Virus record (IMG/VR): IMGVR_UViG_3300043466_000184
Coordinates: 1-37,179 of that record
DNA length: 37,179 nt
Strand: one strand, 5' to 3'
Source: a virus
Shown here piece by piece: positions 1 to 37,179 of the stretch (its first letter is position 1; each line of letters begins with the position of its first letter). Position numbers and translations under genes: made by a program. The notes under the pieces are model-generated. The model ran no database searches and was not told where the DNA came from. It saw only the letters and a program-made list of their open reading frames with translations.

Positions 1-127
1 CAATGTCAGTAGCGCCTGCCCAAGATTTAGCGTGAGAATCACCCCAAGCAATTGCGTTGTTTGCGCCTTGACCCCAACCTATTGCGTTGTTCGCTGCGCC
101 ATCTCCCCATCCGTTGCTATTTGCCAT
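1..127 (-). CDS. Tail fibre/structural protein, N-terminal part only (cut by window edge)
   Basis: The minus strand encodes 42 residues starting MANSNGWGDGAANNAIGWGQ and then runs off the left edge. It is base-for-base the same as the first 127 bases of the complete gene at 32903-33784. If base 1 is joined to base 33657 the gene is completed, so this is the other end of a circular map rather than a truncated gene. It follows the connector gene at 209-709. See the complete copy for product details. Confidence 0.85.
   Translation of the reverse strand, partial: MANSNGWGDGAANNAIGWGQGANNAIAWGDSHAKSWAGATDI
1..127. repeat. Exact 127-bp direct repeat, copy 1 (terminal overlap of circular map)
   Basis: Bases 1-127 are identical to 33658-33784. 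Identity stops at base 128 (T here, C at 33785), and the flanking sequence is then only homologous. A repeat of exactly 127 bases that begins at the first base of the window matches the overlap left by a k=127 assembler at a circular junction or graph branch. Confidence 0.95.
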
Positions 128-212
128 TTTCTTGTTTCTTTAAGTATGTGATCAGTTTTTCTACGTTTTCCTTTCGGGGTTTGTAGCTTCCTACCTTAGT
201 TCGTTTTTTCAT
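117..212 (-). CDS. Conserved 31-aa basic microprotein between connector and fibre
   Basis: A short ORF, MKKRTKVGSYKPRKENVEKL then about ten more residues ending NGK. Its ATG overlaps the connector stop as ATGA, and its end overlaps the start of the fibre gene. The diverged module at 33774-33872 has a counterpart in the same place that keeps the pattern RTKVG-(S/T)-YKP, EN-(V/I)-EKL and a lysine-rich end, although most of the DNA differs. That conservation argues for real coding. Function is unknown; a small DNA-binding or regulatory peptide, or translational coupling, are possible. Confidence 0.65.
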   Translation of the reverse strand: MKKRTKVGSYKPRKENVEKLITYLKKQENGK

Positions 213-709
213 ATATACCAGCCGGTGTAATTATTCATGCGATCCGGGTACATATCATCGTTAGAGTTATTATTATACTCCGGAAACAGGTTATTGTTAA
301 AACACATATAATTGATAAAACGCTCCGTGTAATGCTGAGCAATTGAGCGTTCCTTTTCAGTTAAGTAATCAACTTCGTTTTTGTCTACGTTTTCGCTATT
401 CTCAGACGAATGTTTATAAACTCCTTTGTTAGCGATTGTATAAGCTGCGAAAGGCAAATATTCAACCATTGCCCAGTGAATCAACATTGGCTTGACGTAT
501 GTGTTTACCAAAGTTAGATAATTGCCTGATAGCGTTCCTGCAATAATATCCGCTTCGATCTTTTCGAGTAACTTAGTACCTAAGTAGTTTTGAATATGAA
601 TATCTTGCGCGATTTTGATAAACTGCACGAATTTATCCACGTCCACGTTACCATTGGTAGCAGTGAACTTCTTTAGATCAGTGTCTGTAATTAATAGTGC
701 CTGCGCCAT
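209..709 (-). CDS. Head-tail connector/adaptor-like protein (DUF6712-like), copy A
   Basis: A 166-aa protein with a helical N-terminal half (LITDTDLKKFTATNGNVD, IAQDIHIQNYLGTKLL) and a C-terminus ending NNYTGWYI. It resembles the DUF6712-type proteins next to portal genes in Bacteroidota phages, which probably complete the head-tail joint; the function is inferred from context. It starts at the base where the portal gene stops (709). By hand count about 138 of 166 residues match the copy at 33869-34369, with changes clustered at the N-terminus and near residues 125-150. The start is supported by the same start in the other copy. Confidence 0.7.
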   Translation of the reverse strand: MAQALLITDTDLKKFTATNGNVDVDKFVQFIKIAQDIHIQNYLGTKLLEKIEADIIAGTLSGNYLTLVNTYVKPMLIHWAMVEYLPFAAYTIANKGVYKHSSENSENVDKNEVDYLTEKERSIAQHYTERFINYMCFNNNLFPEYNNNSNDDMYPDRMNNYTGWYI

Positions 710-2505
710 TATTTTACGTCTTTAGGTAAGTTAGGGTTATTAGGCGAAAAGCCTTTCAATGGAAGGTTATTTGGGTAAATAGAAACCTCAAACGGGTTAG
801 TAACTTTGTAGCCTTTAATCTCGGCTGCTCGGGTACCTACCTGCTCAAACTTTCTATCTTTCCCTTTGATGTTGCGCATAAAAGTAACGCGCTCCCATTT
901 GTGATGGCATCGTGCGCCGCCTTTGTACTTAAAAATATCGTATGTATTGGCGCCACCTTCGCCAAAGCCCGGATTTACCGCGCGCTGGCTCATTGCATCA
1001 ATATCTTCTTTGCGAAATAAACGATCTTGTTTAGCCATCATAGCTTTACAAAAGTCGCGATCCGGAGCTGAGTTACCTGTATATCTGTAACGAACTTTAA
1101 AAAACTTCAAAGAATCTACGCGGCTAACTTCTTTGTCCTGTGATGAGCGAGCCGTTGGGTTTGCTGATCCTGCAGAAACAAATTTATAAATCTTGCTTAA
1201 CAGGCTTTCTGGCTGCATTTCTGCGTCTGCCTTATATAATACCTCATCTAATTCCTGATCTTCGTCTGTAGCCTCGCGAGAATCAATTTCTACCCACTCA
1301 TCTGAAAGGTTAGCGGAATCAACTTCCGAAAGTATAGCTTCAAGTTCTGCGTTATGGCTGCTTAACTCTGTACCGGTTTCCTCCTGTACCTGTTCTTGAG
1401 TCATTGCGTTTTCTAGGTCTGTAAATTCTAAAGGTTGTAAGGTTCTAAAGAATAATTTAACCGTAATTCCGTTGAAATGCAGGATCTCATCAAAAGCTGC
1501 TATTAACTCATCTTGTACCGGACGAACTACCATGTTATCAAACAAGATAGCAGAGTTTTTAAGCTCATCAGCATTGGAGCTGAAACCATTTGTAGAGGCA
1601 ACCCCAAACAACAAAGGAGACGTAACGTTATGGCCTAGCATAATCTTACGCATACATTCCTCAGAAAGATATTCGTAATGCTTAGGAGCATCGTTTAAAG
1701 GAATCGAATCAACGGTTGTTCTTTGCTCTGCGTTGTCGTTATATGAAGTAAGTACCTTTTTGCCTTTAGCGCCTGTAAGCTGGGTTTTTACTTTAGAATC
1801 AATGATACTCATTTGTTCCTCAGTAGGCGTCCCGTTGTTAAAGTTTACAACTAACGTAGGCGAAAAGCCGTTTTGAACGTCGTTGATCAGGTACTGCGCT
1901 ATTTCTTCTTCAAGCAGGCAATACGGAAGCGCTCCTTGGTAGTCTGGATAAGCATAATACTTCATTCCGACGTTGTAAGGCTTAGAATAAAGGATTTCGA
2001 CTAATTCGTTTTTACCTCCGTAACCAAAAGCAGGAATGCGCTTAGGTTCAAATTTCTTTATATCCTGCCAGTTATCTGAATAGTAGTAACCTTCAATATC
2101 TCCTTCTTTGTTGCACTTTTCAGCGCGGAGAAGGTTTACCGGCATATGATAAGCCTTTACTATTTTGCTTTTACTTGCGTTGTAGTGAACTTGGATTGAG
2201 AATTGTCCCAATAGCTTGCGGTCCATAGCGATTTTACGGACGCAATCGTCGTGAAAGAGGGTTTTGACTTGCGCGTATTCATTTGGTTTTCTATCTGCAT
2301 TTAAAACGCCTAAACCACGCCCGTAAATTAGGCGCGTAACGTTATTGATAATTGCTGCGTTGGTTGTGCTGTTATTATAGCGATCAATAAGGAATCCGAA
2401 AAAGTTATTTTCACCTCCAAATTCTACCCAGTTATCACGCTTGCTTTCCGTAATTACAGGCGGTTCGTATTGGCTTAAATTTACAAATTGTATGTTACTA
2501 CTCAT
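709..2505 (-). CDS. Portal protein with C-terminal Cys/His domain, copy A
   Basis: A 598-aa protein. Residues 1 to about 400 look like a phage portal: a short N-terminal arm (SKRDNWVEFGGENNFFGFLI), a mixed core, and the conserved segment YLSEECMRKIMLGHNVTSPL followed by GFSSNADEL. Portals form the dodecameric DNA channel at one capsid vertex. From about residue 472 there is a separate module with FCKAMM, YRKEDI-like FRKEDI, NPGFGEGG and CHH (533-535), suggesting a small metal-binding or MuF-like head domain. The gene overlaps the upstream 109-aa gene as ATGA. The second copy at 34372-36147 is very similar in the core but diverges after about residue 395. Confidence 0.85.
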   Translation of the reverse strand: MSSNIQFVNLSQYEPPVITESKRDNWVEFGGENNFFGFLIDRYNNSTTNAAIINNVTRLIYGRGLGVLNADRKPNEYAQVKTLFHDDCVRKIAMDRKLLGQFSIQVHYNASKSKIVKAYHMPVNLLRAEKCNKEGDIEGYYYSDNWQDIKKFEPKRIPAFGYGGKNELVEILYSKPYNVGMKYYAYPDYQGALPYCLLEEEIAQYLINDVQNGFSPTLVVNFNNGTPTEEQMSIIDSKVKTQLTGAKGKKVLTSYNDNAEQRTTVDSIPLNDAPKHYEYLSEECMRKIMLGHNVTSPLLFGVASTNGFSSNADELKNSAILFDNMVVRPVQDELIAAFDEILHFNGITVKLFFRTLQPLEFTDLENAMTQEQVQEETGTELSSHNAELEAILSEVDSANLSDEWVEIDSREATDEDQELDEVLYKADAEMQPESLLSKIYKFVSAGSANPTARSSQDKEVSRVDSLKFFKVRYRYTGNSAPDRDFCKAMMAKQDRLFRKEDIDAMSQRAVNPGFGEGGANTYDIFKYKGGARCHHKWERVTFMRNIKGKDRKFEQVGTRAAEIKGYKVTNPFEVSIYPNNLPLKGFSPNNPNLPKDVK

Positions 2506-2831
2506 AATACGATAAATTCGTTGTTAGACGTATGCGATACGTACTGCCCTTCGTTGATAGTGTAATTAATTATGCTCTGATCAGTACAATATATCTTGTC
2601 TCTGTATATAATTTCGCTACCTTGTTTTAGGGTTAGCATATAACTACGCGCTTCCTTTAAAGCGAACGCTGCTGTAATAGTATTCGTGTATCCGTAAGCT
2701 GCTGAGCTAACAATCGGAACTGTTATTGTTTCGTTTTCAATTTCGTCCGTAATCAGCATAGTATTATACTGCGATTTTCTCGGGATAAAATTAAACGTTT
2801 GGTTGCTTGTTGACGTGCTTAGTACAATCAT
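2502..2831 (-). CDS. Small structural-module protein of unknown function, copy A
   Basis: A 109-aa beta-rich protein beginning MIVLSTSTSNQTFNFIPR, with a conserved core IIYRDKIYCTDQSIINYTIN and a short hydrophobic end. It sits between the tube-like gene (behind a terminator) and the portal, and its stop overlaps the portal start. The copy at 36140-36469 keeps the IPR, D-KI(Y/F)CTDQ and NTITA motifs but little else. Such genes are regular in Bacteroidota phage head modules. I do not recognise a function; a minor virion or assembly protein is plausible. Confidence 0.6.
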   Translation of the reverse strand: MIVLSTSTSNQTFNFIPRKSQYNTMLITDEIENETITVPIVSSAAYGYTNTITAAFALKEARSYMLTLKQGSEIIYRDKIYCTDQSIINYTINEGQYVSHTSNNEFIVL

Positions 2832-2868
2832 ACTTCAATAACTTAAAACAACGGATTTTGTTGCAAAT

Positions 2869-2896
2869 AAAAAAGCCACCCCGTAAGAGATGGCTT
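2869..2896 (-). terminator. Rho-independent terminator after the 180-aa gene (copy A)
   Basis: On the minus strand a hairpin AAGCCA...TGGCTT is followed directly by a T run. It lies 22 bases past the stop of the gene at 2918-3460 and just before the 109-aa gene. A hairpin of different sequence lies in the same place in the second copy (36509-36533), so the position is conserved. Confidence 0.75.
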
Positions 2897-2917
2897 CAAT
2901 TTGTAGTAGGTTATTGA

Positions 2918-3460
2918 CTAGTTGCTATCAATAGTAGCTCCACCGAAAGCAGTAGCTAAACCAGATTCTGTAGTTACATCAATAAAATTGGCGAGCAGTT
3001 TTTCTTGCCCAACCATGGTAAAAGTGTAACCGTTGAGGTCTCCCATGGCCGTGCCATTTGATACGTTTGAAGTTGTTACCTCTAAACCGTGTTCAAGGCC
3101 AGCAAAGAAGAAAGAACCGTTGCGAGATTTTACAACAACGTGCGGACGTCCGTAAGCCAAAAGTTTTGCAGTTTTATGCGTTGCAATATCTTGGTTTTTC
3201 AAAGTGAACGTTAAAGTTTGCTCAGCAAAGGTAGTTCCGTTTTCGCGGCTTGATGTCAAAACCTGATCAAAAGAGTTTGTGCCTTTCAATTCAAATTTGT
3301 AAAGTGTAGCAACACCTGCAACTGAATCAATAACATCTGTATTGGTACCGTCGTAAGTAATTCCTGTATAGTCGCCGTAGTTAACAAAGTAGATTGCATC
3401 AATACCGCCTACTGCTGTCTTACATACTTCCAAACGACCGTTAGCTAAATCACAGCTCAT
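2918..3460 (-). CDS. Abundant structural protein, possibly tail tube, copy A
   Basis: A 180-aa protein starting MSCDLANGRLEVCKTAVGGI, with a central segment (SSRENGTTFAEQTLTFTLKN, then KLLAYGRPHVVVKSRNGSFF) predicted to be beta-rich. It lies directly after the major capsid gene and has its own terminator on both sides, an arrangement typical of highly expressed virion genes. Size, beta content and position fit a tail-tube or major tail protein, but no diagnostic motif is visible. The second copy at 36557-37120 (187 aa) is clearly homologous, with an insertion near residues 30-40. An alternative is a second capsid or decoration protein. Confidence 0.6.
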   Translation of the reverse strand: MSCDLANGRLEVCKTAVGGIDAIYFVNYGDYTGITYDGTNTDVIDSVAGVATLYKFELKGTNSFDQVLTSSRENGTTFAEQTLTFTLKNQDIATHKTAKLLAYGRPHVVVKSRNGSFFFAGLEHGLEVTTSNVSNGTAMGDLNGYTFTMVGQEKLLANFIDVTTESGLATAFGGATIDSN

Positions 3461-3484
3461 CTTGTATATTTTTTTGGGTTAAAC

Positions 3485-3514
3485 AAAAAAGGGAAGGCAT
3501 TTGACCTCCCCTTT
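3485..3514 (-). terminator. Rho-independent terminator after the major capsid gene (copy A)
   Basis: The minus strand reads AAAGGGGAGG, a short loop, then CCTTCCC and a T run. It is 18 bases past the capsid stop. A comparable strong hairpin sits in the same place in the second module at 37143-37170. Confidence 0.8.
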
Positions 3515-3531
3515 CTATCAGTTAGTTAAAA

Positions 3532-4482
3532 TTAGTTAGCGGAGTTTGTGATACCGTAAGTAACCATATCCTCAGCAAAACCGTATTTAGCATCTGCGGT
3601 GAAACGCATTACAAATCTGGCGTTCTGAGATCCGTCAATTGGGCTCATATCAATCACCTGTACTTCGTTCATATCGTTTAATAAACCGGTCGCAAAGTGA
3701 AGGTTGCTAGATGGAGTAGCGATAGCTGTGTTAGCAGCCATACCGTTAGCCATAAATACAGGAATACCGTCAAAGAAAAGGTCGCCCAATACTTGGTTGT
3801 TACCTTTGTTCTCATAACCGTTAGCACCAACTCCAGAAGCAGCAAAACCACCTAATGCACGTACATACGCCTTGTAGATGTTTTGAGCTACGTAAAGTTT
3901 AAGATCTGGGTGTCCGTAAAGGCGAGCAGGAATAGCATCAACCAATTTACCGAGCTCAACAACAACGTCACCAGCATCTACAGTTGTACCAGCTACTTCT
4001 TGAGCTGCAGGCAAAGCTGCATCCAAAGCAATTTGTGTAGAGATACCTGAGAATTGACCGTTAGTTGCGTTAACACCTGTCCAGATGTTTGTTTCCATTG
4101 CAGAAGCAACTTGAGCAGACAATTGACCGATAACAAAATCAACAAATGATTTTGGCATTACGTCAAAAGCAGAGAAGCCCATCTCAGCAGCTTGCCAAGT
4201 CGAACGAAATGTTTTTTTACAGAACTCAAGGTTTACTTGAAATTCTTCCGGCTGCAAAATGCGCTCAGTAAGGGTTACTGTAGTGCTAGCATCAAAGTCG
4301 CAAGTAGCGTTCTTGATGATCGCATCGTTAGAATATTTCTGAATTACTTCTTTAAATTTGATGTTAGGGTGGATAGTGAATCCGCCTTTTTCAAGGGTTG
4401 GAGCAGACAATAAAGCTGCTGCAATATACTTACCGGCAAACTCGCCAGCGTAAGTAGTTGTAATTGAAGTTGTTGTACTCAT
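3532..4482 (-). CDS. Major capsid protein
   Basis: A 316-aa protein starting MSTTTSITTTYAGEFAGKYI, with the layout of Bacteroidota phage coat proteins. An N-terminal arm leads into an E/F-rich segment (LQPEEFQVNLEFCKKTF). An alpha/beta core has a conserved PARLYGHPDLKLYV segment, and the C-terminal strand is QNARFVMRFTADAKYGFAED. These features support an HK97/P22-fold coat. It lies downstream of protease, scaffold-like and decoration-like genes and is followed by a strong terminator, consistent with high expression. The second module ends just before where its capsid gene would be. Confidence 0.8.
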   Translation of the reverse strand: MSTTTSITTTYAGEFAGKYIAAALLSAPTLEKGGFTIHPNIKFKEVIQKYSNDAIIKNATCDFDASTTVTLTERILQPEEFQVNLEFCKKTFRSTWQAAEMGFSAFDVMPKSFVDFVIGQLSAQVASAMETNIWTGVNATNGQFSGISTQIALDAALPAAQEVAGTTVDAGDVVVELGKLVDAIPARLYGHPDLKLYVAQNIYKAYVRALGGFAASGVGANGYENKGNNQVLGDLFFDGIPVFMANGMAANTAIATPSSNLHFATGLLNDMNEVQVIDMSPIDGSQNARFVMRFTADAKYGFAEDMVTYGITNSAN

Positions 4483-4505
4483 TTTGTTTAATTATTTAAG
4501 TTCGA

Positions 4506-4928
4506 TTATACTACGGTTAAAGTGATTGCTCCTGCAGCAGTTCCCATACCGAAAACATACCAGTTAGAACCGTCACATTTTAATTCTACGAAATCACCAA
4601 CTGTATCAGCAGAAGCAGAGAAGGTAATAGTGTTTTCGTCAGCTCCCGGTACAAGTGTGCTGTTTACAATAACACCACCTTGGATTTTGTTAGTAGCTGC
4701 TTTGATAGTCCAAGCAGTAGTTGCAAACAAAGCGCCTACGATAAAACGGTAATTTTGACCGGCAGCATCAGCAACAGCAGGAAGTGTAATTTGTGCGCCT
4801 GCAGCAGCATTAAGGATAAATACTTTACCACTATCCTCAGCAGTTAAAGTTGCTGCGCCTGTTAATGTTTCCATTACATCTAATTGACGGATAACGTCAT
4901 TCGATACTACATTATAAGTTGTACTCAT
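4506..4928 (-). CDS. Head decoration-like / small structural protein
   Basis: A 140-aa, Ala/Thr/Val-rich, almost cysteine-free protein whose last two thirds look like a single beta sandwich (VFILNAAAGAQITLPA, YRFIVGAL, NTITFSASADTVGDFVELKC). It lies just before the major capsid gene and after the scaffold-like gene, where decoration or cement proteins are usually encoded. The assignment rests on size, composition and position only. A head-fibre or capsid-stabilising protein is the main alternative. Confidence 0.5.
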   Translation of the reverse strand: MSTTYNVVSNDVIRQLDVMETLTGAATLTAEDSGKVFILNAAAGAQITLPAVADAAGQNYRFIVGALFATTAWTIKAATNKIQGGVIVNSTLVPGADENTITFSASADTVGDFVELKCDGSNWYVFGMGTAAGAITLTVV

Positions 4929-4934
4929 TTTTAG

Positions 4935-5549
4935 TTATTTGTTTAATTTTTCAAAAATTGAATCAATAGTTGTGCGCGTTTTTCTTGGTGCTAATTTGAA
5001 CAATTCAACCGGCTGCGCATTTTCCGGATTGTGTTGTATAGGTTTAGGCTCTACTTCTTCTGCTGCCAATTCAACCGGTGCCGCTTCTTCTGCAACTACT
5101 TCGGGAGTTTCAGCTTTGAACTTTGCCAATTCTGCTTTTAATGTGTCGTTTTCAGCTTGCAATTTTTCCATAGCGCTAAAGAACGTTTCTTTGATAATGC
5201 TTTCAACCGTCTTTTTTGGAGCAGCTTCTGCAGCCATTTCTTCTTCGATCTTGTTGCCGCCTTCAACTTCTACTTCCACTTCTGGAGCTTCTTCTTCGAC
5301 TTCTTTTTCTTTGATTTCAGCAATCATGCCTTCTTCAGCAACAACCAAAACCATTCCGTTTTCTAGGTCGTACTCGCCAACAGGAACAGCAATACGCTGA
5401 TCATCTTCTGTAACAATAAATACTTCGTTACCTGCTTCAAACGCATCAGCTTCTAATACAGAAACGCCGTCAGTTAATTTCATTTGTTCGAGCTTTACTT
5501 CCATTCCGAGAAGCGCGCGAACTTTGTTTAAAATCTTGTTTTCGTTCAT
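4935..5549 (-). CDS. Scaffold-like acidic protein
   Basis: A 204-aa, very Glu/Ala-rich protein. Residues about 20-75 form a compact domain (VLEADAFEAGNEVFIVTEDD), followed by a Glu/Val low-complexity stretch. A coiled coil follows at roughly 118-145 (FSAMEKLQAENDTLKAELAK), with a basic C-terminus (APRKTRTTIDSIFEKLNK). An acidic, coiled-coil body with a basic capsid-binding tail is typical of phage scaffolds, and the gene sits between the XkdF-like protease and the capsid genes. The function is inferred. Confidence 0.6.
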   Translation of the reverse strand: MNENKILNKVRALLGMEVKLEQMKLTDGVSVLEADAFEAGNEVFIVTEDDQRIAVPVGEYDLENGMVLVVAEEGMIAEIKEKEVEEEAPEVEVEVEGGNKIEEEMAAEAAPKKTVESIIKETFFSAMEKLQAENDTLKAELAKFKAETPEVVAEEAAPVELAAEEVEPKPIQHNPENAQPVELFKLAPRKTRTTIDSIFEKLNK

Positions 5550-5602
5550 TGTTTTTTTACTTTATACCTGCTTAACTTAATTAATATAATTCTGTTGCAC
5601 TT

Positions 5603-5791
5603 TTAACTGCTTACGTTGGTTATAGTTCGCGTTCCATTCGTGTTTGTAACTGTATGCGTTCCCTGCTGAACTAAGCTGCCGATTCCTTGATTTTGCAGGT
5701 CTCCGTTGCAGCAATCTTTTGAATAAGTACCATTACCACATAGGCATCCGCGCTTACCGCCTCTTGGACTTGATTTACTTGGTGTTTTCAT
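5603..5791 (-). CDS. Small Cys-rich (SEC-C-like) protein
   Basis: A 62-aa basic protein with a compact cysteine cluster, CLCGNGTYSKDCCNGDLQNQ, resembling a SEC-C-type zinc-binding knuckle (CxC...CC), and a Thr/Asn-rich tail. It starts immediately after the stop of the protease-like gene (5792). Similar short genes occur next to the protease in related phages. Role unknown; a minor head or assembly factor is possible. Confidence 0.55.
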   Translation of the reverse strand: MKTPSKSSPRGGKRGCLCGNGTYSKDCCNGDLQNQGIGSLVQQGTHTVTNTNGTRTITNVSS

Positions 5792-6679
5792 TTATTGGTT
5801 TTTAAGTTGTTCGAGTTTACGTTGCGCCCATTCCACACCGGCATCGCCTCCCCACGCTAGCCACATCAATCTACCGCATCCGTCGCCTAGTTCTTTATCT
5901 GAGTTTTGGCGATGACGTTCAAACGCTGCCATTCTGGCAATTGTATCTCTGCTGATGGGTTCGCCTTTTGCTAGTTGGTTTGCTCTGGCTTTTCCTACAG
6001 AAGTACCGCAAGATCCCCAACCGTTTTGCTCTGCCCAGCGTAAAGCTACTTTAGCGTTCTCGCTTGCAGCTTTAGGATAGTCGGAATAAGATTCCAATTT
6101 AACGTCTAAGATTTCTTTAAGGAAAGCAATCAGTTCTTCTTTTTCTTCGTTCTGAGCGCTCATTTCGTATTTATCAGCAAAGTAACCTTCAATTGAAAAG
6201 CCTTTTACCTCGCCGGCCTTTACGCGCTTCCAAATATCGTCGTTGTTTACCTTCATTGAAATCATCCACGTTCCCTTTGGTAAACTGAATCCGTACTTTA
6301 CAGATTTGTCGTGCACATCGTCCTCAATTATCCAGCTTTCAACAACTGACATTCCATCAAGGTCTTTAGCGTGTTCTAAGGTTGCGTTGTTTTGGTTTGA
6401 TCGCATTAAAAACAATTCAGATGCTTTACGCACGGTTTCTTCCTTAAAGAATATCTCCCATTCGCGTTTTGTCTTTTCGTTTTTGCGGTAAATCTTTTTG
6501 TTAGGCACCAAAGCAGCTCCCATCAAAATGCGCTTCTCCTGATCAATCTCTTTTAGCTCTACTTTGTGTTTTGCTAAGGCAATAAAGTTTTCCTCTATAG
6601 CTGGGTATTCTACAACGGAAACAGCCTCAATGCCGTGCATCGGATCCTTCTCGTCAATAATTAATTCAATTAGTTCCAT
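5792..6679 (-). CDS. XkdF-like prohead protease
   Basis: A 295-aa protein with two parts. Residues 1 to about 175 match the putative phage serine protease XkdF pattern: an N-terminal IDEKDPMHGIEAVSVVEYPA, then ALVPNKKIYR, LEHAKDLDGMSVVESWIIED and GEVKGFSIEGYF. The C-terminal 100 residues form a helical module (YPKAASENAKVALRW, CGTSVGKARANQLAKGEPIS, MWLAWGGDAGVEWAQRKL) often appended to phage head proteases. It would process scaffold and coat during capsid maturation. It lies directly upstream of the scaffold-like and coat genes. Confidence 0.75.
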   Translation of the reverse strand: MELIELIIDEKDPMHGIEAVSVVEYPAIEENFIALAKHKVELKEIDQEKRILMGAALVPNKKIYRKNEKTKREWEIFFKEETVRKASELFLMRSNQNNATLEHAKDLDGMSVVESWIIEDDVHDKSVKYGFSLPKGTWMISMKVNNDDIWKRVKAGEVKGFSIEGYFADKYEMSAQNEEKEELIAFLKEILDVKLESYSDYPKAASENAKVALRWAEQNGWGSCGTSVGKARANQLAKGEPISRDTIARMAAFERHRQNSDKELGDGCGRLMWLAWGGDAGVEWAQRKLEQLKNQ

Positions 6680-6700
6680 AGCCTATAAACTTGTTTTATT

Positions 6701-8578
6701 TTATAACGTTGCGTTTTTAATACGGTTCCTATCTAACGCCTGAGCAGAAGTTACCTCACCGCTTACAACATACGCCTGAATTGGTTGCTGCTGAATTTGC
6801 GCTAATTGATTCATGCCAGAGTTTCCTACAACGTTGAAAGATGGAGACATAACACCGCCTCCGCCTCCAGATGGAGCAGTTACATCTAAGTTTCCGTTTG
6901 AACCGCCTCCATCAAATTGTTGTTTCGCAATATTTGCAATTTGCAATGCTGCAAAACCACCTGCAATACTCGCTGCGATAGATTTTAAAACAACCCCTCC
7001 TTTTGTGTCTGCAAACGTAGATAAAACAGCGTTGTAACCGTCCATTGTAGCAGATGCAATATTGGCAGCCTTTTTAATATTAAACGCTCGTTTTTGGCGT
7101 TTCTTATCTTCGCCTGCATTCATTTCAGCAATACTAGCAATAAGGTTTAAACCTTGTATTGATAGTTCAACTGATGTTTTTAAATTCTCTTTAAACTTGC
7201 GTTGTTTTTCTGCTTCTGCTTCTTCTTCTAATTTTATTCTTGCTGAAGTTGCATCGTAAAGTTGCTGCTGAACACTTGCGTGAGCATCAACTATTGCCTG
7301 ATTATCTTTTTCTATTTCGGCAATTTCTTCTGCGGCCCTTTCTCTGCTTTTCTTGTAAAATTCTTCGTCGTACCAATTTTGTTCTAAAACTGCCTCATCA
7401 AATGCCTGTACAGAAGGATCAATAAAGAAAGTTTTAATATCGTCTTTGACTTTTTTAGCGACTTCTTTTCCGGGTTTCCCAATTTCAGCTAAAGCTATTT
7501 TAAATCCTGCTGCTTCGTTTTTTAGTTGGGCTAATTTAGCCTTAGTTTCTTCAATGGTTTTATCGGCTTCTGCTGCAGTTTCTTCAGGGTCAAAAATTAA
7601 ATTCGTAATAGATTTATTAAATCCTTTTTCTAAATTGAAATCTTTGCCCAATGCTGATCCAACGGTATCTACCGTCTTTAACAATAATTGTAATGGAGCA
7701 GTCAAGAACTTTAAAATACCTTCTAGTATTTCCCTGTTCCTTCTCGCAGCCATTACCTGAGCTTTCTTTGTAGATTCTTGTTGAATCAACTGCGCTTCAG
7801 TTGCCTTAATTACTGCGTCAATTTGTTTGGATTTTATTTTTAAAATATCCTCCTCAGATTTACCTTGAAGTTTTAAAATATTATCCTGACCAGAAATAGC
7901 ATCGTATTTAGCTTGTTGAGCTAATACGTTTGCGTCCGTCTTTGCGTTGAGTCTGCTTTGTTCTTCGCTTACTCCGCTAACTGCAGCTTTGATATCGTCC
8001 CAATAAGTAACTATGGTACCTAAGGCAATTACAAGCAAACCAATACCGCTTGCACCAATTGCTCCTTTCAAAGCTAGCCCGAAGGCTTTTATAGAAGGTA
8101 TAGCTTCGCGGAAACCTTTGACACCTTCCGCAATAGCCATTGCTGACTGCACTTTCAATAATGCTTCCTCTACTTGCTCAGATTCCGCGCCAAAAGCGCC
8201 CATAGCGCCCTGTACAAGTTGGAAACCTGCTGTAGCTCCGCCAAGCGCACCGCCTAATTTTTGAGACATTGTGCTGGCCGCAGCATCAACCGCCATATCC
8301 GTTTGGATTTGAACTTTACGGTATTGGCCTACAGTTGTTAAAAGGTCTTTATATTCTTGCGATGCTGTTTGTCCTGCGTTGGCTAATTCATACAACCTAT
8401 CTTCAGCTTCGCCCATACGGGTTGTAAGCGGCTGCAGTTCTTCGCCATATCTTTCCGCAAAACTTGCTGCTGTATCAAATTGATCTCCGGCTTTTTTGGT
8501 TGCCTGCGTGAGATCGTCCATTGAATTAATGGCCTGCTGCGCGTCTACATCTATTTTTATAGTTTTAGTTTCTGCCAT
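6701..8578 (-). CDS. Tail tape measure protein
   Basis: A 625-aa Ala/Lys/Glu-rich protein. It has an N-terminal coiled coil (about 1-110) and a hydrophobic patch GASGIGLLVIALGTIVTYWD near residues 175-200 followed by DDIKAAVSG, a common tape-measure signature. A long helical centre (about 200-510) leads to an Ala/Gly-rich hydrophobic segment and a Gly/Gln-rich end. The length sets tail length; at the usual 0.15 nm per residue this suggests a tail of about 90-95 nm. The start overlaps the 53-aa gene before it. Confidence 0.8.
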   Translation of the reverse strand: MAETKTIKIDVDAQQAINSMDDLTQATKKAGDQFDTAASFAERYGEELQPLTTRMGEAEDRLYELANAGQTASQEYKDLLTTVGQYRKVQIQTDMAVDAAASTMSQKLGGALGGATAGFQLVQGAMGAFGAESEQVEEALLKVQSAMAIAEGVKGFREAIPSIKAFGLALKGAIGASGIGLLVIALGTIVTYWDDIKAAVSGVSEEQSRLNAKTDANVLAQQAKYDAISGQDNILKLQGKSEEDILKIKSKQIDAVIKATEAQLIQQESTKKAQVMAARRNREILEGILKFLTAPLQLLLKTVDTVGSALGKDFNLEKGFNKSITNLIFDPEETAAEADKTIEETKAKLAQLKNEAAGFKIALAEIGKPGKEVAKKVKDDIKTFFIDPSVQAFDEAVLEQNWYDEEFYKKSRERAAEEIAEIEKDNQAIVDAHASVQQQLYDATSARIKLEEEAEAEKQRKFKENLKTSVELSIQGLNLIASIAEMNAGEDKKRQKRAFNIKKAANIASATMDGYNAVLSTFADTKGGVVLKSIAASIAGGFAALQIANIAKQQFDGGGSNGNLDVTAPSGGGGGVMSPSFNVVGNSGMNQLAQIQQQPIQAYVVSGEVTSAQALDRNRIKNATL

Positions 8579-8726
8579 TTCTCTTATTGATTAATTCGCG
8601 TTTTGCTTGTCTCCAGATCTTTGTTGTTGATCCTGTTAATTCGTGTTTTCCTTTGGCTATATCAATCAACTCGGATTCTCCGTAGAAGTTGTCAAGTTGT
8701 AGCATTGCTATTATTTGCTTTATCAT
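8565..8726 (-). CDS. 53-aa protein between tail tip and tape measure genes
   Basis: Starts MIKQIIAMLQLDNFYGESEL and ends with a basic helix (WRQAKRELINKRNGRN). Its ATG overlaps the stop of the 759-aa gene as ATGA and its 3' end overlaps the tape-measure start by 14 bases, strong signs of translational coupling. No family recognised. A tail assembly cofactor is possible from its position. Confidence 0.6.
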   Translation of the reverse strand: MIKQIIAMLQLDNFYGESELIDIAKGKHELTGSTTKIWRQAKRELINKRNGRN

Positions 8727-11002
8727 TGTATAATATAAAAAGATTCCGTTGTTGTACTTCCGTCTAAATAAGTATAGGTTACTACAATTGTGTACACCGT
8801 ACCTGCTGCTCCGCTGGGTAAAGTAATCGTTAAAATACCGCTTGCAGTCATCGGATCAGGACTAAATGACACGTCACTATCAGAACACGAAAAAGTAGCC
8901 TCTATGGCGTTATTTGGTAGGTTAATGATATACTTAACCGTTCCTCCTTCCGTAGATACTTTTGGGTTTGGGTTTGTAGAGTTAATGATTGGCCTAAAAT
9001 CCAAGATGAGTTGTAAATCTGCGTCTCCTGTAGTTAGGTTCGTTTTCATCTCGTTGATGATATAGCGCCTGTCTCTGATCACAAGTCTATCGTTTAACTG
9101 CAATCCTGTCAATAAGCTCACAGGTAGTTTGGCTTTGACGCTGACCAAACGCTGCTTTAAATTGTAAAGGTTGTAGAGGTAGCTGAAATAGTAATTAGCA
9201 AATAACGTGTTTTGAATAGGTATGTTAAGTAACGTACTTGTCTCAGGTGCAAAGTTTAAAGTATAGTTCGCGTTATTGTAAAGCAAGTCCTGCCCAAATG
9301 GAGTATAATCAACAACCGTGCTATGTCCTCCTCCATCATTAGCCCATTTAAAATCGCTTTCTTGATTTTGGTACTGATACAATAAAACAGGCTTTGGTAT
9401 GTAAGGAGCAAACTCCGAATTTAATGAGTATCCAACTTGTAAAACTTGCGTTCCGTTAAACTTTTGCTGCAGCAAATTTTCGAAAGGTACTTCAACTACA
9501 AACTCGCCTCCATCATAGTTATACTGATATGTCGTATCTCCGTAAGCCTTACTGAATGTTGTAGCAAAATATTTATTTAGTAGGCATTCGGAATCTTGAT
9601 ACTTGAAAGATATCTTTTTGTAAAGAGGCATTCTTGTGTGTTCAATTGTAGTTACGTCAACGTACTCGCTAATATCTACAACTGCACCTTTGCTATACCA
9701 GTCATCTAACGGCTCTACCCAATACTCGCCGTCCGTGATTGAGTAGGTAGTCATATTAAATACCTTCAAAATTCCTGAAAAGAAATCCGCAACCTTCATC
9801 ATAGGAGCGTTTGCCGAAAGGTTTATTGTAGGTATGCCAAATATAGCATTTGAACAAGTTATATCAATGTAATCAGTTAGAAGCGCGCCTCCTGATACAT
9901 AAGTAACTTCATATTTTACGCTTAAAACAATTGTGTTTGCTTCTTCGCTTCTTATTTTAAAATTATATGTTGTATCTAGTCCAGTTACATTTAAAACGTT
10001 TACCAAATCACCTGTGCCAACCCCTGTTCCTAAACTTGCAATAGAATTAATTAGGTTTCCGTTTTGGTAAATGTCAACGTAGTAAGTAGCCGAACTTGTT
10101 GTAGATGTTGTTGTGAAAGTTATGATATGCTGATAGACCAATAAGTCTAAAAACTGCACGTTAATTTCGTTGGTTGCAAGATCAACATAATTGCTTAAAT
10201 CGTAATTGGTAAACACAGGAGTTTTTGCCGTAAAGTCTATATCCTGAGCAACAGATGATGTTATTAATTTCTCCTTTCCTTTGTACCACAAAAATAAATC
10301 CGTAAAACGTTCATCCTGCAAAAAAGCTCCTTGAAAAGTTATTCCGTATTTAGCTTGTATTTCGTCAAAGATTCTGGCAACTCTTAATGCTGGAAATAAT
10401 TCGTTTTTATTTATTGCTCCGGAATTGGTGTGTATGTCGTTATTTGTTGAAGTTCCGGTTGATGTGTTAGGTGTAGGCGGATCTACTGACTGCGATTGAT
10501 ACTCCCAAATGCGATATGAAGTGATTAGCGGGTACTTTACATCGTAAGTGTTATTAGCATCCTCAATACGCGCTAAAACTTCAGCAGAGGTAAAATCGTG
10601 AGCATATGCCGTATAGTCCAAATCGGACAGTAAGTCCTCGCCAAAGGTATCTTTAAGCGTTACGCCTTCTCCGTAGAAAGTTAGTTTATAGGAACTAGGC
10701 TTACCATTTGTTAACGTTGCTCCGTCTAATTGTATTTTTCCCTTCCGGAAAGTAGTAAGATTGATTTCTATGTATGCGTCTTTTCGTAGGTTGTTGTCCG
10801 TTGAAAAGTCAATATCTGAATTATACCAATGCTGAAAAAAAGCGTTGTTGAGATCCGAAGCCGGAACGGTAAAACCTTGCGAAAAGTCCGTATACGTTTT
10901 AGAAATATCCTGAACGTTTTGTATAGAGCTTGTTACTTGAATTTGCTCATCGTTGAACAGTTCAATTCGGTTTCCTTCTATGTAGAGTTGTACCTTTCTC
11001 AT
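8723..11002 (-). CDS. Large tail tip/baseplate-like protein
   Basis: A 759-aa protein beginning MRKVQLYIEGNRIELFNDEQ, then IQNVQDISKTYTDFSQGFTV, an N-terminal signature repeatedly seen in large tail proteins of Bacteroidota phages. It is beta-rich, with a Thr/Ser-rich middle (about 185-200 and 290-330) and a C-terminal Ig-like or adhesive module ending in TYTYLDGSTTTESFYIIQ. It lies between the 349-aa tail protein and the tape measure gene. A tail-tip or distal-tail role is inferred. Confidence 0.6.
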   Translation of the reverse strand: MRKVQLYIEGNRIELFNDEQIQVTSSIQNVQDISKTYTDFSQGFTVPASDLNNAFFQHWYNSDIDFSTDNNLRKDAYIEINLTTFRKGKIQLDGATLTNGKPSSYKLTFYGEGVTLKDTFGEDLLSDLDYTAYAHDFTSAEVLARIEDANNTYDVKYPLITSYRIWEYQSQSVDPPTPNTSTGTSTNNDIHTNSGAINKNELFPALRVARIFDEIQAKYGITFQGAFLQDERFTDLFLWYKGKEKLITSSVAQDIDFTAKTPVFTNYDLSNYVDLATNEINVQFLDLLVYQHIITFTTTSTTSSATYYVDIYQNGNLINSIASLGTGVGTGDLVNVLNVTGLDTTYNFKIRSEEANTIVLSVKYEVTYVSGGALLTDYIDITCSNAIFGIPTINLSANAPMMKVADFFSGILKVFNMTTYSITDGEYWVEPLDDWYSKGAVVDISEYVDVTTIEHTRMPLYKKISFKYQDSECLLNKYFATTFSKAYGDTTYQYNYDGGEFVVEVPFENLLQQKFNGTQVLQVGYSLNSEFAPYIPKPVLLYQYQNQESDFKWANDGGGHSTVVDYTPFGQDLLYNNANYTLNFAPETSTLLNIPIQNTLFANYYFSYLYNLYNLKQRLVSVKAKLPVSLLTGLQLNDRLVIRDRRYIINEMKTNLTTGDADLQLILDFRPIINSTNPNPKVSTEGGTVKYIINLPNNAIEATFSCSDSDVSFSPDPMTASGILTITLPSGAAGTVYTIVVTYTYLDGSTTTESFYIIQ

Positions 11003-12051
11003 TACACTACTGAATTAATAACATCGTAAGCGTATTCAAACTCTAGTTGGTAGTTAATCAGCTTAGTGTTTATGCTTTTGAATAACTCCGTGTTTTTGGT
11101 GTTTAGTTTAGCAGGTTTTTTATTAATCAAAATACGTTCCGATAACATCAACTGCTGAATGACCTCTTTAAAACTTTCGCTTACCCAATCCGTATTTACT
11201 CGAATCATCTTCTTTCCGTTGGCATTAAAGACCGCTCTTTGACCTTCCAAAGTTGAGTAATTAGGGTAACGAGTTTGCATTAAATTATATTCCGTGTTTT
11301 CAATCGCTAAGCTTTCGTAGCTGGCTTTAAAGAACCACTCGCGTTGCCAAGCTCCAAACTTATTCACAAAGTCAACTTGAACCGGCGTATATTTGCATTC
11401 CTGTTTTGGCGAAAATGTAGCCGTAAATAATACCGTAGCGCTTCCGTCAATGATTTCTAATTTATTCCCTTCTGCTCCATAGGTTGAGTATACTCTGGGA
11501 ATATCTCGCCATACGTTATTTGTAAGCCCTACAGTTTGCGTTGATCCTGAAACTAAGTTTGTATATTTTACTGAGTTTCCGCTGCCTGTGTAAACAGTTA
11601 ACCAACCATACTCGCCGCTTAAATCATAGTTGTAAGTATAAGTTCCTGATGTAAGCAGATAGTTGCCCAGCGCAGGGTTATATCCTTCTTCATAGTATCC
11701 GTATCCATCTACGCCAAAATGCGTTTGCGTAGAACCAACCTGAACAAAAGACGTAGTAACCTTTTTGAATAGCTTTAAACCTACATTGCACCATTGGGTA
11801 GAAGGTGTAGCCGTAATAATAGTTGTAATTGACTGCAACGCATCGTGATCAATGTACTCACGTAGATAAGGCGAAATATCGTAATACGTAGCAGGATTGT
11901 TTGACGATGGTATTTTTTTGCTTAATGTATAAGCAGGTGAAGCAGGCATAGAGCCAGTACCATTCCAAAGGAATATCTGCAACTTAGTCTCTATCTGACC
12001 TGTTTCGTTAATCGTTACTATGTACGGATTCCGTGCGTTAATTATTGCCAT
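11002..12051 (-). CDS. Tail protein of unknown exact role
   Basis: A 349-aa beta-rich protein starting MAIINARNPYIVTINETGQI, with YYDISPYLREYIDHDALQSI near residues 57-76 and Tyr-rich sequence through the middle. It is one of a conserved pair with the 759-aa protein (TAATG overlap). It is probably a tail-tip or fibre-attachment component. No enzymatic motif is visible. Confidence 0.55.
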   Translation of the reverse strand: MAIINARNPYIVTINETGQIETKLQIFLWNGTGSMPASPAYTLSKKIPSSNNPATYYDISPYLREYIDHDALQSITTIITATPSTQWCNVGLKLFKKVTTSFVQVGSTQTHFGVDGYGYYEEGYNPALGNYLLTSGTYTYNYDLSGEYGWLTVYTGSGNSVKYTNLVSGSTQTVGLTNNVWRDIPRVYSTYGAEGNKLEIIDGSATVLFTATFSPKQECKYTPVQVDFVNKFGAWQREWFFKASYESLAIENTEYNLMQTRYPNYSTLEGQRAVFNANGKKMIRVNTDWVSESFKEVIQQLMLSERILINKKPAKLNTKNTELFKSINTKLINYQLEFEYAYDVINSVV

Positions 12052-12590
12052 TATTTCTTAAGTATATTGTCTATTTGTTGATCAAATATTTTTTCGACAT
12101 CCAGAGCGAAAGATTGTACTAGCTCCTCCGGAAGGTTTTTGTATGCCGCTTCAAAAGGTTTAGTAAAAAACATACTTGGCCGGATCCCTTTATTGTAAAT
12201 TCCGCGAGTGATCAGAAAAGCAGTTGATTCGTAGCTCAGGAACTTACCGGTCTTTTTATCCTTGAATTGAAAACGGCGCTTTCGTACCCATTCTTTAATT
12301 CCTTGTGTTAACCCTCCTTTTGGGCCGGTACCTTTACCAAATTTAAACGGCGAGTTAGGAGCTTTTGCAGAACTAGTTTTACCTTTTACTCCTAAATCCT
12401 GAAACGCTCCGTAATCCTCCATATAGAACTGCAGCGATAAACTATTAGGCATTGCCTTTACATCTCCTTTAATGGAGTTATATAGCTTCTTAGATACGTT
12501 CTTTCGTCCGTTGGTTAAATTGCGCTTAGAAACGCTCACAACGTGATTTCTGAATCTTTCAAGCGCCTTCTGAACTTCCGCTTTCTGCAT
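12051..12590 (-). CDS. HK97-gp10-like tail completion / neck protein
   Basis: A 179-aa basic protein. N-terminal helix LERFRNHVVSVSKRNLTNGR, a centre with YMEDYGAFQDLGVKG, then a Gly/Lys-rich loop and the segment RGIYNKGIRPSMFFTKPFE. The EDYGAFQDLGVKG and RPSMFFTKPF motifs are typical of the HK97 gp10-like (minor tail/tail completion) family, which links the tail to the head connector. Its start overlaps the preceding 49-aa gene by 32 bases. Confidence 0.65.
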   Translation of the reverse strand: MQKAEVQKALERFRNHVVSVSKRNLTNGRKNVSKKLYNSIKGDVKAMPNSLSLQFYMEDYGAFQDLGVKGKTSSAKAPNSPFKFGKGTGPKGGLTQGIKEWVRKRRFQFKDKKTGKFLSYESTAFLITRGIYNKGIRPSMFFTKPFEAAYKNLPEELVQSFALDVEKIFDQQIDNILKK

Positions 12591-12708
12591 CCGTGTTTTC
12601 CTCGTCCTTTGCGTTTAGGATGTTGATAATCTGCAAACCCCACATTGTAGGCATCTGACTGATTACTGACTCCAATTGCTTTACTTGTTTTTCTGATAGC
12701 GTTAACAT
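12559..12708 (-). CDS. 49-aa helical protein
   Basis: MLTLSEKQVKQLESVISQMP followed by MWGLQIINILNAKDEENTD and a Ser/Gly/Glu-rich end. It fills the only gap between the 89-aa gene and the gp10-like gene and overlaps the latter. No recognisable family; probably translated because coupling and spacing fit the operon. Confidence 0.5.
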   Translation of the reverse strand: MLTLSEKQVKQLESVISQMPTMWGLQIINILNAKDEENTDAESGSSEGA

Positions 12709-12713
12709 ATGTT

Positions 12714-12983
12714 TTATTTTAAAGTTACTCCGATTGCTTGAGCAACATACTCATTCACGACGTTGTTGTCTGTTCCCCAAGCTGCGAATTGCTCAGGTGT
12801 TAAATCGTAGTTGTCATCTGCTACTACTTTTCCATCTTCAGTTAGGAGCTGCCAGTACGTTGTGCAAGTCGTTGCCTCAGTTGTAAAGTTAAGAACTAAA
12901 ACGGACATTTGCGTTGCCGTTCCCGCGTTTAGTGGGTATACAATCGGTTCAATTGCTACTCCTTGTGTTGGTTGTGTTTTCAT
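12714..12983 (-). CDS. 89-aa virion-associated protein, function unknown
   Basis: Starts MKTQPTQGVAIEPIVYPLNA, with an all-beta middle (MSVLVLNFTTEATTCTTYWQ) and a C-terminus DNNVVNEYVAQAIGVTLK. I chose this ATG, just after the fibre gene stop at 12992, over a longer form reaching into that gene (which has no ATG). Short proteins ending in N-x-YVAQxIGVTL-like sequence commonly follow fibre genes in Bacteroidota phages. Role unknown. Confidence 0.6.
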   Translation of the reverse strand: MKTQPTQGVAIEPIVYPLNAGTATQMSVLVLNFTTEATTCTTYWQLLTEDGKVVADDNYDLTPEQFAAWGTDNNVVNEYVAQAIGVTLK

Positions 12984-12991
12984 ATTTTTAT

Positions 12992-14503
12992 TTAAACTAT
13001 TTTTAATGTTCCTGCATCGTTCCATATATCGCCTGCTGAAAGACCTGCGCTTGAGGTTGGTAAGCCTACTACTCTAAGTTTTGATGCGCCTGCTGTCGCA
13101 GTTCCGATAAGCACGTTACCTCCTAATGTAATTCGCATTTTCTCAACGGCATTGGTATCAAATATTATGTTGTTAGCTGCACCTATATAAGAAGATGTTC
13201 CATTCATATAAGAATTTCCATTACTCTCTTGCAGAAATCCAAAATTAGTAGGCGCATTATGCCCTGTATGACCAAATCTTGCAAAATTTCCTGAAGTTGC
13301 CCAAGTGCCAACCAATCCATTTCCTGCCGTTACGGAAGTAACCCTCGCAGTCCCGTTAACGTCAAGTTTAAAGCCTGCGTCTGTTAGTGTATTTATTAAG
13401 ACGTTTCCAGTAGAGGCTACTAATCGCATTCGCTCGGTTGATAAATCAGCGTCAGCATTACCAGAATAAAAACTAATATGCGCATTTGCGCCATTGCTTG
13501 TTCTTAAACCAATTCCACCAATACCACCAGATAAATTAGTTTGTGCAGACCTATAAGTTCCATAGCTAAATGTTGAACCCGTTGCTAAAAATGCACCTTG
13601 TCCCGTTCCATCTATATCTCGAAAACTTATGATATTGGCATTTGTTGGGTTGCTGCTTAATCTAACTATATTATTACCATTTGTAGAAATATGTAATCTA
13701 TCTAAAGGAGTAGCCGTACCAATCCCTAACCTTGCATTTGTGTTGTCCCAAAACAAGTTAGCATTGTTTTGAGTAACTAAACCACTTGCACCCATAAAAG
13801 GTATTGAGCCAGTTGATAAATTGACATTTAGGTTAGTTACCCTCGCAGTACCATTGACGTCTAAACGGAAGCCTGCATCGGTTGTTGTGTTTATTAGGAC
13901 GTTGCCTCCCGAAGAAATACGCATTCTTTCAATTCCGTTATTTGTACCAGCCGCAGTCCAAAAACGAATACCACTATTACCACCACTTGCAAATGTAGAT
14001 GCCAAATTTAAACCTACTGGACCTTGATAATCTATGATATAAGATGCGCCTGTTTGGTATTGGTTCGCATTATCGTTAACACGACCTGAGCCATAAAGTA
14101 TTGAATTTCCAATTGCATTACTACTGAACAAAGTTGACGTAATAACAGCCGATGAGCCAGTGCTATTATTTGTTATGCTTAAAGCAGTGGCTGCATTTTG
14201 ATTAGCAATTAAGCTAAATGCTTTGGTTGAATCATCATAAGCCAAAGACGAACTCTGCTGCAACACATTCCCCGTACCTTGAAACAATACTCTTCCTATC
14301 GTACCCGAAGATATCGGTGTAGTGCCTATGGTTAAGCTTGTTGCTGCGCTTGCAGATATTTCTACATATGTTGAGCCATCCCAACGATACGTCTTGTTGG
14401 TGTCCTCTGCTATGTAAATTGTTTTTACTGCGCCTGAGGCAGGGAATGCAGCTAAATTAGCGAAGGTTCTTACTTGTGATGGTACGTTTATATTTACTGC
14501 CAT
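12992..14503 (-). CDS. Tail fibre with repeated phage-fibre modules
   Basis: A 503-aa Ser/Thr/Gly/Asn-rich protein. The N-terminus (MAVNINVPSQVRTFANLAAF, then IYIAEDTNKTYRWDG) is a virion-attachment type seen in fibres. Three copies of a module with consensus E(R/K)MR(I/L)...GNVLI follow, at about 193, 362 and 465; the first two continue into DAGF(R/K)LDVNGTARVT. A copy of LGIGTATPLDRLHI is also present. These modules are typical of trimeric beta-helical fibres that bind host surface polymers. The C-terminus is GLPTSSAGLSAGDIW and a short end. The repeated modules are also visible in the DNA (around 13340-13440 and 13845-13940), allowing recombination. Confidence 0.75.
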   Translation of the reverse strand: MAVNINVPSQVRTFANLAAFPASGAVKTIYIAEDTNKTYRWDGSTYVEISASAATSLTIGTTPISSGTIGRVLFQGTGNVLQQSSSLAYDDSTKAFSLIANQNAATALSITNNSTGSSAVITSTLFSSNAIGNSILYGSGRVNDNANQYQTGASYIIDYQGPVGLNLASTFASGGNSGIRFWTAAGTNNGIERMRISSGGNVLINTTTDAGFRLDVNGTARVTNLNVNLSTGSIPFMGASGLVTQNNANLFWDNTNARLGIGTATPLDRLHISTNGNNIVRLSSNPTNANIISFRDIDGTGQGAFLATGSTFSYGTYRSAQTNLSGGIGGIGLRTSNGANAHISFYSGNADADLSTERMRLVASTGNVLINTLTDAGFKLDVNGTARVTSVTAGNGLVGTWATSGNFARFGHTGHNAPTNFGFLQESNGNSYMNGTSSYIGAANNIIFDTNAVEKMRITLGGNVLIGTATAGASKLRVVGLPTSSAGLSAGDIWNDAGTLKIV

Positions 14504-15141
14504 ATCAAATTAATAGTTTGTGTGCTTAATGTTGGGTAAGTATTAGAGGCTACTTGGGTTCCGTCTATTTGTACGTTGAAAGTTGTGTCAGGTAAAGTCA
14601 ATACTGCTCCGCTTGCTACGGTTGTTGTATAACTCTGGTCTGAGTTCGTTACGGTTGCAGGTTGACAAAATGGTATATAACCGTCCGTATCGCAAACGCT
14701 CATCTCATTTGGTACCGTAACGTCAAAAGTCATAGCCCAGCCTGCGAGGTTATTCTCAAAGCGCTCAGCAAAAGGCTCCAGCGTTGCGTTTTCTTCTACC
14801 TGTACTTTCTGATCCCAAATATATCCGGACTTCATCAGTTTATAAGCTCTGATTAAAACGTCGTGCATTGCGTTTAAAGCATCCGTTTCGTTGTCCATAC
14901 CGTAGAATAGGTTGGTATCGTTTTCCTTTGTTATGTCAACTATATCCATAGCCATAATAGTGATATTGTAACGCACTACGAACTCCTCCGTAATTGTGTT
15001 ATTGACCATTATGTGAACTAACGGAAATATCGTCTTTTTGTCCAGATCAACTCCAAAGATATCACCCTGCGATATTTGGTTGACTATCGGATCTCCGCTA
15101 AAATGCAGCCGTAAGGTTTCTAATGTTTGGTAGTAGTTCAT
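14494..15141 (-). CDS. Tail protein (tail terminator/minor tail-like)
   Basis: A 215-aa protein starting MNYYQTLETLRLHFSGDPIV. Residues 30-135 are alpha/beta with a hydrophobic strand VRYNITIMAMDIVDITKEND and AMHDVLIRAYKLMK, and the C-terminus looks like a small beta domain. Size and place (after the chaperone-like frameshift gene and before the fibre) fit a tail-terminator or joining protein. The overlap with the fibre gene is 10 bases. Moderate confidence that it is a tail component, low on which. Confidence 0.5.
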   Translation of the reverse strand: MNYYQTLETLRLHFSGDPIVNQISQGDIFGVDLDKKTIFPLVHIMVNNTITEEFVVRYNITIMAMDIVDITKENDTNLFYGMDNETDALNAMHDVLIRAYKLMKSGYIWDQKVQVEENATLEPFAERFENNLAGWAMTFDVTVPNEMSVCDTDGYIPFCQPATVTNSDQSYTTTVASGAVLTLPDTTFNVQIDGTQVASNTYPTLSTQTINLIWQ

Positions 15142-15413
15142 CGTCTTAGTTGGCGTTCAAAGATTCTTTTTTCGATTTCGTTTTTTTGGTGCTCAAAGGT
15201 GAGATACGTGAGACATTTAAGCAACCCGAGCTTGGTAACTTCGTCGAACTTTGTAACGTCTCCCTTAGCAAGGCCATAAATTGATTGATACCACCCCCAT
15301 TGTTTTGCAAATTGAGCTGTTTCGCTAAATTCGTTGATATGTTCGGGTCCTTCTTTATCTGCTTCTCCAAATAGTTCAGGGTAGCCTTTAGTAATTCGCT
15401 GCTTAAATTGTAA
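15138..15413 (-). CDS. -1 frame C-terminal extension of the chaperone-like gene (frameshift isoform)
   Basis: From the U9 run the -1 frame stays open for 91 codons and stops 8 bases beyond the zero-frame stop. Joined to residues 1-163 it makes a 254-aa protein. The extension reads as an ordinary, well-composed protein: KQRITKGYPELFGEADKEGP, AKQWGWYQSIYGLAKGDVTK, LTYLTFEHQKNEIEKRIFER. There is no ATG in this frame near the slippery run, only a TTG at 15437, so expression through ribosomal (or transcriptional) slippage is the simplest explanation. The whole stretch is coded in two frames. Confidence 0.6.
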   Translation of the reverse strand, partial: LQFKQRITKGYPELFGEADKEGPEHINEFSETAQFAKQWGWYQSIYGLAKGDVTKFDEVTKLGLLKCLTYLTFEHQKNEIEKRIFERQLRR

Positions 15414-15901
15414 AAAAAAACCGATGCTGCAATACAAACATCTAAAGGAGCATACTGCATCAAATCTTGGTATTCTTTTGTACCGGTGTATTCGTGTATC
15501 TCGTACTTGTCTTTTATTCGTTTTTTGATAGGCCTGTACATAACTGCCATTGCCTTATTAAAACTATCCCAGCTCTGCAAATGGTTTTCTAAATCTACAT
15601 ACTCACCAAAACTGATTTCCTCTAAGTTCGGAATAAAACCAAACTCAATACCTTCAATTTTAAACGTCTGTTGAAATTTAGGCTTCTGATCAAACAATTC
15701 CGTAAAGTGCGCAACCATTTCATTAAGTGAAGTAAGTTTTATTTTAGCTACATCAATCAATCGGATTCCGCAAAAAATTTCAATCATTTTCTGGGCAATA
15801 AATTCCTCATCGTTAGATCCTTTCTGAACGTTCAAAAAGTCAACGTAATGCTTTAACGGAATTTCGTTTAATGAAGTAGGTACCTTTACTTGGATTTCCA
15901 T
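15146..15901 (-). CDS. Tail assembly chaperone-like protein, zero-frame product
   Basis: A 251-aa protein. Residues 1 to about 160 are shared by both frameshift isoforms: MEIQVKVPTSLNEIPLKHYV, FCGIRLIDVAKIKLTSLNEM, FGFIPNLEEISFGEYVDLEN. Codons 161-163 are GTT TTT TTT, forming part of a U9 run. The zero-frame end (YNLSSELLKATLNYLEKQIK, NNGGGINQFMALLRETLQSS) is 88 residues and ends basic and Ser/Lys-rich. Lambda G/GT-type chaperones make two isoforms by -1 shift before tape measure assembly. Here the tape measure gene is 6.5 kb downstream, so the name is an inference from the frameshift architecture and tail-block position. Confidence 0.6.
   Translation of the reverse strand: MEIQVKVPTSLNEIPLKHYVDFLNVQKGSNDEEFIAQKMIEIFCGIRLIDVAKIKLTSLNEMVAHFTELFDQKPKFQQTFKIEGIEFGFIPNLEEISFGEYVDLENHLQSWDSFNKAMAVMYRPIKKRIKDKYEIHEYTGTKEYQDLMQYAPLDVCIAASVFFYNLSSELLKATLNYLEKQIKKDPNISTNLAKQLNLQNNGGGINQFMALLRETLQSSTKLPSSGCLNVSRISPLSTKKTKSKKESLNAN
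15412..15421 (-). other. U9 slippery site (putative programmed -1 frameshift)
   Basis: The minus strand reads G followed by nine T, then ACAA. Zero frame: GTT TTT TTT TAC. Slipping back one base gives GTT TTT TTT TTA and enters the long open -1 frame. Homopolymeric U runs support both ribosomal slippage and transcript slippage. Confidence 0.6.
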
Positions 15902-15912
15902 ATCTGTATAAC

Positions 15913-16080
15913 TTATTTTTTTGTTAGTTGTTGCACGTGGTTATATGCTTGCCTTAGCATAGTCAAATGTACGCGCATTTTCTCAGGGTTGTTAAAGATT
16001 ATTTTAATTCGTCTTCCTGTATGCTGGTGTATATACTGCTCTACCAAATAGCACATTGCTTCGGTGTAGTTCTCTGACAT
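15913..16080 (-). CDS. 55-aa basic protein after large terminase
   Basis: MSENYTEAMCYLVEQYIHQH, then RRIKIIFNNPEKMRVHLTML and an end HVQQLTKK. Its ATG overlaps the TerL stop as TAATG, so it is probably translated by coupling. Basic and helical. No known family; packaging or tail-assembly accessory by position. Confidence 0.55.
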   Translation of the reverse strand: MSENYTEAMCYLVEQYIHQHTGRRIKIIFNNPEKMRVHLTMLRQAYNHVQQLTKK

Positions 16081-17240
16081 TAGCGAATGTTATAGTTACC
16101 GTAGTTTTTCTTTAAGCCGAGCGTTTCCATCTCGTGGTATCTAAGCGCATCAATGCCGTGATCCAATCCGACTGCAGGATTTCTACCTCTGTTGCCTGAT
16201 CTGTCAACATCCCAGCAGTAGGCTCTAAGCTCTTTGATTAGGTTTGTACTTTGCTTGGTTACTAAATACTCCTGCTGCTGCATAACATCTATTCCGTAGT
16301 TAATTGAATCCTTACCTTTCGTGACGCCTTTAATCGTCTTTCCGTAGCGTTTAATATCGTCAATTGATTTCGGCTCTGAGCTATCCGCATAAATAACAAC
16401 GCCGGACGGTAGTACCTTTGCTATGTCTGAATTTAGCATCCCTGTACGGTAAACAAGTTCGTTTACAATTCGCTTGCCGTTCCAATTATAAATCTCTATC
16501 GCTGCAGTTGGATCGTTAGTATATCCAAAGTCCAAACCTATACCTACCAATCTGGCATCTTCCGGCACCTTGTCAATCTCCTTCCAGTTCTCAAAGATTA
16601 CGCCCTCAAGCATTCCGACTTCGCCTAAACCATAAACTCGCCACCAATTTGCCCAGTAGTTAGACGTTGTAGCTTTGTCACGATTCTTCTCAATTTGTGT
16701 GACAATACTCTGATCTAAAGCCTCGTTGTCTTTGTACGTTAATATTATGAAATCCGCATCAGGTTCGTGTTTTAGTTCCTTATGTACCCAGAACTCATTT
16801 GCTGGGTTGAAGTCTAAATAGATTTCGCGCTTAGTACGGATTGAAAGCTCATTGTAAGATTCAAACGTAATATTGTTACACTCGTTTATATACAGAACGT
16901 CGCGCCTTGCTCCTCTGAGCTTGCTTGAGTCATCTGCCGAAAAGAACTCAATGTAAGATCCGTTTTTAAACGTGTAGGTTAACAGGGATTTGTTGAACTG
17001 CGATTCTACATATCGGTTAGTCCAGCGCATAATTTTCAAGAAATCTTTAAGGGCCCCGCGACGCAAATGCGGTATTGATTCAGCAACTACGCTAATCTCT
17101 ACGTTAGGTTGTTTAATTGCTCGGTCTATAAGTATTGGCAATATACCGAAGGTCTTGCCTGCTGAGGTTCCTCCCTGTATAATCTTTATCCGTTTTTTTA
17201 ACGAAAGTATTTTGTTAATTGACGTCGTTCTCGTAAACAT
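16080..17240 (-). CDS. terL: Terminase large subunit
   Basis: A 386-aa packaging motor, PBSX-like. ATPase: Walker A GGTSAGKT at 23-30, Walker B DVLYINE at 114-120, coupling motif YLDFNPANEFW from 141. The C-terminal RNase H-fold nuclease has LDFGYTNDP with D237, IYADSSEP with D286, and GLDHGIDALRY with D360/D364. It cuts concatemers and pumps DNA through the portal. Length is slightly short for the family (usually 400-450) but all motifs are present. The start overlaps the end of the 80-aa gene by 26 bases. It is separated from its portal gene by the whole tail and head block, an unusual order. Confidence 0.9.
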   Translation of the reverse strand: MFTRTTSINKILSLKKRIKIIQGGTSAGKTFGILPILIDRAIKQPNVEISVVAESIPHLRRGALKDFLKIMRWTNRYVESQFNKSLLTYTFKNGSYIEFFSADDSSKLRGARRDVLYINECNNITFESYNELSIRTKREIYLDFNPANEFWVHKELKHEPDADFIILTYKDNEALDQSIVTQIEKNRDKATTSNYWANWWRVYGLGEVGMLEGVIFENWKEIDKVPEDARLVGIGLDFGYTNDPTAAIEIYNWNGKRIVNELVYRTGMLNSDIAKVLPSGVVIYADSSEPKSIDDIKRYGKTIKGVTKGKDSINYGIDVMQQQEYLVTKQSTNLIKELRAYCWDVDRSGNRGRNPAVGLDHGIDALRYHEMETLGLKKNYGNYNIR

Positions 17241-17457
17241 CCAATTTTTGTGTAAGGTATATATAATTAGCTTTCAAACCAAAATAACCAACAGGCACAA
17301 AATTTACTTCATACCCTTTATAATTTTTAATTCCGCAATCAAAGTTAGATGCTGCATAATAGTGCCATTCCTTGCTATTTGTTTCAAAGGCAGCTTTACT
17401 TATCATTTTCTGCAATATCTTCTTAAATCGTCTTTGTGACGTGCATTTAACCTTCAT
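17215..17457 (-). CDS. 80-aa protein between small and large terminase genes
   Basis: Starts with a basic region MKVKCTSQRRFKKILQKMIS. A WHYYAASNFDCGIKNYKGYE centre and a YFGLKANYIYLTQKLDVYEN end make it Tyr-rich alpha/beta. Overlaps both neighbours (11 bases with TerS, 26 with TerL). No family recognised; a packaging accessory is inferred from position. Confidence 0.55.
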   Translation of the reverse strand: MKVKCTSQRRFKKILQKMISKAAFETNSKEWHYYAASNFDCGIKNYKGYEVNFVPVGYFGLKANYIYLTQKLDVYENDVN

Positions 17458-17770
17458 TGCTAACGTCTGGGAATAAAGGTTGTTCTATGTTTGTTTGTTC
17501 TATCTGTTGAAGCGGTGCGCCGTAACCGGAATCCATCAAAGCCTTATAGGCCGTTACGTCTCCTTCGCGAGCTTTTTTGATCAGAGCTAACGTCATTAGA
17601 TCTTCTTGGCTCATCGTTTCCTGCTCGCCTGTTAAAGGGTTCTTTAAAGACTGATTAACTTCTAACCACCTGCGCGCTATTGTGCTGCGGTTCTTTGCGC
17701 CTTTTGGTCTGCCGTTTGGATTTCTTATCTCTCCTTTTTGTGCAGGTATTAAGTTTTCTTTGTTTGGCAT
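17447..17770 (-). CDS. Small terminase-like protein (DUF5681-like)
   Basis: A 107-aa protein with the N-terminal motif RNPNGRPKGAKNRSTIARRW (about 16-35), diagnostic of the DUF5681 family, followed by a helical part (MTLALIKKAREGDVTAYKAL) and an acidic end. Such proteins precede TerL and are taken as the DNA-recognising small subunit, or as a packaging accessory. Position two genes before TerL supports this. Confidence 0.7.
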   Translation of the reverse strand: MPNKENLIPAQKGEIRNPNGRPKGAKNRSTIARRWLEVNQSLKNPLTGEQETMSQEDLMTLALIKKAREGDVTAYKALMDSGYGAPLQQIEQTNIEQPLFPDVSNEG

Positions 17771-17788
17771 TATCTTATTAATTACTAA

Positions 17789-18844
17789 TTATTTTAATTC
17801 AAATGATGCGGTTATTTTATTTGAAATTGTTTTGCCCATTTTATTTTTATATCCTCTAATTCTGCCGTAATGATGACAATTCCATTTATCTGATATTTTC
17901 AATGCATTAATTAAACTTGGTGAAGTTGTATTAATTGTATACCTCCAATTATCATTTTTATAAATTTTACCAATTTCATTTAATAAACGAACACCTATTC
18001 CTACACCTTGATAATCAGGTAAAATAACTAATCTATGTACTCTTTTTTGACCTTTCATCCCGCTTGGTTGTGCTATTACACTAATAAATCCTGCTATCTC
18101 ATCATTGACTGTTGCTATAAATACATTAGAAGCGTTGTTATGTGAATGGCTTAAATAGTGGTGCTTAGCAAACATTTTCCAGATGCTTTTATCTCCGTAA
18201 TTGAATATTTCAAATTTGATATCTGGTCTATTTTTTTTTTGCCCTTCAAAACTTTGAAAGGTCATCGTATCGGTATTAAATACCCAATCAGGCAGTAGCC
18301 AATCCTGTACGTCAAAATGACAAGTAACTGCTATAAATTTTTTATCCGTCTTCCTGATCGCTTTCTGCATAGCAAAGGAACCAATCTGCGCTACGTTTCT
18401 ATCTACTACGCTTGTGAACTCATCAAATACAAATAGTTCGTTTTTTTCTAATATAGCACGAGCTAAATCTACTCGCATCTTTTGTCCGTTACTAAGTACA
18501 GAATACGGTTTTAACCAACTCGGTGGACTTGAAAAACCTACTGAATTGAAAGCTGCAGTAATTTCTTCTACGCTACACTCTTTTGGCATATCGTCTAAAA
18601 CAGTTTCAGCAGTATATTCATAAGAAGTTATGTAAGCATCTTCAAATAGTTGTTTAGCTATTGTAGTCTTTCCAGTTCCGCTTTTTCCTACGATTAAACC
18701 TACTTGCCACTGATCAGGTATAGCAATATCACCTTTGAAGTGTTCGACTACGTTTTCAGATTGTAAATCAAACTTACCAATAACAGAAGCTACCCTAAAC
18801 GTTTTAGTTGGCTTTACTTCTTTTATAATGTCAAAAGTCGGCAT
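17789..18844 (-). CDS. ABC-type ATPase fused to GNAT acyltransferase
   Basis: A 351-aa fusion. ABC ATPase, about 1-200: Walker A GKSGTGKTT (53-61), signature LSNGQKMRVDLARAIL (117-132), Walker B LFVFDEFTSVVD (137-148), switch His in VTCHFD (H176). No membrane segments, so not a transporter. GNAT domain, about 209-351: HHYLSHSHNNASNVFIATVN, then HRLVILPDYQGVGIG with the acyl-CoA-binding QGVGIG (279-284). The linker FEGQKKNRP is coded by an A10 run followed by TAG in the -1 frame. It overlaps the ParB-like gene before it by 22 bases. The pairing with ParB-like genes next to terminase is known in phages, but the substrate is unknown; DNA acylation (Mom-like) is one idea, inferred only. Confidence 0.75.
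   Translation of the reverse strand: MPTFDIIKEVKPTKTFRVASVIGKFDLQSENVVEHFKGDIAIPDQWQVGLIVGKSGTGKTTIAKQLFEDAYITSYEYTAETVLDDMPKECSVEEITAAFNSVGFSSPPSWLKPYSVLSNGQKMRVDLARAILEKNELFVFDEFTSVVDRNVAQIGSFAMQKAIRKTDKKFIAVTCHFDVQDWLLPDWVFNTDTMTFQSFEGQKKNRPDIKFEIFNYGDKSIWKMFAKHHYLSHSHNNASNVFIATVNDEIAGFISVIAQPSGMKGQKRVHRLVILPDYQGVGIGVRLLNEIGKIYKNDNWRYTINTTSPSLINALKISDKWNCHHYGRIRGYKNKMGKTISNKITASFELK
18228..18241 (-). other. A10 slippery run at ABC/GNAT domain boundary with immediate -1 stop
   Basis: The minus strand reads C, ten A, then TAG A. Zero frame: CAA AAA AAA AAT AGA (Q202 K K N R). A -1 slip gives AAA TAG, ending the protein at about 205 residues, right after the ATPase domain. The layout resembles dnaX, where slippage on an A-rich run yields a shorter isoform. 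Confidence 0.45.
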
Positions 18845-19344
18845 TCGTAACCCTCCTCAATTAATTTATTATACGTGTTTTCTTGGTGTTCTTCATCCTT
18901 ACAAATAACTTCAATACGGTAAAGATTATCAATAGTGCTGCTTAAATCCTTCAGTTCTAAATCCTCATCAGCATCTAACATAACAGGAAGGTCTAAACCC
19001 CATTCGTCAAGTTTTTCAGTGTCCCATTCGTTAGCTAACATATCCCAGTCCCACTCGCCAAATCCTACGTTATCTTTTACAATAAATTCGTCTTTCTGTT
19101 GCTCGGTTAGGTTATAGGCCTTAACAATATACACTTCTTTCAATCCAGCTTCTTTACAGGCCTTTAAACGCATATTGCCGCCTAACACAATGTTGTTCTC
19201 ATCCACTACAATAGGACGTAGCTCCAACATCTGCGGAAACTCTTGTATTGATTTGACTAATTTACGGAACTTATCGTCTTTGATTAGTCGCGGGTTCTTT
19301 GGGTTACTTTTTACCTCTGTAATTTTTACTTTGTTGACTTGCAT
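18823..19344 (-). CDS. ParB-like nuclease-domain protein (partner of ABC/GNAT)
   Basis: A 173-aa protein with a ParB N-terminal fold: KITEVKSNPKNPRLIKDDKF, SIQEFPQMLELRPIVVDEN, VLGGNMRLKACKEAG (GGNMR at 55-59) and LTEQQKDEFIVKDNVGFGEW. The C-terminal 60 residues are acidic, then a small alpha/beta end. ParB/sulfiredoxin-fold phage proteins bind nucleotides and some cut DNA; this one lacks an HTH. It overlaps the ABC/GNAT gene and is probably co-translated with it, so the two may act together on DNA near packaging. Confidence 0.7.
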   Translation of the reverse strand: MQVNKVKITEVKSNPKNPRLIKDDKFRKLVKSIQEFPQMLELRPIVVDENNIVLGGNMRLKACKEAGLKEVYIVKAYNLTEQQKDEFIVKDNVGFGEWDWDMLANEWDTEKLDEWGLDLPVMLDADEDLELKDLSSTIDNLYRIEVICKDEEHQENTYNKLIEEGYECRLLTL

Positions 19345-19480
19345 TTTCTGTTATTTGGTTTCTACAAATTGCTATCCTTTGATCAATGTTTGGGTACTCG
19401 CGCACCATTACCGGATCCATTATACATCTTTGTACAAATTCTCCTTCCTGTTCTTTTGGTAATCTTTTAGGTATTGGCAT
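19304..19480 (-). CDS. 58-aa conserved-type small phage protein
   Basis: MPIPKRLPKEQEGEFVQRCI then MDPVMVREYPNIDQRIAIC and a basic end. The pattern MPIPxP...EFxxRC(M/I)xDPxMxxE(F/Y)Pxxx(Q)R(xA)(I/V)C is common in short phage proteins or in the head of protease-linked proteins. It begins by TAATG overlap with the phosphoesterase and ends 41 bases inside the ParB-like gene. Function unknown. Confidence 0.6.
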   Translation of the reverse strand: MPIPKRLPKEQEGEFVQRCIMDPVMVREYPNIDQRIAICRNQITENASQQSKNYRGKK

Positions 19481-20355
19481 TAGATATTAAATTGGTGAGA
19501 ATCTACTTTGTTGTAATAGTGGCTTGTTCCGTCTTTTGATCGGCGTATCATCTTAATTGTCAGCAACCTACCGCCTAACGGTTTGGCAGGCGCTCCGCGT
19601 TCAACATGCCAGCCATGGTCTCCGTCTCCGTATTCTTCTTTGTAAGTTCCGGTTAGCATCATGTGTAACGGCCTCTGCGCGCTTGAATATCCGCTTTTGG
19701 CGCTATGTTTAACCATTTCCCTTACATCGTTTCGCGCTGCATTTTCGTGAATGTGCCCCATTGTAAATACATCAAAGTCCTCGTACATTTCAATAGCTCG
19801 CGTTAGATTCAAGGCGCCTTTTGTAACTACGCCTCCACCCCCTGATCCATGGTAATATTTTACTTTGGTTGTTAAATTCGTGTTTGACAAACAGTTCCTA
19901 ATAATCAACCAACCGCCGTATCCTCCTGTCATTACATTCGACTTGCATTTATAGTTAAGTAAATCAACAAATCGCATCAGCACGTCCGTTTCTTGGTACT
20001 TTATGATTCCGGTTTCGTGGTTTCCGTAGCCAATAACAGTCAAGATACTAGCGTAAGGCGCAAACCATTCGACGGCAGTTTCTACAACTGAATCCAAATA
20101 GCGCGCGTTGTTATGTTCTGGCCTGATGTCTGACTTGTTTCTACGGTTGTCTCCGCGCCCCTGCATTAGGCAAAAGGTATCTCCGTTTAAAAAAACTTTG
20201 ATGTCGTGCTTCAAACAATAGTCCAGATGCTGTTTTAAGAGCTCCTGATCGCATTTAGGGTTGTCCCAGTGTATATCGCTTAGGAAAGCAATTTTAACGT
20301 CCTTAGAATCAAAATTTAACTCATGAACATTTCGGCTGTGTTTGATCAGCTTCAT
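19480..20355 (-). CDS. Calcineurin-like metallophosphoesterase
   Basis: A 291-aa protein with the ordered metal-binding motifs of the family: FLSDIHWDN (D27, H29), FLNGDTF (GD 58-59), IGYGNHET (GNHE 111-114), YHGSGGGG (H169) and MGHIHEN (GHIH 200-203). It probably hydrolyses a phosphodiester or phosphomonoester. Possible targets are nucleic acid ends or cyclic-nucleotide defence signals; the sequence does not decide. Phage enzymes of this type often lie before terminase. It overlaps the 118-aa gene as ATGA. Confidence 0.8.
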   Translation of the reverse strand: MKLIKHSRNVHELNFDSKDVKIAFLSDIHWDNPKCDQELLKQHLDYCLKHDIKVFLNGDTFCLMQGRGDNRRNKSDIRPEHNNARYLDSVVETAVEWFAPYASILTVIGYGNHETGIIKYQETDVLMRFVDLLNYKCKSNVMTGGYGGWLIIRNCLSNTNLTTKVKYYHGSGGGGVVTKGALNLTRAIEMYEDFDVFTMGHIHENAARNDVREMVKHSAKSGYSSAQRPLHMMLTGTYKEEYGDGDHGWHVERGAPAKPLGGRLLTIKMIRRSKDGTSHYYNKVDSHQFNI

Positions 20356-20708
20356 GCTTCGTAAGAGTTGTATACTTCTCTAATATCATTTATAATACCT
20401 ACCCAGCAGCTTGAGCAAGTTGTAGGCGATTTTCTTTTATTAAATACGCGTTGGTATATTGAAAGAATTTCAGCCTGCTCTGTTGGCGTTAGGCTAAACT
20501 TTTTATTGATATCCATTTCGGTAAGGTAGTTATATTCGTCTTCCGTTAGGCAGTTAAAATACGGGAATCTTTGGTTTAATTTCTGCTTACGTTCCTCGCA
20601 TCCGCAGTCATCTCCTGCGATAAATTTAACTACTGCTGCAATACCGGTTGCTTCTAATACATTCTCAACCGTATCGCCTAGTCCTTTTGCTTTTCTTGGT
20701 CTTGCCAT
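20352..20708 (-). CDS. 118-aa Cys-containing protein of unknown function
   Basis: Starts with a basic MARPRKAKGLGDTVENVLEA and a short hydrophobic stretch (GIAAVVKFIAG). Then DCGCEERKQKLNQRFPYF, a middle with LTPTEQAEILSIYQRVFNKR, and a second cysteine pair TTCSSCWVG. The paired CxC and CxxC could bind a metal ion. Seen here between GP88 and the phosphoesterase. No function recognised. Confidence 0.6.
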   Translation of the reverse strand: MARPRKAKGLGDTVENVLEATGIAAVVKFIAGDDCGCEERKQKLNQRFPYFNCLTEDEYNYLTEMDINKKFSLTPTEQAEILSIYQRVFNKRKSPTTCSSCWVGIINDIREVYNSYEA

Positions 20709-20713
20709 TTTGT

Positions 20714-21304
20714 TTACTTTTTAAAGTTATCTATTAAATAAAAATTTAGTTCTGGAATCCTTGCCAGATCATCGTTAGTATCAACTAATTGAGCAGGCGC
20801 TAACGTTTCGTCTTTTACTACCTGAACGTGTTTAAGTTTATACTGATCAATCAGCTCATCGTTTCTACCTCCTGCAGATGCAGTCAATACCAAATTAGCA
20901 GGTATTTCGTTTATTCTGTTTACCCAATACTTTAGTGATTTTGTGTAAGCCCAAAATTCTACGTCTGGATTTTCATTTGCTATTTCAATCCACATATCAA
21001 AATAAGCCTGATTAAAGAAATCTCCTGCGGCATGAATCCTAACGGCTTTGCAATCTTTAGGCAACACAGGTTTGTTCGATTTTAGAACATACTCGTAATT
21101 AGCCCAACGGTGGTTTCTAACTGCAGGAAAACGCTCCGGCGATGCTGCATAACATCTGTAAGCATTTGATTTGTTTTCAAACTTACCGGTTTCTCTATCC
21201 ACCTTTACCAAGCATTCCAAAGCAAAAGGGCAGGTATGTCCTGTTGGTAGGTTCCATTCATATACTGTGCCTGTGTAATATTTCGTGTTTTTTACAAACT
21301 TCAT
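20714..21304 (-). CDS. GP88-like protein
   Basis: A 196-aa protein matching the 'Gene product 88' phage family: TGHTCPFALECLVKVDRETG with two Cys, YRCYAASPERFPAVRNHRWA, then CKAVRIHAAGDFFNQAYFDM and EFWAYTKSLKYWVNRI. The conserved HAAGDFF and AYTKS parts suggest a TIM-barrel-like fold, and the Cys set could hold a metal or cluster. The biochemical role is unknown. It overlaps the sigma-factor stop as ATGA. Confidence 0.7.
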   Translation of the reverse strand: MKFVKNTKYYTGTVYEWNLPTGHTCPFALECLVKVDRETGKFENKSNAYRCYAASPERFPAVRNHRWANYEYVLKSNKPVLPKDCKAVRIHAAGDFFNQAYFDMWIEIANENPDVEFWAYTKSLKYWVNRINEIPANLVLTASAGGRNDELIDQYKLKHVQVVKDETLAPAQLVDTNDDLARIPELNFYLIDNFKK

Positions 21305-21840
21305 ATCAGTTCAAAATCATTATTGTTATAATCTTCCCAATCTTCGCCTAAGGCCTCATTGAGTTTTTCTTTGCATTTCTTAATCGTGTAGAATATACTG
21401 CGCGTTCCTATCCCTACTTCTTTGCTTAACTTACGGAAGGAGTAACCTGTATCTCGGTAAAGCATAAAGATTTGCCTATCGTAATACTCCCAGCTTTTCA
21501 TTTCTTCGCGTATCTTATCTTCAAAGCGTTCTAATGCTTCCCATTTTTCCGTGTTTTCCTGCGTTCTAACGGTGTTTTGTATACTATCGTATGCAATCGT
21601 ATCGCTGGCTTCTTTTCGCGTTGTGTCGTAGAACATATTGCGAAGCGTTACCCACATCAAAGCGCGGTTTATTTGCCCATTTTCAAAATACTTTTGAGGA
21701 TCGCCAATCTTCATTAATTTAATGTAGCACTCCTGAACTATGTCATCTGGGTAATCAGTACCGAAAGAACGCACAATGGCCACCCATTCGTTGTGATGAG
21801 CGGCCATTACCTGTATCCAATTATGTTTTGTTACTTCCAA
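21301..21840 (-). CDS. Sigma-70-family-like factor (phage transcription regulator)
   Basis: A 179-aa protein. Region-2-like segment YPDDIVQECYIKLMKIGDPQ (30-49) with following helices (RALMWVTLRNMFYDTTRKEA). A linker leads to a region-4-like HTH, MLYRDTGYSFRKLSKEVGIG then RSIFYTIKKCKEKL. The size is that of an ECF sigma factor. It may redirect host RNA polymerase to middle or late promoters, which would explain why host-type promoters are missing before the virion genes. The start is TTG at 21840, overlapping the preceding 42-aa gene; an ATG at 21807 would drop 11 residues. A TerS-like role is the less likely alternative. Confidence 0.65.
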   Translation of the reverse strand: MEVTKHNWIQVMAAHHNEWVAIVRSFGTDYPDDIVQECYIKLMKIGDPQKYFENGQINRALMWVTLRNMFYDTTRKEASDTIAYDSIQNTVRTQENTEKWEALERFEDKIREEMKSWEYYDRQIFMLYRDTGYSFRKLSKEVGIGTRSIFYTIKKCKEKLNEALGEDWEDYNNNDFELI

Positions 21841-21959
21841 TCTAATTCAAAAATAACGTTTAAGACCATTAAACCAATACCTCCGGTGCTGATCAACAAT
21901 CCAAAGCCAAAGTTATCGTCCAGATGTACCTTGGCTTTTAATTTAGTAGGTAGTTTCAT
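21831..21959 (-). CDS. 42-aa protein with one possible membrane segment
   Basis: MKLPTKLKAKVHLDDNFGFG, then LLISTGGIGLMVLNVIF and a short polar end. A hydrophobic stretch of about 17 residues may enter the membrane. It overlaps the zinc-finger gene by 17 bases and the sigma gene start by 10. Function unknown. Confidence 0.5.
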   Translation of the reverse strand: MKLPTKLKAKVHLDDNFGFGLLISTGGIGLMVLNVIFELDWK

Positions 21960-22356
21960 ATGTCTGCAATATTTGTTTGTAATTCTTTATTCGTTCGATG
22001 CTTCTGTTAACTGAATCCAAACGGTTGGCATATCTTTTATATAGCTCATCGGTAAGCCCCATCATTTTTAAAGCATTGATTGAGTACAAAATTACTTCCT
22101 TTCTTTGATTAAAACCGTTTAAATAAATATCTGTTGCATTAATAATCTGGTGTAGTTCCGTAAAATGTACTCCGTACTTATCATCAATTTTAGCAAACAT
22201 ATCGTCCAGATCAATAAACCGGCCTTTAGAATGACAATCCGAACAGGCAGTATCTTTCCAATCTTGGAAGTATGGTTCGTGATTTCCTGTAATTTCTTCC
22301 ATGTAGCAGCCTTCTCCGTTACATGTTTCGCATTTTAAATAACTAATTGCAATCAT
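21943..22356 (-). CDS. DnaJ-type zinc-finger protein
   Basis: A 137-aa protein with two CxxC pairs, CETCNGEGCYM near residues 9-19 and CSDCHSKGRF near 40-50, forming a DnaJ-like zinc site (CxxCxGxG-like). The rest is helical (KMMGLTDELYKRYANRLDSV). I chose the ATG at 22356, 24 bases after a Bacteroidota promoter element, over a longer form with a non-ATG start overlapping that promoter. Role unknown. Confidence 0.6.
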   Translation of the reverse strand: MIAISYLKCETCNGEGCYMEEITGNHEPYFQDWKDTACSDCHSKGRFIDLDDMFAKIDDKYGVHFTELHQIINATDIYLNGFNQRKEVILYSINALKMMGLTDELYKRYANRLDSVNRSIERIKNYKQILQTYETTY

Positions 22357-22380
22357 TGTTTCGTGTTTTAATTGTTTGAA

Positions 22381-22410
22381 CAAATATAATAATAATTTTA
22401 ATTATACTAA
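22381..22410 (-). promoter_or_regulatory. Candidate promoter for the 22356 operon (TATATTTG)
   Basis: TATATTTG at 22388-22381 matches the Bacteroidota -7 element TAnnTTTG. The -33 region offers only TTAG at 22410-22407, 18 bases upstream, so the match there is weak. A transcript would start about 20 bases before the ATG at 22356. Confidence 0.5.
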
Positions 22411-22611
22411 CTTTTTTAAAATATTTGCTAACCTCTGCAGGGTTGGTGTTGAAAGGTTCTTTCCTCTGACAAATAAATAAATGTTTGACTGGTAAAGTTT
22501 GTTCTCTACGCAAAACGATGTCAGGCTCCTTCCGGATACTTCTAAGTGCTTAATAAGGGCAGCGCGAACAATATCCGCGCTACTCCCAATTATTTCTAGT
22601 TCTCTGTTCAT
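22402..22611 (-). CDS. Small Cro/XRE-like HTH protein
   Basis: A 69-aa protein, MNRELEIIGSSADIVRAALI, then VSGRSLTSFCVENKLYQSNI, YLFVRGKNLSTPTLQRLANI. The helix-turn-helix arrangement (SLTSFCVENKLYQSNIYLFVRG, split here by function) resembles the XRE class with the last helix LQRLANILKKL. I chose the ATG at 22611, just after the stop of the 77-aa gene. It is the only HTH regulator of the early block I can see, perhaps acting on the paired dyads at 30848-30904. Confidence 0.6.
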   Translation of the reverse strand: MNRELEIIGSSADIVRAALIKHLEVSGRSLTSFCVENKLYQSNIYLFVRGKNLSTPTLQRLANILKKLV

Positions 22612-22612
22612 A

Positions 22613-22846
22613 TTAAAAAGGCAGATCGTTATCAATACTATCTCCAATTGGCGCACGTTCAACTGGCGCTACATACGGCTCGCTAAATGCTGCTGAGAAG
22701 AAACTTCCGTTTTTACCTTGCTTAACCCAAAGAGCTACCTCCATTTCTTTGCCGTTTACGTTTACCTTTCCTTTGTAGTCAGGTTGTTTCTCATTCGTCT
22801 TTTTGTCGTTCTTAAAGATTGCTCCTGTGTTTGTTTTGTTTTCCAT
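22613..22846 (-). CDS. 77-aa candidate ssDNA-binding protein
   Basis: MENKTNTGAIFKNDKKTNEK, then YKGKVNVNGKEMEVALWVKQ and KNGSFFSAAFSEPYVAP, ending IDNDLPF. The N-terminal 'TGAIFKN' and beta-barrel-like middle resemble small DUF736-like phage proteins, and the acidic-hydrophobic tip (DNDLPF) copies the SSB tail that recruits partner proteins. Located among recombination genes. ssDNA binding is inferred. Confidence 0.55.
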   Translation of the reverse strand: MENKTNTGAIFKNDKKTNEKQPDYKGKVNVNGKEMEVALWVKQGKNGSFFSAAFSEPYVAPVERAPIGDSIDNDLPF

Positions 22847-22856
22847 TATGTTGGGT

Positions 22857-22964
22857 TTATATGTTACTGATAAATGCGATAATTAATGTAATGCTGATTA
22901 CGGTAATAAGTATCATTGTACCTATTGCTGCGTAATATTCTCGTTCTTCGTTTCTTTTTCTCAT
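22857..22964 (-). CDS. 35-aa single-span membrane microprotein
   Basis: A basic N-terminus MRKRNEEREYYAAIG is followed by one hydrophobic segment (TMILITVISITLIIAFI, about 16-32). Its ATG overlaps the stop of the 25-aa gene as ATGA. The positive N-terminus suggests N-in orientation. Function unknown; a host-takeover or superinfection-exclusion role is possible. Confidence 0.55.
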   Translation of the reverse strand: MRKRNEEREYYAAIGTMILITVISITLIIAFISNI

Positions 22965-23038
22965 AATATAAAAATTAAATATCCAATTGAGATTCCTGCT
23001 AAAAGATGCAGTAGTCGGTAGTAGTCCTCTTGGTTCAT
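22961..23038 (-). CDS. 25-aa hydrophobic microprotein
   Basis: MNQEDYYRLLHLLAGISIGY followed by LIFIL. A short membrane segment covers about residues 10-25. Both ends overlap neighbours as ATGA, which argues for translation despite the tiny size. Function unknown. Confidence 0.45.
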   Translation of the reverse strand: MNQEDYYRLLHLLAGISIGYLIFIL

Positions 23039-23193
23039 TGTTCGTCGTTTACTATTTCTAATGTTCCATCGAATGAGTAGCCCGTTAGCTTGAGCAACTT
23101 ATCCAAGTGATAAACCAAGTCCTCAAGAGTTACATCCTCGTGTTCGAACTCGTAGCTGGATTTGTGTCCGTAGTGCGTTATTTCTATTTTCAT
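23035..23193 (-). CDS. 52-aa acidic small protein
   Basis: MKIEITHYGHKSSYEFEHED then VTLEDLVYHLDKLLKLTGYS and an acidic end. Looks like a small alpha/beta fold. Preceded by an 18-base leader identical to that of the next gene (23383-23400), and its stop overlaps the 25-aa gene as ATGA. Function unknown. Confidence 0.55.
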   Translation of the reverse strand: MKIEITHYGHKSSYEFEHEDVTLEDLVYHLDKLLKLTGYSFDGTLEIVNDEQ

Positions 23194-23208
23194 TGTTCTT
23201 GTTGTTTA
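23191..23208 (-). repeat. Repeated 18-bp translation-start leader, copy 1
   Basis: On the minus strand TAAACAACAAGAACAATG, ending with the ATG of the 52-aa gene. It is identical to the leader of the 59-aa gene at 23383-23400. Shine-Dalgarno-free, A-rich starts are normal for Bacteroidota, but exact repetition suggests a copied start region. Confidence 0.75.
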
Positions 23209-23385
23209 AGTAATTGAGTTAACAAATTTTTTCGCCTCTTCCAAAGTATCAAATTCATCTTGTGTGTACTGAAAGAAATCACCTCCAAACATAGGCGTTA
23301 CAAATACTACATACTTTTTGTTAGGAGTTAGCCTTACTTCTGCGTAGGTTTCCATACCTAAATCTTGTTCATATATTACCTTCAT
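23206..23385 (-). CDS. 59-aa small protein
   Basis: MKVIYEQDLGMETYAEVRLT, then NKKYVVFVTPMFGGDFFQYT and LEEAKKFVNSIT. Reads as a small mixed alpha/beta protein with a strongly acidic centre. It shares its 18-base start leader with the gene at 23035-23193. Function unknown. Confidence 0.55.
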   Translation of the reverse strand: MKVIYEQDLGMETYAEVRLTPNKKYVVFVTPMFGGDFFQYTQDEFDTLEEAKKFVNSIT

Positions 23386-23400
23386 TGTTCTTGTTGTTTA
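23383..23400 (-). repeat. Repeated 18-bp translation-start leader, copy 2
   Basis: Identical to 23191-23208, in the same place relative to the ATG of the 59-aa gene. Confidence 0.75.
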
Positions 23401-23428
23401 CATTTTGGTTTAACTTATGTGGCAATTT

Positions 23429-23680
23429 TTACCCCTTATACTTGTCCATATTGCTCAACTCAATTAAAGCTGCTTTTTGCTTCGCTTTGTATTCGTCTTT
23501 TAGTCGTTCCAAGTAAAGTACAAAGTCCATTGCTTCTTCCTGTGCGTGTGTAAGCCATTCTAAGGTGCTTAGGTCGCTTCTTTCTAGCGTGGTGTTGTAC
23601 TTCTTTATTCCGACTTGTGAACGTTCAGCAAAACGGCTTAAAACGCGTAATACTATTTTATCTTCTATTTGCTGATTCAT
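23429..23680 (-). CDS. 83-aa helical protein, MazG-like motif
   Basis: MNQQIEDKIVLRVLSRFAER, SQVGIKKYNTTLERSDLSTL, then EWLTHAQEEAMDFVLYLERL. The EExxD and preceding W/H positions look like part of the all-alpha NTP pyrophosphohydrolase (MazG-like) family, but only one acidic pair is evident and the protein is short. Nucleotide-pool cleaning is possible; low certainty. Confidence 0.5.
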   Translation of the reverse strand: MNQQIEDKIVLRVLSRFAERSQVGIKKYNTTLERSDLSTLEWLTHAQEEAMDFVLYLERLKDEYKAKQKAALIELSNMDKYKG

Positions 23681-23681
23681 A

Positions 23682-23882
23682 TTAATTAAATTGCGAAAGT
23701 TCGTCTCTAAATACTAATTCGTCAACTTCTTGAATTAACACCAAATCCTGATTGCTGTAATTGATTATGTAATGTACGCGCATTTCCTGCAGCATGTCTT
23801 TTATGCGTTCTTCTAACAGCTCAAAATTGTCATCGTGAATATTTATTATAGCTATAAAATACCGGTTTACTTTCTTTCTCAT
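23682..23882 (-). CDS. 66-aa small protein after exonuclease
   Basis: MRKKVNRYFIAIINIHDDNF, then ERIKDMLQEMRVHYIINYSN and an acidic end. Looks like a small ferredoxin-like alpha/beta fold. I chose the ATG at 23882, which overlaps the exonuclease stop as ATGA, over an upstream start that would lie inside that gene. Function unknown. Confidence 0.55.
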   Translation of the reverse strand: MRKKVNRYFIAIINIHDDNFELLEERIKDMLQEMRVHYIINYSNQDLVLIQEVDELVFRDELSQFN

Positions 23883-24547
23883 TGGTTCATTAGTTGGTTG
23901 TATAGTACACATCCTATTTGTATTTTTTCTTTAGCGCGTTCAATATCCTGCTCATTGTAATCTACATAAAATAGCTTTACACGTTCGTCTTTTGGTATGT
24001 GATCAAAATTGTGCTGGGCTTCTACGTATGCGCGTATCTCGTCGCTTTCTCCAATTACGTTCTGCTTCCAATGCTCGCGGCGTATCTCATCTTCCAGAAT
24101 CAAATAAGGTGTATTGATCAGACAGTAAGCTACAACTGCTCGGCGTTTGCCAGTCATCCACATATAGGCCTGCATCTGCCAATAGTAGTCGGAATTTGGT
24201 AGCTCATCTTCAAAGAAAGGAAACGTAGCCGCAGACCAACTAACCTTTGTGTCAATTATTAGATCTTCTGTAATTACATCTGGAGTTCCTTTGATATAAT
24301 CGTTAGAAAACTTTTCTTCGTTTTTTAATACGAATCCTAAATCCATTACCTCAGAAACTAATTGTATTGCCTCATCTTCTGTTTGGTTGCCTTTGTCCGT
24401 ATATCTGGAATTGAACTCTTTGTAAATTCCGTACTTATCCTGCAACACTACTTCCTTAATGTAGCTTTTTGTAGTTTGAGAAAGCAGCTCCCCTTTTGAT
24501 CGGGGAGTAGCCATCATTTTTGCTAGTGCGCTTGCTCTTACTTTCAT
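23879..24547 (-). CDS. PD-(D/E)XK (YqaJ-like) exonuclease
   Basis: A 222-aa nuclease. Motifs in order: DKGNQTEDEAIQ (E57), IKGTPDVI (D90), LIIDTKVSW (D99, K101) and YYWQMQAYMW (124-130). These match the lambda Exo/YqaJ family. With the ERF annealing protein two genes upstream it forms a two-component recombination pair: end resection then annealing. Neighbours overlap by a few bases on both sides. Confidence is high for the fold, slightly less for polarity. Confidence 0.8.
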   Translation of the reverse strand: MKVRASALAKMMATPRSKGELLSQTTKSYIKEVVLQDKYGIYKEFNSRYTDKGNQTEDEAIQLVSEVMDLGFVLKNEEKFSNDYIKGTPDVITEDLIIDTKVSWSAATFPFFEDELPNSDYYWQMQAYMWMTGKRRAVVAYCLINTPYLILEDEIRREHWKQNVIGESDEIRAYVEAQHNFDHIPKDERVKLFYVDYNEQDIERAKEKIQIGCVLYNQLMNQ

Positions 24548-25329
24548 TAGTAACGTAGGCTTATTTTGTTTCTACTTTTGTAATTATAGATATCTTCAAT
24601 CAGCGTCTTATACTGATCTCTATTAGCGCAGTCAACTAACGCAGTAGGTTGCAATCTTACTTTATGCATAAACTCGCTAAAATCAAACAATTCGTGTTTA
24701 AATAGCATTGCCATAGTACCTACAAATCCTGATCTATTATATCCAGAGTAATAAGGTTTTAACATTCTAAGTTTATTTGCCCATTCCTGCGCTATTTCTA
24801 AATCTTTACATTTCCAGTAACCATTTTCAAAAGGTTTCTGCCCGTTGTTAGTTGTACCGCTATTTACTGAATTGTTAGAACAAAGAGCAATGCAGTCATT
24901 TAAACCAAAGTCATCATTTTTTTCAGTAAACTTTTTAATCATAATATAATCTTTGATTCCGATGCTTGCGTAGCCTTCCATAAAGTCCTTTTTAGTCCAG
25001 TTCTTTTGGTTTAGGTTTAACGTATGAACGTCATCTAATTTATATCCGCTTACGATAATGTAGTAAACAAAACTTTCAGTTTCTTTAGCAGCAAGTAGTC
25101 TGTGCTGCCCATCAATTACCTCCATATTCTCGTTAACTAAAATAGGATTGCATTTCATTCCGTAAACGCGTATGCTATCAGATAGCCTTTTGACGTGTTG
25201 CAGGTTTGGTACTCGGTTACCTTCAATTTGTTTAAACATTGAAAGATCCGTTGTTTTGTAAACTTTGTTTACTTCTGTTTGCGCTTGACGAACTCGGTTA
25301 GACATTGGCGCGGTTGCTGTGTTAAACAT
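24547..25329 (-). CDS. ParB-like protein of recombination block
   Basis: A 260-aa protein. N-terminal ParB/sulfiredoxin-type domain: NLQHVKRLSDSIRVYGMKCN, ILVNENMEVIDGQHRLLAAK with DGQHR at 73-77. The remaining 170 residues are helical with several Cys/Asn. It sits between ERF and the exonuclease. ParB-like phage proteins may act on DNA or regulate; which one applies is not evident. It is distinct from the second ParB-like protein at 18823-19344. Confidence 0.65.
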   Translation of the reverse strand: MFNTATAPMSNRVRQAQTEVNKVYKTTDLSMFKQIEGNRVPNLQHVKRLSDSIRVYGMKCNPILVNENMEVIDGQHRLLAAKETESFVYYIIVSGYKLDDVHTLNLNQKNWTKKDFMEGYASIGIKDYIMIKKFTEKNDDFGLNDCIALCSNNSVNSGTTNNGQKPFENGYWKCKDLEIAQEWANKLRMLKPYYSGYNRSGFVGTMAMLFKHELFDFSEFMHKVRLQPTALVDCANRDQYKTLIEDIYNYKSRNKISLRY

Positions 25330-25355
25330 TTTATTTTGATTTTAATTGTTACGTG

Positions 25356-25883
25356 TTATAGTGAATTTAGAATTTCAATCTGCTCAGCAGTTAGGCTAAA
25401 ATGCTTCTCTAAGTTAGCTCTGTTGAACATTCCGGTTCCGATTGCTTTAACGGCTTCCTGAAATCGCTTAGAATCAATAGCAGGTAGTTTCTTTTCGCTT
25501 TTTACTTGCTCGCCTGATCCGTCTGTATCTTTGTCCGTTACCAAACCAAGCGCAGCGCTCAACGCATAACGGCGGTAGTAAGTTACCCCAGAGCCAAAGC
25601 CTTGGTAATCATTCATACCTTTAAGCTGAACATAAGGAATTAAAACGCTGCTTGTTAGGTTCTCGCCTGTTTCTGCGTGGTATACAATAGTTTTAATGTA
25701 GTTGGCGCCTTCAATAGTTTCAATCAACTGCGTAAATCCTAGTCCGTGTTTAGCTAATAACGGATTGATTTTTTCAAAGATAGCCGGAAGATCAGCGTAA
25801 GAATAGCCGAAGCCCTGAGTAGCTTTGTGAATTACAGGTACTTCTTGTTGGAAGGCTGCTAAATGTTTAAATAGATTTTTCAT
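25356..25883 (-). CDS. ERF-family ssDNA-annealing protein
   Basis: A 175-aa protein starting MKNLFKHLAAFQQEVPVIHK. Typical ERF features are FGYSYADLPAIFEKINPLLA, HGLGFTQLIETIEGANYIKT, and GSGVTYYRRYALSAALGLVT, the last being the most conserved block. ERF proteins anneal complementary strands, here with the exonuclease two genes on. I chose the ATG at 25883 with its A-rich leader; a further-upstream start would run 35 bases into the previous gene. Confidence 0.8.
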   Translation of the reverse strand: MKNLFKHLAAFQQEVPVIHKATQGFGYSYADLPAIFEKINPLLAKHGLGFTQLIETIEGANYIKTIVYHAETGENLTSSVLIPYVQLKGMNDYQGFGSGVTYYRRYALSAALGLVTDKDTDGSGEQVKSEKKLPAIDSKRFQEAVKAIGTGMFNRANLEKHFSLTAEQIEILNSL

Positions 25884-25902
25884 TGCATTTTTGTTTTTAG
25901 GG

Positions 25903-26262
25903 TTATTTATTAAATTTATGATATTCAACTGATTCAATTAGTAATAGCCACTCTTGGTTTAATTCTTTAGATATACACCAAAGGTTTAATCCTTTTTCCT
26001 TCACCTCATCAATTAACGGGGTTAGGTACTTAATACGGTCATTCACTCTTTTTTTCCAATACTCGTACTGGTCTCCGCCAGTTACTTTTACTCTTTCTCC
26101 TGTATGCAGAATCATATCCATTCTTTCAAATATGTATTCGTCAAATTGCATTCGTTCTATTGTTTTGCATTTATGATTTTTACTTGGGTGCGCTTGTTTA
26201 CTTGTATAAACGGTTTCATAATTACAATTATTGCACTTCCAAAAATGTGTTGTCCATCCCAT
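25903..26262 (-). CDS. 119-aa zinc-ribbon-like protein
   Basis: MGWTTHFWKCNNCNYETVYT has a CxxC, and a second cysteine lies at KNHKCKT, suggesting a small zinc knuckle near residues 10-32. The rest is helical (YEYWKKRVNDRIKYLTPLI). Located between the 50-aa gene and ERF. Function unknown; nucleic-acid binding is plausible. Confidence 0.6.
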   Translation of the reverse strand: MGWTTHFWKCNNCNYETVYTSKQAHPSKNHKCKTIERMQFDEYIFERMDMILHTGERVKVTGGDQYEYWKKRVNDRIKYLTPLIDEVKEKGLNLWCISKELNQEWLLLIESVEYHKFNK

Positions 26263-26284
26263 AGCGTCGTTTTTAAATGGGCTA

Positions 26285-26437
26285 TTAAAGCCCCATTGCG
26301 TCCTTGAATGATTGTCTTGCTATTTGCCTTGCTTGTTCAGGAGTAGCTCCAAATTCTACGAGCATTTTTACCGCTTGAGTGTAAAGCGTTTCAAGTTCTT
26401 TTCTTGTTTTTCCTGTTGTTGTTTCAATCGTTTGCAT
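26285..26437 (-). CDS. 50-aa helical small protein
   Basis: MQTIETTTGKTRKELETLYT, then LVEFGATPEQARQIARQSFK. The pattern GATPEQARQIAxQ suggests a helix-turn-helix or UBA-like helical bundle. The ATG at 26437 lies about 24 bases after a good TATATTTG promoter element; a longer form would begin inside the previous gene. Function unknown. Confidence 0.55.
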   Translation of the reverse strand: MQTIETTTGKTRKELETLYTQAVKMLVEFGATPEQARQIARQSFKDAMGL

Positions 26438-26460
26438 ATTGTTTTGTTTAAATGTTTCAA

Positions 26461-26493
26461 CAAATATAATATATTTTTTTAATATAAAACAAG
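26461..26493 (-). promoter_or_regulatory. Candidate Bacteroidota promoter before the 50-aa gene
   Basis: CTTG at 26493-26490, a 21-base spacer, then TATATTTG at 26468-26461. It would start transcription about 20 bases before the ATG at 26437 and serve ERF, ParB-like and exonuclease genes. Confidence 0.55.
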
Positions 26494-26508
26494 TCCGAAT
26501 AAAATATT

Positions 26509-27024
26509 TCACATTTTTTTTATTTTTTCCTTGTAAACTGCGATCAGGTTGCGTAGTTCTTCCTTACTCCATCGTTTTTCTAAATGCGCGCGACCTTGCA
26601 ATTCAATCAATCTTTGCGCTCCTATTCGTTTTTCTATGCCGATTTGGTAATTGAGCAGGTTGCCTGATAAATAAGTATTGCAGTGTTCGCATTGTAAATG
26701 GCAGTTATCTTCATCAAACCTAACGTTTGAGTGTCCGCCTTGGCTATAATAGTGCCCGCAATTTTCTTTTTTAGCTGGTTTATCGCAGCTTATACAATTC
26801 CTGCCCTGATCGCGTATCCTGATATATTTATTAAATACAATCTGAGCAGCTTTTAAAACGTCTTGCGTTGTTTCCAAATCTGATTGCATTTTCTTCTTCG
26901 TCTTTTTCCAGCTGTGATCTTTTGCCTCAGATACCCAAACGGAAACGCATTCCGGATTCAAACAAAACTTTTGGTTGAAGCGTACAGGCTCAAACTTCTC
27001 TTTGCAGTTTTTACATCTGGGCAT
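26509..27024 (-). CDS. ninG: NinG-like recombination protein
   Basis: A 171-aa protein with a NinG/Rap-like layout. An N-terminal MPRCKNCKEKFEPVRFNQKF zinc pair is followed by a basic stretch (WKKTKKKMQSDLETTQDVLK). The core is CISCDKPAKKENCGHYYSQG, then RFDEDNCHLQCEHCNTYLSG, an HNH-like metal site. NinG/Rap resolves recombination intermediates. I chose the ATG at 27024, which overlaps the 59-aa gene by 14 bases; a longer start would overlap it almost fully. Confidence 0.8.
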   Translation of the reverse strand: MPRCKNCKEKFEPVRFNQKFCLNPECVSVWVSEAKDHSWKKTKKKMQSDLETTQDVLKAAQIVFNKYIRIRDQGRNCISCDKPAKKENCGHYYSQGGHSNVRFDEDNCHLQCEHCNTYLSGNLLNYQIGIEKRIGAQRLIELQGRAHLEKRWSKEELRNLIAVYKEKIKKM

Positions 27025-27190
27025 TTTTTGCGTTTTTAAATAATTTTTCTCTTTGTTCTTTAGCATACTTTTCCCAATATTCTTTACATAAAGTAACTTT
27101 AAATGCCATAGGTTTTGTATTTTCAAAATCTTCTATATTGAAAGTTTGTTCACCTATTGTTACGCTTACTATGCCTCCTATTTTTTTCAT
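27011..27190 (-). CDS. 59-aa small protein before NinG
   Basis: MKKIGGIVSVTIGEQTFNIE, then KPMAFKVTLCKEYWEKYAKE and a basic end. The first half looks like a beta hairpin, the second like a helix. It is coupled by ATGA to the preceding coiled-coil gene and overlaps NinG. Function unknown. Confidence 0.55.
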   Translation of the reverse strand: MKKIGGIVSVTIGEQTFNIEDFENTKPMAFKVTLCKEYWEKYAKEQREKLFKNAKNAQM

Positions 27191-27483
27191 AGTTCAATGT
27201 TTTTAAATTTTAATTCGTTTTTTAGTTCGTCGTAAGCTACCCTTAGTTGCGCGTTGCGTTTGGCTAGCTGGTTAAGTTCGCGGTTCAAACTTATTATTTC
27301 GTTTTGCATTTCGATTAAAACAAGTTCGGTTTTTAGTAGCATTTCTTCGCTGTCCTTACCTCCGTTAATATAGTCCTTTGCTTCTGGCTTATCCTTTTCG
27401 AGTTTTAACCTTACGTTTTTTATTCGTTCACGTACTACCCAAATTGTGTTCTTAGCCCATAGCATTTTTAAATCTAGTTCCAT
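27187..27483 (-). CDS. 98-aa coiled-coil protein
   Basis: A highly helical, charged protein: MELDLKMLWAKNTIWVVRER, IKNVRLKLEKDKPEAKDYIN, and MQNEIISLNRELNQLAKRNA with heptad-like leucines from about residue 50. A dimeric coiled coil is likely. Downstream of the helicase gene by one base. Function unknown; possibly a replication accessory. Confidence 0.55.
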   Translation of the reverse strand: MELDLKMLWAKNTIWVVRERIKNVRLKLEKDKPEAKDYINGGKDSEEMLLKTELVLIEMQNEIISLNRELNQLAKRNAQLRVAYDELKNELKFKNIEL

Positions 27484-27484
27484 T

Positions 27485-28516
27485 TTAAAAAGGGTTTTGT
27501 GTTGCTAATCTACGGAGCTTTTCCGAAGTGGTTTCTATTCCGTCTTTTGGTATTTGTATTTTCTTTTGCGATTCCGGTTTATATGTTTTGCCGCGATCAG
27601 CATAAACGCGATTACCTTTAAAATCTAGCATATAATATTGGTATCGTTCTATATCTAGAAATAATTTATAAATTCCGTTTTTTGATACGCCTTTCGGTTT
27701 ACTTTTGGCTACCTTCAAATGTACTTCGTTTTTTTCTGCTCCAGTGCCGTCTGCATCAGGAAGGCCATACGGCGGTCTCCAAGGTATCAATACGCTCAGA
27801 CCTTTTCTAAACCATACCTGACCGCCTGCGAAATCTCTAGCGCTTGGCATTGGGAAATAACTTATGTCGGTTCCTGCTATTGTTTTAGCGCTTACCATTG
27901 GTTGATCCCTAACGTGATTAATAACGCAGTTATGCCGGCCTGTTTTACGCGCGTTCTTGCGAACTAAACCTAAAATCCTGCTCAGGTATTTATCTTCGCG
28001 GCCAAGATCAGAAGGTAAAAATTCTTCCGTTAATTCGTTCCAAGGATCTATTGTAGTGGTATGTATTCTGATTCCTTCTTTCTTTTCTATCTGATCAACT
28101 AATTCATAAAATTTAGTAATAGTCAAATCCTCATCAATCGGATCAATTACAATAAAGTGTTCGTTTACAAACATCTCAGCGCTTATTTGCTCGCCGTTAG
28201 TCATTGAGTTTTTACCTTGAACGTATGGCTTCCCTATGTACTTATAACAAAGCTCTGCGAATATCTCTGCGCTGCTTCCGGTCTCAGGCGAAAATACTAC
28301 GTGATTCCAACCGTGCAAACAGGATAGGTTTATAAGAAATTCAAACCAAAGTTCCGTCTTTCCAGATGCTGGCGCTGCGCCTATGTAAGTTGTAGCTCCT
28401 TCTTTGATTGTAAACGGAAGCATATCCCAATCCCAACCGATTGATTTACCTTTGACATCTGCCTGTTGACGTACGGCAAACATTTCGGCATTTAGGTCTT
28501 TAAGTCGTTTGTACAT
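27485..28516 (-). CDS. DnaB/RecA-type replicative helicase-like ATPase
   Basis: A 343-aa RecA-fold ATPase. Walker A GAAPASGKTELW (about 46-57), a following strand HVVFSPETGSSAEIF, a Walker-B-like TTTIDPWNELTEEFLPSD (about 153-170), and CVINHVRDQP resembling the DnaB sensor segment. The start DWDMLPFTIKEGATTYIG is typical of Twinkle/DnaB family cores. A DnaB N-terminal domain is missing, so it may work with a separate loader such as the 180-aa protein before it (adjacent by TAATG). Confidence 0.75.
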   Translation of the reverse strand: MYKRLKDLNAEMFAVRQQADVKGKSIGWDWDMLPFTIKEGATTYIGAAPASGKTELWFEFLINLSCLHGWNHVVFSPETGSSAEIFAELCYKYIGKPYVQGKNSMTNGEQISAEMFVNEHFIVIDPIDEDLTITKFYELVDQIEKKEGIRIHTTTIDPWNELTEEFLPSDLGREDKYLSRILGLVRKNARKTGRHNCVINHVRDQPMVSAKTIAGTDISYFPMPSARDFAGGQVWFRKGLSVLIPWRPPYGLPDADGTGAEKNEVHLKVAKSKPKGVSKNGIYKLFLDIERYQYYMLDFKGNRVYADRGKTYKPESQKKIQIPKDGIETTSEKLRRLATQNPF

Positions 28517-29058
28517 TAGTCGATAATTGTTGTAGGTGCGTTAAACTTTGGTTTGTTACGTTCCTGTACGTTTTTATTCCAAGTTGCTAATCTACGCTCA
28601 ATTCCCCAAGCCCGCTCCATTTCGAATCTCATTTTTTTACCTTTAGGGCTGTGTTCAGTCCAATAAGCATAAAACTCATTCAGTAGATCTTTACCATAAA
28701 GTTCTAAAAAAGGTTTTAATGTATCAGCAAATTTTAATTTGCGATCATCTATAGTATATTCTTCTTTCTCTTTCTCTTTCTCTTTCTCTTTTACTTGTAC
28801 CGAAGGGCCTTGCGTACCCCCTTGTCTAGGGTCTTGCAAAGGGGTTTTAGTTTTATCCTCAAAGCCTTTAACCTGAGCATCTATAGCGTGTTTTTGGCTT
28901 ATGTATGCAAACTTTGCCATACCACTTAACTCACTTTCTTTTCCTGTAAACTGACGCAACATCACTGCGTCATAAAACGCAAGGCGATCCTTGTCATTTA
29001 GTTCCATAGCTACCTCCCAATAGCTTCTATAAAATTTAACTGCTTTTCTTTCACTCAT
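28516..29058 (-). CDS. Replication-organiser-like protein (DUF6291-like)
   Basis: A 180-aa protein. The N-terminal part (KAVKFYRSYWEVAMELNDKD, then RLAFYDAVMLRQFTGKESEL) matches DUF6291, commonly fused to replication-initiation segments. A Gln/Gly-rich link and a Lys-Glu repeat KEKEKEKEKE (about 89-98) follow, then a C-terminal domain (ELYGKDLLNEFYAYWTEHSP) resembling phage replisome organisers. Preceded by a structured leader with a terminator. The Lys-Glu tract is coded by a hexamer repeat and may vary in length. Confidence 0.65.
   Translation of the reverse strand: MSERKAVKFYRSYWEVAMELNDKDRLAFYDAVMLRQFTGKESELSGMAKFAYISQKHAIDAQVKGFEDKTKTPLQDPRQGGTQGPSVQVKEKEKEKEKEEYTIDDRKLKFADTLKPFLELYGKDLLNEFYAYWTEHSPKGKKMRFEMERAWGIERRLATWNKNVQERNKPKFNAPTTIID
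28765..28790. repeat. (TTTCTC)n microsatellite in the replication gene
   Basis: About four copies of TTTCTC on the + strand, coding the alternating Lys-Glu tract on the minus strand. The unit is six bases so the frame is kept when the number changes. Confidence 0.8.
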
Positions 29059-29167
29059 CTTACTGCCTTAAAATAAAAAAGCCCTTTTAGTTTTCCCGAG
29101 GCAGCGGTACTCACCAAAAGAGCTTTCAATAATGTTTTGTGTGGCCTGCCCGCCGAGAACAAATATA
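29059..29167 (-). promoter_or_regulatory. Promoter and structured leader RNA with internal terminator (putative attenuator)
   Basis: TATATTTG at 29167-29160 fits a Bacteroidota -7 element (no good -33 at 19-20 bases; TTTG occurs at 24). A leader of about 95 bases follows. It holds GGGCAG (29151-29146) and an 11-bp stem AAAGCTCTTTT/AAAAGGGCTTT (29126-29116 with 29088-29078) followed by a T-rich run to 29070. The loop has CTGCCT (29104-29099). A second AGGCAG (29068-29063) lies right before the ATG at 29058. The loop could pair with either GGCAG copy, so alternative structures may control the downstream gene. Confidence 0.5.
29070..29126 (-). terminator. Rho-independent terminator in the leader before the 29058 gene
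   Basis: The minus-strand stem AAAGCTCTTTT pairs with AAAAGGGCTTT (one G-U pair) and is followed by TTTTTTATTTT. The large 27-base loop is unusual for a plain terminator and supports a regulatory role. Confidence 0.65.
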
Positions 29168-29171
29168 ATAA

Positions 29172-29465
29172 TTATTCTTCTAATAATTTATCAAAAGTAA
29201 AATTTTCTTTTACCCATTGTCTAAATGCGCGCTGGATATCTACCTGCTGCTCCATTGCTCTAGGATCTGAATTGTTAATGATCAACCTGTCCGTCTTTTG
29301 GATCTCCTCCAGAAACATTGAGGCCTTGCGTTTAATATTATGCTTAAATACGTTAGCATCGTTTAAATCTTCTATATAATCGCCTAACACCGGAAGTATG
29401 GCGGTTAGTACAATTAGCTTTTCTAAATTGCGTTTTACCGCTTCTGAGTATTCTTCTTGGTTCAT
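29172..29465 (-). CDS. 97-aa small helical protein
   Basis: MNQEEYSEAVKRNLEKLIVL, then VFKHNIKRKASMFLEEIQKT and QQVDIQRAFRQWVKENFTF. Helical, with a hydrophobic stretch near residues 17-30 that is probably a buried helix. Coupled by ATGA to the previous gene. No function recognised. Confidence 0.6.
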   Translation of the reverse strand: MNQEEYSEAVKRNLEKLIVLTAILPVLGDYIEDLNDANVFKHNIKRKASMFLEEIQKTDRLIINNSDPRAMEQQVDIQRAFRQWVKENFTFDKLLEE

Positions 29466-29665
29466 AGGTTATTTATTTCTTGTTTTACTTCTCTATAATA
29501 TTCTGTAACATTTCTATTTTGCCAATGGTGCTCATCTAAAGCCTCAATTATCTGATCAACTGCAATCAATGCGAGTTCGTTAGCAATATGACTTATTATA
29601 TAAACACCATTCATAGGGTATTTCATTTTATCTACCAGCTCTATTGCTTTTTCTTTCGGTGTCAT
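29462..29665 (-). CDS. Tandem paralogue 2: 67-aa 'MTPKEKA' protein
   Basis: MTPKEKAIELVDKMKYPMNG, then ELALIAVDQIIEALDEHHWQ, ending VKQEINNL. It shares the start MTPKE(R/K)AI.LVD, the central ALIAV and the end VKQEI..L with the adjacent gene at 29662-29877, so the two are tandem paralogues. I chose the ATG at 29665 (ATGA overlap) over an upstream non-ATG start. This family is common in Bacteroidota phages; function unknown. Confidence 0.6.
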   Translation of the reverse strand: MTPKEKAIELVDKMKYPMNGVYIISHIANELALIAVDQIIEALDEHHWQNRNVTEYYREVKQEINNL

Positions 29666-29877
29666 AGTTGTTCTATTTCTTGTTTTACTTGTTTCCAATG
29701 TTCTATACCTACTTGGTTATTTCCCCAGCATAGATTTTGAACTGTCTCAACTGCAATCAATGCGCATTGTTTAGCGCGGTATTCGCTATCGAAAGCAACT
29801 TCTGTCACTTGGTCCCATTCAACCGTATGCTCCATAAACATATCTACTAGGTATATTGCTCTTTCTTTTGGTGTCAT
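29662..29877 (-). CDS. Tandem paralogue 1: 71-aa 'MTPKERA' protein
   Basis: MTPKERAIYLVDMFMEHTVE, then YRAKQCALIAVETVQNLCWG, ending WKQVKQEIEQL. It is homologous to the next gene (29462-29665) and joined to its neighbours by ATGA overlaps. A short, mostly helical bundle. Duplication and divergence of a small early gene is the simplest reading. Confidence 0.6.
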   Translation of the reverse strand: MTPKERAIYLVDMFMEHTVEWDQVTEVAFDSEYRAKQCALIAVETVQNLCWGNNQVGIEHWKQVKQEIEQL

Positions 29878-30275
29878 AGTTGTTCTGTTTGTTGTTTGTA
29901 ATGTTCATAAGCTCCTTTATTCATATATTCTTTAATCTTATTCAAGGAATACAGCGAAGTTGCGCATAGTACGTCTTTATACAAATCTCGTTTAATTATT
30001 TCCTCATCGAATTTAATGCGATCAAAAAACTGCTTGGTTTCCTGAATCGTATCTAAGTAGATTTTATCTTTCTTTAAATCGTGATGAGCCTTTATAGAAT
30101 TAAGAACCGTTGCGTGATGCCTGTTCATTAAATTACCTATTTCATATAACTTGAACCTGCTGTATCTTTTCAACCGGTAACAAATATAATGCCTCTTGTA
30201 CCTTAATACCTGCTCACGGCTGGGAGTATTCAATCCCTCCAACTCAATATACTGTTTTACTTTTTCTAAAATCAT
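29874..30275 (-). CDS. DnaA domain IV-like protein
   Basis: A 133-aa protein. Residues 24-65 (RYKRHYICYRLKRYSRFKLY, EIGNLMNRHHATVLNSIKAH) copy the DnaA C-terminal DNA-binding domain, with the signature R/N-HHATVLNSI in the place of DnaA's DHxTVL. The remaining helices are unique. It lacks the AAA+ domain, so it probably binds DNA boxes, perhaps the repeats of the control region about 500 bases upstream. Confidence 0.7.
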   Translation of the reverse strand: MILEKVKQYIELEGLNTPSREQVLRYKRHYICYRLKRYSRFKLYEIGNLMNRHHATVLNSIKAHHDLKKDKIYLDTIQETKQFFDRIKFDEEIIKRDLYKDVLCATSLYSLNKIKEYMNKGAYEHYKQQTEQL

Positions 30276-30520
30276 TTTCCAAATTTGTCGTTATAAACGT
30301 GGTTTGAATACTTAGCGTAAGATTTAGGCAATTCGTAGTTTGGTTTAACGTACGTTTGAGTATCTCGCGTTTTAACATCAGAGCGATAAGGAGTAGCCGT
30401 CGAAGCTAAGTATATTAAAAACATAGCTCCTAAAATAAAAATTACTCCGCTGCCTAAAATTTGCTTCTCGTCCGTGTTTAAATCCTTAAACAAAAACGAA
30501 TACTTTTTAATTGTTTTCAT
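30272..30520 (-). CDS. 82-aa single-span membrane protein
   Basis: MKTIKKYSFLFKDLNTDEKQ, then one membrane segment (ILGSGVIFILGAMFLIYLAS, about 21-41) and a polar Tyr/Lys-rich C-terminus. Located in the first operon after the control region. Possible early host-interaction protein; function unknown. Confidence 0.6.
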   Translation of the reverse strand: MKTIKKYSFLFKDLNTDEKQILGSGVIFILGAMFLIYLASTATPYRSDVKTRDTQTYVKPNYELPKSYAKYSNHVYNDKFGK

Positions 30521-30692
30521 CTTCTTCTAAATCTAAAATGTTATCTAATAATGAACTTACTGCGCTCCATTCAGCGCCGCAACGGATTGTTGCTTTATCC
30601 TCATGGCCATAATGCTCACGAGAATAAATGTAATCAGAATAAAGCTCGCGCTCTTTGTCTTTGATTAGGTCTAATAATTGTTCTTTGCTCAT
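30507..30692 (-). CDS. 61-aa acidic small protein, first gene of the early operon
   Basis: MSKEQLLDLIKDKERELYSD then YSREHYGHEDKATIRCGAEW, ending LDLEEDENN. Helical and acidic. First gene after the control region; a TTG/TATTTTTG promoter lies 23 bases before its ATG, giving a very short leader. Function unknown. Confidence 0.6.
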   Translation of the reverse strand: MSKEQLLDLIKDKERELYSDYIYSREHYGHEDKATIRCGAEWSAVSSLLDNILDLEEDENN

Positions 30693-30714
30693 GTTAATTG
30701 TTTAAATTTTTCGA

Positions 30715-30744
30715 CAAAAATAATATAACTTTTTGAATTAACAA
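30715..30744 (-). promoter_or_regulatory. Early promoter, Bacteroidota type
   Basis: TTG at 30744-30742, 19-base spacer, TATTTTTG at 30722-30715 (TAnnTTTG). It would start the early operon at about 30708, 16 bases before the ATG at 30692. The best match to the consensus in the window. Confidence 0.65.
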
Positions 30745-30788
30745 TAGTTTTCAACAAATTTTTTTAAATTTTTTTATGATCAGCAAGG

Positions 30789-30846
30789 TTTTACCCTTAT
30801 TTTATTACAAAATAGCCGCATTTTTACCCTTACTTTGTTACAAAAC
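30789..30846. repeat. Two 25-bp direct repeats 33 bp apart (iteron/operator-like)
   Basis: TTTTACCCTTATTTTATTAC then AAAAT at 30789-30813, and the second at 30822-30846 beginning TTTTACCCTTACTTTGTTAC. They agree at 22 of 25 positions. Start-to-start distance is 33 bp, about three helix turns, so both face the same side of the DNA. Confidence 0.75.
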
Positions 30847-30847
30847 G

Positions 30848-30904
30848 TACCCGAAAAGGTGTAATATATTGTGATTTTAGTCGGAATATACCCGATTAGG
30901 TATA
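30848..30904. repeat. Two 16-bp partially palindromic repeats 41 bp apart
   Basis: TACCCGAAAAGGTGTA at 30848-30863 and TACCCGATTAGGTATA at 30889-30904, 13 of 16 identical. The second is part of an inverted repeat TATACC...GGTATA. Spacing is about four helix turns. They look like operator sites for a dimeric regulator. Confidence 0.7.
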
Positions 30905-30915
30905 CTATATTCAAC

Positions 30916-30952
30916 AAAAAAGGGCTACCGCGTTCATCTGGCAACCCTTTTT
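30916..30952 (-). terminator. Rho-independent terminator after the lysis operon
   Basis: Minus strand: AAAAAGGG...CCCTTTTTT with a 20-base interior and a T run. It lies about 50 bases past the amidase stop. The A/T flanks are symmetric, so it could work in both directions. Confidence 0.8.
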
Positions 30953-30977
30953 CTAACACTAAAACAATTATGCGCTA

Positions 30978-31009
30978 CAAATATATGCAATTAATTTAAC
31001 TGATTACAA
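30978..31009 (-). promoter_or_regulatory. Promoter-like element just before the terminator
   Basis: TTG at 31009-31007, a 21-base spacer, TATATTTG at 30985-30978. Transcription from it would meet the terminator at 30952-30917 after about 20 bases, giving an RNA of about 60 bases unless read through. It overlaps the amidase 3' end. Confidence 0.4.
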
Positions 31010-31660
31010 TTTTTTCAGCATTTCTATCATTCGTGGGCATGGGTAAATATCCGATTTATCTTTTCGCACTGAGTTATGCGTATAAATACCCGGAGTTCCT
31101 TTAAAGGCTTCTTTGTCTAAAGCAAAGATTTCAGATCTGTATTCACTAGGAATTTTGTAAGTTTCGCAAAGATAAACCAATAGCTGGCGCGTGCTTTCAA
31201 TTTGAGCGTCCGTATATTTATACCAATGCTTAAAGCCTTTGTAAGGCTGATCTAAAGTAGTTACCATTGATTCCGGAACTCTAGTTCCAACGTAGTTGTA
31301 AAATTTTCCGTCTTTTTCTTTCAGGTAACCCCAGTTACAAACTTCAATGCCAACAGAGCTTTTGTTTAAGTTGGTGTAAGGAACATTTTGAGCTTTGAAT
31401 TCTTTCTGGTCAATCCCCAAATGCCAAGCCCAATGCTTGGAACTGAAGCACTGCACAATCAATCCATCTTGACCAACTACAAATGCCGTTGCTATGCGTT
31501 CGCTAGTTCCGTTCCAATACCTACTAACTGCCTCAGCGTTTCCGCTTCCTGCTGTATGGTGCAAATAAATTTGAGTTTTATCGGATTCCTCTGCAAAGAA
31601 CTGAGTTTCCTTTAGCCGAGCTTGTTTAATTTTGGATACATCTAATTTCATTTTAGACAT
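31004..31660 (-). CDS. N-acetylmuramoyl-L-alanine amidase (endolysin)
   Basis: A 218-aa Amidase_2-type enzyme cutting the lactyl-peptide bond of peptidoglycan. Zinc-site residues are in TQIYLHHTAG (H34/H35) and YTHNSVRKDKSD near residues 194-205 (His, and Lys/Asp as in AmpD/T7 lysozyme types). In between are the usual IVQCFSSKHWAWHLG and NLNKSSVGIEVCNWG. No signal peptide, so it needs the holin to reach the wall. Last gene of the lysis cassette, after the spanin-like gene. Confidence 0.85.
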   Translation of the reverse strand: MSKMKLDVSKIKQARLKETQFFAEESDKTQIYLHHTAGSGNAEAVSRYWNGTSERIATAFVVGQDGLIVQCFSSKHWAWHLGIDQKEFKAQNVPYTNLNKSSVGIEVCNWGYLKEKDGKFYNYVGTRVPESMVTTLDQPYKGFKHWYKYTDAQIESTRQLLVYLCETYKIPSEYRSEIFALDKEAFKGTPGIYTHNSVRKDKSDIYPCPRMIEMLKKL

Positions 31661-31675
31661 TTTTTAGACATTAAT

Positions 31676-31702
31676 AAACCCCTGCAACAGTATCACAGGG
31701 GG
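31676..31702 (-). terminator. Hairpin between spanin-like and amidase genes
   Basis: Minus strand CCCCCTGTGATACTGTTGCA then GGGG and TTTATTAA. The stem CCCCTG/CAGGGG is strong but the following T run is short, so it may be a weak terminator or mRNA-processing hairpin. It would lower amidase expression relative to the holin. Confidence 0.5.
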
Positions 31703-31738
31703 ATTCTTGGCGTTCGTATAGCGAGCAGTCAAGTGGAG

Positions 31739-32233
31739 TTATTTTAATTCGTTTAGCCCTAAATATTTACTGAGCTTAAAGAAAATCAGGATCAGCAGCA
31801 ATAAGAATAAACTAACGGCTGTAAACTTCATTGTATCGGTAAATGTTTTTCCTTTATTTACTCGCTGGTTCTTTAAATCCGTTTCTTGCTTGTTTTTATG
31901 CGTTCTAAGCGCGTTTTGCAGTGAATCTGAATAGATAGTTCGGATATGCTTTAAACTGTCGTTAAAACGCTTTAAATCGAATCTTTCAATATATCGCGGT
32001 TTTGGTACGTATTCCGTTCTAATCTGGATCAGCGTATCTTTTTGCGTTACGTACTTTTCCCATACTATAGAATCATGAACAATAACCGGAAAGGAATCTA
32101 CTGTATTAATTCTAATCGTGTCGTATACCGCTGGCTTATATCCTTTTTTGATTGCTTTATTTAGATGGTAATTCATTGAGCAGCCTGTCGCAATTATAGT
32201 AGATATAAGCGACAAAATGAATATCCTTTTCAT
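31739..32233 (-). CDS. Lipoprotein with C-terminal membrane span (u-spanin-like)
   Basis: A 164-aa protein. The N-terminal signal MKRIFILSLISTIIATGCSM has a lipobox ending at C18, so it is probably lipid-anchored in the outer membrane. The middle is periplasmic, with Tyr/Arg-rich strands and a helix (RFNDSLKHIRTIYSDSLQNA). A C-terminal segment SLFLLLLILIFFKLS (about 137-155) spans the inner membrane. Such a layout matches unimolecular spanins that fuse the two membranes at lysis. It sits between the holin and endolysin genes. Confidence 0.65.
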   Translation of the reverse strand: MKRIFILSLISTIIATGCSMNYHLNKAIKKGYKPAVYDTIRINTVDSFPVIVHDSIVWEKYVTQKDTLIQIRTEYVPKPRYIERFDLKRFNDSLKHIRTIYSDSLQNALRTHKNKQETDLKNQRVNKGKTFTDTMKFTAVSLFLLLLILIFFKLSKYLGLNELK

Positions 32234-32655
32234 TTTAATTCGTCTACCTGTTCCTTAGAACGTTTTACAAAGCGCATAAATTTCTCCCAAACATTAACGC
32301 CAGTTACAGAATGGTAGTTTTCATTAATGCTTTTAACTTCCGTGAATACGCAGAAAGCCGTAAAGGCTTTAGTCATAAGTAAATCAACCGAAATAAAGTA
32401 GGCTAATAAATCAGCTAGGACGAATTTTTCTAGCAGGAAGATAAATACTATCGCTCCGCTATACAAAAGGCTTTTAGAAATCGTATTAGAAAGCCTGCGA
32501 GAGCGTATTGAAGCCCATCCGTTTTTCTTTACGCTTCTCCAAATGCCAAATGACATATCCAAAATGATAGTAGCAACTGCCATTAAAACCATAGGCTTAA
32601 CTGGAGCAAGAATTGCAAACAACGAAAAGGCGAATAAAAGCGATTTAGTTTTCAT
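32230..32655 (-). CDS. Holin (phage_holin_4-like)
   Basis: A 141-aa protein with about four hydrophobic segments: LLFAFSLFAILAPVKPMVLM, MAVATIILDMSFGIWRS, LLYSGAIVFIFLLEKFVL, and LMTKAFTAFCVFTEV. The pair ILDMSFGIWR and TEVKSINEN are hallmarks of the phage_holin_4_1/toxin-secretion holin family (D...G and E..SI.EN). It would form the membrane lesion that lets the amidase out. Overlaps the spanin-like gene by 4 bases. Confidence 0.75.
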   Translation of the reverse strand: MKTKSLLFAFSLFAILAPVKPMVLMAVATIILDMSFGIWRSVKKNGWASIRSRRLSNTISKSLLYSGAIVFIFLLEKFVLADLLAYFISVDLLMTKAFTAFCVFTEVKSINENYHSVTGVNVWEKFMRFVKRSKEQVDELK

Positions 32656-32903
32656 TAGAACGGACTTGGTGATGGTTTCGGTTTGTATTCAATCAACTCA
32701 AGGTCTTTCACCCACAACGTCTCAGGATTGGTCGTGTAAAGCATCTCCTCTACTGAGATGACCCAATTTTCGTCTATGTCTTGAATAGGGTTGTAGATAG
32801 AATCAGCAGAGTAGTAAACTCCGACTAATTCGTCTTTTTGCACCTCAGTCAATAGTCCGACTAATGTTGTGATGTCTTCGGTTGTTATGTCTGCTAGTTT
32901 CAT
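32655..32903 (-). CDS. 82-aa protein between fibre and holin genes
   Basis: MKLADITTEDITTLVGLLTE, then YYSADSIYNPIQDIDENWVI and a Pro/Ser end YKPKPSPSPF. Acidic and helical. Overlaps the fibre stop and the holin start by one base each, so tightly co-translated. A tail-associated or lysis-control role is possible; no family recognised. Confidence 0.55.
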   Translation of the reverse strand: MKLADITTEDITTLVGLLTEVQKDELVGVYYSADSIYNPIQDIDENWVISVEEMLYTTNPETLWVKDLELIEYKPKPSPSPF

Positions 32904-33784
32904 TATACTTGTCTTGAAAGTGCGGTTTGGTATGCTTGAACTCGGGTGTATAGGTTAGCTGCTTCGGTGTCTGTTAGGCCGTCGCCGATGCTTGAGAATG
33001 CGGTTTGATATGAATTGTAAAAACCTTGTGAAACTCCATCTTCATTTCTTGCCCCAATATATACACTTGAATTTGGCATTGCAGTTATTGAAGTAGTATT
33101 AGAGGCAATATTTGATGTGTTTTTAAATACTTTAAACGCATTAGTTGCAATTCGTGTTGCAGTAAATAAACCTTGAGTATTAGTTGCTGTATATGTAGCA
33201 GTTGATGTAGCTTGACCGATGCAACCATTTGCTACAGTGTAGTTGTGTTGAAATAAAGTTGAATTATTAACAGTATAACTTCCATCTAATTTGAAATTAA
33301 CCAAATCATTTGTGCGGTTATATTTAGAGAAGTGAGCAGAACTTGTAGATAAAGACGAACTAGGCACAAGTTTCGTATCAGCATATCCATTAGTTCCATT
33401 AGGAGTAGCACCATTACTTGAATGCGTCCATCCTCCGTTGAATACTAATCTGAAAGCTGCATCTAAATCACGAGGGTCTTTAAGGTTGTATTTGTGAGTT
33501 GATGCAGTTCCACCAACAAACGGATAGATGGCTTTCATTTTAGTCCAAATTCCGTCAGTCTTCATGCCTTCAACCAAAGTGTTGATTGCGTTAATCTGAA
33601 TAGGGTCAGTTATAGCAGCAGCAGTAATGAACGCCTGAGCGTCTGCATCAATACCTACAATGTCAGTAGCGCCTGCCCAAGATTTAGCGTGAGAATCACC
33701 CCAAGCAATTGCGTTGTTTGCGCCTTGACCCCAACCTATTGCGTTGTTCGCTGCGCCATCTCCCCATCCGTTGCTATTTGCCAT
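32903..33784 (-). CDS. Tail fibre/structural protein with GWG N-terminal repeats (complete copy)
   Basis: A 293-aa protein. The first 37 residues hold imperfect tandem GWGxGA-NNAI repeats (MANSNGWGDGAANNAIGWGQ). The next part, about 45-115, is DAQAFITAAAITDPIQINAI and GIWTKMKAIYPFVGGTASTH, then YNLKDPRDLDAAFRLVFNGG. The rest is Thr/Asn/Ser-rich beta sequence of the sort that forms concanavalin-like or fibre domains, ending LYTRVQAYQTALSRQV. This type is common in Bacteroidota phages as an exposed virion protein, likely the host-contacting one. It starts after the connector copy in both modules. Confidence 0.7.
   Translation of the reverse strand: MANSNGWGDGAANNAIGWGQGANNAIAWGDSHAKSWAGATDIVGIDADAQAFITAAAITDPIQINAINTLVEGMKTDGIWTKMKAIYPFVGGTASTHKYNLKDPRDLDAAFRLVFNGGWTHSSNGATPNGTNGYADTKLVPSSSLSTSSAHFSKYNRTNDLVNFKLDGSYTVNNSTLFQHNYTVANGCIGQATSTATYTATNTQGLFTATRIATNAFKVFKNTSNIASNTTSITAMPNSSVYIGARNEDGVSQGFYNSYQTAFSSIGDGLTDTEAANLYTRVQAYQTALSRQV
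33658..33784. repeat. Exact 127-bp direct repeat, copy 2
   Basis: Identical to 1-127. It is followed at 33785 by sequence homologous to, but distinct from, 128 onward. It covers the first 42 codons of the fibre gene. Confidence 0.95.
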
Positions 33785-33872
33785 CTTTTATAAGTTTAGT
33801 TAGAAAAACACGGAGTTTCTCAATGTTTTCTTCTTTTGGTTTGTAAGTTCCTACCTTAGTTCGTGTTTTCAT
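33774..33872 (-). CDS. 32-aa basic microprotein, copy B
   Basis: MKTRTKVGTYKPKEENIEKL then about ten residues ending DGK. Same place and same start/stop overlaps as the 31-aa gene at 117-212, while most of the DNA differs, which supports real coding. Function unknown. Confidence 0.65.
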   Translation of the reverse strand: MKTRTKVGTYKPKEENIEKLRVFLTKLIKDGK

Positions 33873-34369
33873 ATGTACCACCCGGTGTAATTATTTGCTG
33901 TATCAGGGTACATATCCCCGTTAGAGTTTGTAGTGTACTCAGGAAACAAGTCATTTCTAAATACAATGTAATCAATGAAACGCTCCGTGTAGTGCTGCGC
34001 AATCTGACGTTCTTTCTCAATCAAGAAATCTACTTCGTTTTTCTCTACGTTTTCAGAGTTCTCAGACGAATGTTTATAGACACCTTTGTTAGCGATTGTG
34101 TAAGCTGCGAAAGGTAAGTATTCAACCATCGCCCAATGAATCAGCATAGGCTTTACATACGTCTCAACTAAGTTTTCGTAGTTACCGGTAAGCGTACCTG
34201 CGATAATATCAGCCTGTATCTTCTGAAGTAACTTAGTGCCTAAGTAGTTTTGAATGTGAATGTCCTGAGCGATTTTAATGAACTGAATGAACTTGTCAGT
34301 ATCTACGTTGCCATTCACCGCAGTAAACCTCACCAAATCGTCTCGTGTTATAAGTAGTGCAGTTGCCAT
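33869..34369 (-). CDS. Head-tail connector/adaptor-like protein (DUF6712-like), copy B
   Basis: A 166-aa homologue of 209-709 (about 138 identical residues), MATALLITRDDLVRFTAVNG, with the same middle (YVKPMLIHWAMVEYLPFAAY) and end (NNYTGWYI). Changes lie in surface-like positions. It has two bases between its start and the portal stop, unlike copy A, where they overlap by one. Confidence 0.7.
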   Translation of the reverse strand: MATALLITRDDLVRFTAVNGNVDTDKFIQFIKIAQDIHIQNYLGTKLLQKIQADIIAGTLTGNYENLVETYVKPMLIHWAMVEYLPFAAYTIANKGVYKHSSENSENVEKNEVDFLIEKERQIAQHYTERFIDYIVFRNDLFPEYTTNSNGDMYPDTANNYTGWYI

Positions 34370-34371
34370 TA

Positions 34372-36147
34372 TTAATCGTTTTTAGGTAAGTAACCTCTCG
34401 TTGGTGTGTCAATAGGACGTGTAGAAACCAAAGCCTCATTCTTGACAACGTAGCCTAATTTCTCAGCTTTACGGACTGCCACTTGCTTTAATTCTTTGCT
34501 ACCTATGTTCAATGCCTTACCTGAGAAAGTTGCATAGACTTGTTTGTTCCATCTATGGTGACAATTTGCACCGCCTTTGTACAACCAAATGTCATAAGTA
34601 GCAGCGCCTCTAGGACCAAATCCTGCGTTCACTTGTTGACTGCTCATTTTTTGGATATCCTCTTTGCGATAGATTTTTTTTGCTTCTATCATCTCAGTAC
34701 AAAAGTCTCTAGCCTTTCCACTCTTACCACCGGTCTCACCTTGATAAACATAGCGAGTAATAAACTTGATTCCGTCAATTACCTTATCTTGTCGTGATGT
34801 GATGTTAGGACGTGCATCGCCTGTGCTTACAAGCTCAACTAACTTTGAAAATAAGCTCTTTTTAAGGTCTTTAGAGAGCATTTCATTCTCCGAATCGTCC
34901 AAGTCATAGTCTACAGGTGCTTCGTCTATTAGAAGCCAATTAGCTTCAGGCTCTTCACCGAGTTCAATCAACGCTTTTGCAACGTCTTTACTCAGGTGAT
35001 TGTGTTTGCTTAGTTCAGTTCCTGTTTCTTCAGCTACTTGTTCTTGGTTTTGAGCGTTTTCTAAATCCGTAAATTCAAGCGGTTTAAGCGTCTTAAAGAA
35101 TAAATTGAGGGATATGCCGTTGTAAGACAAAATAGTGTCTAAGGCTTCAAGTATTTCGTCCTGAAGCGGTTTAATTACCATGTTGTTAAACAAGATAAAC
35201 GAGTTTTGAAGCTCATCAGCGTTAGAACTAAATCCGTTAGCGCCTGCAATACCAAAAAGTAGCGGTGATGTAACGTTGTGGCCTAGCATGATTTTACGCA
35301 TACACTCCTCACTTAAATATGTGTAGTGTTCAGGAGCATCGTTTAAAGGTAAATCGTCTACTGTAGTTTTCGTGTCCATGTTGTCATTGAACGCTACGAT
35401 TACTTTCTGACCTTTAGAGCCTGTCAGCTTGCTTAAAACCTTGTTTGTGATGATAGATTGCTGCTCCTCAGTAGGCACTCCGTTGTTGAAGTTGACTACC
35501 TTAGTTCCTGAGAATCCGTTTTGAACCTCATTAATCAAGTAATCAGCAATTTCCTCTTCCAATAGTGCGTAAGGAACTGCACCTTGATAGTCAGGGTAAG
35601 CGTAATACTTCATACCAACTGCGTAAGGCTTTGAGAATAGAATCTCAATCTTATCTTTAGAATATCCGTAAGCAGGGATTCTTACAGGTGGATATTTCTT
35701 TACATCAGTCCAATCATCCGAATAGTAGTAGGCTTCAATTTCTCCGTCTTTATTGCATTTCTCAGCACGCAATAAGTTCACCGGCATATGAAAAGCCTTT
35801 AGGATTCTATCGTGCTTGTCGTTGTAGTGTACTTGTATAGCAAACTGACCAAGCATCTTGCGGTCAATAGCAATCTTGCGTAAACATTCTTTTGAGAACA
35901 TAGCCATAGCTTGAGCGTACTCATTAGGCTTACGAGAAGCATCTACTGCAGACAAACCACGTCCGTAAATTAAACGTGTAATGTTGTTGATGATTGCATT
36001 GTTGGTGGTGCTGTTCGTGTATCTATCCAATAGGAATTGGTAGTAATTGTTGTCTTCTCCGTAATCTACCCAAGCATCACGTTTGCTCTCCTGAATAACA
36101 GGAGTAGTGTAAGCCGATAGATTTAAGACGTGTACGTTGTTACTCAT
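34372..36147 (-). CDS. Portal protein with C-terminal Cys/His domain, copy B
   Basis: A 591-aa homologue of the portal at 709-2505. The core is highly similar (YLSEECMRKIMLGHNVTSPL is identical), while residues after about 395 differ strongly in sequence and length. The C-terminal module keeps DFC, YRKEDI and the CHH group (ANCHHRW). The start overlaps the previous gene by 8 bases. The pattern is that of two related phages, not a recent duplication. Confidence 0.85.
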   Translation of the reverse strand: MSNNVHVLNLSAYTTPVIQESKRDAWVDYGEDNNYYQFLLDRYTNSTTNNAIINNITRLIYGRGLSAVDASRKPNEYAQAMAMFSKECLRKIAIDRKMLGQFAIQVHYNDKHDRILKAFHMPVNLLRAEKCNKDGEIEAYYYSDDWTDVKKYPPVRIPAYGYSKDKIEILFSKPYAVGMKYYAYPDYQGAVPYALLEEEIADYLINEVQNGFSGTKVVNFNNGVPTEEQQSIITNKVLSKLTGSKGQKVIVAFNDNMDTKTTVDDLPLNDAPEHYTYLSEECMRKIMLGHNVTSPLLFGIAGANGFSSNADELQNSFILFNNMVIKPLQDEILEALDTILSYNGISLNLFFKTLKPLEFTDLENAQNQEQVAEETGTELSKHNHLSKDVAKALIELGEEPEANWLLIDEAPVDYDLDDSENEMLSKDLKKSLFSKLVELVSTGDARPNITSRQDKVIDGIKFITRYVYQGETGGKSGKARDFCTEMIEAKKIYRKEDIQKMSSQQVNAGFGPRGAATYDIWLYKGGANCHHRWNKQVYATFSGKALNIGSKELKQVAVRKAEKLGYVVKNEALVSTRPIDTPTRGYLPKND

Positions 36148-36469
36148 AAACTATGAACGTATTTGTGGTGGTGTTAGATGTATACTCTCCGTTGTTTACG
36201 GAAAATGAAACGATGTTTTGGTCAGTACAAAAGATTCTATCCTTGTAAACGATGTCCGTGTTTTTGTACAATACCAAGTCATAAAAATGACCTTCAATTA
36301 AATCAAATTCTGCGGTGATTGTGTTAACGTAGTTTCCTGACGTTTGTGATGTGATAGCTATTGTAGCCGGTACGTTTGTTTGGTCATCAGTCAAAACCAT
36401 TGAGGTAGGTGTATCTCTCGGGATAAAAGAAAACGTCTGAGCTGATGTAGATGTGGTTAGTACAATCAT
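36140..36469 (-). CDS. Small structural-module protein, copy B
   Basis: A 109-aa homologue of 2502-2831, MIVLTTSTSAQTFSFIPRDT, with conserved KDRIFCTDQNIVSFSVNNGE. It diverges much more than the connector does, mostly in the first half. Function unknown. Confidence 0.6.
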   Translation of the reverse strand: MIVLTTSTSAQTFSFIPRDTPTSMVLTDDQTNVPATIAITSQTSGNYVNTITAEFDLIEGHFYDLVLYKNTDIVYKDRIFCTDQNIVSFSVNNGEYTSNTTTNTFIVYE

Positions 36470-36508
36470 ATTAAATTAACTAACAGCAATGTATTTTGTT
36501 TTAAAAGC

Positions 36509-36533
36509 AAAAAGGGCAGCCAAAGCCACCCTT
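36509..36533 (-). terminator. Rho-independent terminator, copy B
   Basis: Minus-strand stem AAGGGTGGC/GCTGCCCTT (two G-U pairs) followed by TTTTTGC. Same place as the hairpin at 2869-2896. Confidence 0.7.
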
Positions 36534-36556
36534 CTCACACGCTATGAAGAAAACGA

Positions 36557-37120
36557 TTAAGCAGTTACAATAGTAGTTGTTGCACCAAAGACATCACCTG
36601 CTGAACCTGTAAGACCTGCCTCAGATGTGCAGTCAAGAAGATTAGCAAGCAAAGTTTCTTGAGCTACGAAAGTCAAAGTGTAACCATTAAGGTCGCCCAT
36701 TGCAGTACCATTTGACACGTTTGCAGTAGTCAACTCGGCACCATGCTCGAGACCCATAAGGAAGAATTGGTTGTTGCGGTTGCGAACTACAATTTGTGGA
36801 CGTCCGTAAGCTAACAATTTAACCGACTTGTGTGTAGTAGCATCTTGCTTTTTCAAAGTCATTGTTAAAGTTTGCTCAACGAATGTAGTTCCGTTCTCAC
36901 GGGAAGAGGTTACAACTTGCTCAAAAGAGTTTGTTCCTTTGAGTTCGTATTTGTATAGGGAAGTTACGTTGGCGATAGTGTCGATAGTATCAGTACCGGC
37001 TACATAGGCAACGTCTACTTCAGGGTTAAAGTCACCATAGTTAATGAAGTATACCGTTTCAATACCACCAACGGCATCTTTACATACTTCTAAGCGACCA
37101 TTTGCTAAATCACAAGACAT
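36557..37120 (-). CDS. Abundant structural protein, possibly tail tube, copy B
   Basis: A 187-aa homologue of 2918-3460, starting MSCDLANGRLEVCKDAVGGI. It shares the core (SSRENGTTFVEQTLTMTLKK, KLLAYGRPQIVVRNRNNQFF) with an insertion near residue 32 (NPEVDVAYVAGTDT). Bounded by terminators on both sides. Confidence 0.6.
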   Translation of the reverse strand: MSCDLANGRLEVCKDAVGGIETVYFINYGDFNPEVDVAYVAGTDTIDTIANVTSLYKYELKGTNSFEQVVTSSRENGTTFVEQTLTMTLKKQDATTHKSVKLLAYGRPQIVVRNRNNQFFLMGLEHGAELTTANVSNGTAMGDLNGYTLTFVAQETLLANLLDCTSEAGLTGSAGDVFGATTTIVTA

Positions 37121-37142
37121 ATTTTTAGATTTTAAATGTTAT

Positions 37143-37170
37143 AAAAAAGGGAGGAGCGTATACCCCTCCC
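37143..37170 (-). terminator. Rho-independent terminator at the right edge, copy B
   Basis: Minus-strand stem GGGAGGGGTATACGCTCCTC then CC and a T run. It matches the place of the post-capsid hairpin at 3485-3514, so the capsid gene of this copy would begin just outside the window. Confidence 0.75.
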
Positions 37171-37179
37171 CGATTATTT

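Follow-up and report, generated by a model that had tools for sequence, protein, structure and literature searches.

Gene layout and neighborhood of the T-run gene

The window analyzed here is the whole 37,179-nt stretch of the IMG/VR virus record IMGVR_UViG_3300043466_000184. On its minus strand lies a gene starting with the ATG at position 15901, whose zero-frame ORF (15146–15901), kept in approximately 460 loci, has a predicted product of 251 aa (isoform A). The first 163 residues (15413–15901, minus strand) make up the N-terminal domain, phrog_32199, shared by both predicted products. The domain runs into exactly nine T on the sense strand (15412–15420), whereby codons 161–164 read GTT TTT TTT TAC. 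From the TTA at 15413, the −1 frame stays open for 91 residues, LQFKQRITKGYPELF...RQLRR, with a conserved WGWY...LA.GD motif, and closes with a stop whose last base, 15138, lies 8 nt past the end of the zero-frame stop (tail and stop at 15138–15413, minus strand); the corresponding predicted −1 product, isoform B, has 254 aa. The 88-codon zero-frame tail (15146–15411, minus strand) lies over the −1 tail, making this region dual-coded. The original prediction of a U9 run at codons 161–164, a 91-codon −1 frame and two isoforms of about 250 aa agreed with the sequence in each of these points once its coordinates were taken on the minus strand. The third (+1) frame is closed by a TAA two codons past the run (15403–15405, minus strand). 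A +1-frame stop 0–4 codons from the run was present in 251 of the 251 alleles checked, which the codons of the other frames may alone explain.

The module immediately upstream is that of the terminase large subunit (TerL; 16080–17240), separated from the T-run gene by a small ORF of about 55 aa (15913–16080). Immediately downstream is a 215-aa gene of phrog_30964 (14494–15141), the ATG of which (15141–15139) overlaps the TGA stop of the −1 frame (15140–15138). Further on follow a phrog_29822 protein (12051–12590), the P12024L relative of which also matches phrog_5 (tail completion or Neck1), and the tape measure protein (phrog_24676; 6701–8578), about 6.5 kb downstream of the T-run gene and not adjacent to it. 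All of these genes are on the minus strand. The order is conserved as TerL, the ORF of about 55 aa, the T-run gene, phrog_30964, a neck/tail-completion-like gene, phrog_35281, phrog_38559 and then the tape measure gene, the last of which lies 5–6.5 kb downstream of the T-run gene across the relatives. A protein encoded close upstream of the terminase (17789–18844; phrog_11143, E 9e-98) combines an ABC-type ATPase region with a GNAT acetyltransferase domain at its C-terminus. The two ends of the window (1–3454 and 33658–37114) are divergent copies of one block, with 58% amino acid identity between the portal genes (709–2505 and 34372–36147), 83% between the 166-aa genes and 68% between the 180- and 187-aa genes. 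Either the portal block was duplicated and its copies diverged, or two strains were combined when a circular genome was assembled.

Conservation of the T run among homologues

The first IMG/VR scan recovered 80 relatives with 63–99% identity. Nearly all intact copies had exactly T9 in the same codon register with both frames open, and in most of them the −1 stop was located about 8 nt beyond the zero-frame stop. Later scans with diverse alignments brought the collection to about 460 loci. With the N-domain and the −1 tail located by profile HMMs, both segments were recognizable in 461 loci, and in 459 of these they stood in different frames (by −1) across a run of T9 (384 loci) or T10 (75 loci). 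Conservation of the U run in aligned homologues, which had been proposed as a check, was thereby confirmed. As exceptions, one extra T in locus L084 (around 951–966) fuses the N-domain and the −1 tail into one frame, which is either a sequencing or assembly indel or a natural fused allele, and locus L022 has a nonsense codon in the N-domain; the latter was unscored in the HMM-based count, and its run was T9 by a separate check. Loci fetched with a query located upstream of the run, and hence unselected for it, had both the run and the second frame in 84 of 84 cases.

Many of the loci were near-identical or repeats of one contig, and removal of identical sequences around the run left 368 distinct alleles. 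The run consisted of 9 or 10 T in all of them and was never shorter. This length was kept across three registers, namely TTT TTT TTT CTG, NTT TTT TTT TAY and AGT TTT TTT TTG: in the first of them a 3′ T has been lost and an extra 5′ T gained, and in the third the opposite has occurred. T runs of at least nine were otherwise infrequent in this DNA, with about 28 others across 1.74 Mb.

The Nonlabens phages P12024L/S have a distant relative (26% identity) beside their terminase, with T9 in the same register. Four more relatives were present on genome-bin contigs assigned to Bacteroidetes, Winogradskyella, Flavobacterium and, in one case, labeled Epsilonproteobacteria; they were detected with an alignment query, and a single-sequence query of the same contigs found none. 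Since these bins are mainly Bacteroidota, the hosts are most likely members of this phylum (Flavobacteria and relatives), and the virus is siphophage-like. A 161-nt piece of the gene of locus L225 matched two plasmids of about 67 kb, CP045836.1 (Lysinibacillus pakistanensis) and NZ_CP040811.1 (Escherichia fergusonii), with about 70% identity and in both cases within hypothetical genes at approximately 30.6–31.1 kb. These matches may be due to chance in AT-rich DNA or to a phage-derived gene.

Selection in both reading frames

In the window's clade, differences at the three codon positions amounted to 0.20/0.14/0.52 upstream of the run and 0.14/0.27/0.22 downstream of it (zero-frame positions). 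The difference at fourfold sites of the −1 frame in the window's group was 0.201 within the overlap, compared to 0.584 both upstream and in the next gene. The group with zero-frame tails of 55–59 codons offers an internal control for the constraint in the overlap, namely the part of the −1 ORF beyond the zero stop: here the fourfold difference was 0.282 in the overlap and 0.447 in that control part, with 0.608 upstream and 0.600 in the next gene. When the −1 tail was recoded synonymously, the zero frame of the window and seven relatives stayed open in 0–1 of 4000 trials, which corresponds to P ≤ 0.00025 for the open zero frame of each sequence from the window's clade. The zero frame remained open in 0.4–6% of the trials for clades with 55–62-codon zero tails and commonly (16–49%) for the P12024L-like group with its zero tail of 16–25 codons. 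An exchange-matched BLOSUM-type test for conservative residue changes in the zero frame gave no signal, probably due to its low power, as its result is largely set by the type of exchange. The suggested test of purifying selection in both frames otherwise came out positively, with fourfold sites of the −1 frame held down in the overlap and the zero frame open beyond chance, and the claim of about 270 dual-coded nucleotides is well supported by the conserved run and by two frames which are both open and constrained in the homologues.

At the level of sequence comparison, the gene has one start and an invariant T9–T10 tract, after which both the zero and the −1 frame encode a C-terminus under selection, and it is almost certainly a programmed, functional frame transition. 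That the gene is decayed, or an artifact of sequencing or assembly, can practically be dismissed. Homopolymers are error-prone and the extra T of L084 does fuse the two frames, but the same run with two open frames was found in about 460 separately assembled contigs, down to about 25% identity, and the isolate genomes of P12024L/S carry T9 as well. Phase variation at the DNA level, whereby replication slippage would alter the T tract and switch the encoded tail, is very improbable: long T tracts mutate easily and L084 is in the fused state, but fused or +1 genomes should then be numerous, whereas 459 of the 461 assemblies are split, and the T10 alleles gain a T without changing the frame relation. 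The absence of an ATG in the −1 frame near the run, as originally claimed, was borne out for the window, which has a TTG about 8 codons upstream of the run, a feature that is not general among the homologues. This TTG and the annotation of P12024L_41 from an internal ATG would agree with an internal start producing the second-frame tail as a separate small protein. This reading, given hardly any probability, was rejected: 94 of 241 homologues lack any ATG, GTG or TTG between the preceding −1 stop and the 25th codon after the run, and 39 of 241 have a −1 stop at most 8 codons ahead of the run, which together confine the frame shift to the run itself.

It is also unlikely, though less remote than the foregoing, that only the −1 fused protein matters and that the zero-frame tail is a tolerated by-product without its own function. 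The −1 tail is better conserved in sequence across most of the overlap, the zero tail in P12024L-like phages is just 16–25 codons long, and the structure models of both the N-domain and the −1 tail (see below) matched several single-ORF viral proteins of 226–267 aa in Foldseek, A0A516L5A8 and A0A6J5N0W0 among them, which suggests that fused, unshifted relatives may exist. However, stops in the zero frame are much scarcer than expected, synonymous positions of the −1 frame are most constrained where the zero ORF overlaps them, and the position of the zero-frame stop is itself conserved in large clades.

Growth of the zero-frame tail

The tree, built from 123 representatives (about 72% identity), was rooted at its midpoint only. 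The zero-frame tail measures 16–25 codons in the P12024L-like phages, which form the outgroup, and 45–48 in the lineages that branch next; in most of the remaining family it usually has 52–71, and within the window's clade its length is 67, 70, 84, 87 and 88 codons. Since these lengths are graded along the tree, the apparent tail swap stands at the far end of a gradual downstream movement of the zero stop, and the almost coinciding stops arose as a derived condition of the window's clade. The original prediction had set a swapped tail against the added tail of G/GT genes. The near-coincident stops are indeed real in the window's clade, but the contrast was overstated, as most zero tails are 45–71 codons long; in most of the family the −1 tail runs well past the zero-frame tail, much like in SPP1 17.5/17.5*. 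The −1 tail, found in all relatives on the tree, is the more conserved and probably the older of the two, and the zero-frame tail would have been lengthened by stepwise loss of stop codons until it spanned the whole −1 tail in the window's clade.

Mechanism of the frame transition

The proposed programmed −1 access to a second C-terminus is well supported, and slippage of the RNA polymerase is at least as likely as ribosomal frameshifting to bring it about. Polymerase slippage is somewhat favored over ribosomal frameshifting, because the runs are always at least nine T long despite register shifts, there is no 3′ RNA structure, and SD-like elements are almost absent. For transcriptional slippage, a homopolymer of about 9 or more A/T with a conserved length is expected, and 9–10 T were found in the 368 alleles. 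Many bacteria avoid A/T runs of about 9 because of polymerase slippage (PMC1088944), and poly(T) makes the E. coli RNA polymerase more prone to slip (PMC6260861). Ribosomal −1 frameshifting usually, although not obligatorily, relies on a stimulator, either a 3′ structure or an SD-like element, and neither was evident here: no consensus pairs were found downstream of the run among the relatives, single-sequence folding was at chance level (mean z = 0.02, n = 24 relatives), and an upstream SD-like motif was absent in 223 of 241 homologues, with a 4–5-nt SD-like match in the other 18.

Classical programmed ribosomal frameshifting, in which ribosomes would slip back one base at U_UUU_UUU and read the −1 tail, is accordingly somewhat less likely, yet a serious competitor. 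The heptamer T_TTT_TTT, which conforms to X_XXY_YYZ, is kept in register in all 368 distinct alleles, ribosomal shifting is the norm among G/GT-type genes (PMC5009743), and SPP1 uses UUUUUUC (PMC6316719). Against it, the ribosome needs only 7 T, whereas the run always has at least 9 and compensates on a change of register; other slippery heptamers, even T TTT TTC, were never seen in the alleles; and the downstream structure or SD-like stimulator is missing.

With polymerase slippage as the mechanism, a fraction of RNA polymerases would stutter on the T tract during transcription. The mRNAs with one extra U (or two fewer) would be read into the −1 tail, those with one U fewer would terminate translation at the nearby stop, and isoforms A (251 aa) and B (254 aa) would come from one gene in a fixed ratio. 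We consider this account as a whole, with both isoforms in an assembly role, reasonably likely.

Structure and putative function

The AlphaFold2 model of the N-domain consists of alpha helices and beta hairpins, with pLDDT mostly 80–93 up to about residue 160. The zero-frame tail was modeled as helical with moderate confidence, its last 30 residues (beyond approximately 220) being of low confidence, and the −1 tail, folded alone, gave a helical domain. Against viral models, Foldseek returned proteins of uncultured Caudovirales, of P12024S and of Flavobacterium phage 6H, along with a weak match (E 0.029) to one protein labeled 'Tail assembly chaperone'. Domain databases gave uncharacterized PHROGs only, with no Pfam or NCBIfam match; matches to Pfam DUF576 and to phrog_166 'tail protein' were too weak and were discarded. 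The zero-frame tail searched alone had no match, nor did sequence and fold searches against the PDB or hhalign against lambda gpG. In phage 6H (L302, 10044–10927), a structurally similar 191-aa gene precedes an unannotated gap that holds an ORF of 105 codons in the −1 frame; there is no evident slip site at this locus, and its TTTTTTC meets a stop at once.

The best guess, made because of the architecture and gene neighborhood, is a role resembling that of a tail assembly chaperone, for which we see roughly even chances. The position typical of G/GT, between the major tail protein and the tape measure, is not that of the T-run gene, which has TerL upstream and phrog_30964 plus the neck gene downstream. 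In such a role, isoforms A and B would act in tail or head–tail assembly, as lambda gpG/gpGT and SPP1 gp17.5/17.5* do; both would bind through their common N-terminal domain, whereas a second partner would be contacted by the C-terminal domain, in which they differ.

Comparison with known systems

A close parallel in layout is SPP1, where the tail chaperones gp17.5 (173 aa) and gp17.5* (297 aa) have 112 residues in common (PMC6316719). As in the window, the −1 change occurs inside the gene at a U-rich site and gives two isoforms with a common N-terminus, and the zero frame has a long continuation, with about 61 dual-coded codons. Unlike the window gene, SPP1 has the heptamer UUUUUUC with a proposed ribosomal mechanism (PMC6316719), its −1 tail is far longer than the zero tail, and the gene adjoins the tape-measure gene; family searches found no sequence similarity between the window gene and gp17.5. 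The tail assembly chaperone pair of lambda, gpG/gpGT, likewise has one start, two products by a −1 shift and a place in the structural gene cluster (PMC5009743). However, the lambda shift lies close to where G ends and equips GT with a long T domain, whereas the zero-frame protein of the window continues for 88 codons; moreover, the gene order differs and there is no profile match.

Concerning the site, the window gene resembles Thermus thermophilus dnaX, Shigella mxiE/spa13 and IS elements, which use transcriptional slippage and have a run of about 9–10 A/T (PMC1088944, PMC5009743, PMC6260861), need no RNA stimulator in the simplest cases and have stops near the run in another frame. As opposed to these cellular, plasmid or IS genes, both frames of the window gene encode selected tails, each about 90 residues long. 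Among phage morphogenesis genes, no case of transcriptional slippage was found in the papers searched, and no earlier description of the T-run gene was found in the open-access journal literature.

The homologous gene by the terminase of the Nonlabens phages P12024L/S (Inhavirus; genes 40–41 and 38–39, respectively) also has a homologous −1 tail. It differs from the window gene in being annotated as two separate hypothetical genes and in having a zero-frame tail of 25 codons. In L081 (14001–14695), P12024L_40 and _41 are likely one frame-transition gene that was mis-split, the second half being listed as a separate family, phrog_38404.

Implications for the phage family

The gene is best placed among the phage morphogenesis genes already known for a programmed frame transition; its new features are the homopolymer site and a C-terminus that is dual-coded to an unusually full extent. 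The results correct the annotation of P12024L/S, and most likely of other relatives, in which the gene was split in two or its second product missed. There is about an even chance that we are dealing with a Bacteroidota phage lineage in which the ratio of a morphogenesis protein's forms is set by polymerase stuttering on T9–T10 instead of ribosomal frameshifting, and in which the overlap of the two frames in the C-terminal third of the gene has grown stepwise to complete double coding. Bacteroidota rarely use Shine–Dalgarno signals (PMC8710568). More than 450 natural sequences now allow the frame-transition site, the run length and the graded dual-coded overlap to be compared. Two questions can thereby be put to the test: has transcriptional slippage taken the place of ribosomal frameshifting in Bacteroidota phages, and by which route does a long overprinted C-terminus originate?
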